A DNA stretch of 64,000 nucleotides from positions 186,001 through 250,000 of the forward strand of contig NZ_VTKZ01000001.1 of the NCBI RefSeq assembly GCF_020514115.1, in the 5' to 3' direction. Position 1 is the first letter of the stretch, and the number at the start of each line of letters is the position of its first letter. A program made the position numbers and the translations under genes. The notes below the pieces were generated by a model. The model had not been told where the DNA came from and made no database searches. It saw nothing but the letters and a program-made list of their open reading frames with translations. The DNA is from Synechococcus sp. MU1642. Lineage in GTDB: Bacteria > Cyanobacteriota > Cyanobacteriia > PCC-6307 > Cyanobiaceae. Shown here in pieces: positions 1 to 64,000 of the stretch.

Positions 1-44
1 CGATGCTGCATGCCTCGGTCTTGCAGCGGCCTGCTGGGCGACGT

Positions 45-330
45 TCAGGCACCTGGTTCGACAAGCTGTTTGCGCAGTTCAATCAACTCCTGGATGGGTT
101 CGGCCACCGAGGGTGAGTCAAGGGGTGTTGCGAACTCCGCGTTCTCGAGTCCTTCGTTGTTGGGATCCGATGGCCAAGTGGTGAAGTTCCTCTGGATTCA
201 ATGGACGCACTGCAGACATCAGTGCGTCATCAGTCCAATAGTCGGGACTGTCGAGAACTCCCAAGCGCAATGGGCAGGATGGGCCAGAAATCATGGCTTC
301 TCCCTTACGGATGTCTTCAGCATGAAGCAT
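45..330 (-). pseudogene. Small gene apparently split by a frameshift, unknown function
   Basis: Two overlapping minus-strand frames each look protein-like only in part. The frame starting at ATG 330 gives a sensible N-terminus (MISGPSCPLRLGVLDSP, then PLNPEELHH) but turns Arg-rich after about position 185. A second frame, open from 197 down to a TGA at 45-47, gives an acidic, ordinary-looking C-terminus (WPSDPNNEGLENAEFATPL, then AEPIQELIELRKQLVEPGA) but has no start. Joining them by one frameshift near 180-195 would give a protein of about 95 residues. No family recognised. It could instead be two unrelated shadows; the composition argument is the only evidence. Confidence 0.4.
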
Positions 331-777
331 CGCAATCCCGAAGTTTTTTGACCGACTGCTCCAGATTTAGTGTCTCCTTGGCAGCAGGATTCCCTGCGCT
401 AGGTGCAGTGCTTCTGTTGCCTGATCTGGCTCCTTTGAGATGTTCACCAAAGTCTTAAGTGAGTGTTGACATCCACTACATATGGTGTCTGGTGGGTATT
501 ATTAATTCATTGCATCAAAGAGTGGTGCAGATCGCCGGGTGATGGGGATTGCCTTGGCTATGGAAACCGCCCCAAGGATGGGGTGGTTTTTTGTCTGCAC
601 CGTACGATTTATACCCTTGGTGCCTTGTGGATCAAGCCCGCTGCGGCTGGATTAGGTCAGCTGTGGATCTGCACCTGTAATCCTTGCCCTGGCGAGGACC
701 AAGACGAAGGCAGAGCAAATTGCTTGCCAGAACACCGCGGTGATCAGGGCTAATCAGGAAGCGCTATGAGCATTTGT
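331..777. other. Sparse stretch; one strong terminator, no convincing gene
   Basis: No reading frame here has convincing protein character. A plus-strand frame at 463-753 is long but spans a strong terminator hairpin and looks like a chance frame. On the minus strand a short hydrophobic frame near 660-735 (a single putative membrane segment, about 27-30 residues from a GTG) is possible but lacks a clear ribosome binding site. The stretch 500-592 is a candidate small-RNA locus. Confidence 0.5.
566..592 (+). terminator. Rho-independent terminator
   Basis: An 8-bp stem (ACCGCCCC pairing with GGGGTGGT, one G-U) with loop AAGGAT is followed directly by a run of six T. No plausible protein gene ends upstream, so it may end a small RNA that starts near 505-515, where a TATTAT box lies at 498-503. 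Confidence 0.75.
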
Positions 778-1707
778 TCAGTGGCTTGGGTGCGATAGTG
801 AGTAACCCAGAAGGATGTAGGTTCTCGATAAATTCAGATTAGCGGCCAGATATAGAAGAAACTCTGCTCACTCCTGATCGATATTAATCACCACTTCTGT
901 CCCCGATTCTGTCGCCACAAAATAAGACAGAAATGCGGCGCAGAAGAAAAGAGGCCAGAAGTATCTTGGTATGAAAAAGTTGCTGCTGGCAATCAGATTT
1001 CCATCAAGAGAGTTTGTGCGTATCCATCGGATTGAAGGTCGCCACAGGACGAGCACCAGAAGTATGATCGAGACCTAGCAAAGATCGACGTCGAGGTGGT
1101 TCTGGAAGAACTCAAGGTTATGGAGTGTTGTCTGATTTTGGTCGTTTACCGCAGCGATGTTCTCTGGCCTTTTCCAGCCGAATAGGATTTGCCCATAGGC
1201 AACCTCCTCGAGGCCAATAATCAGCATGATTAAAGAAATGATCGCGTAAACCACTTAAGGCAGATGCATGGACAAGCGCTTGCGTAGATCTTTGGAGATG
1301 AGCTACGACATCCAGGCGGATGTGAAAAGAACTAGGGCTTGCAATTACTCCAGACTTCCTCCTTCGCCAAGCAGACGCTTGTAGCGACAAATGTCCTGAA
1401 CAGAAACTTTCAATAAAACAACGCAGCCCATGATGAATGATGCGAGGGCAATCATCAGGAAGGATCGTCGAGCTCGTGCTGAAGGGCTGTTTTCTGCCAG
1501 CAGTGTCGTTATGAATGCTGAGTTTCGAAAAATCCATCCTGCTGCAACCAAGATCAAGCCAGCGGCACCCAGTTGCAACTCAGGCCAAGGGGAAGCATCC
1601 AGCCAAAAAGCGCTGATGAATTTATAAAGAGAGACCCAGAGAACAACGACTCCAAACCACACAAAGACCTGGCCGCAGATGCTCTGCACCGTCTCCTGCC
1701 TCATCAA
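778..1707 (-). pseudogene. Decayed polytopic membrane protein gene with five in-frame stops
   Basis: Reading the single frame that starts at ATG 1707, about 310 codons remain protein-like to the final TGA at 778-780, but five stops interrupt it: TAA 1345-1347, TAG 1303-1305, TAA 1255-1257, TAG 1075-1077 and TGA 868-870. There is no frameshift. The first 120 residues carry three hydrophobic segments. The middle contains GLEEVAYGQILFGW and then NDQNQTTLHNLEFFQN, which matches a motif I know from cyanobacterial integral membrane proteins of unknown function (EE..xGQ..FG...P...N.Q...LHN). The distal part has further membrane segments (FIPRYFWPLFFCAAFLSYF). At least two stops sit where related proteins would be expected to have Trp. 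Either a dead gene, or only the 120-residue N-terminal part (1345-1707) is still made. Confidence 0.8.
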
Positions 1708-1914
1708 GCTCTCTGATCGGCTCTTTTCTGAGGACGGGTGACCCTCAAAGCCATGCGGTAGGGGCTAATGACGAAGCAGCCTTCTCATTCAGAGGAGGTT
1801 ATGACTCGATTTCTTTAATTTGCGCAGTGGGCATGAGGATTCTTATCCGGTCAAGCAGATACGTCTGAGGAACGACTTGGTCGGATCAGGCAGATCCATC
1901 TTGGGGTTGGGACT

Positions 1915-2061
1915 TTAACCGGCCAACCTGGCCTGCCGAATCGATTCAAAATCGATTCCCATAACCTTGGTTAGATAAAGGTATCCGCCCCAAGCGACAA
2001 CATTGAGGCCTAGGGCCCAGAGATAGATCGTTCGTCTGGCTTGGGTTGAGTCTTCGCGCAT
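1915..2061 (-). CDS. Small single-span membrane protein, 48 aa
   Basis: ATG at 2061 opens a 48-residue frame: a short charged N-terminus (MREDSTQARR), one hydrophobic segment (TIYLWALGLNVVAWGGYLYL), then a soluble tail ending QARLAG. It starts 3 nt after the stop of the preceding minus-strand small membrane gene, so the two probably form one transcript. No family recognised; function unknown, likely in a membrane. Confidence 0.6.
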   Translation of the reverse strand: MREDSTQARRTIYLWALGLNVVAWGGYLYLTKVMGIDFESIRQARLAG

Positions 2062-2064
2062 CGG

Positions 2065-2214
2065 TTATTTCCGGTTCAATAGACACCAGGCACCATAGAA
2101 GGCCAGGCCGAGCAAGATCCACGGAAAAATTGCGCGCAGCAGTGTTAATCCAATCAGGACGACCACAATTGTGATCGCAGATCGTTTCACCATGGCTTTG
2201 CTGCTGTCAGTCAT
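2065..2214 (-). CDS. Small membrane protein, 49 aa
   Basis: I place the start at the ATG giving MTDSSKAMVKRSAITIVVVL. An upstream in-frame extension to 2304 is possible but compositionally poorer. The protein has a basic N-terminal stretch and two closely spaced hydrophobic segments, ending in WCLLNRK. It is first in a two-gene minus-strand unit with the 48-residue membrane protein immediately downstream. Function not recognised. Confidence 0.6.
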   Translation of the reverse strand: MTDSSKAMVKRSAITIVVVLIGLTLLRAIFPWILLGLAFYGAWCLLNRK

Positions 2215-2385
2215 GTACTGCCAGCGTGGAATCAAGGTCATAACAACAACGATGCTGAACAGCGTTCTAGGGGACTTGGCTGAGATTGCCAACCTCCATC
2301 CCAAAGCGGTTTGTTCGCAGTTTGATGTGTTGGTTTGACGCCTACTAAGCCATTATCTTTGCCTGTGATTGATTAGTTCGTGGCT

Positions 2386-2574
2386 TTAGCAATCGTATTC
2401 TAGGTGAGACTTCTGCTCACGCTTGCCAAAATTGGCCTCTTTCATCTGTGATTCGTCGTAAGCCCAGTCGCTGTAGATTCTTGATTTTGGGAAGCTCCTA
2501 TTAAGACGAAGAGCAGTGATGCGTTGGCCAAGTAGATCGAACGACCATTTTGCTGCTGAAAGAACCTTGCCCAT
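2386..2574 (-). CDS. Hypothetical small soluble protein, about 62 aa
   Basis: The frame runs from ATG 2574 (preceded by AAAGG 4-5 nt upstream); an in-frame TTG at 2589 is an alternative start. The product is basic and rich in polar residues (SRIYSDWAYDESQMKEANFG) and ends EYDC. No domain seen. It lies between two small-gene clusters with no obvious partner. Confidence 0.45.
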   Translation of the reverse strand: MGKVLSAAKWSFDLLGQRITALRLNRSFPKSRIYSDWAYDESQMKEANFGKREQKSHLEYDC

Positions 2575-2660
2575 GATGCCTTTGTTCAACTCTTCTAAAG
2601 TGATAGCCCATGGATGTCAATTGAACATTGGTTCATATGCTCATTGAGGCTTGCTTTGAT

Positions 2661-2830
2661 TCAAGACCCCTCGACTGCATCATTGGTGTTTTGTTTCATG
2701 GCCTGTTGGCGTCGCCGTTGTGCTTCACAGTTCCGGCACTCCTGTTGATCCAATCCAAAGAAATTCAAAGGTTTGATCTCACCGCAGCCGCTGCATTGAC
2801 GTCCTTGTGCAGGGGGGCTTCAAAAGCCAT
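2661..2830 (-). pseudogene. Zinc-ribbon miniprotein, frameshifted in a C6 run
   Basis: ATG 2830 has a near-ideal ribosome binding site (AAGGAG, 8 nt upstream) but the frame MAFEAP... runs into nonsense. Adding one C to the C6 run (complement of 2812-2817) restores a 56-codon frame with two CxxC knuckles (CSGCGE and CRNCEAQRRR) and a basic, Gln-rich tail ending DAVEGS at the TGA 2661-2663. This is a compact zinc-ribbon design. It follows a second CxxC miniprotein by only 5 nt, so they were an operon. Either a real loss-of-function indel, slippage-based switching, or a base-call error in a homopolymer. Confidence 0.65.
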
Positions 2831-2835
2831 GGTGG

Positions 2836-2982
2836 TCACTCCTTGGTGTTACTCGGCGTTTGCTTGATCCGATCTGATAACGCCTGAGGGGACCCTAGTC
2901 TCCCCTGCTTGATGCACTGGGGGCAGTCGTTTCTCAGACTTGAGTGCATGTGACCGCAGTTCGCACAACAAATCAGTGCCAT
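2836..2982 (-). CDS. Zinc-ribbon miniprotein, 48 aa
   Basis: ATG 2982 opens a 48-residue frame with CANCGH near residue 6 and CPQC near residue 20, the spacing of a small zinc knuckle or rubredoxin-like ribbon, followed by a polar tail ending NTKE. Its last codons supply the Shine-Dalgarno sequence of the next miniprotein gene, implying translational coupling. Such ribbons bind nucleic acid or protein; the actual partner is unknown. Too short for most gene finders but very plausible. Confidence 0.65.
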   Translation of the reverse strand: MALICCANCGHMHSSLRNDCPQCIKQGRLGSPQALSDRIKQTPSNTKE

Positions 2983-3071
2983 GGCTGTCGTTGCTGATGC
3001 ACCACGCTGATTGTTCAGATCGCATCAGGCATCGGTGTTTGTCCCTAGTGATCCCCTCGTACTAGCGATGA

Positions 3072-3251
3072 TCAGGATTGATCAAAGATCTTTTGCAGGG
3101 TGGTTCTCTCGTTCTGGAGTGAATTGGCCCTCATGGGCTTGCCAAGCGGTCTTGGCTTCCGAGGTCGATTCAAAAAAACTTTACTGAGCCACCAGATCTG
3201 GAGCGCGACAAATGCGAGGGCGAGTAGTGCCAGTTCAGTTGCCCCCTGCAT
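3072..3251 (-). CDS. Small membrane protein with basic tail, 59 aa
   Basis: The ATG at 3251 overlaps the stop of the upstream small gene by one base (TAATG). The N-terminus holds one hydrophobic segment (LALLALAFVALQIWWL) followed by a very basic stretch (NRPRKPRPLGKP) and a polar tail ending IFDQS. This is an inside-positive, single-span layout. Function unknown. Confidence 0.6.
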   Translation of the reverse strand: MQGATELALLALAFVALQIWWLSKVFLNRPRKPRPLGKPMRANSLQNERTTLQKIFDQS

Positions 3252-3376
3252 TAGTAGTGCTTGCCGCGGTTGTCGATCGCATCTGTTTTAAAGCACTCCA
3301 ACTCTTCAGGGGTGTGCAACGGGGGTTTCTCCCGTTTGCTAGCCCATTTCAAAAACAGTTGCAGCAGTCGTTTCAT
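3251..3376 (-). CDS. Hypothetical basic miniprotein, 41 aa
   Basis: ATG 3376 opens MKRLLQLFLKWASKREKPPL, an amphipathic basic helix, then HTPEELECFKTDAI and a short tail ending GKHY. It is coupled by a one-base stop/start overlap to the 59-residue membrane protein. It faces away from the gene starting at 3500, so a divergent promoter region lies at 3377-3499. No family recognised. Confidence 0.55.
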   Translation of the reverse strand: MKRLLQLFLKWASKREKPPLHTPEELECFKTDAIDNRGKHY

Positions 3377-3499
3377 CCTTCAATTTTGCGCCATCACAGC
3401 CTTGTGCCATCAGGTCATGTCAATCCTGATTTCATTCTTTTCAGAATTATTTGATGCCATTGGCCTTAGGCTCGTTCTAAGAAAAACAGTTTGTTGCTG

Positions 3500-3715
3500 A
3501 TGACCTTTAAAGAGCTTGTGGCCAGTTTCAATCAACAAGAAACGACCTGGGAAGAGCTTTGTCTTGAAATCAGGTGTGAGAGCTGTTTTGCCTCGGTTTT
3601 TGATGAAGTTAACGAGCAAATGGGCTTGACTAGCGATGTGCTTGCCGGGCTGGCCGATGAATTTCCCAACCATTACAAGAGATATGCCAAGGAGAGAGGC
3701 CTCGATCAGCCTTGA
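3500..3715 (+). CDS. Hypothetical soluble protein, 71 aa
   Basis: I take the ATG giving MTFKELVASFNQQETTWEEL as start; an in-frame ATG 9 nt upstream is also possible. The product is acidic and helical looking, with CLEIRCESCFASVF in the middle and a tail HYKRYAKERGLDQP. Similar short proteins are common in marine picocyanobacteria, but I do not recognise a named family. Confidence 0.6.
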   Translation: MTFKELVASFNQQETTWEELCLEIRCESCFASVFDEVNEQMGLTSDVLAGLADEFPNHYKRYAKERGLDQP

Positions 3716-3839
3716 CGAAGAGGTGTGAGAGAGGCAGTAGGTCGTGACACCACCCACCAAATCAAGCAACCACGCCCGAAGAGGTCTCCCTCTCACCTCC
3801 CAACCATAGATCTGGCTCGAGTTTCGGTCAGCTCCGTCT

Positions 3840-4037
3840 TCAGTGAGAGGCTGCCAAGTTCGCTTTCGCTGCCTTCAGGGCTTCTTCGCAAGCCGCTCGG
3901 TCTTCGTTGTCGATGTCACCCTGACTGCCGTTCAACCGTGCCTCCAGGAATGCGATCTCATCAATCCAATAGGTCTTGTCTTTGTCTTGTTGATCTGTCA
4001 CGCGTCGAGAAAGGATCCAGTCCATCGCACCCTTCAT
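3840..4037 (-). CDS. Hypothetical helical protein, up to 65 aa
   Basis: The frame gives MDWILSRRVTDQQDKDKTYW then a charged helical region (EIAFLEARLNGSQGDIDNED, ACEEALKAAKANLAASH), likely a short coiled coil or helical hairpin. ATG at 4025 has AAGGG upstream at good spacing and may be the true start; ATG 4037 is the outermost. Function not recognised. Confidence 0.55.
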   Translation of the reverse strand: MKGAMDWILSRRVTDQQDKDKTYWIDEIAFLEARLNGSQGDIDNEDRAACEEALKAAKANLAASH

Positions 4038-4174
4038 AGAGGAAAGCTGCCCATGCGGCTGGCTCCCCTGTCTGGTTTGGTCATGATTTTGGGCTGGAGC
4101 ACAGAGAGGACGCAGAATGGGTTGATCTGAATAAGTAGTACTTCTCCATCGACGATTTGTCTCCAGTCACCCCC

Positions 4175-4342
4175 ATGACCGCCCTGATCATCGATGCAGA
4201 TGGGCGTTTGACCTACATGGGGGAGGACGGGTGCCGTCGTCAGATCGTTGGTGATCTTGAGCTCCTGGGCCGTCTGCGTCAGCTGCAAGCGAAGGACTGG
4301 GCTGATCGTGATGACGATGACGATGGCGATTTGCAGTCGTAG
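4175..4342 (+). CDS. Hypothetical protein with Asp-rich tail, 55 aa
   Basis: The start is taken at the ATG of MTALIIDADGRLTYMGEDGC. A beta-hairpin-like N-terminus is followed by a helix (LELLGRLRQLQAKDWADR) and an acidic tail of five consecutive Asp. An upstream in-frame ATG at 4157 is possible. Function unknown. Confidence 0.55.
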   Translation: MTALIIDADGRLTYMGEDGCRRQIVGDLELLGRLRQLQAKDWADRDDDDDGDLQS

Positions 4343-4467
4343 GTCGTCTCGACAGATCTCCCAAGATCAGCGAAAGGCTTCATCGTCCTTCGCTCCTGAA
4401 TTGAGCCTTTTGACCGATGGGCTGTTTTGCTCTCTTTCCTTATTGAGAGGCCAGCCATCTTGAAGTC

Positions 4468-4578
4468 ATGGACACAATGTTTTTCGTTGGCGTGAACGCG
4501 GGCCTGCTGATTCTGCTGATTTTTGGTCTCGTTTCAGCCAAAGCCAAGATCAAGGCTGGCCGTAAAGAGATCATCTGA
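4468..4578 (+). CDS. Single-span membrane miniprotein, 36 aa
   Basis: ATG 4468 gives MDTMFFVGVN, a hydrophobic span (AGLLILLIFGLVSA) and a basic C-terminus (KAKIKAGRKEII). The layout resembles low-mass photosystem or cytochrome b6f subunits, but the sequence is not one of those I know (PsbX, PsbT, PetL, PetM, PsaM). Too short for standard gene calling. Confidence 0.5.
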   Translation: MDTMFFVGVNAGLLILLIFGLVSAKAKIKAGRKEII

Positions 4579-4656
4579 GTCACGCGTTGCTCCAGGTGAC
4601 TCGTTGTTGATCACCTTGCACTGACCCAGCTGCGCAGGACCCACTGCTGCCAGAGC

Positions 4657-4683
4657 AAAAAAAACCACCCCTTGTGGGAGGTC
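4657..4683 (-). terminator. Rho-independent terminator (minus strand)
   Basis: On the minus strand a hairpin ACCTCCC / GGGTGGT with one internal mismatch and a short loop is followed by eight T. It lies about 165 nt downstream of the 30-residue gene at 4849-4941 and probably ends its transcript. Confidence 0.6.
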
Positions 4684-4848
4684 CTTTGGAGCTGTGGTGA
4701 GTTTGGTAGCTCTCATGTTATTGAGCCCTGCTATCTCAATCAATAAGCAGCATGCCGTGGCCTGACTGAGTAACTCGAGACCGAGCGTTCCTCTCGTTAC
4801 AAATCCTTGGTTGCCTTAACGATCGCGACTTGCTGAAGTAACGCTCTC

Positions 4849-4941
4849 TTAGGCCGTTGCTTTGACAACGAAAGTCATGACAAGGACTGCAATCGCGACG
4901 GTGCCGCTGAAGTAGGCAACGTTCGTGTGGAGTCCTTTCAT
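4849..4941 (-). CDS. Single-span membrane miniprotein, 30 aa
   Basis: ATG 4941 gives MKGLHTNVAYFSG, then a hydrophobic span (TVAIAVLVMTFVV) and KATA. Nearly the whole protein is one membrane helix with the N-terminus outside or inside undetermined. A terminator lies downstream. Not recognised as a known photosystem subunit. Confidence 0.5.
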   Translation of the reverse strand: MKGLHTNVAYFSGTVAIAVLVMTFVVKATA

Positions 4942-5121
4942 GCAGGTTCTGTCGGTGAAATCAGTCTGCAGGTTTTTCTCTGGCCAATGGCTAAGGCTTA
5001 ATGCCTAAATCTCCGCCAAAGAGAAGGGTCACCTTCCCTGATGACTAGACGACCTGCCCCGAGAGGTCGCATCAGTAGTAATTGAGGAGATTCACTTCTC
5101 CACTGCCAGTAGGGCGGGGCG

Positions 5122-5322
5122 ATGCTCCACTGTGGAGAGGAACTTTGGTCCGAGGACCCAGCGAGAGAACTCAACAACGAGATCTCGGAACTTCAAGCCC
5201 GAGTCGCCTTCCCCCACCACTGGAGCAGCGGAGAGCATGAGCAGCACATCGAAAAGCTCCGTCAGCTCACCTACGAAAAAAGCCGTCTGACCGATCGATC
5301 AGGTTCATCTTCCATGGAGTGA
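5122..5322 (+). CDS. Hypothetical charged protein, 66 aa
   Basis: The frame starts MLHCGEELWSEDPARELNNE and is helical and charged, with HEQHIEKLRQLTYEKSRL near the end. It stops at 5320-5322, inside a second protein-like frame offset by one base (5291-5578). The two could be one split gene or two overlapping genes; the helical charged content here is unlike the downstream DUF1651-like part, so I favour two genes. Confidence 0.45.
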   Translation: MLHCGEELWSEDPARELNNEISELQARVAFPHHWSSGEHEQHIEKLRQLTYEKSRLTDRSGSSSME

Positions 5323-5578
5323 ACTCATCACTGAAGAACTCTCCTACAAATCTGTTGGTGCTTGGCTTGCCAATGAGTCACAGCAGCTTTACTACCAATT
5401 CACCGCTCATCAGGATGGCTCTCAAGGCGAGTCGATCGTCATGCGCAGCTTCCATTGGCGACCACCTGACGACCCGATCCCTCAGGGGAGTCAACTGATG
5501 ACACGGCAAGAGGCGCTGGAGAAATGGAATGCACTCAAGTCAATGGGTTGGAGGAGATGCGCCGGTCCACTTCAGTAG
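5291..5578 (+). pseudogene. DUF1651-like protein without a start codon
   Basis: The frame open from 5291 to TAG 5576-5578 is protein-like from WSELITEELSYKSVGAWLAN to the end and carries SFHWRPPDDPIPQ, MTRQEALEKWNALKSMGW. This pattern (W...F..., basic TR..ALE.W..L...GW) is like the small DUF1651 proteins common in marine Synechococcus and Prochlorococcus. No ATG, GTG or TTG precedes the conserved part in frame; the first ATG is at 5441. It is offset +1 from the ORF that ends at 5322, so a one-base indel near 5300-5320 could have split it from its start. Confidence 0.5.
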
Positions 5579-5655
5579 GGCAGTGAACGAGTTGGCCCAG
5601 TCCGTATAAGCAGTTGGCAATTGGGGCAAAACCAGCGTTAGTCCAGAGTGCTGTC

Positions 5656-5880
5656 ATGAAACAGCCGAACACTCAGCGACTCCGGGCTCTGCGGCTGTCT
5701 GCACTCGCGAGGGACAACAAGGTTGTCAATGCCATTCGCACCTCGATCACTCGGGCCCCTGATGCTCTGGTTAAGGAGTTGATGGATGTTCATGGATGGC
5801 CTGCGCATGAAGCCCTCTGCGCCGTTCAGCAGCTTCAGCAAGATGTCCTCGATGACACGGCTGAACAGGCAACGGCATGA
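5656..5880 (+). CDS. Hypothetical protein, 74 aa
   Basis: Starts at the ATG of MKQPNTQRLRALRLSALARD. A basic N-terminus is followed by a helical region containing VKELMDVHGWPAHEALCAVQ and an Asp-rich end (DVLDDTAEQATA). A longer start at 5614 is possible but less likely. No family recognised. Confidence 0.5.
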   Translation: MKQPNTQRLRALRLSALARDNKVVNAIRTSITRAPDALVKELMDVHGWPAHEALCAVQQLQQDVLDDTAEQATA

Positions 5881-6820
5881 AAGAAATCGTTGGCGACGGC
5901 CAAGATTTGGTTGGGTGAGTGGATTCCCGGGTTGGCGCTTGTCCTCGTTTGAAGGGAGGGCTCACTGGCATTCGATCCACGCCCGTTTCGTGTATCTAGG
6001 TTGCGACCGTAGTCCTTTCGAGGGACAAGGGATTTGACGGCGTAGAGAAGACAGGCCGCTTCATCATTGCCTCGAGGAGACGGGCCGAAGCTGCATTGCA
6101 TGAGACATCTCCAGCGAGGTGAACGCCCCTGCAAGAACAGCAAGGCGTTTTAAGGAACTGCCGATTTCTCTCAAAGAGGAAGGCCGCCCTCCCCGATGGA
6201 AAGACGGCCTAGCTCGCTCGTTTATGCATTGCAGTCGACCTAGTCAGTACGTGTTGCCTTTGGGGATCTCCTTGGCAATGGGACTGAAAGAGAGAGGCCG
6301 AAGCGTCTGGCTAGTGGCAACCCTGGGGCCATTTTGTCCAGGTGTGAAGCGGGACTCCTACGGGGCACCTAGACGGACGGTGCAGAGGAGTGTCGACTGA
6401 TCAGACGCACATCAGTGTCGTCACAGACGAAGTGCTCACGGTTGGGTTGAAAAGTTGGAGCAGGGGCCAGAAAAGTCAGGCTGCTTCTGCGATTTGCTCA
6501 GGTGGAGTGTCGGCCGTCATGGGCTCCTCCGATCTCGATACACACACTCTCGGCAGCCGTGGAGCGCCCGGCAATCAGTTGTCGTGCTCATTGCCTTCTG
6601 GAGCCAATCGGCCGATTATGGGAATGGCGTGCAAAGCCCGAAGTAGATCAGGGCTGACGAAGCGAGGAAATCTCCAGACTCCAATCCATGCCGAACAAGG
6701 TCCGTGGGACCAACCGCAGTAGGTAGGGACCTAGCTTGAAGTGCGGACACAAAACCACATGCTCTGTAATCGCAGCAAAGAGTTCTGACTGGTACACCTT
6801 GACCAGATTTGGGCCAAGCC
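5881..6820. other. About 940 bases with no convincing gene
   Basis: All open frames in this stretch are low-quality (skewed composition, no ribosome binding site). Two inverted repeats stand out: the stem-loop at 6070-6119 and AGGCCG...CGGCCT around 6181-6212, neither followed by a T run. The stretch may be decayed coding sequence or hold untranslated RNA. Confidence 0.5.
6070..6119. repeat. Long stem-loop, possible structured RNA
   Basis: CCTCG and GGAGA at 6070-6080 pair with TCTCC and CGAGG at 6108-6119, a 10-bp stem with a small asymmetric bulge around a 27-base loop. There is no T tract, so it is not a simple terminator. Confidence 0.3.
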
Positions 6821-7060
6821 ATGGGCGACCTGAGCAAGGAGCAGGAACAAGCCATCGCTCGGTCAACGATGTATCTGGTCGCAGCCCTAATCACCATCCT
6901 GATGATGCTTATCGCAGGACTGTTCCTCTCTGCGGAACTCGAACAGCAAGCTCTGCAGAAAGCCGAGACAGCACAGCAGCTCGCACGTCAAACGGCGATC
7001 GCTCCTCAAGCCCAACGGCCGTGGACTCTGTGGACAAGGCACGCTGATCAGGAAACCTAG
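6821..7060 (+). CDS. Single-span membrane protein, 79 aa
   Basis: ATG 6821 gives MGDLSKEQEQAIARS, then one hydrophobic span (YLVAALITILMMLIAGLFLS) and a long helical, Ala/Gln-rich tail (ELEQQALQKAETAQQLARQT). Probably an anchored helical protein; function unknown. It lies upstream of the sugar kinase in the same direction but 115 nt away. Confidence 0.6.
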   Translation: MGDLSKEQEQAIARSTMYLVAALITILMMLIAGLFLSAELEQQALQKAETAQQLARQTAIAPQAQRPWTLWTRHADQET

Positions 7061-7175
7061 GGATGCAGCGGTAACACCAAATTTCACTGCTTAAATCGAG
7101 CTCCAGCCCTCTTGGAGGACCTCTGTTGGGCCGGATGACCAGTGAGGATGGAACTCCAGTCGTCTGGGGCTGCCG

Positions 7176-8003
7176 TTGTCTTCCGTCTCATCTCTGCCGC
7201 CCCTGCGTTTGGCTGTGGTTGGCCATGTCGAGTGGATGGAATTTCTGGCGGTGGATCAGCTGCCCCATCCCGGGACCATTGGTCACGCCCTGCGAACCTT
7301 GCAGGAACCTGCTGGTGGCGGGTCCGTCGTTGCTGTGCAGATGGCACGGCTGCAGCAGCAACCTGTCCATTTCTTTACGGCTATAGGCCGCGATTCGGTC
7401 GGCGAAGCCTGCGTCAAGCGGCTTGAAGACCTGGGCCTTGTGGTTCATGTCGCCTGGAGAGAGGCACCAACCCGGCGTGGCATCAGCTTGGTTGATGGGG
7501 AGGGGGACCGAGCAATCACCGTGATCGGCGAACGGCTGACCCCATCACTGGACGATGACTTGCCTTGGGAGGCCCTCGGCGAATGCGACGGTCTCTTCGT
7601 CACGGCAGCTGATGTGCCTTTATTGAAAGCCTGTCGCGCTGCAGCAGTCATGGCCGCGACTCCGCGGGTGCGTTTGCCTGTGCTTCAGAAGGCCGGTGTG
7701 TCCATCGATGCCCTGATTGGCAGCGGACTTGATCCTGGTGAGATGGTGGATCTGGATCAGTTGAACCCAGCTCCCCACACCATGATTCGCACGGAGGGTG
7801 CCGCAGGAGGGCTCAGTCTTCCGGGAGGGCGTTATGAACCCGCACCCCTCCCTGGGCCCATCGTTGAAAGCTATGGCTGCGGTGACAGCTTTGCGGCGGG
7901 GGTGGTCACCGGCTTAGCTGCGCGTTGGACCTTGGCGAACGCCATTGCCTTGGGTGCCCAGTGTGGTGCCGCCTGTGCGACGCGCTTTGGACCTTACGGC
8001 TAG
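7176..8003 (+). CDS. PfkB/ribokinase-family sugar kinase, 275 aa
   Basis: Phosphorylates a sugar or nucleoside with ATP in the cytoplasm; the exact substrate cannot be told. The N-terminal part has the family Gly motif (AGGGSVVAVQMARL) near residue 47 and GRDSVGEACVKRLEDLG near 72. Signature 2 (ESYGCGDSFAAGVVTGLAA) lies near residue 243, its Asp being the catalytic base. Length fits the family, slightly short. The frame has no ATG at its start: TTG 7176 is the first possible start after the in-frame stop at 7143, with GTG codons about 13 residues in as alternatives. It stands alone between two sparse regions. Confidence 0.85.
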   Translation: MSSVSSLPPLRLAVVGHVEWMEFLAVDQLPHPGTIGHALRTLQEPAGGGSVVAVQMARLQQQPVHFFTAIGRDSVGEACVKRLEDLGLVVHVAWREAPTRRGISLVDGEGDRAITVIGERLTPSLDDDLPWEALGECDGLFVTAADVPLLKACRAAAVMAATPRVRLPVLQKAGVSIDALIGSGLDPGEMVDLDQLNPAPHTMIRTEGAAGGLSLPGGRYEPAPLPGPIVESYGCGDSFAAGVVTGLAARWTLANAIALGAQCGAACATRFGPYG

Positions 8004-8195
8004 ATCATCAGAAACCTGACGGGTTTGAACGTCAAATTCGAAGAGGCTTTGGCGCACGGCAGGAGTGCCAGCTTGCGGAGATGCTTAGAACCATCTTTGT
8101 CTATGGCGCCGACCTAGCAGAAGGAAATGGTCTGGGCTCCTGAGGTGGGCTTAAGCTTTTTTTCTACGACCGAAGAAATCTCATAGGGTGCCGCA
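8004..8195. other. Short gap downstream of the sugar kinase
   Basis: No gene seen. A T7 run at 8158-8165 follows the weak palindrome AAGCTT and could serve as a terminator of the kinase transcript. Confidence 0.3.
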
Positions 8196-8339
8196 TTGGG
8201 AATCCATCCAGCTGATCAACCGCTGCTTGAGCAGCAAGACGAGAACAGCGTTGGGGCTTGGCAGATGCGCAGATTAAAAGAAGCCGAAAACCCTGTGGCG
8301 TTCCCCGACGATGGAGCTGGACATAAGGAAGCTGCCTGA
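8196..8339 (+). CDS. Possible small protein, 47 aa
   Basis: A TTG start with AGGG about 7 nt upstream opens a protein-like frame (IHPADQPLLEQQDENSVGAW, MRRLKEAENPVAFPDDG) ending HKEAA. Composition is good for a soluble protein but nothing supports it otherwise. Confidence 0.35.
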   Translation: MGIHPADQPLLEQQDENSVGAWQMRRLKEAENPVAFPDDGAGHKEAA

Positions 8340-8360
8340 TGATGATCCACTAGAGAATCT

Positions 8361-8522
8361 TCAAATGCGACGTGCGCGGCGACTTTGAGCTGAATCCAAA
8401 GGAGACTCCCCTGAGACCGTGGTTATTAGGTGTAATGGGCAAGCGAGAGCACGAAAAGGAGTGTGATTACCTTCAGCGACAAATGAGCCGATTGGGCATC
8501 CGCCTGAAAGATGGATTGTCAT
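8361..8522 (-). CDS. Small Cys/His protein with ALACPL motif, 53 aa
   Basis: ATG 8522 gives MTIHLSGGCPIGSFVAEGNH, then TPFRALACPLHL and a basic tail. The core EGxHxPFxALACPL recurs in a second small minus-strand gene at 45223-45393, so the two are paralogues of a family I do not recognise. Conservation over about 25 residues of both Cys and His suggests a structural or metal-binding role; this is inference. Confidence 0.5.
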   Translation of the reverse strand: MTIHLSGGCPIGSFVAEGNHTPFRALACPLHLITTVSGESPLDSAQSRRARRI

Positions 8523-8948
8523 AACTAACGTGAACTTCCGACGTTCTACGAATGTCAAGTTCCCAGTCACCGATCGGCTTCCCGTACTTCACCTGATTCA
8601 ACGCCACAGGTGTTAGGTCACACAGTCGGCATCATCACTGCCTCAGAGACTGATCTGGATCATTCGCGAATTCAAGGTCCGCCCAGCACTGACCAATAGG
8701 AATGCAGCTCTGCTTCCCTGCGGCACAGCCCCAGCCCCATTGGGGCTGGGGAGTTCACCTCAGCGCACCCAGTCTTTGGGAATGGTCAAGGAGTAAGGGC
8801 AGGTTGGTGGTTTGCCCTTTACCCCTTGCGTGACTTTCGAGTCAAAACGAAAGCTCGATCTACAAGTCACTATTAATTGATAGCTACCGAATAGGCATCT
8901 GGCAGGACTCCCCTTTTTCAATAGAATGAGTCATGTTGCATTGGTAAA
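8523..8948. other. Intergenic stretch with a perfect GC hairpin
   Basis: No gene seen in about 425 bases. The stretch holds a 10-bp perfect hairpin at 8729-8751 and becomes AT-rich towards the small membrane gene at 8949. Confidence 0.5.
8729..8751. repeat. Perfect 10-bp GC hairpin
   Basis: CCCCAGCCCC and its exact complement are separated by the loop ATT. No T run follows on either strand, so it is not a typical terminator; it could be an RNA stabiliser or a pause site. Confidence 0.7.
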
Positions 8949-9197
8949 TTGAATTCCGGAACAATACGGCGGCTTATTCTCACGCTTGCGACTGGATACC
9001 TGACGGTGTTTGGTGTAAGGCAAATTCCTTATGAATTTGACAATGAATGGCTTGTCCTTGTTCCAGCATTGATTCTTGTCTATGCGTTGACTGTTTGGAT
9101 AGAAGGCAAAGTGTTCAGAGATGAATCGCTAGCAGTTCCTGCTGCTAAGCCTGCTAAAAAAAGAGCTGAACCCTCAGTCAAAGGCTTCAAGTCATAG
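8949..9197 (+). CDS. Small two-span membrane protein, paralogue A, 82 aa
   Basis: A TTG start is the first available; the protein has RRLILTLATGYLTVFGVRQI, then EWLVLVPALILVYALTVWIE and a basic Lys/Ala tail. Its layout (RR, span, IPYE...W, span with P and Y, WI..K) is shared with the next gene, indicating tandem duplication and divergence. AT content is higher than in the flanking core genes, which suggests recent acquisition. Function unknown. Confidence 0.6.
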   Translation: MNSGTIRRLILTLATGYLTVFGVRQIPYEFDNEWLVLVPALILVYALTVWIEGKVFRDESLAVPAAKPAKKRAEPSVKGFKS

Positions 9198-9301
9198 AGC
9201 TAGTACCCTCTTCAGTAAGGGGTATCCGTAAAAGAATCAAGGCAGCAGGAGAGAGGGAAATTAATTGAGCTTGCTAGGGTGAGCATTCACGTTGTCGATG
9301 G

Positions 9302-9505
9302 ATGCTCAGCAAGTTTCCAGTTATCCGAAGAGTGTCTATCTATATGGCGCTTAGTTATTCAGGCTTAGTGCTTGTGAATAATATTGGCTATCAGCTGGAG
9401 AATATGTGGATTATCTATGCGCCAATGTTTATTAGTGTTTATTTCTTTTCGAGATGGATTGATAGCAAGTTGGCCAAGAAAGGCAATGAAGGTGGCTCTT
9501 CATAA
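9302..9505 (+). CDS. Small two-span membrane protein, paralogue B, 67 aa
   Basis: ATG 9302 gives MLSKFPVIRRVSIYMALSYS, a span, then IGYQLENMWIIYAPMFISVY and WIDSKLAKKGNEGGSS. Positions of RR, the first span, I.Y, W, the second span with P and Y, and WI..K align with paralogue A 105 nt upstream. It is AT-rich compared with neighbours. Function unknown; possibly a lipid- or photosystem-associated membrane miniprotein. Confidence 0.65.
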   Translation: MLSKFPVIRRVSIYMALSYSGLVLVNNIGYQLENMWIIYAPMFISVYFFSRWIDSKLAKKGNEGGSS

Positions 9506-9528
9506 ATAAGTCTTGCCTCTATGAGCCT

Positions 9529-9612
9529 TCACTCAATCGGCCAGTGCTTCCACTCAGCACCTTCAGGGATCTCAGGTGCGACGGTCAGATCCTTCAGCTC
9601 CTCCCATGACAC
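9529..9612 (-). CDS. Possible C-terminal fragment or mini-ORF, 27 aa or more
   Basis: The minus frame ending at TGA 9529-9531 reads WEELKDLTVAPEIP then EGAEWKHWPIE, clearly protein-like, but upstream it has only a GTG at 9612 and a stop about 20 codons further up. It may be a very small protein or the end of a decayed gene. It overlaps the start of the plus-strand ORF at 9606. Confidence 0.3.
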   Translation of the reverse strand: MSWEELKDLTVAPEIPEGAEWKHWPIE

Positions 9613-9779
9613 AGGCCACTGGGGCAGGTGACAGGGCGCTTGACCCCTTCAAGTGTTGGCTGTCTGATGGGGTGCACGACCTTGGAGAGCCAGTGGTGGT
9701 GGAGCTGCGGCTGGAATGGCTTGATCTGTTTCTGATGGTGGAAGAGCGTGAGGACGCTGTGCCTATGTCAAGGCAATAA
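9606..9779 (+). CDS. Hypothetical acidic protein, 57 aa
   Basis: The ATG of MTQATGAGDRALDPF is taken as start. The rest (CWLSDGVHDLGEPVVVELRL, EWLDLFLMVEEREDAV) looks like an ordinary soluble protein with a hydrophobic helix and acidic surface. It runs into the tRNA-Pro terminator region from the opposite side. Not recognised. Confidence 0.45.
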   Translation: MTQATGAGDRALDPFKCWLSDGVHDLGEPVVVELRLEWLDLFLMVEEREDAVPMSRQ

Positions 9780-9802
9780 AAAACCCCAGTCAGTGACTGA
9801 GG
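9778..9802 (-). terminator. Terminator of the tRNA-Pro transcript
   Basis: On the minus strand a 9-bp palindromic stem with one G-U pair (CCTCAGTCA / TGACTGGGG) is followed by six T. It sits 37 nt past the 3' end of tRNA-Pro. Confidence 0.75.
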
Positions 9803-9838
9803 TCTCATGTATCAGCTGGGGACTGACTGTTGATCGCA

Positions 9839-9912
9839 TCGGGGAGACAGGATTCGAACCTGCGGCATCTTGCTCCCAAAGCAAGCGCGCTACCAAACTG
9901 CGCCACTCCCCG
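9839..9912 (-). tRNA. tRNA-Pro (UGG)
   Basis: The minus strand folds into a complete cloverleaf: acceptor CGGGGAG pairing with CTCCCCG, anticodon stem CTTGC/GCAAG with loop TTTGGGA (anticodon TGG), and a T-arm containing GGTTCGAATCC. Discriminator A; CCA is not encoded. A Rho-independent terminator follows. Confidence 0.95.
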
Positions 9913-9925
9913 GCGCACTTAGAGA

Positions 9926-11077
9926 TTAGCGGTCAGCGTGCAGCTGCTCAGCGAGGTTGACGCCGCTGAGGATCGCTCCCTCTGCTCTGCCGAAACCAGG
10001 CCCTTCGATCCAGTCGCCACAGAACCCAACGCCGCTGGTGGGGCACCACTGCAGCTCAGGTGGCAGAGGGTTGTTGAGGGGCCGAGACGCGCCCCAGCGC
10101 ATCACCCCCAATGGCGTCGCCTGTTCCAGTGCTGCTGAAACAACCGGCAAGGCCTGCACCAATTCGGGCAACAGGTTCAGCAGGCGTTGTTGCTGCTGGG
10201 CGAGCAGGCGGCTCTGGTTTTGGGGCGTGATTGCTTCTCCGGAATCCAAACCATGCACCACTAGCCCCCAACGCCCATCACTTTGTGGCTGCAACACGAG
10301 CCGTTCCACCTTCCAGCGTGCTTTGGCGGCGTCGTTCAACCAGATCTGAGCCGGAAGCTTTTCACCGTTGAGCGCGAGCTCGCCCAGATCCACCATCAGG
10401 TTCCAGCGCACCTCGGTTTGGCTGTGTTGCAGCAGGCTCAGTGCCGTATCGAGGCCGACGTCTACCCCCTCTTTAACGGCTGATCGCAGGGGGACGTCGT
10501 TCCAGGCCAGCATCTTCAGCGAGCGGGGATGGGCCAGCAAGGTTCCACTGAGCACAAGGCGCTTGGCCCTGAGGCACCAGCTTCGATCCTCGTTCTGCAC
10601 CAGCCAATGATCCTGGCGTCGCTCCAGCCAGCGCACGCGGGTCTCGAATTGACGACTCAAGTGTATTGAGCCAGCAGCATCGAGCAGCGCCTCGCAGATG
10701 CTGGCCATGCAGGGAATCCCATGCCACCAGCCCCCGTCTGGACAGGCTGCAGGCCAGTTGGCTGGCGATAAACTTGCTTGGGCGTCGAGCGAAAGCACAG
10801 CTCGATTGTCACGGTGAAGAACACCCGCTGAGCGCAACGGCGCAAGCAGTTCCTCCATGCTCTCCGGCAAGGAACCACTGAGTGAAAAGCCCGGTGCTCC
10901 ATGGTTGAGCAGCCAGCTGCTTTGTTCTCGTCTTCTGCGGGTGGCTGCACGGCCTCCCGGCCCCCGTCCAGCCTCAATCAAAGCAATGGTGAGATCCGAT
11001 CCCAGCTGCTGGAGCCGGCTAATCAGGCTGCAACCAGAGAGCCCTGCACCGATAACGGCGAGATCAACCTCAGTCAC
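9926..11077 (-). CDS. FAD-dependent oxidoreductase, renalase-like, 383 aa
   Basis: A flavoprotein of the NAD(P)/FAD amine-oxidase-like group. The N-terminal dinucleotide-binding motif is AVIGAGLSGCSLISRL near residue 8, followed by the family's GRGPGGRAATRR segment near residue 38. The C-terminus carries the FAD-contact motif CGDWIEGPGFGRAEGAILSG. Length matches renalase-like cyanobacterial proteins, whose substrate is not known. The ATG 11077 start is good. It ends 14 nt from tRNA-Pro on the same strand. Confidence 0.85.
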   Translation of the reverse strand: MTEVDLAVIGAGLSGCSLISRLQQLGSDLTIALIEAGRGPGGRAATRRRREQSSWLLNHGAPGFSLSGSLPESMEELLAPLRSAGVLHRDNRAVLSLDAQASLSPANWPAACPDGGWWHGIPCMASICEALLDAAGSIHLSRQFETRVRWLERRQDHWLVQNEDRSWCLRAKRLVLSGTLLAHPRSLKMLAWNDVPLRSAVKEGVDVGLDTALSLLQHSQTEVRWNLMVDLGELALNGEKLPAQIWLNDAAKARWKVERLVLQPQSDGRWGLVVHGLDSGEAITPQNQSRLLAQQQQRLLNLLPELVQALPVVSAALEQATPLGVMRWGASRPLNNPLPPELQWCPTSGVGFCGDWIEGPGFGRAEGAILSGVNLAEQLHADR

Positions 11078-11101
11078 GACCGCTGACGTCTCCGCCGTCG
11101 A

Positions 11102-11194
11102 TCACATCCAGTAGCGCTCTGCGGCAACTCGAGAAAACAAACCACCCAGCAATGCCAGAAGAATCGTGACGCCAAAGAACGTGAAATACGCCAT
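11102..11194 (-). CDS. Single-span membrane miniprotein, 30 aa
   Basis: ATG 11194 gives MAYFTFFGVTILLALLGGLF then SRVAAERYWM. The size and one-helix design are those of low-mass thylakoid subunits, but the sequence is not one I can name. It ends 24 nt upstream of the oxidoreductase start on the same strand, so may be cotranscribed with it. Confidence 0.5.
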   Translation of the reverse strand: MAYFTFFGVTILLALLGGLFSRVAAERYWM

Positions 11195-11288
11195 CTAAAC
11201 TGTTGGCCTGGTCAGGGATTCACGGTTTTCTAACAGCCGTTGGGTTGTCGGCTCAATTGAGTCACGAGACGAAATCAAACCGCTGGTA

Positions 11289-11360
11289 TGGGTCGCCTGA
11301 GATTCGAACTCAGGACCAGCCGGTTAAAAGCCGGATGCTCTACCGCTGAGCTAGCGACCC
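11289..11360 (-). tRNA. tRNA-Lys (UUU)
   Basis: Minus-strand cloverleaf of 72 nt: acceptor GGGTCGC/GCGACCC, D-arm with AGCTCAGCGGTAGAGC, anticodon loop CTTTTAA (anticodon TTT), T-arm with GAGTTCGAATCTC. Discriminator A, CCA not encoded. Confidence 0.95.
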
Positions 11361-11438
11361 GTGCCCGCTTGGGCATGCCATTTCGGCACTAATGAGGTTA
11401 TCACTCAGGTCGCCGGTGAGACTGGTGGCTTCTGAACC

Positions 11439-11951
11439 ATGGCCATGACTGGCTCCAAGCCCTGGCCCGATCCTCAAATTGATGCTGACGCCTGGGTAGC
11501 TGAATCCGCCGTCGTGATTGGCAATGTGCTGATGGCAGCAGGCAGCAGCCTCTGGCCCACAGCTGTTGCGCGCGGCGATCTCGAGCAGATCAGCATCGGA
11601 GCGGGCAGCAATGTTCAAGACGGTGCCGTGCTCCATGGCGATCCGGGGCAGCCGGTGCGACTCGGTGCCGACGTCACTGTTGGCCATCGGGCCGTGATCC
11701 ATAGCGCCACGCTCGAGGATGGATGCTTGGTGGGAATTGGTGCCATCGTTCTCAATGGCGTAACCGTCGGTGCCGGGGCCTTGGTGGCTGCTGGTTCTGT
11801 TGTCACCAAGGATGTGCCTCCCGGAACCCTGGTGGTGGGCGCGCCTGCGGTGGTGAAGCGGGAGTTATCGCCTGAGGCGATCGACGAGCAGCGCTGCCAC
11901 GCCCAGCGCTACGCGCGATTGGCGGCATCCCACGCCCAGATCAGGCCTTGA
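11439..11951 (+). CDS. Gamma-carbonic-anhydrase-like hexapeptide-repeat protein, 170 aa
   Basis: Left-handed beta-helix trimer of the YrdA/CcmM-like group, possibly a zinc carbonic anhydrase. Hexapeptide repeats run from about residue 20 to 135 (SAVVIGNVLMAAGSS, IGAGSNVQDGAVLHGD). The metal-ligand pattern is present: His in VLHGD and the pair in VGHRAVIHSA. Length equals the stand-alone family members. No catalytic Gln/Arg mapping was attempted, so activity is inferred. It is monocistronic and faces tRNA-Lys divergently. Confidence 0.85.
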   Translation: MAMTGSKPWPDPQIDADAWVAESAVVIGNVLMAAGSSLWPTAVARGDLEQISIGAGSNVQDGAVLHGDPGQPVRLGADVTVGHRAVIHSATLEDGCLVGIGAIVLNGVTVGAGALVAAGSVVTKDVPPGTLVVGAPAVVKRELSPEAIDEQRCHAQRYARLAASHAQIRP

Positions 11952-12054
11952 ATTCAACCCCCTGATTGCTGCGAATTCGATCAGCTTTCAGGGAAGGTCG
12001 TGGGATCAACGGAGAAGTCCGTAAGATCGGCCACACTGATTTCCGTTTTCAAGA

Positions 12055-12267
12055 ATGGTCCGAGTTGCCATCGGTCTGGTCCTCATCCTGGTGATCGTCG
12101 GTTACTCGGCCTTCAGCGTGATCACCACAGGTCAAGTGCTGGGCATCGACGCCCGCCTGTTCCTTGTGGTTGCCCCGATCCTTGCCGCTGTCAGCTGGGC
12201 TGCTTTCAACATCGGCCGTGCGGCTGTTGGTCAGCTGCAGTTGATGCTTAAGCGCAGCCGCGCCTGA
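12055..12267 (+). CDS. psbY: PsbY-like photosystem II protein with extra N-terminal span, 70 aa
   Basis: The last 45 residues (DARLFLVVAPILAAVSWAAF, NIGRAAVGQLQL, basic end KRSRA) fit the PsbY subunit at the edge of photosystem II, normally about 36-40 residues with one helix. Here the ATG-initiated frame adds a second hydrophobic segment at the N-terminus (IGLVLILVIVGYSAFSVI) and a short linker. Either PsbY in this strain is two-span or the true start is internal: GTG 12136 (before LGIDAR) would give the classical size. I cannot see a ribosome binding site that decides it. Confidence 0.7.
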   Translation: MVRVAIGLVLILVIVGYSAFSVITTGQVLGIDARLFLVVAPILAAVSWAAFNIGRAAVGQLQLMLKRSRA

Positions 12268-12314
12268 TCCAGGCAACCGAGCTTCGTAGGCTGAAGGCTG
12301 CTTGATGCAGCCGG

Positions 12315-13685
12315 TTGTCTCAATCTCCTCATGTCACCGTTCTTGGTGCCGGTCTGGCCGGTACTGAGGCTGCTTGGCAGATCGCCCGTGCAGGAGTTTC
12401 GGTAACCCTGGTGGAAATGCGTCCGATTCGACGCTCCCCAGCCCACCACAGCAGTGATTTTGCTGAATTGGTGTGCAGCAATAGCTTCGGTGCCCTGAGC
12501 AGTGACCGTGCTGCAGGCTTGCTGCAGGAAGAGTTGCGCCGACTCGGCTCCTTGGTGATCGGCACAGCCGACACCCATGCTGTTCCGGCAGGTGGTGCAT
12601 TGGCGGTTGATCGCGGTCGCTACAGCGCTGCCCTTACCGAAGCCCTCGATCAGCATCCCCTGGTCACTATCGAACGGCGCGAGCAGCAGGCCCTGCCGTC
12701 GGAAGATGCGATTACCGTTCTGGCGACGGGCCCGCTCACGAGTGAACCGTTGGCGGAGGACCTGCGCCAGTTCACTGGACGTGCCGACTGCCACTTCTTT
12801 GATGCGGCCAGCCCGATCGTGCATGGAGACAGCATCGATCTGTCGGTGGCCTTTCGCGCCAGCCGCTACGACAAGGGCGATGCCGACTACATCAATTGTC
12901 CGATGGATAAGGAGCAGTACCTGGCTTTCCGTCAGGCCCTGCTGGAGGCTGAACAGGCGGAACTCAAAGACTTCGACAAAAACGACGCCACCTTCTTTGA
13001 AGGCTGCCTGCCGATCGAGGAGTTGGCGCGTCGTGGTGAAGACACCATGCGTTATGGCCCCCTGAAGCCGATCGGGCTCTGGGATCCCCGTTGGGGTGAT
13101 GTGAACGATCGCGATGTTCGCCGGGCCAAGCGCGCATATGCAGTGGTGCAGCTGCGGCAGGAAGACAAGGACGGTCGCCTCTGGAATCTGGTGGGTTTCC
13201 AGACGAACCTTAAATGGGGTGAGCAGAAGCGAGTTCTGCAGATGATTCCCGGGCTGGGTCAGGCGGAATTCGTGCGTTTCGGGGTGATGCACCGCAACAC
13301 TTTTCTTGAATCGCCGCAGCTGCTGCAGCCCACCCTGCAGTTCCGCCAGCGGCCGAACCTTTTGGCTGCAGGCCAGATCACCGGCACCGAGGGCTATGCC
13401 GCTGCCGTGGCCGGTGGCTGGTTGGCCGGCACCAATGCGGCCCGTTTGGCCCGGGGCCTGGAGCCCATTGATCTGCCGGCCACTTGCATGAGTGGAGCCC
13501 TCACCCATTTCGTCAGCGAGGCACCAACGGCCAAGTTTCAGCCGATGCCGCCCAATTTCGGCCTGTTGCCAGATCTTCCGGAACGAATTCGAGATAAACG
13601 GGCTCGCTATGGCGCCTACCGCGATCGTGCCCTCCAAGATCTGGAGCCGATGCGGGCCCTCCAACCCGAGACCGTGACGGCATGA
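12315..13685 (+). CDS. trmFO: TrmFO, folate/FAD-dependent tRNA U54 methyltransferase, 456 aa
   Basis: Makes ribothymidine at position 54 of tRNA using methylene-tetrahydrofolate and FAD. The FAD motif [18 protein letters not shown] is at residue 7, the family block [20 protein letters not shown] near residue 52, and [20 protein letters not shown] with [12 protein letters not shown] in the middle. C-terminal [20 protein letters not shown] is typical. Length is as expected. The start is TTG 12315 (no in-frame ATG). Its end overlaps the next gene by 4 nt. Confidence 0.95.
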
Positions 13686-14646
13686 ACTCCCCTGCGGAGG
13701 CTCGCCGGATCGAACAGCGCTCCTTGCGCTTCGGGGTCGGAGCCAACGCAGTGATGGCATTGGCTGGTTTGTCCGCCCATCTGATCACCGGATCCTCGGC
13801 CCTGCTCTTGGATGGCCTTTATTCCACCGTGTTGGTGGGGTCGTCCTTGATTGCCAGTCGCATCAGCTGCAATGTGGTGCGGCCGCCGGATCGAGCCTGG
13901 CCCTATGGCTACGAAGGCCAGGAAGCTTTGTATGTGCTGTTTCGCTCATTGGTGCTGCTCGGGGTGATCGGCTTTGGCGTCGGCAGCGCCAGCTCCACCT
14001 TGATCGACTGGTGGCGGGGGAACAGAATCGCGGCGCTGCACCTGGAGCCGGTGGCGCTTTACACCGCTCTGATGACAGCGTTGTGCGGCCTGCTGGCCTG
14101 GCGGCACCGCCGCGATTGGCGGCGCACGGGGCGGGTGTCGTCGCTGCTGCTCACAGAGGCCCGCAATGCCCGGATTGATGCCGTGATCACCCTGGCCACT
14201 GGTCTGGCCCTGTTGGCGTCTCCCTTGTTGCGGGTAACGCCGTTGTCTGCCCTGGCGTCGATCACCGATGCCCTGCTGGTGCTGGCGGTGAGCCTGGCTC
14301 TGCTGCGCGAACCGCTGGCGGCGCTGCGGGATGCCATGGCCCAGTCTGCGGGCTGTGCCGCCGATCCGAATGTGCTGCAGCGCACACGGCTGGTGTTGAT
14401 GCAGGAACTGGGGGGCTTCAGCTGCAGATGATGGATTTCACGGTGCAACAGCTGGGCCGCACGGCCTTCGTCGTGGTTTAAATCAATCAGCTGCAGCCCC
14501 AGGAAAGTCGTGTGATTGATGGGTTGCGCCATCACATCAATGCCCGCTGCAGTGCCGAACTTGGACGTCCCGTGCGCTCTGAGGTGATACTTACGGTGAT
14601 GCCGCCGATTCACCGCCAGGATCAAAGGCCGCAGACGGCCCCTTAG
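13682..14646 (+). pseudogene. Cation diffusion facilitator (CDF) transporter, C-terminus broken
   Basis: CDF proteins exchange Zn2+, Fe2+ or Mn2+ for protons across the membrane. Residues 1-245 have the six-span CDF membrane domain (SSALLLDGLYSTVLVGSSLI in span 2). The frame then stops at TGA 14429-14431. In the -1 frame the missing tail continues clearly (MDFTVQQLGRTAFVVV, then INQLQPQESRVIDGLRHHIN) but meets TAA 14479-14481, and ends at TAG 14644-14646. Two lesions, a one-base shift near 14415-14430 and a nonsense codon, thus separate the membrane part from the cytoplasmic metal-sensing domain; intact length would be about 321 aa. It is coupled to trmFO by ATGA. Confidence 0.8.
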
Positions 14647-14670
14647 CGTCACTTCCAAAGAAGCGATGCC

Positions 14671-16227
14671 ATGAGCGAGAACCATCAGTGGGATGCCGTT
14701 GTGATCGGTTCCGGCATCGGTGGTTTGGTTACTGCCAGCCAGTTGGCGGCCAAAGGAGCAAAGACCCTCGTCTTGGAGCGGTATTTGATCCCCGGCGGCA
14801 GTGGAGGTGCCTTCAAGCGCGAGGGCTACACCTTCGATGTGGGTGCCTCGATGATCTTTGGCTTCGGCAAGAAGGGTTTCACCAACCTGCTCACCCGGGC
14901 CCTGGCCGATGTGGGGGAGCACTGCGACACCATCCCCGACCCAGCCCAGCTTGAGTACCACATGCCCGGTGGGCTGCGCATCGCCGTGGATCGCGACTAT
15001 GAGCAGTTCATCGCCGACCTCACGGCGCGGTTTCCCCATGAGGCTGAGGGGATTCGCCGCTTCTACGACACCTGCTGGCAGGTGTTCAATTGCCTCGATG
15101 CCATGCCGCTTCTCTCGCTGGAGGATCCGGCATACCTCACCAAGGTGTTCTTCAAAGCACCTCTGGCCTGCCTGGGGCTGGCCCGCTGGCTGCCCTTCAA
15201 TGTCGGTGCGGTCGCCCGTCAGCACATTAAGGACGAGCAGCTGCTCAAGTTCATTGACATCGAGTGCTTCTGCTGGTCGGTGATGCCGGCGGATCGAACC
15301 CCGATGATCAATGCCGGCATGGTGTTTTCCGATCGGCATGCGGGAGGGATCAACTATCCCAAGGGAGGCGTCGGCGTGATTGCCGAAAAGCTGGTGAAGG
15401 GATTGGAACGCCATGGCGGAGCCATTCGCTACAAGGCCCGGGTCACCGAGGTGTTGATCGAGAACGATCAGGCAGTTGGCGTGAAGCTGGCCGATGGCGA
15501 GGTCATCCGTGCCGAACGTGTGATCTCGAATGCCACCCGCTGGGATACCTTCTCGGGAGCGGCTGACGAGCAGCACCGCTCTGGCCAATCTCTGGTGGAT
15601 GCCGCCCACACCCCTGACAAGGAGCAGTTCTGGCGCAAGCGTTATGTGCCGTCCCCCTCCTTCCTGTCGCTGCATCTGGGGGTTCGGGCTGATTTGATCC
15701 CGGCCGGCACCCACTGCCATCACCTCCTGCTGGAGGACTGGAACCGGATGGAGGACGAACAGGGGGTGATCTTCGTGTCGATGCCCTCATTGCTGGATCC
15801 GGATCTGGCTCCGGCTGGGCATCACATCGTCCACAGCTTCACGCCGTCCTCGATGGAGGCGTGGCAAGGGCTGACCCCCAGCCAGTACCGCGACAAAAAG
15901 CAGGCGGATGCGGCGCGGTTGATCCAGCGCCTGGAGGCGATCCTGCCGGGCCTCGCCGATGCCATCACCCACAAGGAGATCGGCACGCCCCGCAGCCATC
16001 GGCGTTTTCTGGGTCGCTTTCAGGGCAGCTACGGCCCGATCCCGGCGATGCAGCTCCCGGGTCTGCTGCCGATGCCGTTCAACCGCACCGGCCTGAAGAA
16101 TCTGTACTGCGTGGGTGACTCCTGTTTCCCCGGCCAGGGCCTCAACGCTGTGGCCTTCAGCGGGTTTGCCTGTGCTCATCGGGTTGGGGCCGATCTCGGC
16201 TTGAACCCCTGGGCGCTGCCGGCCTGA
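14671..16227 (+). CDS. crtH: CrtH, prolycopene (carotenoid) isomerase, 518 aa
   Basis: Converts poly-cis lycopene to all-trans lycopene in carotenoid synthesis, at the thylakoid or cytoplasmic membrane. The FAD motif AVVIGSGIGGLVTASQLAAK lies at residue 10, the family GGSGGAFKREGYTFDVGAS near residue 42. Also visible are CFCWSVMPADRTPMINAGMV and the C-terminal NLYCVGDSCFPGQGLNAVAF. Length is normal for CrtH. The ATG at 14671 follows the broken CDF gene by 24 nt. Confidence 0.93.
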   Translation: MSENHQWDAVVIGSGIGGLVTASQLAAKGAKTLVLERYLIPGGSGGAFKREGYTFDVGASMIFGFGKKGFTNLLTRALADVGEHCDTIPDPAQLEYHMPGGLRIAVDRDYEQFIADLTARFPHEAEGIRRFYDTCWQVFNCLDAMPLLSLEDPAYLTKVFFKAPLACLGLARWLPFNVGAVARQHIKDEQLLKFIDIECFCWSVMPADRTPMINAGMVFSDRHAGGINYPKGGVGVIAEKLVKGLERHGGAIRYKARVTEVLIENDQAVGVKLADGEVIRAERVISNATRWDTFSGAADEQHRSGQSLVDAAHTPDKEQFWRKRYVPSPSFLSLHLGVRADLIPAGTHCHHLLLEDWNRMEDEQGVIFVSMPSLLDPDLAPAGHHIVHSFTPSSMEAWQGLTPSQYRDKKQADAARLIQRLEAILPGLADAITHKEIGTPRSHRRFLGRFQGSYGPIPAMQLPGLLPMPFNRTGLKNLYCVGDSCFPGQGLNAVAFSGFACAHRVGADLGLNPWALPA

Positions 16228-16262
16228 TCTTTTGCTTAGCGTGATCTGGCGTAGGAGTTGGG

Positions 16263-16547
16263 ATGCTGCCTGAGTTTCAGCCGTCGTCGGAAGATCTGGC
16301 CCGCTACCTCGAGCAGAGGGGTGAGCTAAACAAGCCTTGGAATCTGCAGATGCTGCGGCTTAAAAAGCTCAAGGAAGCAAGGGACTCGATGGACCCTCAG
16401 CTGTATCTCGAGAAGGTGCAAGAGGCCCATGCCGATCTGATGCGTCTCGGCCAGTTCTGGAAGGGTCGTGAACAGGAAGTATTTGGTGGTAACTATCAAC
16501 CGCCTGAACTGATTGAACCGCTGCCGGGTTCTCCTGACGACCGATGA
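16263..16547 (+). CDS. Hypothetical helical protein, 94 aa
   Basis: Conserved-looking soluble protein: YLEQRGELNKPWNLQMLRLK then a Lys-rich helix and YLEKVQEAHADLMRLGQFWK, ending PLPGSPDDR. ATG 16263 is preceded by a good AGGAG site. It overlaps the next gene by 4 nt (ATGA), so the two are coupled. Function unknown; likely an operon partner of the membrane protein. Confidence 0.75.
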   Translation: MLPEFQPSSEDLARYLEQRGELNKPWNLQMLRLKKLKEARDSMDPQLYLEKVQEAHADLMRLGQFWKGREQEVFGGNYQPPELIEPLPGSPDDR

Positions 16548-17098
16548 CTGGCATCGAACGTTTCGGGTTATCTCCCCTGATCCGTTTCACTCTGCTCAGC
16601 CTGTATGGGGCCTTGGTGTTGCCCTTGCCGTTGCTTGCTCCTGCGGAGTCGCGCTGGCTGATGGTGGCTGGTCTGCTGCTTGGCTTGGTGTTGGTGATCG
16701 GTTTGCTGAGTGAACGGGTTGAGACCGATGCCGAGGGCATTCAGGTGCGTTATCCCGCCTGGATCCGTTGGTTGCTTCGGCGCGGTTGGACCATGCGTTG
16801 GCAGGACATCCGGGCCTTGGTTCCCGTCGGCACCAGTCAGGGGGGAACGGTCTATTACGTGAAGGCAGCCGATCTACGCCACCAGCTCTTGCCGCAACGC
16901 ATCGAGCGCTTCGATCGATTCCTGGAGCTTCTGGCGACTAACACCAATGTTTCGACCAAGGGCATCGGGCGTTTGACCCCGCCCTGGACGTATCAGCTCT
17001 TGGCTGGATTGGCAGTGGTGATGATTGCCGGCGAACTGGTCACGTCTCTGGCGCTGGCCCAGGGATGGATCAGCTTGCCGGCGGGTTATCCAGGCTGA
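16544..17098 (+). CDS. Membrane protein with PH-like cytoplasmic domain, 184 aa
   Basis: Two N-terminal spans (residues 12-58), then a beta-rich region with ERVETDAEGIQVRYPAW and WQDIRALVPVGTSQGGTVYY, resembling bacterial PH/DUF-type membrane proteins that read lipid or stress state, and a C-terminal span (LAGLAVVMIAGELVTSLALA). Start overlaps the preceding stop by 4 nt. Family assignment is by layout only. Confidence 0.6.
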   Translation: MTGIERFGLSPLIRFTLLSLYGALVLPLPLLAPAESRWLMVAGLLLGLVLVIGLLSERVETDAEGIQVRYPAWIRWLLRRGWTMRWQDIRALVPVGTSQGGTVYYVKAADLRHQLLPQRIERFDRFLELLATNTNVSTKGIGRLTPPWTYQLLAGLAVVMIAGELVTSLALAQGWISLPAGYPG

Positions 17099-17277
17099 TG
17101 ACAGCTGTTTTCTAGAAAGAAAATTCCACCAGTGCTGACGGGGTGGTGTGTGTGAGGTTTGGTAGGGAGATAGGTGGCTGCAATCAGCACACATTCCCTC
17201 CCCTTAAGGGTCTTGTATGGCTTTCAGCCTTTCTCAGAGAGGTCCTTGGCAAGTATCAGGCTTCCCGACGCAATCTT

Positions 17278-17421
17278 TCAGACATCAGCGACCCACTTGG
17301 ATGCGGCAACAGTGATGGGAGTCCAGATAGCAACGGCTACTGCGATGGTGAGCATTGGCAGCATGGAGTTCTTTTCTCTGAACACACCATCTCCGTTCCT
17401 GTCTGAGAAAAATTCACCCAT
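17278..17421 (-). CDS. Single-span miniprotein with EF-hand-like loop, 47 aa
   Basis: ATG 17421 opens MGEFFSDRNGDGVFREKNS, whose DRNGDG resembles a Ca2+-binding loop, followed by a hydrophobic span (MLPMLTIAVAVAIWTPITVA) and ASKWVADV. The frame is clean and too short for usual gene callers. It faces left into a stretch with no other gene (17099-17277). Function unknown; the Asp-rich loop may simply be a charged cap. Confidence 0.6.
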   Translation of the reverse strand: MGEFFSDRNGDGVFREKNSMLPMLTIAVAVAIWTPITVAASKWVADV

Positions 17422-17494
17422 TTGAGGGATTTATACGCCAGCGCAGCTCACCTATCTCAGGGGTGCAGTCCCATGATTCCCTCCGAATCTGGAA

Positions 17495-17509
17495 GTGAAA
17501 CGGTTTCAC
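17495..17509. promoter_or_regulatory. LacI-type operator-like palindrome
   Basis: GTGAAAC G GTTTCAC is a perfect 7-bp inverted repeat around one base, close to the classic TGAAANCGNTTTCA pattern of LacI-family repressors. It lies 74 nt upstream of the 47-residue miniprotein start (minus strand) and 4 nt past the end of the frame at 17513-17704. Confidence 0.45.
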
Positions 17510-17512
17510 GAT

Positions 17513-17704
17513 TCAGACCGGTATTGCTGCTTCAATCTCCCAGCCTTCGTTGGCCAGCTCTTCGCTCCTTTGGGAAGCGTCTTCAGACGCAACATCGATG
17601 AGGAGGAATCTCTCTCCTTGGTTGCAATACAGTCTGGTTAATCCGATCACGGCGGGGGCTCCCGGGTGTCGACAGTGCCATGTTGACCCTCTTGCACCGA
17701 TCAA
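17513..17704 (-). CDS. Possible hypothetical protein, 63 aa
   Basis: TTG start; reads CRHPGAPAVIGLTRLYCNQG, RFLLIDVASEDASQRSEELA and NEGWEIEAAIPV. The second half looks like a small alpha/beta protein. No ribosome binding site visible. Confidence 0.4.
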   Translation of the reverse strand: MIGARGSTWHCRHPGAPAVIGLTRLYCNQGERFLLIDVASEDASQRSEELANEGWEIEAAIPV

Positions 17705-17805
17705 GCAATGAGGACGGCCCTGTGGACAACTCTTGATTTTGTCCAGATGTCTGGCGTTGCCATCTGTCGTTCAGGCGTTGAAATTGATTGAGTTGATCCG
17801 ATCGG

Positions 17806-17961
17806 ATGACAACCGAACTCACCAACCTCCCCTGCGGAACGGTTCAGCTCAAAGTCTGCTCGAATCACCTTTGTGAATTGGGTTGGGTGACGTCACACCA
17901 TCTGGTCCCGCCAAAAGAAGAGCAACTTAAGAAGGCACTTCGTCACCACAAGACCAATTAA
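17806..17961 (+). CDS. Hypothetical Cys-containing miniprotein, 51 aa
   Basis: ATG 17806 opens MTTELTNLPCGTVQLKVCSN then HLCELGWVTSHHLVPPKEEQ and a basic end (LKKALRHHKTN). Three Cys and several His suggest a small structured or metal-binding protein. No family recognised. Confidence 0.45.
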   Translation: MTTELTNLPCGTVQLKVCSNHLCELGWVTSHHLVPPKEEQLKKALRHHKTN

Positions 17962-18059
17962 GGCCTCTTCAAAGGGCTCGAGGCAATGGCTGGGTCGGGG
18001 TAGTTTTATTGGCACTAACCCCAAAATTCCAGTCTCTGACTGGAATTAATTCATTTGAC

Positions 18060-18827
18060 TTAGCTGGCTGGCAGGTTGTCGAGGCTGAATCGGTAGCCAC
18101 GCTGACGCACGGTGGTAACTCCACCGCCCTCGCCAAGACCGGCCTGCTCCAACTTGCGCCGCAGAGTCAAAACCTGGGTGTCCACGGAACGGGGACCACC
18201 GCTGAAGGGAGGCCAGGCCATCCGCAGCAGTTCCTGACGGCTGCGCACCAGCCCGGGCGGCATCAAGAGGGCGCAAAGCAGGGCAAATTCGCGAGGACTG
18301 AGCTCCACCGGCTGCTCCCGTAGCGTTACCTGGCGCAGCAGCAGATGAACTTCCAGCGGACCAACTGTTACCCGTTCCTGCAAGCCGCTGTGGCCCCGCT
18401 TCAGCAGGGTGCGGCATCTAGCGGCCAATTCCTCGAGGCCAAAGGGCTTTCGCAGCACATCATCGGCACCGTCATCCAGGAGGCCCACCACCGGCTCTGC
18501 ACCGGCGCGTGCGGTCAGCACAATCACGGGGCAACGCAGCTGCTCAGCCAACCGAAGAGCGGAGCTGCGCTCCAGCAGTTCTGCACTCACCAGCAGATCG
18601 GGTGACTGTTCTTGACAGACCTCTAATGCTTCAACAGCACTGGCTACTGCTGCGGTGAGATGACCGTCCTGCCGTAGCCGCTGCACCAGCACCGTGCGCA
18701 GGGTGGGGTGTGGCTCGACCACCAGCACCCGCGATGGTTCCTGACCGGTGTTTGCGCTTGGCATAACCACCGGATTGCTGCTGGCTGAGGATGCTTCCGC
18801 CTTGAGGTCGTGGGGAGTGGAGGTCAC
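18060..18827 (-). CDS. OmpR-type response regulator with degenerate receiver, 255 aa
   Basis: DNA-binding two-component regulator. A receiver domain spans about residues 33-145, then a winged-helix domain (LSPREFALLCALLMPPGLVR, SVDTQVLTLRRKLEQAGLGE, VRQRGYRFSL). Conserved switch Thr (IVLTARAG) and Lys (LRKPF) are present, but the phosphoacceptor site reads PDLLVSAELL, with Ala where Asp is expected, and the acidic pocket is reduced to VVEPH. It probably acts without phosphorylation, as reported for some cyanobacterial orphan regulators. No kinase gene is adjacent. Confidence 0.85.
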   Translation of the reverse strand: MTSTPHDLKAEASSASSNPVVMPSANTGQEPSRVLVVEPHPTLRTVLVQRLRQDGHLTAAVASAVEALEVCQEQSPDLLVSAELLERSSALRLAEQLRCPVIVLTARAGAEPVVGLLDDGADDVLRKPFGLEELAARCRTLLKRGHSGLQERVTVGPLEVHLLLRQVTLREQPVELSPREFALLCALLMPPGLVRSRQELLRMAWPPFSGGPRSVDTQVLTLRRKLEQAGLGEGGGVTTVRQRGYRFSLDNLPAS

Positions 18828-18901
18828 TGGATCGGCCGAGGCGCGCCTACGCTAAGCCGAAATTCCTGGCAGGCTGGTAGCAGGGGCTGCTGTTGTATCT
18901 C

Positions 18902-19174
18902 ATGACATCACTCGACGACCCTGAATCCATCCGTCATTTCCAGTCGCTCTGCGATGCCTGCCAGGAGCTGACCACGAGATATCACACCCCTTCGGAGTTA
19001 CGTTTGTATTCAGACGGTTACCTCCATGCGTTGCGAAAGTCAGGAACTCTTGATCCTCGCTCTCAGCATCGCCTTGAGCAATTGATCGATCGCTGGATCA
19101 TGGATCCCTCCAGCTTTATTGGCCCTGACGGGGATGTGAGCAGCTTGTACATGCATCATCCCCAGGGTTATTGA
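18902..19174 (+). CDS. DUF6761-like small protein, 90 aa
   Basis: ATG 18902 gives MTSLDDPESIRHFQSLCDAC then SELRLYSDGYLHALRKSGTL and QLIDRWIMDPSSFIGPDGD. The pattern IRH.QSL.DA....Y...L..Y..GYL.ALR matches my recollection of the cyanobacterial DUF6761 family, of unknown function. Divergent from the response regulator; its stop is 1 nt from grxD's stop on the other strand. Confidence 0.65.
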   Translation: MTSLDDPESIRHFQSLCDACQELTTRYHTPSELRLYSDGYLHALRKSGTLDPRSQHRLEQLIDRWIMDPSSFIGPDGDVSSLYMHHPQGY

Positions 19175-19175
19175 G

Positions 19176-19499
19176 TTAGCTGGCGAGTGCGATTTCCAGC
19201 TTTTCGCGAAGTTCTCCGGAGTTATACATCTCGATCAGAATGTCGGATCCGCCCATGAACTCTCCTTTTACATACACCTGGGGAATGGTGGGCCAACTGG
19301 AAAACTCTTTGATTCCCTGACGGATTTCAGGATCGGAAAGCACGTCGAATGTTTCGAATGCCACACCGAGGGAATGCAGAATTTGCACCACATTGTTTGA
19401 GAATCCGCACTGGGGCATCAGCTTGGAGCCCTTCATAAACACGAAGATCGGGCTGGAAGCGACCAGTGTCTCGATGCGAGATTTGGTGGAGGGGTCCAT
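19176..19499 (-). CDS. grxD: Monothiol glutaredoxin GrxD (CGFS type), 107 aa
   Basis: Binds and hands on [2Fe-2S] clusters. Shows FVFMKGSKLMPQCGFSNNVV with the single active Cys in CGFS, WPTIPQVYVKGEFMGGSDIL, both family hallmarks. Full length. It lies 20 nt downstream of the BolA gene on the same strand; BolA-Grx4 partners form a mixed cluster complex, so the order is functionally meaningful. Confidence 0.95.
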   Translation of the reverse strand: MDPSTKSRIETLVASSPIFVFMKGSKLMPQCGFSNNVVQILHSLGVAFETFDVLSDPEIRQGIKEFSSWPTIPQVYVKGEFMGGSDILIEMYNSGELREKLEIALAS

Positions 19500-19519
19500 C
19501 GTTGAGCGTGGGTAAAGCG

Positions 19520-19768
19520 TTAAGCGGACGCAGCGTCCGAGGGGGTTGAGGTGTTGAGGGCGAGGGCATGAATCGCTTCGCTGGCCAATTCCTGCTGCAG
19601 CGCGCCGTACACCATTTGATGTTGACGGATTCGTGAAAGGCCGGCAAAAGCGGATGACACAACTGTCACCTGGAGGTGATCACCGCCACCGGTGAGGTCT
19701 TCAACAGTGACGTTGGCGTCGGGAATGACCTGTTGGATTGCTGCTTCAACGGCATCCGGCTGCACCAT
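19520..19768 (-). CDS. BolA-family protein, 82 aa
   Basis: Class II KH-like fold partner of CGFS glutaredoxins. Visible are [20 protein letters not shown] and [20 protein letters not shown], the core signature including the conserved RxxxH. It precedes grxD with a 20-nt gap on the minus strand, forming a BolA-Grx operon. Confidence 0.93.
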
Positions 19769-19816
19769 GGCGGTGGTTGCGTAAGGGGGAACTGGCTCAG
19801 ATGTTGACAGACGGGC

Positions 19817-20344
19817 TCATTGGCCGGCTGCTGATGCGCCCCGGAATTCAGTTTCAACGAAGCCCAGTTCCAGCAGGCTCTGATAGGCCTTCTGTCCCTG
19901 GGGTTTGGCGGGTGTCATCAGCTTGACCACCTCGATAAGCACTGGAACAGCCACTTCGGGCTGGTTCTGACGGCGGAACAGGGCGGCCAGACGGAGGTTG
20001 GTTTCAGCCAACAGTTCAAGGGCTTCACGCCCCTTGGTGTCCATCTCACGAGGAATCCGAGCATCCAGCCCGCGGAAGGCACCACTCAGGTCGCGGTAGA
20101 AGGCCAGCAGTTGCTTGGAGGCTTTGCGGGCTTTGTCGTAATCGGCCCGTGCCTCGGCCAAATCTCCCCTGCTGGCGGCGGCATCCCCTGCGGCAAGGAT
20201 CGAACGGACGGCCGCTGGGTTGAAACCACCTTGGGTCTGAGCCAGAACGCGGTTCCCGCCTGATGTTTGGGCGATGCAAGGAGCGGCGGTTACGCCCAGG
20301 GTTGCCACCAGTGCAGCAGTCGTCAGCAATGTGCGACAACCCAT
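19817..20344 (-). CDS. Exported TPR-like hypothetical protein, about 175 aa
   Basis: I choose the ATG at 20344 (MGCRTLLTTAALVATLGVTA), which gives a signal peptide cleaved around APCIAQ; the longer open frame upstream is a shadow of plsC. The mature part is helical with AAGDAAASRGDLAEARADYD, like a single tetratricopeptide unit, then LELLAETNLRLAALFRR. Probably periplasmic; conserved in marine picocyanobacteria as far as I recall, role unknown. Confidence 0.65.
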   Translation of the reverse strand: MGCRTLLTTAALVATLGVTAAPCIAQTSGGNRVLAQTQGGFNPAAVRSILAAGDAAASRGDLAEARADYDKARKASKQLLAFYRDLSGAFRGLDARIPREMDTKGREALELLAETNLRLAALFRRQNQPEVAVPVLIEVVKLMTPAKPQGQKAYQSLLELGFVETEFRGASAAGQ

Positions 20345-20372
20345 GAGACCAGCAAAAAAAGGTGGACGGACT

Positions 20373-21128
20373 TTAGAAGCTTTGTAGGGGTCGGCCAACG
20401 GCAGCACGGGCCGCTTGTTCAGCCGTATGCATTGCAGCAGCGAGGTGGCTGTTGAACTGCCGCGTCGCCTCGCGATCTCCCTTGGCTGGCACGGTGAGCG
20501 GTTCTCCGAAACAGAGGGCTGCCCGGCTGAAAGGCCGTGGTGGGGCCTGGCTGTAGCCCAAACCAACTGGAACCACTGGAACGGAAACGCCGCGGCTCTG
20601 GGCCAGTTGGGCCAGACGCACCAGGCCGGGCCGCAGCGCAATTGCTTCGTCCTGCCGGTGGATCCTGCCCTCGGGGAACATCACCACTTGTTGTCCGTCG
20701 GCTAACAGGTCGATGGCAAGACGCAGGGTGGTCATCGAGGGGCGTCCCTGGTCCACAGGGAAGCAGCCCAGCCGTTGCAGAAACCAGCCCTGCAGCCCCC
20801 GCATTTCGGTGGTCGTCACCATGAAGCGGCAGTCGCGACCACTGACCCGACGGCCGGCGGCCATCGGCAGCATCAGGGCATCCCAGCGGGCGCGGTGCGT
20901 CGGTGCCAGCAGCACCGGTCCCTGATGGGGGAGATGATCTGGATGCAGCACCAGCCGCTCACGAAATTGAAACCGCAGCGCCAGATCCTGGGTGGTGAAC
21001 ATCGCCAGGGGGGCCCAGAAGCTGTCGATTCCGACACGCAGGCTGTTTTCTCGTGTCGCCAGGGCCGCTCGCAACGGGCTGATCGAATTCGGTGCATGAG
21101 AACCTAATTCCCCTAGGCAAAGCTGCAT
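20373..21128 (-). CDS. 1-acyl-glycerol-3-phosphate acyltransferase (PlsC family), 251 aa
   Basis: Adds the second acyl chain to make phosphatidate in the membrane. The catalytic HxxxxD block is APTHRARWDALMLP near residue 76, glycerol-3-phosphate contacts in MFPEGRIHR near residue 153, and VPVVPVGLGY further on. Length is normal. The start may be a later Met. Divergent from pdxJ with only 26 nt between starts, so their promoters overlap. Confidence 0.85.
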   Translation of the reverse strand: MQLCLGELGSHAPNSISPLRAALATRENSLRVGIDSFWAPLAMFTTQDLALRFQFRERLVLHPDHLPHQGPVLLAPTHRARWDALMLPMAAGRRVSGRDCRFMVTTTEMRGLQGWFLQRLGCFPVDQGRPSMTTLRLAIDLLADGQQVVMFPEGRIHRQDEAIALRPGLVRLAQLAQSRGVSVPVVPVGLGYSQAPPRPFSRAALCFGEPLTVPAKGDREATRQFNSHLAAAMHTAEQAARAAVGRPLQSF

Positions 21129-21154
21129 AGGATCCAGCCAACGACTGCCCCTTC

Positions 21155-21904
21155 ATGGCCAGCCTCGGCGTCAATATCGACCACATCGCCAACATTCGTG
21201 AAGCGCGGTTAACCGTCGAGCCGGACCCGGTCTCGATGGCACTCCTGGCTGAACTCGGTGGGGCAGATGGGATCACAGTGCACCTGAGGGAAGACCGGCG
21301 TCATATCCAGGATCGAGATGTTGAGTTGCTGCGCCAAACCGTGCGCTCTCGCCTCAACTTCGAAATGGCGGCCACCGAGGAGATGGTGACGATTGCGCTG
21401 CGGATCAAGCCCGACATGGTCACCCTGGTTCCGGAACGGCGCGAGGAGGTCACCACGGAGGGGGGACTGGATGTGGCCGCACAAGAAGCCTCCCTGGAGG
21501 CCACGGTGCAAACCCTTCAGGCCGCCAAGATTCCGGTAAGCCTGTTTGTGGACCCGGAGGCCACCCAGCTCCAGGCCTGCAAAAACACCGGGGCCTGCTG
21601 GGTGGAGTTGCACACGGGTCGCTACGCCGATGCCGACTGGAGCACCCAGCCGCAGGAGCTGGCGCGGTTGCAGGAGGGCACAGCCATAGCCCGTCAGCTC
21701 GGTCTGCGGGTTAATGCCGGCCATGGCCTCACGTATCAAAATGTCGAGCCCATAGCGGCCATTCCTGGGATGGAGGAACTCAACATCGGTCATACGATCG
21801 TGGCCCGTTCTGTCGCAGTCGGACTGCAACAGGCCGTGCGAGATATGAAGGTCTTGGTTCAGAATCCCCGCCTTGATCCCCTTTTCGGACAGGCGCCCGG
21901 ATGA
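21155..21904 (+). CDS. pdxJ: PdxJ, pyridoxine 5'-phosphate synthase, 249 aa
   Basis: Condenses 1-deoxyxylulose-5-phosphate with 3-amino-2-oxopropyl phosphate to vitamin B6. Motifs: [15 protein letters not shown] at residue 4, [15 protein letters not shown], and [12 protein letters not shown] near 190 with [13 protein letters not shown] at the phosphate site. Full length. Overlaps the next gene by 4 nt (ATGA). Confidence 0.96.
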
Positions 21905-22221
21905 CCACTTACCACTTCGTTGCAGCCAGCGAGCGCTTCCTCACCGTGGAGGAGCCGCTGGAGGAAGTGCTGCGGGAGCGCCAACGCAACTATGCCGAAA
22001 ACGGCAAGACCATTGATTTCTGGTTGGTGAAGCAACCAGCTTTCCTGTCTTCTCCTGAGCTGGCTGCTCTCAAGGCGAGCATTCCCCAGCCAGCTGCAGC
22101 TGTGGTGTCAACCGATCCCACCTTCATCACCTTCCTCAAACTGCGTTTGGAGTACGTGGTTGTGGGGTCCTTTCAAGCACCGTCCGCGGGGATCCCCGAT
22201 GCTCTTGCCGGTGCCGTCTGA
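21901..22221 (+). CDS. ycf54: Ycf54, subunit of Mg-protoporphyrin ester cyclase, 106 aa
   Basis: Helps assemble the aerobic cyclase that closes the chlorophyll E ring. Strong match to the family: [25 protein letters not shown]-like [49 protein letters not shown]. Start overlaps pdxJ by 4 nt and its stop overlaps the next start by 1 base. Confidence 0.93.
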
Positions 22222-22556
22222 TGAATCCCAGTTCCCTCCCCGTTCAGCAGCGCATCGCACTTCTGGTGCAAGCCCTGGATGGTGCGCAGAAAACCAACAA
22301 GGCTTTGGCCACCTGTGCCGACGGGGACGCGATGGTGGACATCCTTCTGGGCGCTTCGGGCAAACTTGGGCTTGGGCTGACCCGTCGGGATCTCATAGAG
22401 ACGCCACCGATTCGCGACTGGATCTGGTTCAAGAACAACGACCCCTTGGTCACTGTCGGTGATGCCAAGGCCCGCTATCGCCGCGAAACCCCCGAAAAGC
22501 CCAAGCCAGACCCGAGCCAACCCAAGGAACGCAAACGCTTTCTCGGTTTGTTCTGA
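22221..22556 (+). CDS. Conserved hypothetical protein, 111 aa
   Basis: Helical N-terminus (VQQRIALLVQALDGAQKTNK, MVDILLGASGKLGLGLTRRD), then IETPPIRDWIWFKNNDPLVT and a Pro/Lys-rich tail ending RFLGLF. It follows ycf54 with a one-base overlap, suggesting cotranslation and perhaps a link to chlorophyll synthesis. No named family recognised. Confidence 0.7.
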   Translation: MNPSSLPVQQRIALLVQALDGAQKTNKALATCADGDAMVDILLGASGKLGLGLTRRDLIETPPIRDWIWFKNNDPLVTVGDAKARYRRETPEKPKPDPSQPKERKRFLGLF

Positions 22557-22602
22557 TCTGCATTCCGGATTCTTAGCGGTGCCTGGCTGAGCATCAGAAT
22601 TG

Positions 22603-23244
22603 ATGCATCTCCAGGTTGTTGGTTTGAACCTGCGCAGACACCGTCACTGGGTGATTGGAGATGTGCATGGCTGCTATCAGCCTTTATGCCATCTGCTCGC
22701 CAGCCTGCCGCCTAACGACCATCTGGTCTTCTGCGGGGATGTGATCAACCGTGGTGTGGCTATTCCCGCAACGATGAATCTGGTCTGGGATCTGATCCAG
22801 GCAGGCCGTGCTACCTGGCTGCGCGGGAACCATGAGCAAGAACTCATTGAGGCTCTTGAATCCCAGGACGGCTTGAGTCAGCACGCCACCTATGCCCAGT
22901 TGGGCAATAGCAACGCTCGCCAATGGTTGCCGCGACTGCAACAGCTTCCGCTCGTTTATCGCGGTGAGGGTTGGTGCGCGACCCATGCCGGGTTCGACGC
23001 GGCGGGCCAACCGGATCTCTCCATTCGTGATCACTTCTGGGAGGCCTATGACGGTCGTTTTGGCCTGGTTGTTGTGGGCCACACGCCCCGTCCTCAGGTT
23101 GAGCGCCTCGGAGCGATCGTTCTGATCGACACCGGTGCGGTCTATGGCGGTTGTTTGTCGGCCTACTGCCCGGAAACGGATGCGGTCGTTCAGGTTGAAG
23201 GAGCTGCAACTGACGCCGTGCTGGCTGGAGTTGGCCCTTGCTGA
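22603..23244 (+). CDS. Metallophosphoesterase, serine/threonine-phosphatase type, 213 aa
   Basis: Dimetal phosphatase with the classic motif set: GDVHGCYQPL, FCGDVINRG, LRGNHEQELIE, later THAGFD and VVGHTPRP. This matches PrpA/ApaH-like bacterial enzymes acting on phosphoproteins or dinucleotides; the substrate is open. ATG 22603 is used, with a TTG one codon upstream. Its end overlaps recC by 7 nt. Confidence 0.87.
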   Translation: MHLQVVGLNLRRHRHWVIGDVHGCYQPLCHLLASLPPNDHLVFCGDVINRGVAIPATMNLVWDLIQAGRATWLRGNHEQELIEALESQDGLSQHATYAQLGNSNARQWLPRLQQLPLVYRGEGWCATHAGFDAAGQPDLSIRDHFWEAYDGRFGLVVVGHTPRPQVERLGAIVLIDTGAVYGGCLSAYCPETDAVVQVEGAATDAVLAGVGPC

Positions 23245-26200
23245 CGGTTTACCGAAGCAACAGGGCTGAATTTCTGGCTCGCTTGCTCTCCCGTCAGTTG
23301 ATCGAGCAGCAGCCGGGGCCCCTGGAGATGGTGGAGGTGATGGTCAACACCTGGCCCACCAGCCGATGGTTGGGGGAACAGCTGGCCACGGTCAATGGCA
23401 TCAGTTCCCTGGTGCGGTTCCCCTTCCCGGGCAGTCGCCTGCGGCAGCTGGTGCGCCAGGTGCTGCATCTCCCCGCGCAGGAGGACGATCCATGGCGGGC
23501 GGGCCAGCTGGTTTGGGCTGTGCTCGAGCTGCTGCCGGAGCTGTTGGAGCAGCCCGTCGCCCAGCCGCTGCAGGTCTGGCTTACCCAGCGTGAAGGAACC
23601 GCCTCGGGGTTGACGCGGGACCGCTGGCAGCTGGCCCGCGCCATCGCCGATGCCATGGACGATTACGCCCTATACCGCCCCGATCAACTGGACCAGTGGA
23701 AACGGCCGCGGCCTGATGACGATTGGCAGCCCGTGCTCTGGCGACTGCTGGCCCAACGGCTGCCGCGGGCTCCCTTTGGTCTGCAGGTGCGTGAGGCCGT
23801 CGATCGTCTCCGGGGGGGAGACGTTGATCCGGCCCTGCTGCCAGATCGACTGCGGCTGTTCGGCATCAGTGCTCTTGCGCCGGTGCAGGTGGATCTGATT
23901 CAGGCTTTGTCCGGCCTGCTGGAGGTGGAGATCTACCTGCTCACCCCGTGTCCGGATCTGTGGCAGCGCTGTGGCAGTCGGCGTGCTTCGCTCGGAGATG
24001 ACTGGCTGGTCCCGCCCGATGGGGGCTGGTTGGCGGAGGCGCCGCGTTTGGAGGCTGTTCTTGGGCGGATGGGCGCCGAATTTCAGCAGTTGCTGGAGGG
24101 CTCCGGTGAAGCGCAGCTGGGGGAGCGACGTGAGGGTGATCTATTTGCAGGCTCACTGCAGATCGCCGCGGCGGAAGAGCGCCAGCCCACCCTGCTCGAT
24201 CAGCTTCAGCAGCAGCTGGTGGATGCAGAGAGCATCTCTGAGCTGAATCGTTCCTCAGACGATCAGTCGCTGCTGTTTCAGGCGGCACCGGGGCCTTGGA
24301 GGGAGGTGCAACTGGTTCGTGATCGCATCCTTCAGTGGCTGGCGGCTGATCCCGATCTCGCGCCACGCGATGTGCTGGTGATGACGCCGCAGATTGAGCG
24401 CTATGCACCGTTGCTCAGCTCCGTGTTCAACGACACGGCGGCCATCGGTGTTGATTTGCCCTGGCGTCTAACCGACCGCAGTCAGCAGAGCAGTCCCGGA
24501 TTGTCGATGGCGATGTTCACGCTGCTGGAGCTGGCTGCTACACGCTTCACCGCCACGGGGCTGGAACGTCTGCTGGCCAACCCGGCTCTGCAGGGCCAGC
24601 AGGGACTGACGGCTGAGGAGGCAGTGCTGATCACCCAAACGCTGCAAAGCAGTGGCTTTCGCTGGGGGTTGGATGCCATTGAGCGGGGCGGGGACGAGGT
24701 GCACAGCCTTCGTTGGTGTCTCGACCGTTGGCTGCTGGGGCTGGTGCTGCCGGTGGAGCCGGGCCTGGCTCCGGCAGGGGCGGCACCGTTCCAGCAGGAG
24801 CTGGACCCTGAACGTCTGGTGCGTTGGTGGACGCTGCTGGATCGTCTGGCCCGCACGCTTGATCGCCTGCGACAGCCACGGCCGTGCCATGGCTGGGTGA
24901 AGGTGCTGCAGTCTCTGTTGCACGAGCTGTTTGCTGGGGGCGGGGCCTGGGCCGATGAATCGCAGAGCTGGGCGGCGGCGCTGGAGGAGTGGCGGCTGCG
25001 GGCCCATGACTGCCCTCTGGATCTCGACGCTGCCGTGGCCTTGGAGGTGCTGCAGGAGGCCTTGTCGGTGGACAGCGGCCGCTTCGGGCACCGCAGTGGA
25101 GCACTCACCATCAGTGCCCTTGAGCCAATGCGGGCGATTCCCCACAAGGTGGTGGTCTTGATGGGCCTCGACAGCGCCGACTTCCCGCGCCCAAGCCGCC
25201 GTCCTGGCTTTCATCTGCTCGAGCAGCAACGGCGCCTGGGGGATCCCTGCAGCAGCGATCAGGACCGCTATGTGCTGCTGGAGGCCTTGATGTCGGCACG
25301 CCGTCATCTGCTGATCAGCTGGTGCGGGCGGCTTGAGCGCACCGGAGAGCCCCAACCATCTGCTGTGCCGGTGGAACAGTGGCTTGCCGTGCTGCAGGAG
25401 CAGTTGCAATGGGCCGGCGCTTCCACGGAGGGGTTGTTGATCACGCCGGCGGCCAACCCTCTCTCCCGTGAGAATTTCCGGCCTAAGGCGCCGCTTAGCT
25501 GTGATCGGCGCCAGCTGGAGGCCCGGCGCTGCCTGGATCGTGCTCCGGTATCGGCTCAGGACGCCCAGGGGCTGGCCTTGGCATCGCTCTGGCAGCAGGA
25601 CATGATCGATGACGAGGTCGAGGGACGTGATGGAGACGATCTAGCGCTGAGTCCTGAAGCGTTGCTGGCCTGGATGCAGCAGCCTCAGAAGGCCTGGTTG
25701 CAGGCGCGGGGGTTGCGGCCTGGGGAAGGCATTGAGGCGGTGGAGGATCTCGAGACGCTCGAGTTGGTGGGGCTGCAGCGCTATCTGCTGCTCAACCACG
25801 AGCTTGAGGAGCAATTCATTCTTGGAGCGGCACCTGATTGGAAGGCGTCGCTGGCGGGCCAGGGTGTGCTGCCGGCGGGGGCTGGTGCGGACCTTGAGCA
25901 GGAGGAACTGCAGCAGCGTTGGCAGGCCCTGCAACGGCAGCTGGCATCGCTCGGTCCCTGCAGGCGGGAGGTGCCTGTGCTCGCCGGTCTGCCGATGCCC
26001 CTGCTCTACGCCGGTGACACCCAAGTGGTAGTGCAGCCCGGCATGCTCACGGCCGCGGCGGTGATGCGCGGCTGGTTACAGCACCTGTTGCTGTGTGCCG
26101 AGGGATTGGCTCCTGGCGCCGGTTCAGCGGTGGTGGCGCGCAGCACCCGGGTGGCCGGCGCCGAGGTGCACTTGCGCTGGACGGCCTTGCCGACGGTTGA

Positions 26201-26483
26201 AGCCGAAGACCAGCTGCAGCAGCTGGTGCGGCTGGCGCAACAGGGGCTGGAGCGCTGCTGGCCGGTCCCCCCGAAGAGCGGCTGGCAGATGGTGGTCAAA
26301 GACCGGCGCAAACCGGGGACGGGGAAGCAGGACTTCCGCAAGACCTGGCAGGACGAAGGGGCAACCCCAGTGATGCAGCTCTGCTTCGGTACGGAGATCG
26401 CTGCAGAGCAACTGATGGATCAGGCCGGATTCCAGGAGGCGTGTCAGCTGCTGTACGGCCCACTTCTGGCGCAGCTGCGTTAA
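23238..26483 (+). CDS. recC: RecC, exodeoxyribonuclease V gamma chain, 1081 aa
   Basis: Subunit of RecBCD that splits strands and reads Chi. N-terminal helicase-like domain begins with LTVYRSNRAEFLARLLSRQL and PTSRWLGEQLATVNGISSLV; the nuclease-like inactive C-terminal part ends QLR. Typical RecC features such as ALEPMRAIPHKVVVLMGLDS and DFPRPSRRPGFHLLE are clear. Length fits. Start is TTG 23238, overlapping the phosphoesterase gene. It ends face to face with the small minus gene, stops overlapping. Confidence 0.93.
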   Translation: MLTVYRSNRAEFLARLLSRQLIEQQPGPLEMVEVMVNTWPTSRWLGEQLATVNGISSLVRFPFPGSRLRQLVRQVLHLPAQEDDPWRAGQLVWAVLELLPELLEQPVAQPLQVWLTQREGTASGLTRDRWQLARAIADAMDDYALYRPDQLDQWKRPRPDDDWQPVLWRLLAQRLPRAPFGLQVREAVDRLRGGDVDPALLPDRLRLFGISALAPVQVDLIQALSGLLEVEIYLLTPCPDLWQRCGSRRASLGDDWLVPPDGGWLAEAPRLEAVLGRMGAEFQQLLEGSGEAQLGERREGDLFAGSLQIAAAEERQPTLLDQLQQQLVDAESISELNRSSDDQSLLFQAAPGPWREVQLVRDRILQWLAADPDLAPRDVLVMTPQIERYAPLLSSVFNDTAAIGVDLPWRLTDRSQQSSPGLSMAMFTLLELAATRFTATGLERLLANPALQGQQGLTAEEAVLITQTLQSSGFRWGLDAIERGGDEVHSLRWCLDRWLLGLVLPVEPGLAPAGAAPFQQELDPERLVRWWTLLDRLARTLDRLRQPRPCHGWVKVLQSLLHELFAGGGAWADESQSWAAALEEWRLRAHDCPLDLDAAVALEVLQEALSVDSGRFGHRSGALTISALEPMRAIPHKVVVLMGLDSADFPRPSRRPGFHLLEQQRRLGDPCSSDQDRYVLLEALMSARRHLLISWCGRLERTGEPQPSAVPVEQWLAVLQEQLQWAGASTEGLLITPAANPLSRENFRPKAPLSCDRRQLEARRCLDRAPVSAQDAQGLALASLWQQDMIDDEVEGRDGDDLALSPEALLAWMQQPQKAWLQARGLRPGEGIEAVEDLETLELVGLQRYLLLNHELEEQFILGAAPDWKASLAGQGVLPAGAGADLEQEELQQRWQALQRQLASLGPCRREVPVLAGLPMPLLYAGDTQVVVQPGMLTAAAVMRGWLQHLLLCAEGLAPGAGSAVVARSTRVAGAEVHLRWTALPTVEAEDQLQQLVRLAQQGLERCWPVPPKSGWQMVVKDRRKPGTGKQDFRKTWQDEGATPVMQLCFGTEIAAEQLMDQAGFQEACQLLYGPLLAQLR

Positions 26484-26692
26484 TCGAACAGCTCGTCGAG
26501 CATTTCGCGCATGCGTTCGTTGGAAATCACCGCGGGTTCGCCTACCTGACGGCGAAAGAAGTAGGCCCGATGTTCTTGGTTGATGCTTTCAACTGCGGCA
26601 GCCTTGCGCACCAGCAGCTGGGCCAATTTTTGACGACGTTCGTGGGACACAACAGGCAGGTGGCTTCCAACAACGTGCTGGCCTGATGGCAC
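26480..26692 (-). CDS. Conserved hypothetical helical protein, 70 aa
   Basis: I take the GTG 26692 start (PSGQHVVGSHLPVVSHERRQ). Helical product with KLAQLLVRKAAAVESINQEH and RAYFFRRQVGEPAVISNERM, ending MLDELFD. The stop overlaps the recC stop (TTAA). A longer in-frame start at 26824 exists but runs through a terminator hairpin at 26752-26781, which could attenuate it. Confidence 0.65.
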   Translation of the reverse strand: MPSGQHVVGSHLPVVSHERRQKLAQLLVRKAAAVESINQEHRAYFFRRQVGEPAVISNERMREMLDELFD

Positions 26693-26751
26693 GGCAACAC
26701 CGCTAGCCCCTGTTCTCTCAAGGGTTGGGTTGCATCCGTTCACAAGCCCAT

Positions 26752-26781
26752 AAAAAAAGCGAGGGTTCTTCAGGTCCTCGC
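26752..26781 (-). terminator. Rho-independent terminator, minus strand
   Basis: GCGAGG / CCTCGC stem of 6 bp with an 11-base loop, followed on the minus strand by seven T. Nothing protein-coding on the minus strand lies upstream except 70 bases next to recB, so it ends a short RNA or acts as an attenuator of the small gene downstream. Confidence 0.7.
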
Positions 26782-26895
26782 TCAGGTCGTCTTCTGTTCT
26801 GGGGTGTGACTGCACCCAGACCATTCCGCAACTATTACTAGCTGCTTCATAGAAGTTAACACTGTTTCAAGGGCTTAGTTAACCAGACTCCATCT

Positions 26896-29800
26896 ATGGC
26901 CCAGCGCTTCGATGCCAACACTTATCCCCTCTCTCCTGGGGTCCGCCTGCTTGAGGCCAGCGCTGGCACCGGCAAAACCTTTGCCCTGGCGCATCTCTGC
27001 CTGCGGCTGATCACGGAGGACGACCACGCCCTTGAGGCCTTGTTGGTGGTGACCTTCACGGATGCAGCGGCCGAAGAGCTGCGCTCCCGCATTGGCCAGC
27101 GGCTGCAACAGGCGTTGCAGGGACTCGAACAGCTGGAGCAGGGTATTAAGGCTGTTGCCCCGGACCCCGTCCTGGCGGAGTGGCTGGCGGGTTCCGAGCC
27201 AGGGGAGGCGCGTCAGCGGTGGATTCGGCGCTTGCTGGTGGCCCTTGAGCAGTTGGACCGGGCCGACATCACCACCATCCACGGCTTTTGCCGCCGCAGT
27301 CTTCGCCGTCTGGCGCTCAGCAACGCTGCGGCGATGGAGCCTCAGCTGGATACCGACGCCACCGCGCTCCAATCCGAGGTGGTGCAGGACCTCTGGCAAC
27401 AGGAGCTGCATACCCTGCCACCGGATCAGTTCAAGGCGTTGCGTCAACGCGGCCTCTCGCCCCAGACCCTGCGCAGAGGGCTGGCGCAACTCGATGGCGA
27501 ACAGCAGCCGCGGTTCCGGGCCGGTGATAGAGCGATCGATCTGGACCAGTCCCTCGCCCCACAGCTGGAGCACTGGCTGGCGCAGCTCTGGGACGACTTC
27601 ATGCCGCTTTGGCAGCGGGATCATGTCGCCCTGGATGCCGGGTTCCGTCAGGCAGCCGAGCAGTGGAAAGCCCAGGGCTGTGCACCCACCACCCCTTACT
27701 CAGCCAAGCCCAAAAGCGATCGTTGCGCGCAGATCAACCAGTGGCTGAATGGGCAGACCGCAGTGCCTTCGCTGCTGGAGATTGCCACCCATGAGAAGCC
27801 GCTGAAGGAGTACTTCCACCCCGGCAGTTGGTGCAAGGTCGCCCGCAAGTGCGGTGAGACCGACCCCAGCCTGGTGATGCCGGCTTTGCAGGCCGCTGTT
27901 GCGGCGCTCTGGGATGCACCGATCGAGCGCACTTGGCAGTACCTGCTGGAACGGGGCTTGCGGGAGCTGGACCGCCGCCGTCGCCGCCGCGGTGTGATCA
28001 CCTTTGGCGGCTTGTTGGCCGCCATGGACCCCGGCGATGGCGCTGTTGAGTGGCTTGCCCCCCTGCAACAGCGCTACAGGGCTGTGATGGTGGATGAGTT
28101 TCAGGACACAGACCCCGTGCAGTGGCGCCTGTTGCAGCGCGCCTTTGGTGGTGGTGAACGCCACCTGCTGCTGATGGTCGGGGATCCCAAGCAGGCGATC
28201 TACCGCTTCCGTGGTGGTGATCTGGCCACTTACATGGCAGCGCGGGATCAGGTGGAGCGGATCGATCACCTGCTTGAAAACTTCCGCACAACGGCACCGT
28301 TGATGGAAGGGTTGAACCGCTTGATGGCTCCCGGTCTCCCCCGATCCGAACTGACGGTGCCCGCGGTGCAGCCCCGCAGCTCCGCCACCCCACCCCAGGA
28401 CGCCCCGGCATTGCAACTGCTGATGCTGTCCACCGAGGCGACCTCCAGCCGAAGTGCCCTTGAGGAAGAGTTGCCCCAGCGGCTCGCCGAGATGGTGCTG
28501 GAGCAACTGCAGCAACGGGAGGATCTCACCCCAGCAGATCTCTGTGTGCTGGTGAGTCGCCATCAACAGGCGGAAGACCTGCGCCGAGCCCTGGGGGTCT
28601 GCGGGCTCCCCACCCGCCTAGTAACCCAGGGGGATGTGCTCGACAGTGAAGCCGCGTTGCTGTTGCAGTGGTTCCTGGATGCCCTGGCGGAACCGGGTGA
28701 TGACGCTCGCCTGCGTTTGCTGGCCTGCTCGGGACTGATGAACATCGCGCCTGATGCCCTGGAGCCGGCCATGCTGGATAAGTTGGCTCTGCAGCTGCGC
28801 GGTTTGGCTGATGTGATGCCGCGGCTGGGACTGCTCGGGGCCCTGGCCGATCTGCTGAAGGGTGAACAGATGGCGGGGCTGTCGGAACGGGGTCGGATGC
28901 TGGGGGATCTGCAGCAGGCGGCGCGGCTAGTGCAGGAGGTGATGCACCGCCAGGGATTTGATGTGGCCACTGCGGCTGATTGGTTGCGGCGGGAGCGGTT
29001 GCACCCCAGCCAGCCGGTGCCAGAGGCCCGCCAGCCCCACAGCGATCAGGCCGATAGTGCCATCGCCGTGGTCACCGTTCACCGCAGCAAGGGTCTGGAA
29101 TATCCGGTGGTGATCTGTCCCTATCTCTGGCAGTCCCCCCCAGCGGTGTCCGGTCCGCTCTGGCGTGACCCCCGCTCCGGGGAGTGCCTGGTGCTGGTGG
29201 ATGTTCACTGGGGGGAGGGCTGGCAGGCGGCGCAACAGGCGCAGCAGGAGGCTGCGGCCGAGGCCGAGCGGCTGGCCTATGTCGCGGTGACCCGAGCCCA
29301 ATCCCAGTTGATCCTGATTTGGGCCAGGGCCAACGGCCAGGAGGATTCACCCTTGCCTGCCTGGTTGTTTGGTGCTGAGGCCGCTGGGGCTGCGATCGAC
29401 AGCCTCACCGATGAGCGGCTGAGCGATGCCCTGGCATCGCGAAAGGTTCCGATAAGCATCGATGGCCTGGTGGAGAGCCTGCCCAGCGGCAAGCGTTGGC
29501 GGCCTCCGCTGGTGGTGGAGCCATTGGCCCTTGGTTCGGTTCCCAAGCGCATCGACCGGAGTTGGGGCCGGGCCAGCTACTCGGCCTGGATTGCCTCATC
29601 CGACCACGTTCATCTCCATGAGCAAGGTCGCGATCGCGATCCCGGCGCCGAGGAATCGATCTTGGCCGGGGCAGAACCGGCATGGTCTGAGACGGGGCCG
29701 CTGGCGGCCTTCCCACGCGGGGCCGGGCCCGGGGACTGTCTGCACCGGATTCTTGAACAGTTCCCCTTCTCTGCGGCTGAGGCCTCTGAGCCCCTCCAAC

Positions 29801-30504
29801 GGCTCGATCTGATCACCGCAGAGTTGCGGCGGGCTGGGCTTGATCCCGATCTTCAGAAAGATGTGTTGATCGGTTTGGAGCAGGTGTTGCAGACGCCCCT
29901 GGGGGGACCGCTGGGTGCTTTGTCGCTGGATCGGCTGGGGCCGCACCAGCGCCTGTCTGAACTCAGTTTTGATCTGGCGGTTCAGCACGTACGCACGGCT
30001 GATCTGGTGGCTGCCTTCGGCTGTGATGCCCAGGCTCGTTTTGGCCGCTCCTACATCCCGGCGCTGGCGTCGCTCTCGATCAACAGCCGCGGTTTTCTCA
30101 CCGGTTCAATCGATCTGGTGTTCCAGGACCCCCAGCAGAAGCGCTGGTGGGTTCTCGACTGGAAGAGCAATTGGATCGGTGAACGACGCACCGGTGCTGA
30201 GCCGGGACTGTGCGGTCCTCATCACTACTCCCAGGAGGCGATGGAGGAGCAGATGCTGCACCACCATTACCCCCTGCAGGCCCACCTCTACCTGGTGGCT
30301 TTGCATCGCCATCTGCGTTGGCGGATGCCGGATTACAACCCGGAGCAGCATCTGGGGGGCTACGTCTACTGCTTCCTGCGGGGGATGCCCGGATCGGTGG
30401 CTTCTTCTTCAGAGGATGCTGTCGGACCTGGGCGCATCGTCGAACCCGTGCCGCTCAATCGCATCGCAGCGCTGGATCGAGCCCTGGGGGAGGTGCCGGC
30501 GTGA
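26896..30504 (+). CDS. recB: RecB, exodeoxyribonuclease V beta chain, 1202 aa
   Basis: 3'-5' helicase and nuclease of RecBCD. Walker A EASAGTGKTFALAHL at residue 18, motif II VDEFQDTDPVQWRLL, DPKQAIYRFRGGDL, and C-terminal nuclease residues in VFQDPQQKRWWVLDWKSNW. Length fits. Ends with a 4-nt overlap to recD (GTGA), so recB-recD are coupled; recC is 400 nt upstream behind an opposing gene. Confidence 0.95.
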   Translation: MAQRFDANTYPLSPGVRLLEASAGTGKTFALAHLCLRLITEDDHALEALLVVTFTDAAAEELRSRIGQRLQQALQGLEQLEQGIKAVAPDPVLAEWLAGSEPGEARQRWIRRLLVALEQLDRADITTIHGFCRRSLRRLALSNAAAMEPQLDTDATALQSEVVQDLWQQELHTLPPDQFKALRQRGLSPQTLRRGLAQLDGEQQPRFRAGDRAIDLDQSLAPQLEHWLAQLWDDFMPLWQRDHVALDAGFRQAAEQWKAQGCAPTTPYSAKPKSDRCAQINQWLNGQTAVPSLLEIATHEKPLKEYFHPGSWCKVARKCGETDPSLVMPALQAAVAALWDAPIERTWQYLLERGLRELDRRRRRRGVITFGGLLAAMDPGDGAVEWLAPLQQRYRAVMVDEFQDTDPVQWRLLQRAFGGGERHLLLMVGDPKQAIYRFRGGDLATYMAARDQVERIDHLLENFRTTAPLMEGLNRLMAPGLPRSELTVPAVQPRSSATPPQDAPALQLLMLSTEATSSRSALEEELPQRLAEMVLEQLQQREDLTPADLCVLVSRHQQAEDLRRALGVCGLPTRLVTQGDVLDSEAALLLQWFLDALAEPGDDARLRLLACSGLMNIAPDALEPAMLDKLALQLRGLADVMPRLGLLGALADLLKGEQMAGLSERGRMLGDLQQAARLVQEVMHRQGFDVATAADWLRRERLHPSQPVPEARQPHSDQADSAIAVVTVHRSKGLEYPVVICPYLWQSPPAVSGPLWRDPRSGECLVLVDVHWGEGWQAAQQAQQEAAAEAERLAYVAVTRAQSQLILIWARANGQEDSPLPAWLFGAEAAGAAIDSLTDERLSDALASRKVPISIDGLVESLPSGKRWRPPLVVEPLALGSVPKRIDRSWGRASYSAWIASSDHVHLHEQGRDRDPGAEESILAGAEPAWSETGPLAAFPRGAGPGDCLHRILEQFPFSAAEASEPLQRLDLITAELRRAGLDPDLQKDVLIGLEQVLQTPLGGPLGALSLDRLGPHQRLSELSFDLAVQHVRTADLVAAFGCDAQARFGRSYIPALASLSINSRGFLTGSIDLVFQDPQQKRWWVLDWKSNWIGERRTGAEPGLCGPHHYSQEAMEEQMLHHHYPLQAHLYLVALHRHLRWRMPDYNPEQHLGGYVYCFLRGMPGSVASSSEDAVGPGRIVEPVPLNRIAALDRALGEVPA

Positions 30505-32081
30505 CGGAGCTGCTGCCCCCGGGAACCAGCACTTGGCCCTCCAGCTTCGCGGCCGGCCTCCATGCCGCCCTGCAGCGACGGATTCCGCCCCAGGCGGATG
30601 GCCCCGCATTGGAGAAGCTCAGCCGGGACATGGTGCTGGCCTTGGAGCAGGGGGAGTTGACGGTGAAGCTGACGCCGGAACGGCTTGCCGTTGCCCAAGC
30701 CAGTGGCTGGCTGGAGGGGGAGGCTTCCCCCCTGCTGCTTCAGGGTGATCGGCTGGGCTGGCGCCGCTGGTTGCAGGCCATGGAGCAGGTGGTGGCCGAG
30801 CTGGTGAAGCGGGCCCACGCCCCTGTTCCAAAGCCCGACAAGGCTGCCGATCTCGAGCTGTCGGATCGTCTCAACCCTGAACAGTGCGCCGCCGTGCGTG
30901 CCCTGGATCAGGCCTCTGTTGTTCTGCTCAGCGGTGGTCCGGGCACGGGCAAAACCAGCACGGTGGTGGAGATTCTGGCCCGGGCGGAAGCCCGCCATCC
31001 CGGCCTGCGCATCGGTTTGGCGGCCCCCACGGGCAAGGCGGCCAGGCGCCTGGGGGATGCGGTGCTGTCGCAGCGGGCTCCATTGCCCTGCAGCACCCTT
31101 CATCGCTGGTTGGAGGCCGGCAGCCGTGGCTTCGGTAGGCACCGCCAGCGTCCCTTGGAGCTGGATCTGCTGGTGATTGACGAGATGTCGATGCTGGATC
31201 TGGCCCTGACCCAGGCTTTACTGGAGGCGTTGCCCAGCGGTTGTCGGCTGCTGTTGGTGGGTGATCCAGCCCAGCTGCCGCCGGTGGGAAGCGGAGCGGT
31301 CTGGCATCGGCTTCAGCAGCCTGACGTGCGCGGCCGTTTCGGTGCCGGCGCCGTACATCTCGAACACACCTACCGCAACCGCGGAGCCCTGGCGCAGGTG
31401 GCGCAACAGCTGCGCCAGGGGGATCTGAAGACCTTTGCAGCGGATTTGGCTGCTTTGCCCGAGCAGGCCAACCTTCAGGTGCACCCCAGTCCCCTGAGTC
31501 GTTTTCCGGCCTTGGTGCGGCAGCGCTGGATCCAGCGCCTTCAGCAGCTGCAGGCGCTGACGGTTGATCTCAACTGCTGTAAAGAGCAGGAGCTGATGGC
31601 GGAGTCCCGGCCCTTGTTCGCGCTGCTCGAGCAGGACCTTTTGCTCTGTCCACGCCGCCGGGGGCCGTGGAGTCTTGATGATGTGCACCGCACGCTGCTG
31701 GGGGCCAACGCAGCCGGCAAGGTCGAGCGTTGGCCGATCGGCTTGCCGGTGATCTGCGGCAGCAATCAACCGGAACTCGGCTTGGCCAATGGCGACCTCG
31801 GGGTGGTGATCGGGGCAGGCTCTGAACGACGCCTGTTGTTCCAGGTTGTGGATCCGGAAGGCCAGCTGCAGGTGCGCCGTTTGCATTCAGCTCGTTTGCG
31901 GCGTCTGGAGCCGGCGGTTGCGCTCACCATCCATCGGGCCCAGGGCAGTGAGGCGGATCGGGTGATCCTGCTCTGGTCAGATCCCCTCGAAGATGGCCCG
32001 GCTGCTGAACATCAACGCCGTTTGCTTTACACAGCGATCACGCGAGCACGTGCCAGCCTTGACCTGGTGACGCTGATCTGA
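30501..32081 (+). CDS. recD: RecD, exodeoxyribonuclease V alpha chain, 526 aa
   Basis: 5'-3' helicase of RecBCD. GTG 30501 overlaps the recB stop; the longer upstream frame is a shadow. Walker A LLSGGPGTGKTSTVVEILAR at about residue 147, then GLAAPTGKAARRL, VIDEMSMLDLAL, LVGDPAQLPPVGSGAV, HRAQGSEADRVIL and ARASLDL near the end. Slightly shorter N-terminus than E. coli RecD, usual for cyanobacteria. Confidence 0.93.
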   Translation: MTELLPPGTSTWPSSFAAGLHAALQRRIPPQADGPALEKLSRDMVLALEQGELTVKLTPERLAVAQASGWLEGEASPLLLQGDRLGWRRWLQAMEQVVAELVKRAHAPVPKPDKAADLELSDRLNPEQCAAVRALDQASVVLLSGGPGTGKTSTVVEILARAEARHPGLRIGLAAPTGKAARRLGDAVLSQRAPLPCSTLHRWLEAGSRGFGRHRQRPLELDLLVIDEMSMLDLALTQALLEALPSGCRLLLVGDPAQLPPVGSGAVWHRLQQPDVRGRFGAGAVHLEHTYRNRGALAQVAQQLRQGDLKTFAADLAALPEQANLQVHPSPLSRFPALVRQRWIQRLQQLQALTVDLNCCKEQELMAESRPLFALLEQDLLLCPRRRGPWSLDDVHRTLLGANAAGKVERWPIGLPVICGSNQPELGLANGDLGVVIGAGSERRLLFQVVDPEGQLQVRRLHSARLRRLEPAVALTIHRAQGSEADRVILLWSDPLEDGPAAEHQRRLLYTAITRARASLDLVTLI

Positions 32082-32094
32082 CGCGGGTGAACTG

Positions 32095-32436
32095 ATGCGG
32101 GTTGAGCGTCCCTGGGGCTGGTACGAAACGTTGACCCAGGGGGACAACTATTTGGTGAAACGTCTGTTGGTTTGTGCCGGGCAGCAGTTGTCCCTGCAGC
32201 GGCATCGTCATCGCAGCGAAAGTTGGACCGTGGTGTCAGGTTTGGGGGCTCTGCTCTGCGGTGAGACATGGCATGCCGCAAGCCAGGGCGTCATGCTCTC
32301 CATCCCCTGCGGCGCTGTGCATCGCGCCCGTGCAGACGACTCAGATCTGTTGATTCTCGAAGTTCAGCACGGTGTTGATCTGCGGGAAGACGACATCGAA
32401 CGTCTGCAGGATGATTACGGCCGGGTGATAAATTGA
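32095..32436 (+). CDS. Mannose-6-phosphate isomerase-type cupin, 113 aa
   Basis: Resembles the C-terminal cupin domain of ManC-type bifunctional enzymes: RPWGWYETL at the start, LSLQRHRHRSESWTVVSG with the metal His cluster, and ILEVQHGVDLREDDIERLQD. Metal ligands His and Glu are in place. Acting alone at 113 residues it may be a stand-alone isomerase of mannose/GDP-mannose metabolism; substrate inferred. It begins 13 nt after recD. Confidence 0.82.
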   Translation: MRVERPWGWYETLTQGDNYLVKRLLVCAGQQLSLQRHRHRSESWTVVSGLGALLCGETWHAASQGVMLSIPCGAVHRARADDSDLLILEVQHGVDLREDDIERLQDDYGRVIN

Positions 32437-32540
32437 AATCCAACCTTTGAAGCGTAGGCAACACAACCAGAGCGCAACTCTTTAGTTGCAGGGAGGTTGT
32501 GAGCCTGATTTCAGAGATCAATCAGGCGAAGCCACCTTCC

Positions 32541-34328
32541 ATGACTGAACAGCAACAGCAGCGCGACGATTCCGCCTGCGCTGTGGATCTTTCTGCATCC
32601 GCGCTCCCGGAATCCAATTCCAATGCTGAGGTGTTCACTACCACGATTAAATCGGCTGAGCCGGAATCCGGTTTTGCCGGTTTTGGTTTCAGTGAGGCTT
32701 TGCTCCGCACCTTGGCGGACAAGGGGTATACCGATCCGTCCCCCATCCAGAAGGCCGCATTCCCCGAGCTGATGCTCGGCCGCGATCTGGTGGGTCAGGC
32801 CCAGACCGGTACCGGCAAAACAGCAGCATTTGCGTTGCCGTTGCTCGAGCGTCTTGAGAGTGGCCAGAAAACACCCCAGGCCTTGGTGCTCGCCCCCACA
32901 CGGGAGCTGGCGATGCAGGTGGCTGAGTCGTTCAAGGCTTATTCCGCCGGCCATCCCCATTTGAAGGTGCTGGCGGTCTATGGCGGCACGGATTTCCGCT
33001 CCCAGATCAGTGCTCTCAGGCGCGGGGTTGATGTGGTGGTGGGCACCCCGGGTCGGGTCATGGACCACATGCGTCAGGGCACGCTCGACACAAGCGGTCT
33101 GCGCAGCCTGGTGCTCGATGAAGCGGATGAAATGCTCCGCATGGGCTTCATCGACGATGTGGAGTGGATCCTCGATCAATTGCCTGAGCAGCGCCAGGTG
33201 GTGCTGTTCTCCGCGACGATGCCCCCCGAGATCCGTCGCCTGTCCAAGCGTTATCTCAAGGACCCTGCTGAGGTCACGATTCGCACCAAGGATCAGGAAG
33301 GCAAGCGGATCCGCCAGCGTTCGATCACGGTGCCGATGCCGCACAAGCTCGAAGCCCTGCAACGGGTTCTCGACGCCTGTGGTGGTGAGGGTGTGATCAT
33401 CTTTGCCCGCACCAAGGCGATCACCTTGACCGTGGCTGAAACCCTTGAGGCCGGCGGCCATCAGGTGGCGGTGCTCAATGGCGACGTTCCTCAGAACCAA
33501 CGGGAACGCACCGTGGAGCGCCTTCGCAGTGGGTCGGTTGACATTCTCGTGGCCACCGACGTTGCGGCGCGGGGTCTTGATGTGGAACGCATCGGTCTCG
33601 TGATCAACTACGACATGCCGTTCGACAGCGAGGCCTACGTGCACCGCATCGGCCGGACGGGCCGCGCTGGACGTACCGGAGAAGCGGTTCTGTTCGTGAC
33701 CCCACGGGAACGGCGTTTCATCCGCAACCTGGAGCGGGCTACGGGTCAGCCGATCGAAGCAATGGAGGTGCCCGGTAATACGGCCATCAACCAGGGCCGG
33801 TTGGACCGTCTGCGTAAGCGTCTAAGTGAGGCAGCCCAGGAGCAACGCCCTGAAGCCGATGAAGCGGCCCTGCTCCAGGAGTTGATGCAGCGAGTGGCCA
33901 CGGAGCTCGAGCTCAGCCCCGAGCAACTGGCCATGGCGGCGCTGAATTTGGCAATCGGACCCGATGCGCTGCTGCGCAAGGGAGACGATGACTGGATTCA
34001 GAACACCCGTCGCAACGACCGCGACCGAGATCGCGAACGCAATTCGGGCGAGCGCCGTGAGCGGCGCGAGCGTCCGGCGCGGGCTCCTGAGGAGAACATG
34101 CAGCGCTACCGGGTTGAGGTGGGTCACCGCGATCGGGTCAAGCCGGGCAACCTGGTGGGCGCCATCGCTGGCGAGACCGGTCTGCAGGGCCGAATGATTG
34201 GCCGCATCCAGATTTTTGACAATCACAGCCTGGTGGATCTGCCCAAGGGCATGCCCGAGGAAGTGTTCAACAGCTTGCGTTGCCTGAAAGTGATGAACCG
34301 CGAACTGCAAATCAGTCAGGCTTCTTGA
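32541..34328 (+). CDS. deaD: DEAD-box RNA helicase, DeaD/CsdA type, 595 aa
   Basis: Unwinds structured RNA, important in cold growth and ribosome assembly. Motifs in order: FSEALLRTLADKGYTDPSPI, QAQTGTGKTAAFALPL, PTRELAMQV, VLDEADEML, FSATMPPEI, ATDVAARGLDVE, HRIGRTGRAGRTG; then an Arg-rich stretch (RRERRERPARAPEE) and a C-terminal DbpA-like RNA-binding domain (LVGAIAGETGLQGRMIGRIQ). Start is either this ATG or GTG 32499, which has GGGAGG only 2 nt upstream. A 104-nt leader follows the cupin gene. Confidence 0.93.
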   Translation: MTEQQQQRDDSACAVDLSASALPESNSNAEVFTTTIKSAEPESGFAGFGFSEALLRTLADKGYTDPSPIQKAAFPELMLGRDLVGQAQTGTGKTAAFALPLLERLESGQKTPQALVLAPTRELAMQVAESFKAYSAGHPHLKVLAVYGGTDFRSQISALRRGVDVVVGTPGRVMDHMRQGTLDTSGLRSLVLDEADEMLRMGFIDDVEWILDQLPEQRQVVLFSATMPPEIRRLSKRYLKDPAEVTIRTKDQEGKRIRQRSITVPMPHKLEALQRVLDACGGEGVIIFARTKAITLTVAETLEAGGHQVAVLNGDVPQNQRERTVERLRSGSVDILVATDVAARGLDVERIGLVINYDMPFDSEAYVHRIGRTGRAGRTGEAVLFVTPRERRFIRNLERATGQPIEAMEVPGNTAINQGRLDRLRKRLSEAAQEQRPEADEAALLQELMQRVATELELSPEQLAMAALNLAIGPDALLRKGDDDWIQNTRRNDRDRDRERNSGERRERRERPARAPEENMQRYRVEVGHRDRVKPGNLVGAIAGETGLQGRMIGRIQIFDNHSLVDLPKGMPEEVFNSLRCLKVMNRELQISQAS

Positions 34329-34576
34329 TGCGTGTGTTTCCGGCGTTTGCTCTGGTTCTGGGCCCTTTGTCAGCAACCGCATCGGACAACAGCCTGATCA
34401 CCCAGTTCTGCAGAACGGCCGTCAAGGCCGAGCTGCAGAGGGCTGTGACTGTTCCCCCTGAGGGAATGGTGGCCGACACCTGCCGTTGTTTTCTGTTGGA
34501 GGTGCAGAACGGGGCAGGGATCCAGACGGCCCAAGCAACCTGCAAGGCCAAGGCAGCTGAGGCCTACGGCCTCTGA
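34328..34576 (+). CDS. Secreted Cys-rich small protein, 82 aa
   Basis: ATG 34328 shares the A of the deaD stop (TGATG), so it is coupled. The signal peptide is MRVFPAFALVLGPLSATAS. The mature part has four Cys (FCRTAVKAELQR, DTCRCFLLEVQNG, ATCKAKAAE), compatible with disulfides in the periplasm. No family recognised. Confidence 0.6.
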   Translation: MRVFPAFALVLGPLSATASDNSLITQFCRTAVKAELQRAVTVPPEGMVADTCRCFLLEVQNGAGIQTAQATCKAKAAEAYGL

Positions 34577-34596
34577 TCCCCGGGGATCAAAAAGGG

Positions 34597-34791
34597 TCAG
34601 AGATGGCTCACTTGCACGGTGGCCTCGGGCTGAAGCAGTGCCAACTTTTCCACCACTTGAATCAACTCGATCTGCTCTCTAGGCGTGGCCTGCCGGATCA
34701 AGTTGTTAATTAGCAGAAGCTTGTCCACTGGATCCAGCTCTCCATCGGCGGTCCAGGTCATGGCTTGGAAACAAAGGCTTTCAAATGCCAT
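34597..34791 (-). CDS. Conserved hypothetical helical protein, up to 64 aa
   Basis: Reads WTADGELDPVDKLLLINNLI, RQATPREQIELIQVVEKLAL then QPEATVQVSHL. The start is ATG 34791 or the ATG at 34761 giving MTWTADGEL. Likely a helical bundle; function unknown. It is convergent with the secreted small protein, 20 nt apart. Confidence 0.6.
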   Translation of the reverse strand: MAFESLCFQAMTWTADGELDPVDKLLLINNLIRQATPREQIELIQVVEKLALLQPEATVQVSHL

Positions 34792-34843
34792 CTCTCTCTT
34801 ATGTCATGGTCTTCTGACAATGGAGTGGATGGCTTGGTTGCGG

Positions 34844-34872
34844 GCGAGTCTTCGGAATTGCTTCTTTTTTTT
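34844..34872 (+). terminator. Rho-independent terminator
   Basis: GCGAGTC / GAATTGC stem (6 of 7 pairs) closed by a TTCG tetraloop, then TTC and eight T. It points right and lies 270 nt beyond the secreted small protein, antisense-reading through the minus-strand gene in between, or it ends a separate short RNA. Confidence 0.6.
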
Positions 34873-34988
34873 GTGTTGATTCGTGCGACTGCCCTGTAAC
34901 GTCATCGGGTTCACGCCTGAGCATTGGTCCTCTCCGAGCTTTCGGAACCGGCTCAAGCGATCGATCAAGTTCAACGGTTCCACGGTCC

Positions 34989-35276
34989 ATGACCATCTAC
35001 ATCGGCAATCTCTCATTCCAGGCAGAGCAAGATCATCTTGTTGATCTCTTCAACGAGTACGGCGAGGTCAAGAACTGCAGCCTGCCCCTGGATCGTGAGA
35101 CAGGCCGCAAGCGCGGTTTCGCTTTCGTCGAAATGGTCAACGATGCCGATGAGCAAAAAGCCATCGACGATCTTCAGGACGTGGAGTGGATGGGCCGCAT
35201 GATCCGCGTCAGCAAAGCTACCCCTCGGGAGCGCTCAGGTGGCCCCCGCGGTGGTGGTGGCGGTTACCGCGGCTGA
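34989..35276 (+). CDS. Glycine-rich RRM RNA-binding protein (Rbp type), 95 aa
   Basis: Cyanobacterial cold-type RNA-binding protein. RNP2 is IYIGNLSF at residue 3, RNP1 is RKRGFAFVEM near residue 41, and the C-terminus is a Gly/Arg tail (GGPRGGGGGYRG). About 115 nt of leader follow the upstream terminator. Its 3' end overlaps the opposing gene by 42 nt. Confidence 0.93.
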   Translation: MTIYIGNLSFQAEQDHLVDLFNEYGEVKNCSLPLDRETGRKRGFAFVEMVNDADEQKAIDDLQDVEWMGRMIRVSKATPRERSGGPRGGGGGYRG

Positions 35277-35474
35277 GGCTGAGGCCTCGGCCTCCATCAG
35301 GTCCGATTCCACTTCACGCAAGCTCAGCCGACTCAGCATTTCATCACTGCTGTCTGCTGGGTTTTGCTGTTGCTCACGGGGGTCCTGGAACTTGGGCAAC
35401 ACGTCCCGCAGTCCGCGGCGTTTCTGGCGCGCCAGGTAACGGTGAAAGCGGTTGAACGACCTCGATCGGCTCAT
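35235..35474 (-). CDS. Hypothetical basic/acidic protein, 79 aa
   Basis: Starts MSRSRSFNRFHRYLARQKRR, very basic, turning acidic (SSDEMLSRLSLREVESDLME) with an Ala/Thr tail that lies antisense to the Gly-rich end of the RRM gene. The N-terminal half looks real; the last 14 residues are probably dictated by the overlap. Function unknown. Confidence 0.6.
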   Translation of the reverse strand: MSRSRSFNRFHRYLARQKRRGLRDVLPKFQDPREQQQNPADSSDEMLSRLSLREVESDLMEAEASASAAVTATTTAGAT

Positions 35475-35527
35475 GGCACCTCCTTCAGTTGTGGTTCCGT
35501 TGTAGTGCGTCTTCAGGGGTGAAAACC

Positions 35528-37333
35528 GTGTCGGAACGAACCCTCAGGAAAGCTTCAGCAAATCGTTCCCCCTTGATGCGGCTGATGCGTCATTTGGCGC
35601 CGCAGCGTCGCCTAGTGATTGCAGCGATCAGCTGCTCTCTGCTCAACAAGCTGTTCGATCTGGCCCCACCCGCCTTGATCGGTCTGGCCCTTGATGTGGT
35701 CGTGCGCGGTGACCAGTCTGTGTTGGCGGGTTTCGGTCTGAGGACCGCAGGCCAGCAACTCTGGTTTCTGGCTCTGCTCACCTTTGTGATTTGGGCGGCG
35801 GAGTCGCTATTTGAGTACCTCTACGACGTGCTCTGGCGCAACCTGGCGCAAACCACCCAGCACAGCCTGCGGGTCGAGGCTTACGACCATCTTCAGAAGC
35901 TGGAGCTGGCCTTTTTCGAGCAGGACAGCACCGGTCGCCTGATGGCGGTGCTCAATGACGATATCAATCAGCTCGAACGCTTTCTGGATCGCGGTGCCAA
36001 TCAGATCCTGCAGTTGATCACCACCGTTCTGGTGGTGGGCATCGGCATGGCGATGGTGGCGCCGGAGGTTGCCCTGTTCGCCTACCTGCCTATTCCGCTA
36101 ATTCTTTGGGGATCGCTGCATTTCCAGCGCCAGCTGGCGCCGCGTTACCGGGAGGTGCGGGCCCGGGCGGGCGACCTCGCCTCCCGGCTTGCCAACAACC
36201 TGGGGGGGATGCTCACGATCAAGAGCTTCACCGCTGAGGCTCTGGAACTGGAGCGGCTGCGAGCAGAAAGCCTGGCCTACCGCCAGAGCAATGCCCGGGC
36301 GATTCGTCTTTCGGCGGCCTTCATCCCCTTGATCCGCTTCGCGATTCTGTTCGCCTTCCTGGCGATCCTGTTGATCGGTGGCTTCAAGGCCCTGGCCGGG
36401 GAACTGCCGGTGGCCACTTACAGCGTTCTGGTGTTCATTACCCAGCGCCTGCTCTGGCCGTTAACCGCCATTGGCAGAACCCTGGATGAATACCAGCGCT
36501 CGATGGCCTCCACGCAACGGGTGCTCGATTTGATCGACACGCCGGTTCTGATCCAGGGAGGAACGGTGCCTGTGGATCCGCAGCGGCTGCGGGGTGAGAT
36601 TCGCTTTGAAGCGGTGGATTTCGCCTATGGCGGCCGATCAGCACTGCTGCAGGGCTTCGATCTGACCGTGCAAGCGGGATCGACCCTCGGCATTGTCGGG
36701 GCGACGGGGTCCGGCAAGAGCACGGTGGTGAAGCTGTTGTTGCGGCTGTATGAGCGAGATGGCGGAAGTATCTGCCTGGATGGGGTCCCCATCGAAACCC
36801 TGCAGCTTCAAGACCTGCGGCGCTGCATCGCCCTGGTGAGTCAGGACGTCTACCTCTTCCACGGCACCGTCGCCGAGAACATCGCTTATGGGGTCTCAGA
36901 TCCCGATCCGGTGGCGATTGAGCAGGCTGCTTGCTTGGCGGAAGCCGCTGGATTCATCGATGCCTTGCCCCAGGGATACGAAACCCTGGTTGGGGAGCGG
37001 GGGCAGCGCCTCTCGGGCGGACAGCGCCAACGCATCGCCCTGGCCCGCGCCATCCTCAAGGATGCCCCGGTGATGGTGCTCGATGAAGCTACCGCAGCGG
37101 TGGACAACGACACCGAAGCCGCCATCCAGCGCTCCTTGGCGCAGATCACCCTGCACCGCACCACCGTGGTGATCGCCCATCGTCTCAGCACGGTTCGCCA
37201 TTCCGATTGGATTGTGGTGATGGACCAGGGCCGGATTGTGGAGCAGGGCTGCCACGACAGCCTGGTGGCCCAGGGTGGGGTCTATGCCAACCTCTGGCAG
37301 GTGCAGGCCGGCGAAGGGGTTATCGCTTCCTGA
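35528..37333 (+). CDS. ABC exporter, fused permease-ATPase (MsbA type), about 601 aa
   Basis: Homodimeric exporter, six spans then ATPase. Walker A GIVGATGSGKSTVVKLLLRL, signature QRLSGGQRQRIALARAI, Walker B MVLDEATAAVDND and the switch His IAHRLSTVRHS. Substrate (lipid or drug) not determinable. I take GTG 35528, with AGGGG 8 nt upstream; longer in-frame starts reach 35489. Confidence 0.9.
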   Translation: MSERTLRKASANRSPLMRLMRHLAPQRRLVIAAISCSLLNKLFDLAPPALIGLALDVVVRGDQSVLAGFGLRTAGQQLWFLALLTFVIWAAESLFEYLYDVLWRNLAQTTQHSLRVEAYDHLQKLELAFFEQDSTGRLMAVLNDDINQLERFLDRGANQILQLITTVLVVGIGMAMVAPEVALFAYLPIPLILWGSLHFQRQLAPRYREVRARAGDLASRLANNLGGMLTIKSFTAEALELERLRAESLAYRQSNARAIRLSAAFIPLIRFAILFAFLAILLIGGFKALAGELPVATYSVLVFITQRLLWPLTAIGRTLDEYQRSMASTQRVLDLIDTPVLIQGGTVPVDPQRLRGEIRFEAVDFAYGGRSALLQGFDLTVQAGSTLGIVGATGSGKSTVVKLLLRLYERDGGSICLDGVPIETLQLQDLRRCIALVSQDVYLFHGTVAENIAYGVSDPDPVAIEQAACLAEAAGFIDALPQGYETLVGERGQRLSGGQRQRIALARAILKDAPVMVLDEATAAVDNDTEAAIQRSLAQITLHRTTVVIAHRLSTVRHSDWIVVMDQGRIVEQGCHDSLVAQGGVYANLWQVQAGEGVIAS

Positions 37334-37365
37334 AGCAGCTGTTGTTGCCGGCAGATTCGGCGACC

Positions 37366-39495
37366 ATGCTGGGTCCGCAAGCCGGCAGTGGAGCCATGGC
37401 CATGCAGGCCTCGATCAGCCACGTGATGCATCACCCCCTCGGGGTGTTCTCGCTGTTGGTGGCGATCAGTGCGGCGGTGCCGCCGTTGATCCGGCGGCTG
37501 GGGCTGCCCGATCTGGTGGGGTTGCTGGCGGCTGGCGTGGTGGTGGGTCCCCACGCTTTGAACTGGGTCGACAGCAGCAGCGAAACGGTACGGTTGCTCT
37601 CCGATCTCGGGGCGGTGTATCTGCTGTTCACGATGGGTCTGGAGATTGATCTCGAGGAGTTCAACCGGGTCAAGCGTCGCTCCTTTATCTATGGCCTGCT
37701 GATCCTGTTGATCGGTGTGGGAACGGGCGTGTCGATCGGCCTGATGGCGGGCTTCGCCTCGGTGTCGTGCCTGTTGCTCGGCGCCCTGATGGCGACTCAC
37801 ACTCCCCTCGGTTATCCGATCGTGCGCAGTTACGGCGCCCAGAAGGACGAGGCGGTGGTGGTGAGCGTGGGCAGCACGATCTTCACCGACATCGTGGCCC
37901 TGCTGCTGCTGGCGGTGGGACTGGGGCTGGGCCAGGGCAGCCTCAGTGGCCTTGGCCTGGGCCTGCTGCTGCTCAAGATCGGTGGCTTCGCTCTGGTAGT
38001 GGTGATCGGCATCCGCTGGCTGGGCCGGCGCCTGGTGCTGCAAGGCATCAGTGATGAAAACCGGATGGTGCTCGCTGTTTTGGTGGCCCTGTTCCTGGCG
38101 TCCCTGGGTGCTGAGCTGGCGGGAGTGGAGAAGATTGTCGGCGCCTTCTTGGCTGGTTTGGCGGTGAATTCCGTGCTGCCCGAGGGCCGGGTGAAGGAAC
38201 AGGTGATTTTTGTGGGTGGCGTGCTGTTCATCCCGATCTTCTTTATCGATTTGGGATTGCTGCTTGATCTGGGCAGCCTCGGCCAAAGCCTGGGCAACTT
38301 TCAGTTCACCGCGCTGATGCTTGTGGGCGCTATTGGCGGCAAGGGTGTGGCGTCCTGGCTGAGCGGACGGCTGTTCGGTTACCGCCGCGCCCAGATCCTG
38401 ATGATGTGGTCGCTGACGATGCCCAAGGTGGCGGCGACCCTGGCGACGGCCTTCATCGGCTACCAGGCGGGTCTGCTCAATCAGACCGTGCTCAACAGTG
38501 TGCTGGCGGTGATGGTGGTGACGGCCACCCTGGGGCCGATCCTCACGGAGCAGTCGGTGACACGGCTCAAGGATCCCAGTCCCGATGCGGTGCCGGTCAG
38601 CTTCGGTGAGGAGGCGGCGGTGCTGGATGGCGTCAATGAGGTCGTCCAGCGCCCCCTGCGCATCGTTGTGCCGGTGGCCAACCCCAGCACCGAGAAGGGA
38701 TTGTTGAGCATGGCGGCCCGCCTGGTGCAGGGTTCGGCTGGGGCTGAAGGGTTGCTGCTTCCCCTGGCGATGGTGAATCCCAGCCTCGAAGAGATGCGCG
38801 GTGGTTTGAACAGGGCCATTGCCGCAGCGCGTGGACGCCTCAGCACGGCGGAGAGCATCGGTGCCCAGTTGGCTGTGCCCAGCCGCAGCCTGCTGCGGCT
38901 GGATGAAGATATTGCCGGCGGCATGAGCCGCACAGCTTTGGAACAGGCCGCGGATCTGTTGCTGATCGGTGCAGCCCGCACCGATCAACTCCGGGCCTGG
39001 CTAATGGGCGACATCGTTGATGGGGTCTGCCGCACGGCCCACTGTCCGGTGGTGGTAGTGAACCTGGGGCATGAGACAGATAGCGGCCTGGGCCGAATCC
39101 TTGTTCCGATCAAAGACCTCTCCGCCAGCGCACGCGAGCAATTCGAACTGGCGCTGCGGATGATCAACTCAGCTCCGGAGGATCAGCGCGTTCGGATCAC
39201 CCTGCTGCATGTGCACGACCCCCGCTTCAGCGGCCAGGACCGTCATTGGATGGAACAGCAGCTGATTCGCTGGCGTCCGCCGGGGATTCCAGAGGAGCGG
39301 TTCCACATAGTGATTCTGCGGGGGCCGGGTATCGATGGTGCCATTCATCGCCTCAGCCGCGAACACGATCTGGTGATCCTGCGCACCCAGCGCAGGCGGG
39401 TGGCTGGTCTGCCGATTCCAGGCAGTGATCGCATCAGCAAATTGATCCGCCAGCTCCCCTGCGCCTCGATGGTGATCAGCGATCCATTGGTTTGA
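37366..39495 (+). CDS. Kef/CPA2-type cation:proton antiporter with Usp tail, about 709 aa
   Basis: Na+ or K+/H+ antiport in the cytoplasmic or thylakoid membrane. The first 430 residues form the CPA2 multi-span domain (PLIRRLGLPDLVGLLAAGVV, GAVYLLFTMGLEIDLEEF, FFIDLGLLLDLG). The rest is two Usp-like domains, the first ending in RTAHCPVVVVNLG, as in many cyanobacterial homologues. The start is set at ATG 37366; the frame opens much earlier as an overlap shadow of the ABC gene. 32 nt after that gene. Confidence 0.88.
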   Translation: MLGPQAGSGAMAMQASISHVMHHPLGVFSLLVAISAAVPPLIRRLGLPDLVGLLAAGVVVGPHALNWVDSSSETVRLLSDLGAVYLLFTMGLEIDLEEFNRVKRRSFIYGLLILLIGVGTGVSIGLMAGFASVSCLLLGALMATHTPLGYPIVRSYGAQKDEAVVVSVGSTIFTDIVALLLLAVGLGLGQGSLSGLGLGLLLLKIGGFALVVVIGIRWLGRRLVLQGISDENRMVLAVLVALFLASLGAELAGVEKIVGAFLAGLAVNSVLPEGRVKEQVIFVGGVLFIPIFFIDLGLLLDLGSLGQSLGNFQFTALMLVGAIGGKGVASWLSGRLFGYRRAQILMMWSLTMPKVAATLATAFIGYQAGLLNQTVLNSVLAVMVVTATLGPILTEQSVTRLKDPSPDAVPVSFGEEAAVLDGVNEVVQRPLRIVVPVANPSTEKGLLSMAARLVQGSAGAEGLLLPLAMVNPSLEEMRGGLNRAIAAARGRLSTAESIGAQLAVPSRSLLRLDEDIAGGMSRTALEQAADLLLIGAARTDQLRAWLMGDIVDGVCRTAHCPVVVVNLGHETDSGLGRILVPIKDLSASAREQFELALRMINSAPEDQRVRITLLHVHDPRFSGQDRHWMEQQLIRWRPPGIPEERFHIVILRGPGIDGAIHRLSREHDLVILRTQRRRVAGLPIPGSDRISKLIRQLPCASMVISDPLV

Positions 39496-39561
39496 CAGAG
39501 GTCTGCGTCCCTCTACCAGAGATGGGACGAGCGCGCCAAGATGCTGCTTAGCGTGCATGCC

Positions 39562-40503
39562 ATGACACAACCCCCCTCTGCTAAGGCGTCATCTGAGGCC
39601 ATCACATGGCCGGTGGTTGCTGCTGTGGTGGTTGGTCTCAGCGGCGGCCTGACTCTTTCGGTTGCTCTGAGCCGGTTGATCATGGCGCCGTCCAGGACGG
39701 CAGATCAGCCTTTCGCGCTGCCTAAGCCTGCGCCGCTTGCCAACCCATTTGTTGGTTGGACCGGCTTCGGGGCAAGGGAGGTGGTGGTGCTGGGCCGAGA
39801 CCGCACTGGCAACAACACTGATGTGATTTTCACGGTGCGGGTGGATGGCACCACCACGTCGATCACCCAGATCCCCCGCGACAGCTACATCGATGCTGAG
39901 GGCTTCGGTGGCATCAAGCTGAATGCACTGATGGCCTACGGCGGAGTGGAGGCTGTGGAGCGGGAGTTGTCGCGGTTGATGAACCGACCGATCCGCCACC
40001 ACATCGTGGTGCGCCTGGATGCGATCGAAACCCTGGCCAACCTGGTGGGGGGAATCGAAGTGGATGTTCCCAAGCGCCTCTATTACATCGACCGCAGTCA
40101 GAACTTGTTGATCGACCTGCAGCCCGGCCCTCAGCTGTTAAGGGGCAAGGATTTGGAGGGCTTTTTGCGTTGGCGCAACGACGGCCGCGGCGATTTCGGC
40201 CGGCTGGAACGGCAGCAGCTGGCGTTGAAGGGTCTGTTTGAGCAGATGAAACAACCGCAGAATCTGATCCGCCTGCCGGCTTTGATCACCGCTGCGGGCC
40301 AGGCCTTGGAGACGGATCTGGGGCCGATCGAACTGGGTGGATTGGTCACCGCCATGGGCACCACCGATCTGAAGGCTTCCAGTCTGAAGGCGGTTCCGTT
40401 CAATGCCGATGGCATCAGCTATCTGGAAACCGAGTGGCCGGCCAAGTCGAGCAGTGGCAGCGATGCCAGTGTTGGCAGCCAACGCTTCCGATTCCTGTTC
40501 TGA
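39562..40503 (+). CDS. LytR-CpsA-Psr (LCP) family phosphotransferase, about 313 aa
   Basis: Attaches polysaccharides to peptidoglycan or processes lipid-linked glycans. N-terminal anchor span (TWPVVAAVVVGLSGGLTLSV), then the catalytic LCP domain: VLGRDRTGNNTDVIFTVRV, TSITQIPRDSYIDAEGFGG, KLNALMAYGGVEAVERELSR, GGIEVDVPKRLYYID and LEGFLRWRNDGRGDFGRLER. Arg and Asp residues of the active site are present. ATG 39562 preferred over 39541. Confidence 0.9.
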   Translation: MTQPPSAKASSEAITWPVVAAVVVGLSGGLTLSVALSRLIMAPSRTADQPFALPKPAPLANPFVGWTGFGAREVVVLGRDRTGNNTDVIFTVRVDGTTTSITQIPRDSYIDAEGFGGIKLNALMAYGGVEAVERELSRLMNRPIRHHIVVRLDAIETLANLVGGIEVDVPKRLYYIDRSQNLLIDLQPGPQLLRGKDLEGFLRWRNDGRGDFGRLERQQLALKGLFEQMKQPQNLIRLPALITAAGQALETDLGPIELGGLVTAMGTTDLKASSLKAVPFNADGISYLETEWPAKSSSGSDASVGSQRFRFLF

Positions 40504-41085
40504 TCAGATCAGCAGGGTCAGTGAGTGCACCACCCGGCCGCAGAGATCACCAACCTTGCTCCAGCGTTCTTCGTTGACGCTGGTAGCCAGGGTGTAAAGG
40601 CGGCCGCGATCTACCACCACAGTCGCCAGCTCATGGCGGTCCCGATCTTCCAAGTGCACGGCGTATTCCAGGTCGTAGAAGGTGTGGCCATTCACCTCTC
40701 GCTCCTGCGCTCCCACCAGCTCCGCGGTGCGGCCGCTGCCGGCGGTGGCGATCACCTCACGGCGCAGCCGCTCTCCCACTGCGATGGCGCTGCCCAGTTC
40801 ACTCAGTTCGTTGTCTTCGCTCACCTTGTTGATCATCAGGCTCACGGTTTCATCGCTGTGGATCAGGTCGTGAAACACCACCCGTGGTCCGTTGCTCACT
40901 TGAACCTCAGTCCAACCGGTGGGATAGAGGAAGGCGAAACGGCCATCCGGGCTCTGGTACGACTGCAGTCCGGCTGTTGGTCCCGCTGCGCAGGCCCCCA
41001 CCATCAGTGCCAGGGCGCCGCAAATGATCACGCGACTCAAAGACTGGAAGAGCTGCATCAGCTGGGCGATCAATCCATGGGCCAT
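40504..41085 (-). CDS. PsbP-like (CyanoP) lipoprotein, 193 aa
   Basis: Thylakoid-lumen photosystem II assembly or stability factor. The start [20 protein letters not shown] leads to a lipobox LMVGAC near residue 30, then [20 protein letters not shown] and [20 protein letters not shown], the PsbP fold, and [20 protein letters not shown]. Convergent with the LCP gene (stops adjacent) and divergent from recR. Confidence 0.85.
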
Positions 41086-41108
41086 TCTGCCTCTGTGGCC
41101 TGATTGTC

Positions 41109-41768
41109 GTGAACTCTGTTGCGGCAGATGATCTCCGCAACTCCTACATTTCCCGCATCGGCGGCAGACCACTGAGCGGCTTTACTAAACCGTTAGCCCG
41201 GCTGATTGATCAGTTCGAGCGTCTGCCTGGCATCGGTCCGCGCACGGCCCAGCGGCTCGCTTTGCATCTTCTGAATCAACCGGAGGAGCAGATCCATCAG
41301 TTCGCTGATGCCCTGTTGGCGGCCCGCACCCAGGTTGGCCAGTGCCAAACCTGCTTCCACCTCTCCGCTGATCCCGAATGTGAGATTTGCCGCAACCCTG
41401 AGCGCCGCAACGGCGTGATCTGCGTGGTGGCGGATTCCAGGGATCTTCTGGCTCTGGAACGCACCCGTGAATTTCAGGGGCGCTACCACGTGCTTGGGGG
41501 CCTTATTTCGCCCATGGACGGGGTTGGTCCGGAGCTGCTGCACGTCACCGAACTGGTGCAACGAATCACCAATGAGGAGATCAGTGAGGTGATCCTCGCC
41601 CTCACCCCCAGCGTGGAAGGAGACACCACCAGCTTGTATCTGGGGCGGTTGCTCAAGCCCTTCTGTTCGGTGAGCCGGATCGCCTACGGCTTGCCGATGG
41701 GTAGTGAACTGGAATACGCCGATGAGGTCACCCTGAGCCGCGCCCTGGAGGGGCGCCGGCCGGTATGA
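41109..41768 (+). CDS. recR: RecR, recombination protein, 219 aa
   Basis: DNA gap repair with RecF/RecO. HhH region [20 protein letters not shown], zinc finger [20 protein letters not shown], Toprim domain [17 protein letters not shown] and [13 protein letters not shown]. Length slightly long at the N-terminus: start GTG 41109, possible later starts. Overlaps lipA by 4 nt. Confidence 0.95.
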
Positions 41769-42664
41769 GCAAGTACAGCTCCATTCCCCCCGCCGAGCGA
41801 TTGCCGGACTGGCTGCGACGGCCGATTGGCAACGCATCGGAGTTGGAGCGGGTGCAGGGGCTGGTGAAGCAGAACCGCCTGCACACCATCTGCGAGGAGG
41901 GTCGCTGCCCCAACCGCGGCGAGTGCTACGCCGCCGGAACAGCGACGTTCCTATTGGGCGGCTCAATCTGCACCCGCAGCTGTGCCTTCTGCCAGGTGGA
42001 CAAGGGCCAGGCCCCGATGCCGCTGGATGCCGCGGAAGCGGAGCGGGTGGCAAATGCGGTGGAGGCGATGCAACTCCGCTATGTGGTGCTCACGGCGGTG
42101 GCCCGCGACGATCTTGCCGACCACGGCGCCAGCCTGTTCACCACCACCATGGCGGCGATCCGGGCCCGCAATCCGCTCATCGCCCTTGAGGTGCTCACCC
42201 CCGATTTCTGGGGCGGTGTGGCGGACTCGGAGCGGGCCGTGATGGCCCAGCGGGAGCGGCTGGCGACAGTGCTGGGGGCCCAACCGGTTTGCTTTAACCA
42301 CAACCTGGAAACGGTGCAGCGGCTGCAGGGGGAGGTGCGCCGGGGAGCCACTTATGAACGATCGCTCGGTTTGCTCGCGGCGGCCCGGGAGCTGGCGCCT
42401 CAGATCCCAACCAAGAGTGGTCTGATGCTCGGCTTGGGGGAGAGCCGCGACGAGGTGATCGCCACCCTCCAGGATCTTCGCGCCGTGGATTGCCAACGGA
42501 TCACCCTGGGGCAGTACCTGCGCCCCTCGCTTGAGCACATTCCAGTGGCCCGCTACTGGACGCCCCAGGAGTTCGACGCGTTGGCGGAGGTGGCCCGTGA
42601 GCTTGGATTTGCTCAGGTGCGCAGTGGCCCGCTGGTGCGCAGCAGTTATCACGCCGCCGACTGA
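41765..42664 (+). CDS. lipA: LipA, lipoyl synthase, 299 aa
   Basis: Radical-SAM enzyme inserting sulfurs at C6 and C8 of octanoyl groups. Auxiliary cluster Cys in [12 protein letters not shown], radical-SAM CxxxCxxC as CTRSCAFC, and the C-terminal RSSYHA Ser ligand. Start overlaps recR (ATGA). The 3' end overlaps the opposing gene by 16 nt. Confidence 0.96.
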
Positions 42665-43170
42665 CGCCAGCTCCGCAGACTGCGGTCCAGAACGGTTGCC
42701 ACATCGCTACTCATCAGGGCCCCGGCGCCTCCCCAGACCATGCGCAGGGGGAGATCCCAAAGCGCTGCTTCCACATCACGGGTTTTGTTGAAGCCGCGTT
42801 GGTGGAAGTAGCGCACCAGCCGGCGGTGTTGCTGCTCGTCGTCGCGGATGGCTAGCAACCGGGCCTTTGTACAAGGCGTGGCCTCCTGGGCCCAGGCCAT
42901 GGTGGCCGCCCAGATCAGATCACCCACGCCCGCAGGTGCCTTCGGCATCACCCGCATCGTGTCGAGCTGCAGGCCCGTGGCAGCGGGGTAGGCCCATCCC
43001 TTCATTTCCCCCAACAGCAACAGGCTGCCGCTGGCGGCTTGCCGGGCCACCACCAACCGCAGGCTCCACAGCCCCAGGGGGCGCCCCACCTGCAATCGCA
43101 GCAGCAGTCCGCGTTCGCGGGCCTCGGCTTCCAGGTGTTCGAGCATCGATCGGGAGGTGGTCGTGCTCAT
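42649..43170 (-). CDS. Conserved hypothetical protein, possible acetyltransferase-like fold, 173 aa
   Basis: Reads [60 protein letters not shown] and [26 protein letters not shown], ending RSWRQSAA. The last part (E.Q...L..YF...GF) recalls GNAT folds, but catalytic motifs are not clear. Its start overlaps the stop of the GST gene (ATGA) and it belongs to a leftward run. Confidence 0.6.
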
Positions 43171-44138
43171 GCTGCCGCGGTCATGGCGACGACCGAGCGG
43201 ACCGCCTCCAGGGGCAATGGACCGTAGAGATGGGGGAACAGTTCGCCGGTGGGAATTGCATCGGCCCGTAGGGGAGCGTTCATCGCGGCGGGATCAATCT
43301 CCAGCAGGAGCACCTCGCCAGCGTCCGCATAAAAACGCACAAATGTGTCTCTTACCTGCTCCTGCCATGAGCAGTGGATGAAGCCCACCTGCTCCAATGT
43401 CATCCCCCGGGTGGAGATGCGGTAGCTGCCGCTAGCCTGGGCAGCCTGCCAGTCGGCCTTAAGGGCTAGGTGAAACAGGGGTTGATCCAGGGGAACCGCG
43501 ATGGCATCAGCGGGGAAGTGGTGTTGCTGTCCCCCTGTACTCCAGGGGTCGGCGCGCTGCATAAGCCGCTCGAATCTGGGGTCCTCCAGGAAACGCTGGA
43601 GCCAGTGATGTAGGTCCTCCAGGGTGTTGTCGTTGTCGAATCTCTCGGGATCGGCGATGCGCCACTGCCGCACGAAGGGCCAGAGGGCGGCATCTGCCAG
43701 CGAGCAGTGCTCGCCCAGCAGCCAGCCCTGATCAGCGATCCTCTGGTTCCAGCTTTGCAGGATGGCGAGCCCGGAGGCGCATTGCTCGTCTTTGTTGGTG
43801 CCTGGGTAGCGGTCGGTGTACTTGAACCGGTCCAGATGATGTTTGAAAGCACCGTCGTTTTGCTCGATCAGCGCTGAGGCATCGCCGGTGTTGCGCAGCC
43901 CGCGAGGGTCCGCCTGAGCAAGGGCCCATTCCATCACCGCCAGACTTTCCTCGATCACCGTGCCGTCCGGCAGCACCAATACGGGCACCGTGCCCTTGGG
44001 GGAGACCGCCAACATCTCAGCGGGTTTGGCCTTCAGTGCGATCTCCCGCCACTGCACGAGAAGTCCGGCCTCCAGCAGGGCCCAGCGTGCGCGCATGGCG
44101 TAGGGGCAGCGTCTGAAGCTGTAGAGGATCGGCGGCAA
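43167..44138 (-). CDS. Glutathione S-transferase fused to DUF952, 323 aa
   Basis: N-terminal thioredoxin-like GST domain: YSFRRCPYAMRARWALLEAG at residue 5 with the CPYA motif, then SPKGTVPVLVLPDGTVIEES; GST alpha-helical domain to about residue 205 (WLLGEHCSLADAALWPFVRQ). Residues 215-323 are a DUF952 domain: GMTLEQVGFIHCSWQEQV, RFYADAGEVLLLEID and GELFPHLYGPLPLEAV. Both domains are intact in one frame. The DUF952 role is unknown. Confidence 0.88.
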   Translation of the reverse strand: MPPILYSFRRCPYAMRARWALLEAGLLVQWREIALKAKPAEMLAVSPKGTVPVLVLPDGTVIEESLAVMEWALAQADPRGLRNTGDASALIEQNDGAFKHHLDRFKYTDRYPGTNKDEQCASGLAILQSWNQRIADQGWLLGEHCSLADAALWPFVRQWRIADPERFDNDNTLEDLHHWLQRFLEDPRFERLMQRADPWSTGGQQHHFPADAIAVPLDQPLFHLALKADWQAAQASGSYRISTRGMTLEQVGFIHCSWQEQVRDTFVRFYADAGEVLLLEIDPAAMNAPLRADAIPTGELFPHLYGPLPLEAVRSVVAMTAAA

Positions 44139-44186
44139 GGCATCGGGTGGTCCCTGGCAGGGATTGTCCGATGCGGCCTGATCTCC

Positions 44187-45155
44187 TCAGGCCTGCTGCT
44201 GGTCGATGTTGTGTTGGTCGATCTGGCGTTGCCGCATGGCGAAGCGTTCCCGGTCGGCATCGGTGAAGCGATCCACGCAGTGCACGCACTGCACCCCCTT
44301 GATGTAGCTCGGCAATTCGCGTTGCTGGGCTGACAACGGCAGGCCGCAGGCGTGGCAAAGACTGTGCTCGCCGGGTTCCAGCCGGTGGTTCAACGCCACC
44401 CGTTGATCAAAGACAAAGCACTCCCCTTGCCAGCGGCTCTCGGCTTCCGGTACCAGTTCGAGGTACTTGAGGATGCCGCCGCGCAGGTGGTGCACCTCCC
44501 CGAAGCCCTCTTGCTGCAGGTAGCTGCTGGCTTTCTCGCAACGGATTCCGCCGGTGCAGAACATGGCGATGCGTTTGCTGCCCTTCTGTTCCATCAGGGG
44601 CCGAAGCGTGGACTCTGCCCATTTCGGAAAGTCGCGGAAGCTCTCGGTGCTGGGGTCGATGGCCCCCTCGAACGTGCCGATCGCTGTTTCGTAGCTGTTG
44701 CGGGTGTCGATCACCAGGGTGTCGGGATCATCCACCAGTGCATTCCAGTCGTCCGGCTCCACGTAGGTGCCCACGCTGGTGCGGGGATCCACGCTGTCCA
44801 CGCCGATGGTCACGATCTCCTTTTTGCGCCGGGCTTTGAAGCGGCGGAACACCGGCTTGTTGGTCCAGCTGCGCTTCACCTCCAACCGTGCGTAGTGGTC
44901 GTTGCCGAGCACCAAGGAAGTGCGCAGATGATCCAGCACCGCATCAACTGCTGATTCCGGGCCACTGATCGTGCCGTTCACCCCTTCATGGGCCACCAAC
45001 ACCGAGCCGTGCACGCTGCCATCGCAAGCCAGGGTCGGCAAGCTGCTTAGCAATGTCTCCCTGAGCTCGTCATTCAGGGGCGTGAAGGCATAAAACGCCG
45101 CCACCAGGAGCCGGCTGTCTTTCGCCAGCACAGGCTCCAGGTTGCTCGAGTCCAC
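44187..45155 (-). CDS. trhO: TrhO, tRNA uridine-34 hydroxylase (rhodanese-like), 322 aa
   Basis: Oxygen-dependent route to 5-hydroxyuridine at tRNA position 34. N-terminal acylphosphatase-like part (YAFTPLNDELRETLLSS), rhodanese domain with VIDTRNSYETAIGTFEGAID and active Cys in MFCTGGIRCEKASSYL, and a C-terminal zinc-like Cys set (CHACGLPLS, CVHCVDRF). Length as for YceA/TrhO proteins. Confidence 0.92.
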   Translation of the reverse strand: MDSSNLEPVLAKDSRLLVAAFYAFTPLNDELRETLLSSLPTLACDGSVHGSVLVAHEGVNGTISGPESAVDAVLDHLRTSLVLGNDHYARLEVKRSWTNKPVFRRFKARRKKEIVTIGVDSVDPRTSVGTYVEPDDWNALVDDPDTLVIDTRNSYETAIGTFEGAIDPSTESFRDFPKWAESTLRPLMEQKGSKRIAMFCTGGIRCEKASSYLQQEGFGEVHHLRGGILKYLELVPEAESRWQGECFVFDQRVALNHRLEPGEHSLCHACGLPLSAQQRELPSYIKGVQCVHCVDRFTDADRERFAMRQRQIDQHNIDQQQA

Positions 45156-45222
45156 GCTGTTAGGGGTTCAACATTCCTCCAGCCTGCATCAGGCCGGGTC
45201 GTTCCACCCGTGTTGTTGGTCG

Positions 45223-45393
45223 TCAGGCTTTCCTGCTGATGCGAACCGCCGCCGGTTTCAGGGGACAGGCCAGGGCATGGAAGGGCTTGTGTCCCCCTTC
45301 AAAGATCAGGCTTCCCATCGGTTGAGCGTTGGCGCTGTCGATCTTCATGGCTGTGCCACAGACCAATACGGTGTAGCTCAACAGGGACGACAC
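45223..45393 (-). CDS. Small protein with ALACPL motif, paralogue, up to 56 aa
   Basis: Reads SYTVLVCGTAMKIDSANAQP then SLIFEGGHKPFHALACPLKP and a basic tail. The core EGxHxPFxALACPL matches the gene at 8361-8522. Possible starts: GTG 45393, TTG 45381 or ATG 45348; the region upstream of ATG looks conserved-type, so I use the longest. Function unknown. Confidence 0.55.
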   Translation of the reverse strand: MSSLLSYTVLVCGTAMKIDSANAQPMGSLIFEGGHKPFHALACPLKPAAVRISRKA

Positions 45394-45578
45394 CCACAAT
45401 GAGTCTTTTGTGCAGTGTTTCCGGTTGGTGACAGTCGGGGTTGTCCGCGCAGGACCCTTCGGCCAGTTCTCAATAGCGGTGATTGTGGTGACGTTGCTTG
45501 TCCGTCTTTGATCGCCTCCAGGATCACGGACAGAACAAACAGACCAAGCAGGGAGGGGATGACGATGGGATCGATCAA
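45378..45578 (-). CDS. Possible small membrane protein, 66 aa
   Basis: TTG start behind GAGGTG: IDPIVIPSLLGLFVLSVILE is a good span, followed by a basic Arg/Thr-rich tail of poor quality. The first 25 residues look real; the tail may be out of frame. Its end overlaps the ALACPL gene start. Confidence 0.35.
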   Translation of the reverse strand: MIDPIVIPSLLGLFVLSVILEAIKDGQATSPQSPLLRTGRRVLRGQPRLSPTGNTAQKTHCGCRPC

Positions 45579-45667
45579 GGCACCTCATCGACGGGCTTTT
45601 CCCTGCCTAGCCCTGCACAGACATCCTCAATGTGCCAGTGGAGCAATCGTTGCATGGGGTCGGCTGA

Positions 45668-46663
45668 TCAGTGGGGCGAGCAGCTGGCCCGAGCCGCCGC
45701 TTCCTCCTGCCAGTTGGCTGTCACCCCCGCATCGGCGAGAAGTTGGCGGTCGGCCTCCACATCCGGGTTGCCGGTCGTGAGCAGAACATCGCCGTAGAAG
45801 ATCGAATCTGCCCCCGCCTGAAGGCAGAGGATCTGTGCTTCTCGGCTCATCGATTCACGGCCGGCGCTCAACCGCACCCGGGCGTGAGGCATAAGGATTC
45901 TCGCAGTCGCCACCATCCGCACTAGCTCCAGCGGTTCAAAGGGAGCCTGCTCTTCCAAAGGGGTTCCCTCCACCGCCACCAACCCGTTCACCGGAACGCT
46001 TTCGGGATGGGGGTTCATGCTGGCCAGCACCTGCAGCATGGAGGCACGGTCCCTCAGGGTTTCACCCATTCCGATGATGCCGCCGCAGCAGAGGGTGACG
46101 CCGGCATTGCGAACCCTTTGCAGGGTCTCTAGCCGTTCCTGGTAGGTGCGTGTGGAGATGATCCGTTCGTAATGCTCGGGGCTGGTGTCGAGGTTGTGGT
46201 TGTAGGCCGTGAGACCAGCTTCTGATAGCCGTTCCGCCTGTTGGTCGGTGAGCATCCCCGCGGTCACGCAGGCCTCCATCCCTATGCCGCGGACCCCTCG
46301 CACCATTTCGAGCATCGCCTCAAAGGGAGCGCCATCACGGATCTCGCGCCAGGCCCAGCCCATGCAGAAGCGGTCAGCACCGGCCTCCTTGGCGGCCCGG
46401 GCGCGCTGAAGCACCGGCTCTACCTGCATCTGGGCCTCAAAGGCCGTGACGTCACTGCTGTTGTGGATCGACTGAGAGCAGTAGGAACAGTCTTCTTCGC
46501 AGCCCCCTGTTTTCACGCTCAGCAGCGAGGCCAGCTGCACCCGGTAGCCAGGGTTGGCTTCCCGATGCACGGTTTGAGCTTGCCAGAGCAGCTCCATCAA
46601 GGGAAGTTCTAGGAGGGTCTGGATCTCCTCGATGGTCCAGTCGTGGCGGATGCTGAGGGTCAT
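45668..46663 (-). CDS. bioB: BioB, biotin synthase, 331 aa
   Basis: Radical-SAM enzyme making biotin from dethiobiotin. [11 protein letters not shown] carries the CxxxCxxC cluster motif, with [33 protein letters not shown] and [20 protein letters not shown] typical. Start overlaps the uppS stop by 4 nt. Confidence 0.96.
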
Positions 46664-47442
46664 GGGTTGATCGGATCAAGACCGCCGAAGCGGCGGTGGC
46701 GACGTTGGAAATCGAGCAGAGCGGCTTTCAAGGCATCGGCATTGAAGTCAGGCCAAAGCACATCGGTGACGTGAATTTCGGCGTAGGCCAGTTGCCAGAG
46801 CAGGAAATTGCTGATGCGGTGTTCCCCGCTGGTGCGGATCAACAGATCGGGGTCTTGTTCGCCAGCAGTGAATAGTTCTGCGGCGATGCTGTTTTCATCA
46901 ATGCTGACGGGGTCCAGTTCCCCGGCAGCAGCGCGTTGGGCCAGACGCTGAGCGGCTCGCACCAGCTCCCGTCGTCCGCCGTAATTGGTGCACACATTGA
47001 AGTGAATTCCTTTATTGCCCGCCGTCCGGGCCGTGGCGTCGGCAATCAGCTCCTGCAGTTTCTGGGGCAGAGCGTTCAGATCGCCGAGAAAGCGAATCCG
47101 CACCTGTTCGGCCTCCAGGGCCTGCAGTTCAGCCTGTAATACCCCTTCGAATAGGGTCATCAGGAAATTCACTTCCTCGCCGGGGCGCGACCAGTTCTCC
47201 GTGGAGAACGCGTAGGCCGTGAGGGATTGAATGCCCCAGTCGCTGCACAGCCGGAGGGTGGACTTCAGCGCTTCAACGCCGGCACGATGCCCCATCACGC
47301 GCGGCAAACCGCGGGATTTGGCCCAGCGACCGTTGCCATCCATGATCAGGGCCACATGCTGCGGGAGCCGACCTGGGTCGAGGTCCGCAGGCAGAAGCGA
47401 ACGATCGGCCGTGTCAGTGCTGGTGGCCGGAGGGCGGCTCAA
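46660..47442 (-). CDS. uppS: UppS-type isoprenyl (undecaprenyl diphosphate) synthase, 260 aa
   Basis: Cis-prenyltransferase supplying the cell-wall lipid carrier. [20 protein letters not shown] with the catalytic Asp at residue 35, [56 protein letters not shown]. Coupled upstream to cdaA and downstream to bioB by 4-nt overlaps. Confidence 0.95.
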
Positions 47443-48269
47443 GACAGCGATTCGGACGGAGCGCTACCCACCGTACGTCGTGCCGGCGGCATCGATTCGG
47501 CGGTGCTGAACAGCTCCCTGAGCAGTTCCTGGAGGCGAGAACTGGTGATCGGTCGTTCCAGCTTGCCCTGGTTCGCCAGAGACAGTGTTCCTGTTTCTTC
47601 CGACACCACAATGCAGATGCAGCGATCAAAGCGTTCGGTGATGCCGAGTGCCGCAAGATGCCGAGTGCCGAAACGGCTCACGCTGTGTCTAGATAGGGGA
47701 AGAATCACGCCAGCCGACTCGATTCGATTGCCCCGTACCAGCACGGCACCGTCGTGGAGGGGGGTGTCGGCGGCGAACAGGTTGAGCATCAGCTCGCGAC
47801 TCAGCACAGCACCAATGGGGATGCCGGGATTGAGAAAATCCTCGGGCCTCAGGTCGCTTCCAAGGTCCACCACGATCAAGGCACCACGCCTCAACTGAGA
47901 CAGCCGGCCCGCTGCCTCAGTGATTTGGCTAACGGTTCCCGCCGAAGCGCTGAACTCTTTCTGGGGATTGCCCAGCAATACAGCGAGGCGACCGGTTCCT
48001 AGAAGCTCCATCAGGCGACGCAGCTCGCCTTGCCAAAGGATGGCCAGGGACAGCGAGCAGGCCATGACGAGCGCGTCTACCAGTTTTGTGGTGAGGGGCA
48101 AGTTGGCGAAGCGCTGGACAAACCAGGCCATCGCCACCAGAAACAACCAACCTCGAAGCAGCCAGAGGGTGCGCTGCTCATTGACGCGAGAAAAAAGCAG
48201 AAAGCCGATGGAAGAGGCAAAGAGAACGTCGAGCACCAGGCGCGGATCCACCACCGCCAATACGTTCAC
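47439..48269 (-). CDS. cdaA: CdaA, membrane diadenylate cyclase (c-di-AMP synthase), about 276 aa
   Basis: Makes c-di-AMP, which tunes potassium and osmotic state. Three N-terminal spans ([17 protein letters not shown] and others), then the DAC domain: [35 protein letters not shown] with the DGA motif, and [20 protein letters not shown] with the RH motif. Start taken as GTG 48269 behind GAAGGG; TTG 48260 and longer frames are alternatives. Confidence 0.92.
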
Positions 48270-48291
48270 TCCGCCCTTCTCAGTACTGCAT

Positions 48292-49629
48292 TCAACGTAA
48301 CGCGTTGAATCGTTCTGGCAAAACGTCGTAGCGCAGCAGGTCATCCGGCTGCTCCCGTTTCTGCACCAGTTCTGCTGAACCGTCATGCACCAGAACGGCA
48401 GCAGGCCTCGGGATCCGGTTGTAATTCGAACTCATTGAGGCGTTGTAAGCACCGGTGGCAAACACGGCGACGATGTCACCGCTCTCGGTGGTGGGTAGGG
48501 GGAGGTCCTTCAGCAGCACATCGCCGGATTCGCAGTGCTTGCCCACCAGGTTCACGCTTTCGTCTGGCTTGGCCAGGGGGCGATCGGCCAGGCAGCAGGT
48601 GTAGAGCGACTGGTAGGTGATCGGGCGAGGGTTGTCGCTCATGCCACCGTCGATGGCCACGTAGGTGCGCACGTTCGGGATCGTTTTGCGCGAGCCCACC
48701 GAATACAGGGTCATGCCGGCGGTTGCCACCAGGGAACGACCCGGTTCGCACATCAATCGCGGCAGCTCGAGGTCTCGTTCCTGGCAGGCGCTTGTGACGG
48801 CTTCTGCCACCACCTGGATCCACTGTTCAATGCTCGGAGGATCGTCCGACTCCACGTAGCGGATGCCAAGGCCACCTCCGACGTTGAGGTCGGTTACGGG
48901 ATGGCCCAGCTCACGGGCCAGCTTCAGCTTGTCGGCCATCACCGCCGCCAGATCCCGGTGAGGCTCGAGTTCAAAAATCTGCGAGCCGATGTGGGCGTGC
49001 AGTCCGGTGAGTTGGGCCCAGGGTTGTCCAATAAGGCTTCGCAGCACAGGCTCCACCTGGTCAGGATCGAAGCCGAACTTGCTGTCCAGGTGACCGGTGC
49101 GGATGTATTCGTGCGTGTGGCACTCGATTCCGGGGGTGAAGCGCAGCATCAGGCGTGCCGGTTCGGCTCCAGCGGGCAGAAGTTCGGCGAGGCGATCGAG
49201 ATCGTGCTGGTTGTCCACAACGATCATCACCTTGTTGGCATAGGCGAGCAGCAGCTCCTCGTCGGATTTGTTGTTGCCGTGCAGGACCATGCGCTCCCCG
49301 GGCATCCCCCCGCGCAGCGCCGTCAGCAATTCACCGGCTGACACGGCATCTAGACCCAGCCCTTCGGAGGCCGCCAGGCTGCTCATCACCAGAGAGCTGT
49401 TCGCTTTGGAGGCGTAGATCGGCAGGGATGGCCCGGAGTAATGCTTTTCCAGGGCCTGGCGGTAAGCCCGGCAGGTGGCCCGAACGGTCTCTTCATCCAG
49501 CACATACAACGGTGTGCCGTAACGCTCGGCCAGATCGCTGAGACGACACCCCCCAACAACAAGACGGTCGGTGCCGTCGAGTCCTGTGGTGATCGGGGTC
49601 AGGTTGCGATTGGGGCTCTCCGCATCCAT
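48292..49629 (-). CDS. lysA: LysA, diaminopimelate decarboxylase, 445 aa
   Basis: PLP enzyme, last step of lysine synthesis. SLPIYASKANSSLVMSSLAA carries the PLP lysine; HIGSQIFELEPHRDLA, LNVGGGLGIRY, CEPGRSLVATAGM and HCESGDVLLKDLPL are typical. I use ATG 49629 (AGGCG upstream); GTG 49671 is 14 codons longer. Divergent from rimI, whose reading frame begins nearby. Confidence 0.94.
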   Translation of the reverse strand: MDAESPNRNLTPITTGLDGTDRLVVGGCRLSDLAERYGTPLYVLDEETVRATCRAYRQALEKHYSGPSLPIYASKANSSLVMSSLAASEGLGLDAVSAGELLTALRGGMPGERMVLHGNNKSDEELLLAYANKVMIVVDNQHDLDRLAELLPAGAEPARLMLRFTPGIECHTHEYIRTGHLDSKFGFDPDQVEPVLRSLIGQPWAQLTGLHAHIGSQIFELEPHRDLAAVMADKLKLARELGHPVTDLNVGGGLGIRYVESDDPPSIEQWIQVVAEAVTSACQERDLELPRLMCEPGRSLVATAGMTLYSVGSRKTIPNVRTYVAIDGGMSDNPRPITYQSLYTCCLADRPLAKPDESVNLVGKHCESGDVLLKDLPLPTTESGDIVAVFATGAYNASMSSNYNRIPRPAAVLVHDGSAELVQKREQPDDLLRYDVLPERFNALR

Positions 49630-49674
49630 GTTCGCCTCGAAAGGCCGTTGACTGGTGATGGTTTGGGTCACGGA

Positions 49675-50190
49675 GTGGCGGCGTCGGAGGGCAATCTAGG
49701 AATCGACCCTGCAGTGGGCGGACTGACCCCGCAGATCCTGCGTCTTGATCCGTCCTGGCAGCAAGCCTGTCTGGCATTGGATCAACGGGCGCTTAACTGC
49801 CTCTGGACAGGAGAGCAATGGCGGCGGGAGCTGGACGACCCCCGTCGCCTCTGCATCGGTCTTGTGCAGCTCGACGCCCTGATGGGTGTGGCCTGTGGCT
49901 GGATGGTGGCCGATGAGCTGCACATCACAGCGCTGGCTGTGGATCCCGACAGGCGTCGCAGTGGCCATGGAGGTCTGCTTTTGCAAGCACTGTTGCAACG
50001 GGCACGACAGCACGGTGCAGTGCACGCCACCCTCGAGGTAGCCAGCGACAACGTTGCCGCTCTGGCGCTATATGCCAAAGCCGGTTTCCGCACCGCAGGC
50101 ACCCGTTCCGGGTACTACTCCGATGGTCGCGATGCCCTTATTCAGTGGTGTCGCATTCCGTCAGCGCCGTTGCCCATGTCGGCCGAATGA
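49675..50190 (+). CDS. rimI: RimI-type N-acetyltransferase (GNAT), 171 aa
   Basis: Protein N-terminal acetyltransferase fold: MVADELHITALAVDPDRRRS with the acetyl-CoA loop GHGGLLLQALLQRARQ, then LEVASDNVAALALYAKAGFR and RSGYYSDGRDALIQWC, all RimI features. Start is GTG 49675 or GTG 49714. A terminator follows. Confidence 0.88.
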   Translation: MAASEGNLGIDPAVGGLTPQILRLDPSWQQACLALDQRALNCLWTGEQWRRELDDPRRLCIGLVQLDALMGVACGWMVADELHITALAVDPDRRRSGHGGLLLQALLQRARQHGAVHATLEVASDNVAALALYAKAGFRTAGTRSGYYSDGRDALIQWCRIPSAPLPMSAE

Positions 50191-50230
50191 AGTTGTTCGG
50201 TTTCCCGTCCCTGGGAGACAAAAAAAGCGG

Positions 50231-50260
50231 TGAATCTTCTGGGATTCATTGTTATTTTTC
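50231..50260 (+). terminator. Terminator after rimI
   Basis: TGAATC / GATTCA stem with loop TTCTGG, followed by TTGTTATTTTT. Confidence 0.7.
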
Positions 50261-50292
50261 GTGCGGTTCAGGCCAGTCTCAGACTGGAAAGT

Positions 50293-50310
50293 GACCGAAC
50301 AGACCGAACA
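50293..50310. promoter_or_regulatory. Tandem direct repeat in the clpC promoter region
   Basis: GACCGAACA occurs twice head-to-tail, 57 nt upstream of the clpC ATG. Just before it lies the palindrome CCAGTC TCA GACTGG (50273-50287). Both could be regulator sites; no known box is recognised. Confidence 0.4.
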
Positions 50311-50366
50311 CTCGCAGCGGTCTCTCAACCCTGATAGCTTGGTCACATCACTGCATTGGCCCAGCG

Positions 50367-52906
<2,540 letters not shown>

Positions 52907-52907
<1 letters not shown>

Positions 52908-54007
52908 TGGTTCGATCCACCTCGTCCCACTCCATTGCCCCCGCAAGCGTTTTGCGGGGGGATGAGGCGTGGGATGAGGCCTTGCCTCAGATCAAATCCC
53001 TCTGCTCACGTCCGTTGGTGCTGGGTCGCAGTTCCTCCACGGCTGAGCAGCGTCAGCGTTTGGTGGTGGATCTCCAGGGCCAAGGGCTTCTCCCCGTTCA
53101 GGCTCAGCTTCAGTTCGACTGCTGTGAGCAGGATCTTCACAAATTGGCTTTTGAAGCCCATGGCTGCGACGCCGTTTTGGCCGCAGGGGGCGGAAAAGTA
53201 CTAGATGCCGGCAAGCTGCTGGCCTACCGCCTTTCCCTTCCCTGCATCACTGTTCCGCTGAGCGCCTCCACCTGTGCCGGTTGGACGGCTCTGTCCAACA
53301 TCTATTCCCCTCAGGGTGCTTTCGAAGGGGATGTGGCTCTGGATCGTTGCCCAGACCTTCTCGTCTTCGATCACGGCTTGGTGCGCCAGGCCCCACCTCG
53401 CACTCTGGCCAGTGGTGTCGCTGATGCCCTGGCCAAGTGGTACGAAGCCTCAGTGAGCAGTGGCGACAGCAGCGATGGTCTGGTGCAGCAGGCCGTGCAA
53501 ATGGCTCGCGTGCTTCGGGATCAACTGCTGATCGATAGCCTCACGGCACTGGAAGACCCAGGCAGTGCGGCCTGGATGCGCACCGCCGAAGCCTGTGCCC
53601 TCACCGCCGGGGTGATTGGGGGGCTGGGCGGTGCCCGTTGCCGCACGGTTGCGGCCCATGCCGTTCACAACGGACTTACCCAGCTCGAGGCCTGTCATCA
53701 CGTTCTCCATGGCGAGAAGGTGGGTTTCGGAATTCTTGTGCAGCTTCGCTTGGAGGAACGTCTGGGCGGAAACCGGCTTGCAGCTCAGGCGCATCGCCAG
53801 CTGCTGCCGTTGCTGCGGCAGCTTGGTCTGCCCGTAAGCCTTGATGATCTTGGTCTGGCGCAGGCCAGCCTCAGTGACTTGCAGGAGGTGTGTCGCTTCG
53901 CTTGCCGCGATGGTTCCGATCTGCATCACTTGCCCTTCGCTGTGACGCCTGGTGCTTTGCTGGAGGCCCTTGTGGGTGCTGCGGAACTCAGCCCCATCAA
54001 CTTTTGA
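52907..54007 (+). CDS. Iron-containing alcohol dehydrogenase family (GldA-like), 366 aa
   Basis: Dehydroquinate-synthase fold NAD(P) and metal-dependent dehydrogenase. AAGGGKVLDAGKLLAYRL near residue 90 and TVPLSASTCAGWTALSNIYS bind the cofactor; metal ligands lie in VADALAKWYEA, AAHAVHNGLTQLEACHHVLH GEKVG. Substrate unknown; glycerol-1-phosphate or glycerol dehydrogenases are the nearest relatives I can name. ATG 52907 couples it to clpC, but the first 20 residues span a strong hairpin (52938-52960) so a later start is possible. Confidence 0.85.
52938..52960 (+). repeat. Perfect 9-bp hairpin at the clpC-dehydrogenase junction
   Basis: CCCCCGCAA pairs exactly with TTGCGGGGG around a 5-base loop, 31 nt inside the annotated dehydrogenase gene and right after the clpC stop. 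No T tract follows, so it may damp transcription or translation between the two genes. Confidence 0.55.
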
Positions 54008-54870
54008 AGACGCTTCTGGATCAACTGCGGCCGGCTCTGCTTGACCCGCAGGCCGAGTCCTTAGCTGCTGAGGTGCAGTGGTGGACGTTGTCGGGCCTGG
54101 GTGTCGATGATCCCTTTCCGGTTGCGGTGCTTGGCCAGGGCTCTCCGTTGTTGCTGCTGCATGGTTTCGATAGCAGTTTTCTCGAATACCGGCGCCTCGC
54201 TCCCCTCCTGGCCGATCGCTTTCAGCTGTTTATCCCCGACCTCTTCGGTTTTGGCTTTTCGCCGCGTCCCCCGGGTCTGACCTACGGTCCAGAGGCTGTG
54301 TTGCGGCATCTCGATGCCCTGCTGGAGCGGCTTCCCACAGAGGCTCCAGTGGGCCTGATTGGCGCTTCGATGGGAGGCTCCGTGGCAGTGGAGTTGGCCC
54401 GGCGTCACTCCGAACGCGTGGCTTCTCTTCTGCTGTTGGCTCCAGCCGGTCTCACGGGGCGTCCGATGCCCGTGCCGCCTCTGCTGGATCGTTTTGGTGC
54501 CTGGTTTCTGGGTCGTCCCGGAGTACGGCGGGGGCTATGTCGCCAGGCCTTCGCTGATCCCGATGCGGATGTGGGAGCTCCGGAAGAACAAATCGCCTCC
54601 CTGCACCTGCAATGCCCCGGCTGGGCGGAGGCGTTGGCCGCCTTCGCCCGCAGTGGTGGTTTTGCTGGATGTGGAGATCCCCTGCCCCCCCAATCACTGC
54701 ATGTGATCTGGGGTGACAATGATCGGATTCTGCGTGCTCCGCAGAAACAGGCGCTTCAGGCCTTGCTGGATCAGCCTGTTGAGACCTTCTCCTCCTGCGG
54801 CCACCTTCCCCATATCGATCAGCCCCGCAAGGTGGCTGAGCGTTGTCATGTGCTGCTGACCAATGGCTGA
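54004..54870 (+). CDS. Alpha/beta hydrolase, 288 aa
   Basis: Catalytic triad enzyme of unknown substrate: LLLLHGFDSSFLEYRRLAPL, nucleophile elbow GLIGASMGGSVAVELARR (GASMG), then HVIWGDNDRILRAPQKQAL with the Asp and SCGHLPHIDQPRKVAER with the His. TTG 54004 overlaps the dehydrogenase stop (TTGA). It overlaps the next gene by 8 nt, so three genes are translationally linked. Confidence 0.88.
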   Translation: MKTLLDQLRPALLDPQAESLAAEVQWWTLSGLGVDDPFPVAVLGQGSPLLLLHGFDSSFLEYRRLAPLLADRFQLFIPDLFGFGFSPRPPGLTYGPEAVLRHLDALLERLPTEAPVGLIGASMGGSVAVELARRHSERVASLLLLAPAGLTGRPMPVPPLLDRFGAWFLGRPGVRRGLCRQAFADPDADVGAPEEQIASLHLQCPGWAEALAAFARSGGFAGCGDPLPPQSLHVIWGDNDRILRAPQKQALQALLDQPVETFSSCGHLPHIDQPRKVAERCHVLLTNG

Positions 54871-55483
54871 TCCCGTTCTCAATGTGCTGGCAGGGGCCCT
54901 GCGCCTTTGGATTCGCAGTCAATGCGACAGCCTTGGCAGCGTCGAGCTGGCCCTGAACGGTTCCACCTGGTCTTTGCTGCGGGGGCGTCTGGATGGCGTG
55001 ACCCTCAGGGCGAGGGATGCCTGTTTCCAGGGGCTGCCCTTGCGGAGCGTGGAGTTGTGCAGTGGTCCGATTGCGGTGGACATGAAGCTGCTGAGTCCCG
55101 GTCAGATGCTGGCCCTGCAGCAGCCGTTCCAGGTGGAGGGAGAGGTGAGCATCAACGGCCGTCAGCTCAACAGCGCTTTGCTGGCCGAACCCTGGCGCTG
55201 GCTCGGGGACTGGATGGCTGAGCAGCTGATGGGCCTCAGCCCGTTGGGGGCTCTGCGCATTGATGCGGATCTGCTCGAGTTGCAGGCGCCCGTTGTTGCT
55301 CATCAAGAACCTGCTCGTCGTCGCTTCCGCCTCAATGCTGAGCAAGGAACGTTGTGCTTCCGGCCGGAGACCGCCGATGAACCGTGCACCCTGCTTCCGA
55401 TGGATCCGGCCATTCGGATCGTGCACGTGCAGCTGGCGAGTGGTCAGTTGGCCCTCAAAGGTCAGGCCAGCGTCACCCCGTAG
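54863..55483 (+). CDS. DUF2993 family protein, 206 aa
   Basis: Lipid-transfer-like cyanobacterial/actinobacterial family. SVELALNGSTWSLLRGRLDG and LRSVELCSGPIAVDMKLLSP, then SINGRQLNSALLAEPWRWL. No signal peptide evident. Overlaps the hydrolase by 8 nt; ends 6 nt from the cdsA stop, convergent. Confidence 0.75.
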   Translation: MADPVLNVLAGALRLWIRSQCDSLGSVELALNGSTWSLLRGRLDGVTLRARDACFQGLPLRSVELCSGPIAVDMKLLSPGQMLALQQPFQVEGEVSINGRQLNSALLAEPWRWLGDWMAEQLMGLSPLGALRIDADLLELQAPVVAHQEPARRRFRLNAEQGTLCFRPETADEPCTLLPMDPAIRIVHVQLASGQLALKGQASVTP

Positions 55484-55489
55484 CGCTGG

Positions 55490-56377
55490 TTATGGGGCCA
55501 ACAGCGGTTGGCACAGCGCGATCGCGTAAAAAACCACCGCTGGGGTGAACAAATAGCTGTCGATCCGGTCCAGGATTCCGCCATGGCCGGGCAGCACGTC
55601 ACCGGAATCCTTCACGCCTGCATCGCGTTTCATCATCGATTCGGTCAGGTCTCCCACCAGGGCGAACAGCGCGATCAGTGCGCCCAGCAGCAGCCCCGGT
55701 AGGCCATGCAGGGCCCAGCCCATCAGCTGGCCGCAGACCAGGCCGATCAGCATGGCTGAGATGAATCCACCGATCGCCCCTTCGATGGTTTTCCCGGGGG
55801 AGATCGGTGAGAGGGGCCGTCGCCCGTAGCGCCGTCCCACGGCCCAGGAGCCGATGTCGGTGGCGACGATCATTAAGCAGGCCGACAGCGTGATCTCCAG
55901 ACCGTTGTCCAAACCGCGCAGGCTCAGCCAGTGGCTGGGCAAAAACCCTAGGTAGAACAATCCGAAGATCGATGCCGCAATGTCGGCGATGGAACCCGTT
56001 ACCGGTTGCAGCAGCAGCCAACCGCAAATGGCGGCTCCAGAGAGGGGCAAAACAGCATGGGCCACATCAGCCGGTAGTCCGCCTTGAATCGCCCACTGGG
56101 TGGTGAGCAGCAGCAGTTGGCAGGCCACAAGGGTGGTTTTGGTGGCGGGGCGAATTCCCTTGAATTGCGCCATCCGGAAAAACTCGAGCAGGCCGAGGTG
56201 CACCATTCCACCCAGCGCTGCAGTGAACCACCACCCTCCCAAGCTCACCACCAGCAGGCCAAAACCACCTACACCTAGGCCACTGATCAACCGTTTGCGC
56301 AGCGCTGCTCGGGCCGCTGGTGCTTGGCTCTGATCGAGGACAACCTCACGAATCACGTTGATTGGAGGCTTCCTCAA
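55490..56377 (-). CDS. cdsA: CdsA, phosphatidate cytidylyltransferase, 295 aa
   Basis: Makes CDP-diacylglycerol in the membrane. Eight or so spans; family signature near the end: LTESMMKRDAGVKDSGDVLP then GHGGILDRIDSYLF. SPISPGKTIEGAIGGFISAM is also typical. Start ATG 56377; it precedes the decayed rlpA on the same strand, 10 nt apart. Confidence 0.94.
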   Translation of the reverse strand: MRKPPINVIREVVLDQSQAPAARAALRKRLISGLGVGGFGLLVVSLGGWWFTAALGGMVHLGLLEFFRMAQFKGIRPATKTTLVACQLLLLTTQWAIQGGLPADVAHAVLPLSGAAICGWLLLQPVTGSIADIAASIFGLFYLGFLPSHWLSLRGLDNGLEITLSACLMIVATDIGSWAVGRRYGRRPLSPISPGKTIEGAIGGFISAMLIGLVCGQLMGWALHGLPGLLLGALIALFALVGDLTESMMKRDAGVKDSGDVLPGHGGILDRIDSYLFTPAVVFYAIALCQPLLAP

Positions 56378-56386
56378 TTCACCCTA

Positions 56387-56889
56387 TCAATCGCCCCTAG
56401 AGAGGGCCTCGAGCCTCACCGTCACCTCTCCCACCTGCATTATGTTCAGCTGAGATGCGGCTCCATGGGCCAGATCGGTCACCCAGTGGTATCTGAAAGG
56501 ACCACGGTCATTGATTTTCACCACCACCCCCCCCCATTGCTCAGATTGGTGACGCGCACCTTGGTGCCAAAGGGGAGTGTGCGATGGGCAGCCGTCAGCG
56601 TGCCGTTGCGAAAGCGCTCACCATTGGCAGTTGTGCGGCCGTAGTCCCCCGGGCCAGACCAGCTCGCGGCTCCCTGAACCACCTCGATCAGCTTGCTTGG
56701 AATGGCTGAGTCGGTCGCCATCGGTTTTGGAGGAGGAGCTGGCAGAGGCCTGACCGGGGCGGCCTCCTAGATCACTCTTGTTTATTCGCTCTCCTGGATA
56801 GCCCTAATCACGAACTCTTCGCTGCTTGGACTGGCCTCAACGGAGGGGGCCAGCATCAGCGCAATCAGCAGCGATGTCAGAGGTTTCAT
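56387..56889 (-). pseudogene. rlpA: Decayed rlpA-like septal/wall protein
   Basis: RlpA has a double-psi beta-barrel that binds or cuts bare glycan. ATG 56889 starts a signal peptide (MKPLTSLLIALMLAPSVEAS). Same-frame TAA 56782-56784 and TAG 56767-56769 follow; the frame then continues through a Pro-rich linker (RPLPAPPPKP) to GAASWSGPGDYGRTTANGER and GTKVRVTNLSNGG, where a G9 run (56527-56535) throws it out of frame. In the next frame the barrel resumes (VVVKINDRGPF, VTVRLEALSRGD) to TGA 56387-56389. Three lesions make it non-functional unless repaired. Confidence 0.8.
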
Positions 56890-56935
56890 CCACTGCAGCC
56901 GAATGCATGGATTGAAACGGCTGTGGGGGTGGATT

Positions 56936-58339
56936 TCACCCCCCGTTCACCACAGAAAGCGTGTCGGGCATTTGGTCTCCCCAGAACAGCTGCTGGCGCT
57001 CGAGCCAGCTCTGCCGCTGACGATCCAGCCGTTCACCGGGAATCAGCAGGGGGATTCCAGGTGGGTAAGGGCACAGCAATTCAGCTGCAATGCACCCCTC
57101 TGCGACCTTCAACGCCACCTGGTGATGCTCCGCCGTCCAGGCCTGTCTTGGTGAATGCGCTGTGGTGGTGACCAGTGGCAGCGGTGGGGCTTCGAACGCT
57201 GGCAAGGCAGCGCGATCGGGGAAGCTCCGCAGCAGGTTCTGCCAGTGGTGGTGTATTTGGCGTCCCAGCCCTCTGTGGCGTGCCAGCCCCAGGCAGAAGG
57301 TGAGGGTGGCTGGTTCCGGTAATTCGCCCACCAGCCCGCGTGGCAGAAACCAATCGTCGGCATCCAGGCCGGTGATTCCCGCCTGTCCCGTGTGCAGGAT
57401 TAGGCGCAGCGGATCCTGGTTGTTCAGCAGAGGCACGCCGCTGTTGCGTAGGCCCTCGCCGAGCTCTTCAGCCTCCTGCAGACGCCGCAGCAATTGCCGG
57501 CGTCCCCTGCGGCGCTGCCAGTGTTGAAGGGCTTCTTCGCAGGAGGCCAGCAGTAGCGCACTAGGGCTGGTGGTCTGCAGCAATCCCAGGCTGCGTTCCA
57601 CCCGCACAGGATCCAGACGCTCCCCCTGCAGCCAGAGCACCGCCGTTTGTGCCAGAGCAGCAGCTGATTTCTGCAGGGAATGCACCACCAGATCAGCTCC
57701 GCAATGCAGGGCGCTTGGGGGGAGGGGGTGATCCACTCCTGCGGCGAAATGACAGCCGTGGGCTTCATCCACCAGCACGCAATAGCCCTGTTGCTGCAGA
57801 CGCTGAATGACCGCCGTCGGGTCATTGGCATAGCCCTGGTAGGTGGGATGCACCAGAACCGCAGCACGGATGGGTGTTCCGTCAGAGGGCAGAGCCTCCA
57901 GCACCCGTTCGATCCAAGCTGCATCTGCCGGTGCCGGCTGGCCGCGGTCGCTTTGGAAGGGGAGATCGAACAGGACCGGCCGCAGGTCCCAAAGAACGCA
58001 AGCCTGAATCAGGCTGCGATGGACATTGCGGGGCAGCAGGACCCGCTCTCCTGGCCGGACCATGGCTAGCAGTGCAGCCTGCAGCAACCCCGTGGCCCCG
58101 TTCACCCCATACCAGCAGCGCCCCACACCCATCTGTGCAGCGGCGGAGCGTTGGCTTGCTGCGATGGCGCCGTCAGCTTCCAGCGGACCGCCAAGGGCTG
58201 GCAGTTCCGGCAGGTCCCAGATGCCAGCGCGGCGGCGCAGCAATTGACGGAGTCCATCCGGAAGGGCAGCCCCCCGTCCATGGGCCGGCAGAAACAGGGG
58301 CTGACCGATTCGACGGGTGAGCTGGGGCAGAAGCGCCAT
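56936..58339 (-). CDS. Orn/Lys/Arg decarboxylase, PLP fold type I, 467 aa
   Basis: Polyamine-forming decarboxylase. PLP site in DLVVHSLQKSAAALAQTAVL with the Lys, plus VLVDEAHGCHFAAGVDHPLP (Asp and His for the cofactor) and GVNGATGLLQAALLAMVRPG. Fits the shorter cyanobacterial type lacking the receiver-like N-terminal wing. Substrate (arginine or lysine) not decided by eye. Divergent from ubiB with 50 nt between. Confidence 0.87.
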   Translation of the reverse strand: MALLPQLTRRIGQPLFLPAHGRGAALPDGLRQLLRRRAGIWDLPELPALGGPLEADGAIAASQRSAAAQMGVGRCWYGVNGATGLLQAALLAMVRPGERVLLPRNVHRSLIQACVLWDLRPVLFDLPFQSDRGQPAPADAAWIERVLEALPSDGTPIRAAVLVHPTYQGYANDPTAVIQRLQQQGYCVLVDEAHGCHFAAGVDHPLPPSALHCGADLVVHSLQKSAAALAQTAVLWLQGERLDPVRVERSLGLLQTTSPSALLLASCEEALQHWQRRRGRRQLLRRLQEAEELGEGLRNSGVPLLNNQDPLRLILHTGQAGITGLDADDWFLPRGLVGELPEPATLTFCLGLARHRGLGRQIHHHWQNLLRSFPDRAALPAFEAPPLPLVTTTAHSPRQAWTAEHHQVALKVAEGCIAAELLCPYPPGIPLLIPGERLDRQRQSWLERQQLFWGDQMPDTLSVVNGG

Positions 58340-58389
58340 CGAATCCGTCTGATCTCCTTAAAGTCTCTCTCTGTACTAATCGCGATGCG

Positions 58390-60039
58390 ATGCGTTACGA
58401 CCCCGGGCGGGATCTTGGCTGGTTGTTGCTGCGTCCCTGGGTTGCCATTCCGCGCCTAGTGCATGTGCTGTGGTCCTTGGCGGGGCTTGTGCTGGTGTTG
58501 CTGCTGCGTGGAGGCAGCAGTGACCCCGCCGTTCAGCAGGGGCTGGCGCGTCGCATTCTCAATACACTGACGGGGCTAGGGCCCTGCTTCATCAAGCTGG
58601 GGCAGGCCCTCTCCACCCGACCGGATCTGGTGCGTCGGGATTGGCTGGACGAACTGACGCGCCTGCAGGACGATCTGCCGGCCTTTCCCCATGCCATCGC
58701 CCTGGCCTGCATCCGCGAGGAACTCGGTGCTCAGGCCGAGGAGTTGTTTGAGGAGTTCCCGGACACGCCGATCGCCGCCGCCAGTCTTGGCCAGGTTTAT
58801 AAAGCCCGTCTGCAGGGCCAGCACTGGGTTGCGGTGAAAGTGCAGCGCCCCAATCTCAACTTCATTCTGCGACGGGATCTGGTGTTGATCCGGGCTCTGG
58901 GGGTGATGACGGCGCCGCTGCTGCCGCTCAACCTTGGCTTCGGTCTGGGCGGAATCATTGATGAGTTTGGCCGCAGCCTGTTTGAGGAGATCGATTACGG
59001 CTTGGAAGCGGCCAATGCCGAGCGGTTTTCGACTCTTTTCGCGGACAACGATGCGGTCTACATCCCAAAGGTGGAGCGGATGCTCAGCTCCACTCGGGTG
59101 TTGACCACCACCTGGATCGATGGCGCCAAGATGCGCAACAGCGAAGAGCTGCGCTCTCAGAGTCTTGATCCAACGGCGTTGATCCGCACCGGCGTGATCT
59201 GCGGCCTACAGCAACTGTTGGAGTTCGGCTATTTCCACGCCGACCCTCACCCCGGCAACCTCTTCGCCTTGCCTGGTCGCACCGGCGATCTAGGCCATGT
59301 GGGGTACGTCGACTTCGGGATGATGGACTCCATCAGCGACAGCGACCGGCTCACCCTCACCGGTGCTGTGGTGCACCTGATTAACGGTGATTTCTCAGAG
59401 TTGGCCAAGGACTTCCAATCCCTCGGTTTTCTCAGCCCCACCGCCGATCTCACACCGATCATTCCTGCTCTCGAGGAGGTGCTCGGCGGCAGTCTTGGCG
59501 ACTCGGTTGGATCGTTCAACTTCAAGGCGATCACCGATCGTTTTTCGGAGCTGATGTTCGATTACCCCTTCCGGGTGCCGGCTCGCTTCGCCCTGATCAT
59601 CCGGGCTGTAGTTAGCCAGGAAGGTCTTGCTCTGAGGCTCGATCCGAACTTCCGGATCATTGCTGTGGCCTATCCCTATGTGGCCCGTCGACTGTTGGCG
59701 GGAGACACACGCGAGATGCGCGAGAAGCTCCTGGAGGTGATCTTTGATGAATCAGGCCGCCTGCGCCTGGATCGGCTGGAAAGTTTGTTGGATGTGGTGG
59801 GTCAGGACGCGCCCGCTCCAGGCAAGGAACTGATCCCTGTGGCCGGGGCAGGCCTGCGGCTTCTGTTCAGCCGAGATGGTGCTGACCTGCGCAAGCGGCT
59901 GCTGATGACCCTGATCCGTGACGATCGTCTGCACACTGACGACGTGCGTGCATTAGTCGGACTGCTCGGACGCACCTTCGGTCCTCGGCGTTTGGCCGGT
60001 GGGCTGTTGAGGGGTCTCAATCCCCTGGCGGCAGCGTGA
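58390..60039 (+). CDS. ABC1/UbiB/AarF-family atypical kinase, 549 aa
   Basis: Membrane-associated kinase-like ATPase linked to quinone or lipid biology. KxGQ element CFIKLGQALSTRPDLVRRDW near residue 65, AAASLGQVYKARL and HWVAVKVQRPNL (Ala-rich loop and Lys), HADPHPGNLFALPG and YVDFGMMDSIS. C-terminal helices to the end. Member of the cyanobacterial set of three to five such proteins. Confidence 0.9.
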   Translation: MRYDPGRDLGWLLLRPWVAIPRLVHVLWSLAGLVLVLLLRGGSSDPAVQQGLARRILNTLTGLGPCFIKLGQALSTRPDLVRRDWLDELTRLQDDLPAFPHAIALACIREELGAQAEELFEEFPDTPIAAASLGQVYKARLQGQHWVAVKVQRPNLNFILRRDLVLIRALGVMTAPLLPLNLGFGLGGIIDEFGRSLFEEIDYGLEAANAERFSTLFADNDAVYIPKVERMLSSTRVLTTTWIDGAKMRNSEELRSQSLDPTALIRTGVICGLQQLLEFGYFHADPHPGNLFALPGRTGDLGHVGYVDFGMMDSISDSDRLTLTGAVVHLINGDFSELAKDFQSLGFLSPTADLTPIIPALEEVLGGSLGDSVGSFNFKAITDRFSELMFDYPFRVPARFALIIRAVVSQEGLALRLDPNFRIIAVAYPYVARRLLAGDTREMREKLLEVIFDESGRLRLDRLESLLDVVGQDAPAPGKELIPVAGAGLRLLFSRDGADLRKRLLMTLIRDDRLHTDDVRALVGLLGRTFGPRRLAGGLLRGLNPLAAA

Positions 60040-60110
60040 TGCTGAGATCACGACTCCAGCGAGATTGCCGAACTCACCGCTAAGGTCTCAGCTCTTTGAG
60101 ATCGGCGTCG

Positions 60111-60530
60111 ATGCCTGACGAGATCAGCGCCCAGGAGCTTGAGCAGCTGCTCCAGATGATGACTTTGCCCCAGCCCCCTTACCTGTTGGCTGGCATTGGT
60201 CTGTTGATGGGTGTGCTCTGCGGCTTGACCTTCGGTCGTCAGGTGCAGAACAAGTTGGATAGCTGGAAGCAAGACCGGCTCCCCCTCTTGCCACTGGGGA
60301 CTGCTGAAATCAACCTCAGCTATGCCGGCACCCTTATAGGGGTGACGCTTTTCATCGGCTGCTGTCTTCAGATCTTCGGGTTTGCCTCAGGCGCTGCCCT
60401 GCTGGTGGCACTGCTGCTCTCGCTGCTGACCGGTGGAGCTTTGTTTTCTCAGCTCGAGCGCTTGATGCAGCAGGTTGAAGCGGGCAACTTCAAAGCGGTT
60501 GACTTCGACAACTTCGACGAATTCTTCTGA
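60111..60530 (+). CDS. Conserved two- or three-span membrane protein, 139 aa
   Basis: ATG 60111 gives MPDEISAQELEQLLQMMTLP. Spans at YLLAGIGLLMGVLCGLTFG, LIGVTLFIGCCLQIFGF and AALLVALLLSLLTGGALFSQ; acidic C-terminus FDNFDEFF. Appears conserved in picocyanobacteria; function unknown. Confidence 0.7.
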   Translation: MPDEISAQELEQLLQMMTLPQPPYLLAGIGLLMGVLCGLTFGRQVQNKLDSWKQDRLPLLPLGTAEINLSYAGTLIGVTLFIGCCLQIFGFASGAALLVALLLSLLTGGALFSQLERLMQQVEAGNFKAVDFDNFDEFF

Positions 60531-60618
60531 GCTTCGTCTCAACGGGTTGTTTCGTTCGTGATTTGAGCCCTTAAGCGAAGCCGTTGTTCTTCCCGAAAGA
60601 GATTGGCTATTAGTCACA

Positions 60619-61365
60619 ATGAGTCAAACACTGTTTCCGGACGTGACAACCCTGTCTGCGGCTGTCTCCACAAGTCGTCTACTCGTGGTGGAAGACGACG
60701 ACAGTATTCGGGAAACAGTTGGAGAGGCCTTACGTGCGGAGGGTTTCGAGGTGCACACCTGCGCCGATGGCTCCTCAGCCCTCAGCCTGATCACGGCTGA
60801 ATGTTCAGATCCGTTGGATCTGATTGTGCTCGATCTGATGCTCTCGGGTTTGGGGGGGCTTGATCTTTGCCGTGAGCTTCGTCGCATCAACAACACCACC
60901 CCGATCCTGGTGATCAGTGCCCTTGACAGTGAGATCGATCGGGTGCTGGCGCTGGAGGTGGGCGCCGACGATTACCTGGTGAAACCCTTTGGCCTGCGCG
61001 AGCTGGTGGCACGCTGCAGGGCCTTACTGCGGCGTGCCCGTCAGACGGAGAAATCGTCGTCTGAACCGAAATCCCTCAGTCACGCCAACCTTTGCCTGTT
61101 TCCCAGTGAGTGCAGAGTCACCCGGGATGGCACGGACCTCACCCTCTCCCCCAAGGAATACAAGATCCTCGAGCTGTTCATTCAGAACCCCAAGCGCGTC
61201 TGGAGTCGCGATCAGCTGCTGGAGAAAATCTGGGGTATCGACTTCATCGGTGACACCAAAACCGTGGATGTTCACATCCGCTGGCTGCGGGAAAAGGTTG
61301 AGCAGGAGCCCTCATCTCCTCAATTGATCCGTACGGTTCGCGGCTTCGGGTATCGCTTCGGCTGA
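60619..61365 (+). CDS. phoB: PhoB-type response regulator, 248 aa
   Basis: Controls phosphate starvation genes in marine Synechococcus. Receiver: LLVVEDDDSIRETVGEALRA, phosphoacceptor Asp in LDLIVLDLMLSGLGG, Lys in YLVKPFGL; effector winged helix: LTLSPKEYKILELFIQNPKR, TVDVHIRWLREKVEQEP and TVRGFGYRFG. It is followed 8 nt later by a kinase gene. A single CTTAA element at 60572 is not enough for a Pho box. Confidence 0.88.
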   Translation: MSQTLFPDVTTLSAAVSTSRLLVVEDDDSIRETVGEALRAEGFEVHTCADGSSALSLITAECSDPLDLIVLDLMLSGLGGLDLCRELRRINNTTPILVISALDSEIDRVLALEVGADDYLVKPFGLRELVARCRALLRRARQTEKSSSEPKSLSHANLCLFPSECRVTRDGTDLTLSPKEYKILELFIQNPKRVWSRDQLLEKIWGIDFIGDTKTVDVHIRWLREKVEQEPSSPQLIRTVRGFGYRFG

Positions 61366-61372
61366 GGGCTCT

Positions 61373-62503
61373 GTGGTGATCTCTGCCGCACTTGGCTTTG
61401 CAGCTGGCATCGGAATCACGCTTCTGCTGCAGCGTCGACGAAGTGCCCTGGCGTCCAAGCGAGCGTCCAAGGATCGCTTCATCGTCTTGAACGCTCCCCA
61501 GCTGTTGGCCTGGATTGATGCGGCCACCCAGGGCTGGATAATCCTGACCCCGGATCACTCCATCGCTTACATCAACGATCGGGCCGAACGGCTGCTGCAC
61601 ATCCCCCCCAATCGCCTGGTTCGTGGCATGAAGCTCCGGGATGTCCTCGACATTCCTGCCTTGGAGGAGTTGATCTTCAGCAGCCGCTATCAACTTCGTC
61701 CCCAGCGTTGTGAATGGGATCAACAGGGGACCCCGCTGGAGGCCGTTGTTCTGCCGGGTAGTGATGAATGCTGGCTGGTGCTGATCCAGAGCCGTCAGTC
61801 CCTCGAAGCCCAGCAACAGCAACAGGAGCGCTGGGTGAGTGATGTGGCCCATGAGCTCAAGACTCCCCTAACGGCCCTGATGCTGGTGAGCGATCGGTTG
61901 GAACTTGCCGTCAAGGAAGAAGACACGGCTCTGGTGCAACGGCTGCAGAAGGAACTCCGGCGTCTTCAGCTGCTGGTGGAAGACCTGCTGGAGCTGTCGC
62001 GGTTGGAAAACAGCCTGCCCCAGGACGACAGCGAGCATGTTCCCCTCACCCTGGAGGATTTGGTGGACAGTGCCTGGGGATCCATTGGCCCGATCGCGGA
62101 GGAACGGCGGGTGATGCTGCAGCTGGACCGCAGCGAATCCGGGCCCCTGCGTGGTGATCGGCGCCGTTTACACCGTGCGGTGCTCAATCTTCTCGACAAT
62201 GCCCTGCGCTACGCCCCGGAGGACAGCAGCGTTGATGTGAGTGTGCGCCAGAGCGGCGGTTGGTGGTTGCTCAGCATTCGTGACCATGGCCGTGGATTGA
62301 GTGAGACCGATCTCACGCGCATGTTTCAACGCTTCTATCGAGGGGATCCTTCCCGCGCGCGCTCCAACCGCAGCGGTAGTGGCCTTGGACTGGCCATCGT
62401 TCAGCAGATCGCTGTGAACCATGGCGGCCGCATCGAAGCCCGTAATCATCCCGTCGGCGGAGCCTGCATGGAGCTGCTGCTGCCCCGAGATCCCCTGGGA
62501 TGA
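61373..62503 (+). CDS. phoR: PhoR-type histidine kinase, 376 aa
   Basis: Membrane sensor with one N-terminal span (SAALGFAAGIGITLLL), a PAS-like region (GWIILTPDHSIAYINDRAER), H-box VSDVAHELKTPLTALMLVSD, and N/G boxes NLLDNALRYAPED, IRDHGRGLSETDL, GSGLGLAIVQQIA. Start GTG. Overlaps the next gene by 4 nt. Confidence 0.9.
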   Translation: MVISAALGFAAGIGITLLLQRRRSALASKRASKDRFIVLNAPQLLAWIDAATQGWIILTPDHSIAYINDRAERLLHIPPNRLVRGMKLRDVLDIPALEELIFSSRYQLRPQRCEWDQQGTPLEAVVLPGSDECWLVLIQSRQSLEAQQQQQERWVSDVAHELKTPLTALMLVSDRLELAVKEEDTALVQRLQKELRRLQLLVEDLLELSRLENSLPQDDSEHVPLTLEDLVDSAWGSIGPIAEERRVMLQLDRSESGPLRGDRRRLHRAVLNLLDNALRYAPEDSSVDVSVRQSGGWWLLSIRDHGRGLSETDLTRMFQRFYRGDPSRARSNRSGSGLGLAIVQQIAVNHGGRIEARNHPVGGACMELLLPRDPLG

Positions 62504-63252
62504 CGCGCCAGCGCCTGCAGAAACTGATCGCTGCTGCCGGGCTCTGCTCCAGACGCCGGGCTGAGGAATGGCTGCAGGCCGGCCGTGTGACGGTGGACGG
62601 CCAGGTTGCCCGCGTTGGCGACCAGGCCGATTCGCAGCAGCAAACGATTTGTGTGGATGGTCAGCCCTTGCCATGCCGTGGTGCGTCGCGGGTGCTGCTG
62701 ATGAACAAGCCGGTGGGTGTGATCTGCAGCTGCGATGACCCGCAGGGTCGCCGCACGGTTCTTGACCTGCTGCCTCCGGAGCATCGGGCTGGTCTTCACC
62801 CCGTTGGTCGCCTAGATGCCGACAGCCATGGCGCGCTTCTGCTCACCGATCTGGGTGAGCTCACCTTGAAACTCACCCACCCGCGTTACAGCCACGCAAA
62901 GACATACAGGGTGTGGGTGAAAGGTGTGCCACCGGAGCCGGTTCTGGACCGTTGGCGTAGTGGTCTGCCCCTGGATGGGCGCTTGACCCGCCCCGCCAGG
63001 GTGCGTCGGTTGCGGGCTTGGGGCGACCGTTCGCTTCTGGAGATTGAGCTGCGGGAAGGTCGCAACCGACAGATCCGCCGGGTGGCGGAAGTCCTGGACC
63101 ATCCGGTGCTGGACCTCCAGCGCACGGCGATTGCCGGGTTGCGGCTCGGTGATCTTGCCGAGGGGTGCTGGATCTGGTTAAGCGAGGGAGAATGGAAGCC
63201 CCTGCTTGAGCGGGCTGATTCGATGGATCTGCCCAAAAGCCCATGCGACTGA
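62500..63252 (+). CDS. RsuA/RluB-family pseudouridine synthase, 250 aa
   Basis: rRNA pseudouridine synthase with an N-terminal S4 domain (LQKLIAAAGLCSRRRAEEWL) and catalytic HPVGRLDADSHGALLLTDLG with the Asp, then LTHPRYSHAKTYRVWVKG and the C-terminal REGRNRQIRRVAEVLDHPVL. Overlaps phoR by 4 nt and the next gene by 10 nt; no link to phosphate sensing is evident beyond the shared transcript. Confidence 0.92.
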   Translation: MTRQRLQKLIAAAGLCSRRRAEEWLQAGRVTVDGQVARVGDQADSQQQTICVDGQPLPCRGASRVLLMNKPVGVICSCDDPQGRRTVLDLLPPEHRAGLHPVGRLDADSHGALLLTDLGELTLKLTHPRYSHAKTYRVWVKGVPPEPVLDRWRSGLPLDGRLTRPARVRRLRAWGDRSLLEIELREGRNRQIRRVAEVLDHPVLDLQRTAIAGLRLGDLAEGCWIWLSEGEWKPLLERADSMDLPKSPCD

Positions 63253-64000
63253 AGCGTCTAGGACTTTGGTTGCGACGTCCCCGTAAGGAGACCAGCCCTG
63301 ATGCCGGCACGGTTGAGGCCCAGGAGCAGCAGCGTCTTGATCTGGGGCTGATGCTGCGGCGGCGCCGTGAGGAACTTGGCCTCTCGCTTCGTGATCTGGC
63401 CAATGAGACCCGGATCACCACCACCGTGATTGAGGCCCTGGAACGGGGCTGGCGTGATCGCCTGCCAGAGCGGGCCTATCTCGCCTCGATGCTCCCTCAG
63501 ATCGAGCGTCGCCTGGCCCTGCCCGGTGGATGCCTCGACCCCCTGCTGCCCCCGCCGGTGTTGCTCCGCCGCGGACCCGCCAAAGTGGGTTTGGGTCGCT
63601 TCACCCTGGGCAATATCGATGTGTTCACCACCTGGCAGGGAACGGTCGTTTATGCGGTGGTGATCACCTTCAGCCTGCTGGCCATCAATCGTCAACAACA
63701 GGACTTGGCCCTGCGCAATAGCCTCAGCCTTGAGCCCTTGCGTGCTGACGTTGAGGCGATCACCCGAGGCCCGAACCTTGCGGGCTCAGACGAAGCCATC
63801 GCAGCCATGCGACCCCTGGAACAGGTCCGGCAACGCACGCCTCAGCAGTGGCTTGAGCTTGTGCGGGACGCCCTGCCGCAGTCCCAGGGTGTGCTGGAGG
63901 TTGTGGTGGCTGAGCCGAGAGAGCTGCAGCTCTCCAGCGGTGGGGGAGATCGGGTTCAATTTACGGCCAGTGCCGGCAGGTTGACGCTGAAGTTGCAGGC
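63243..64000 (+). CDS. RodZ-like helix-turn-helix membrane protein, partial
   Basis: ATG 63243 opens a frame still open at the window end (252 codons). N-terminal Cro/C1-type HTH near residues 38-90 (LGLMLRRRREELGLSLRDLA, TTTVIEALERGWRDRLPERA), one span (TVVYAVVITFSLLAI) and a periplasmic domain, the layout of cytoskeletal RodZ or its cyanobacterial relatives. The C-terminus is cut off by the window. Confidence 0.8.
   Translation, partial: MRLKRLGLWLRRPRKETSPDAGTVEAQEQQRLDLGLMLRRRREELGLSLRDLANETRITTTVIEALERGWRDRLPERAYLASMLPQIERRLALPGGCLDPLLPPPVLLRRGPAKVGLGRFTLGNIDVFTTWQGTVVYAVVITFSLLAINRQQQDLALRNSLSLEPLRADVEAITRGPNLAGSDEAIAAMRPLEQVRQRTPQQWLELVRDALPQSQGVLEVVVAEPRELQLSSGGGDRVQFTASAGRLTLKLQ

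Follow-up and report, generated by a model that had tools for sequence, protein, structure and literature searches.

A membrane-protein frame with five in-frame stop codons in Synechococcus sp. MU1642 is very probably an ordinary unitary pseudogene

Synechococcus sp. MU1642 carries a frame for a membrane protein that is cut by five stop codons, on the minus strand of the 64,000-nucleotide stretch of DNA that was analysed (the window). We conclude that this frame, which extends from 778 to 1772, is almost certainly an ordinary unitary pseudogene that has decayed neutrally. The conclusion is based on intact orthologues, neutral change on this genome's own branch, a start codon that has been lost, and a stop codon that is common to this genome and a relative with a frameshifted copy. 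On the same grounds, a dead gene is preferred over readthrough or recoding, as a preliminary description of the DNA had judged. Confidence in the gene being dead is independent of the date of its death.

Results

The five in-frame stop codons are real and cut the minus-strand frame 1707 to 778 exactly where they had been placed (Table 1). The read-through frame matched the intact frame of genome G022 over its full length (84% identity, E 0.0), and therefore it is not a chance frame. The codons at the five sites were compared, as had been proposed, and were found to be sense codons in the relatives, with the exception of a stop codon at 1303 in G028; the copies of G015 and G033 have Trp at this site. 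Two of the sites are indeed Trp sites, namely 1303 and 868, but the preliminary description had named the contexts E*LQA and E*AEF, and the former (1345) turned out to be a Tyr site. The five stop-making changes comprised two G-to-A, two T-to-A, and one C-to-A.

The minus-strand TGA at 778-780 aligned with the normal stop of the intact copies. The start of the gene does not lie at 1707 but further upstream, at 1770-1772. In ten aligned relatives the ancestral start, 22 codons upstream of the TTG chosen in the preliminary description, is GTG in eight cases and ATG and TTG in one case each, and the frames that begin there encode 331 aa in four of five copies and 355 aa in the other (L002, L004, L008, L010, L063). 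In this genome and three of the ten relatives an AGAAGG motif precedes it, and the other relatives have looser purine-rich variants there. The exact position of the 1-base gap that accompanies the loss of this start differed between two alignments. The TAG at 1765-1767 sits at the deletion and was left out of the lesion count, so that no sixth stop is reported.

Table 1. Features of the pseudogene and of DUF2079 genes next to other family members; positions refer to the window unless a locus is named
Feature	Position	Strand	Basis or remark
Pseudogene of a multi-spanning membrane protein of about 331 aa, former start triplet to normal stop (very probable)	778..1772	-	Homology to the intact frames of G022, G024, G008 and G030; neutral own-branch change
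Lost start codon, 1-base deletion at 1768-1771	1768..1772	-	Triplet 1770-1772 is GTC; AGAAGG motif still just upstream
In-frame TAA, specific to this genome	1345..1347	-	Tyr in 9 of 9 relatives with sequence there
In-frame TAG, common to this genome and G028	1303..1305	-	Trp in 8 of 9 relatives with sequence there, G028 being the exception
In-frame TAA, specific to this genome	1255..1257	-	Relatives: Ser 6 of 9, Ala 2 of 9, Gly 1 of 9
In-frame TAG, specific to this genome	1075..1077	-	Leu in 8 of 8 relatives with sequence there
In-frame TGA, specific to this genome	868..870	-	Trp in 8 of 8 relatives with sequence there
Residual 120-codon open stretch, TTG or ATG start	1345..1707	-	8 own-branch changes, 6 of them missense
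DUF2079 gene after a family member, this genome (G000:C11)	L129:1961-3613
DUF2079 gene after a family member, Prochlorococcus MIT 0701	L064:7234-8871

The claim that only substitutions and no frameshift had occurred holds within 778-1707, where no indel was found against the intact G022 frame, but not for the whole gene with its deletion at the start. Between 778 and 1704, 71 substitutions and no indel were counted against G022, and 83 substitutions and one indel against G028. The values for 360-777 were 47 substitutions and three indels (G022) and 32 substitutions and three indels (G028), and the whole 3.4-kb comparison with G022 yielded 264 substitutions and six indels, after removal of an end gap from seven events. 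For the 41 substitutions of this genome's own branch, about one indel would be expected at the 3.4-kb ratio and two or three at the 360-777 ratio. Thus, no indel inside the interval and one at the start codon is not clearly unusual.

Selection was analysed on the basis of own-branch changes, i.e. sites at which this genome departs from a state common to G022 and G028, and the neutral expectation was obtained by placing the same changes at random. The 41 changes in the pseudogene frame were 11 synonymous, 26 missense, and 4 nonsense, compared with a neutral expectation of 11.7, 27.0, and 2.3, respectively, so that the ratio of nonsynonymous to synonymous changes was 1.09 of the neutral value. 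On the same branch, a control gene at 50367-52904, which we take to be the housekeeping gene clpC, had 70 synonymous, 3 missense, and no nonsense changes, and a second control gene at 23238-26483 had 41, 28, and 0, with 22.1 synonymous changes expected. With only 41 changes, weak constraint on the frame is possible. The spectrum of the 41 changes (A>G 9, G>A 8, C>T 7, G>T 4, T>A 4, C>A 3, C>G 3, T>G 2, T>C 1) gave no sign of the biased G-to-A mutation that had been proposed, and no excess of G>A is evident.

A stricter count, which additionally required agreement with outgroups, had yielded 8 synonymous, 21 missense, and 6 nonsense changes against 10.0, 22.9, and 2.1 expected (p 0.016). This apparent excess of stops was dropped because two of the six were single steps in twice-changed codons that are not stops here, and the count was replaced because the outgroup condition disfavours synonymous sites.

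Stop codon readthrough or recoding could in principle yield a full-length protein, and the frame from 1707 to 778 has indeed kept its phase and clear homology. However, from the first stop onward the own-branch changes (9 synonymous, 20 missense, 4 nonsense) were very close to the neutral expectation (9.2, 21.7, 2.1), revealing no purifying selection downstream of the stops. Furthermore, the stop codons are of three types, relatives have sense codons in their place, four of the five are specific to this genome and the fifth is common to the frameshifted G028 copy, and the conserved start codon has been lost. A search for suppressor tRNAs within the window revealed two ordinary tRNAs only. We therefore give hardly any credence to readthrough or recoding.

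The same very low standing applies to false stops created by sequencing or assembly errors. Many annotated bacterial pseudogenes are artefacts of assembly, as is stated in one publication (PMC11017572), but the stop at 1303 is also present in the G028 assembly, and not a single stop was found among the 73 own-branch changes at 50367-52904 or the 69 at 23238-26483.

The 120-codon stretch upstream of 1345 might alternatively still encode a working shortened protein. It is open from 1707 to 1345, and it changed less than the remaining frame, with 8 changes at 357 sites before 1345 and 33 at 567 sites after it (Fisher p 0.013, post hoc). However, the 8 changes comprised 2 synonymous, 6 missense, and no nonsense changes, the stretch no longer has the native start codon, 12 of the 16 columns that are invariant in the family alignment lie past the stop, and the G028 copy has a 1-base insertion in the same part. 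A functional short protein is thus very improbable, even if marginally less so than readthrough.

The wider group provided evidence for past selection. Pairwise dN/dS values were 0.08-0.20 among the copies other than those of this genome, G028, and G004, a set that contains the broken G002 copy and in which several dS values are near or above saturation. Excluded were L048, L049, L050, and L065, for which the neighbouring DUF2079 frame had been taken, and L063, which yielded no frame in the second set. The values were 0.63 for this genome and G022, 0.59 for this genome and G028, 0.47 for G022 and G028, and 0.31 for G004 and G022; all four are below 1, which fits a divergence that arose in part before the loss. 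The branch of G024 showed some sign of past selection (9 synonymous, 5 missense, p 0.009), and past selection was also partly visible in the broken copies of G002 (10 synonymous, 8 missense, 1 stop, p 0.027) and G004 (31 synonymous, 48 missense, 2 stops, p 0.020). The G028 branch (16 synonymous, 24 missense, p 0.16) and the G022 branch (11 synonymous, 17 missense, p 0.13, a count that takes in the stem of this genome and G028) were indistinguishable from neutral; the intact G022 copy may therefore itself be under relaxed constraint. Together, these results indicate that selection acted on the gene in the wider group, whereas no maintenance of it is visible in this genome.

Among 34 genomes of the genus, a DNA search detected the locus, or at least some of its flanking sequence, in 13, including this one, and the following counts refer to these 13, the remaining 21 lying outside them. 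Four genomes (G022, G024, G008, G030) have intact, full-length, stop-free frames, one copy (G027) is open up to the end of its contig, six copies are broken (this genome, G028, G002, G004, G015, G033), and two genomes have no gene. The latter two are G013 and G023, in which the flanks are 76 and 180 bases apart, and tblastn between the adjoining flanks gave no significant match to the gene. Besides the 1303 stop, the G028 copy contains two 1-base indels, one a deletion and the other an insertion. The lesions are one insertion and one stop in G002, frameshifts and two stops in G004, one stop in G033, where frames that look transposase-like by eye (L009, L014) also interrupt the gene, and several stops and frame changes, seen in a tblastn comparison only, in G015. 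The assemblies of G015 and G033 consist of about 100 and 60 contigs, respectively, and the lesions there are less certain. No two of G002, G004, and G033 have a lesion in common, nor does any of them have one in common with this genome, and five lesion sets look independent. At the protein level, 25 of the 34 genomes of the genus were matched, many via paralogues only, and in an order-wide sample of 399 genomes there were 100 with a match.

Three further observations were made around the locus. A stretch of about 90 bases at window positions 600-688 matches even the genomes without the gene (G013 91%, G023 81%), and no Rfam family matched it. Short open frames on the minus strand flank the pseudogene at 118-330 and 2065-2304; similar frames occur close to the orthologous loci (L008, L010), and they may encode conserved small proteins. 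Lastly, a copy with 75% identity to this picocyanobacterial gene lies on the L063 contig (JAAXJB010000057.1), which is titled Rubripirellula and is therefore probably a binning contaminant.

The gene had been described as recently dead, a view that is weakened by the phylogenetic results. This genome and G028 grouped together in a tree based on two further regions with a total of about 9.8 kb (0.999), in the locus tree (0.933), in the tree of the locus plus flanks (0.999; 31 supporting sites versus 16 and 15), and in the tree of the gene at 50367-52904 (0.950). Because the two also have the 1303 stop in common, the gene probably died before their copies split, and the pseudogene is probably not very recent. 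At the locus, the simplest account is that a single nonsense change preceded the split of the two copies, which then decayed separately. Recombination nearby leaves doubt: in the first half of 23238-30504 this genome clusters with G022 (1.000), in the second half with G028 (1.000), and the whole region has 61 sites common to this genome and G022 versus 58 common to this genome and G028. Because the two halves group this genome differently, recombination between close relatives has evidently shuffled this neighbourhood. The common stop could thus also stem from transfer by recombination or from repeated mutation instead of a single death.

The ancestral protein is hydrophobic. An alignment of 25 sequences, including orthologues of the Prochlorococcus sp. 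MIT 0701 copy, contained 16 invariant columns, among them Y131, E137, E142, E189, Q195, N210, Q212, H218, N219, E301, and E304. The block GLEEVAYGQ, which had been highlighted as conserved, is itself altered: most orthologues have GLEE(I/L/V)AWGQ, with Trp at the position of Tyr in G022, G024, G028, G008, and G030, and L063 departs from this with GLEVTACGQ. The family had no match in Pfam and NCBIfam at curated cut-offs, nor in phage records at E 1e-5, and the only match among solved structures was at E 0.8. A structure model of four sequences was too poor for fold comparison (mean pLDDT 44.5). The EE motif and the conserved N and H residues in a membrane protein presumably recall glutamic intramembrane proteases of the CPBP/CAAX type, a weak lead; the CPBP/CAAX Pfam profile matched none of three orthologues, two paralogues, and the read-through frame.

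Open copies of the family are a paralogue in this genome (L129:974-1957), 35% identical to the G022 protein, and a gene of Prochlorococcus sp. MIT 0701 (L064:6013-7008). Both have the invariant family residues in common with the protein of the pseudogene, and both directly precede a DUF2079 gene (Table 1), perhaps as a conserved pair; the MIT 0701 copy is also near a PMT_2 gene. These neighbours hint at work on surface glycans. Unlike these copies, the pseudogene lies in a neighbourhood (1-12000) with no listed reading frame of more than 383 aa, and an Rfam search of the same interval detected two tRNAs only. The idea that the gene was lost because the paralogue made it redundant was unsupported, as G028 and G004 are broken and yet no paralogue match is listed for them.

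Discussion

We propose that the ancestral gene encoded a membrane protein under purifying selection and would have been inactivated before this copy parted from that of G028, perhaps via the nonsense change at 1303, if the lesion order that we infer is correct. Later drift would have added four more stops and the loss of the start codon here, and in G028 one deletion and one insertion, each of 1 base. The product is presumably absent, and its dispensability is the presumed cause of the loss.

A single genus contains five apparently independent lesion sets and two genomes without the gene, although purifying selection otherwise acts on the protein, and this raises the idea that the loss was repeatedly selected and not merely tolerated. 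We regard this as unlikely. If loss was selected, the protein might help to make a surface glycan that is exploited by phages or grazers, an idea suggested by the two family members beside DUF2079 genes. In any case, repeated loss within one genus provides a modest lead on a conserved family that is nameless in Pfam and NCBIfam at curated cut-offs.

Neutral decay of a unitary pseudogene makes this locus a clean control, which illustrates that plain neutral decay can produce a frame full of stops yet free of internal indels, and that a start codon lesion can hide just outside the frame that is read. Intact orthologues in close relatives, inactivating lesions, and lost purifying selection, which characterise unitary pseudogenes, were all found here. 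The locus differs from usual unitary pseudogenes in having five stops with a single indel, a number that is not clearly unusual for 41 substitutions. It resembles bacterial unitary pseudogenes in its orthologous position, its nonsense and start codon lesions, its neutral pattern of change, and its intact relatives.
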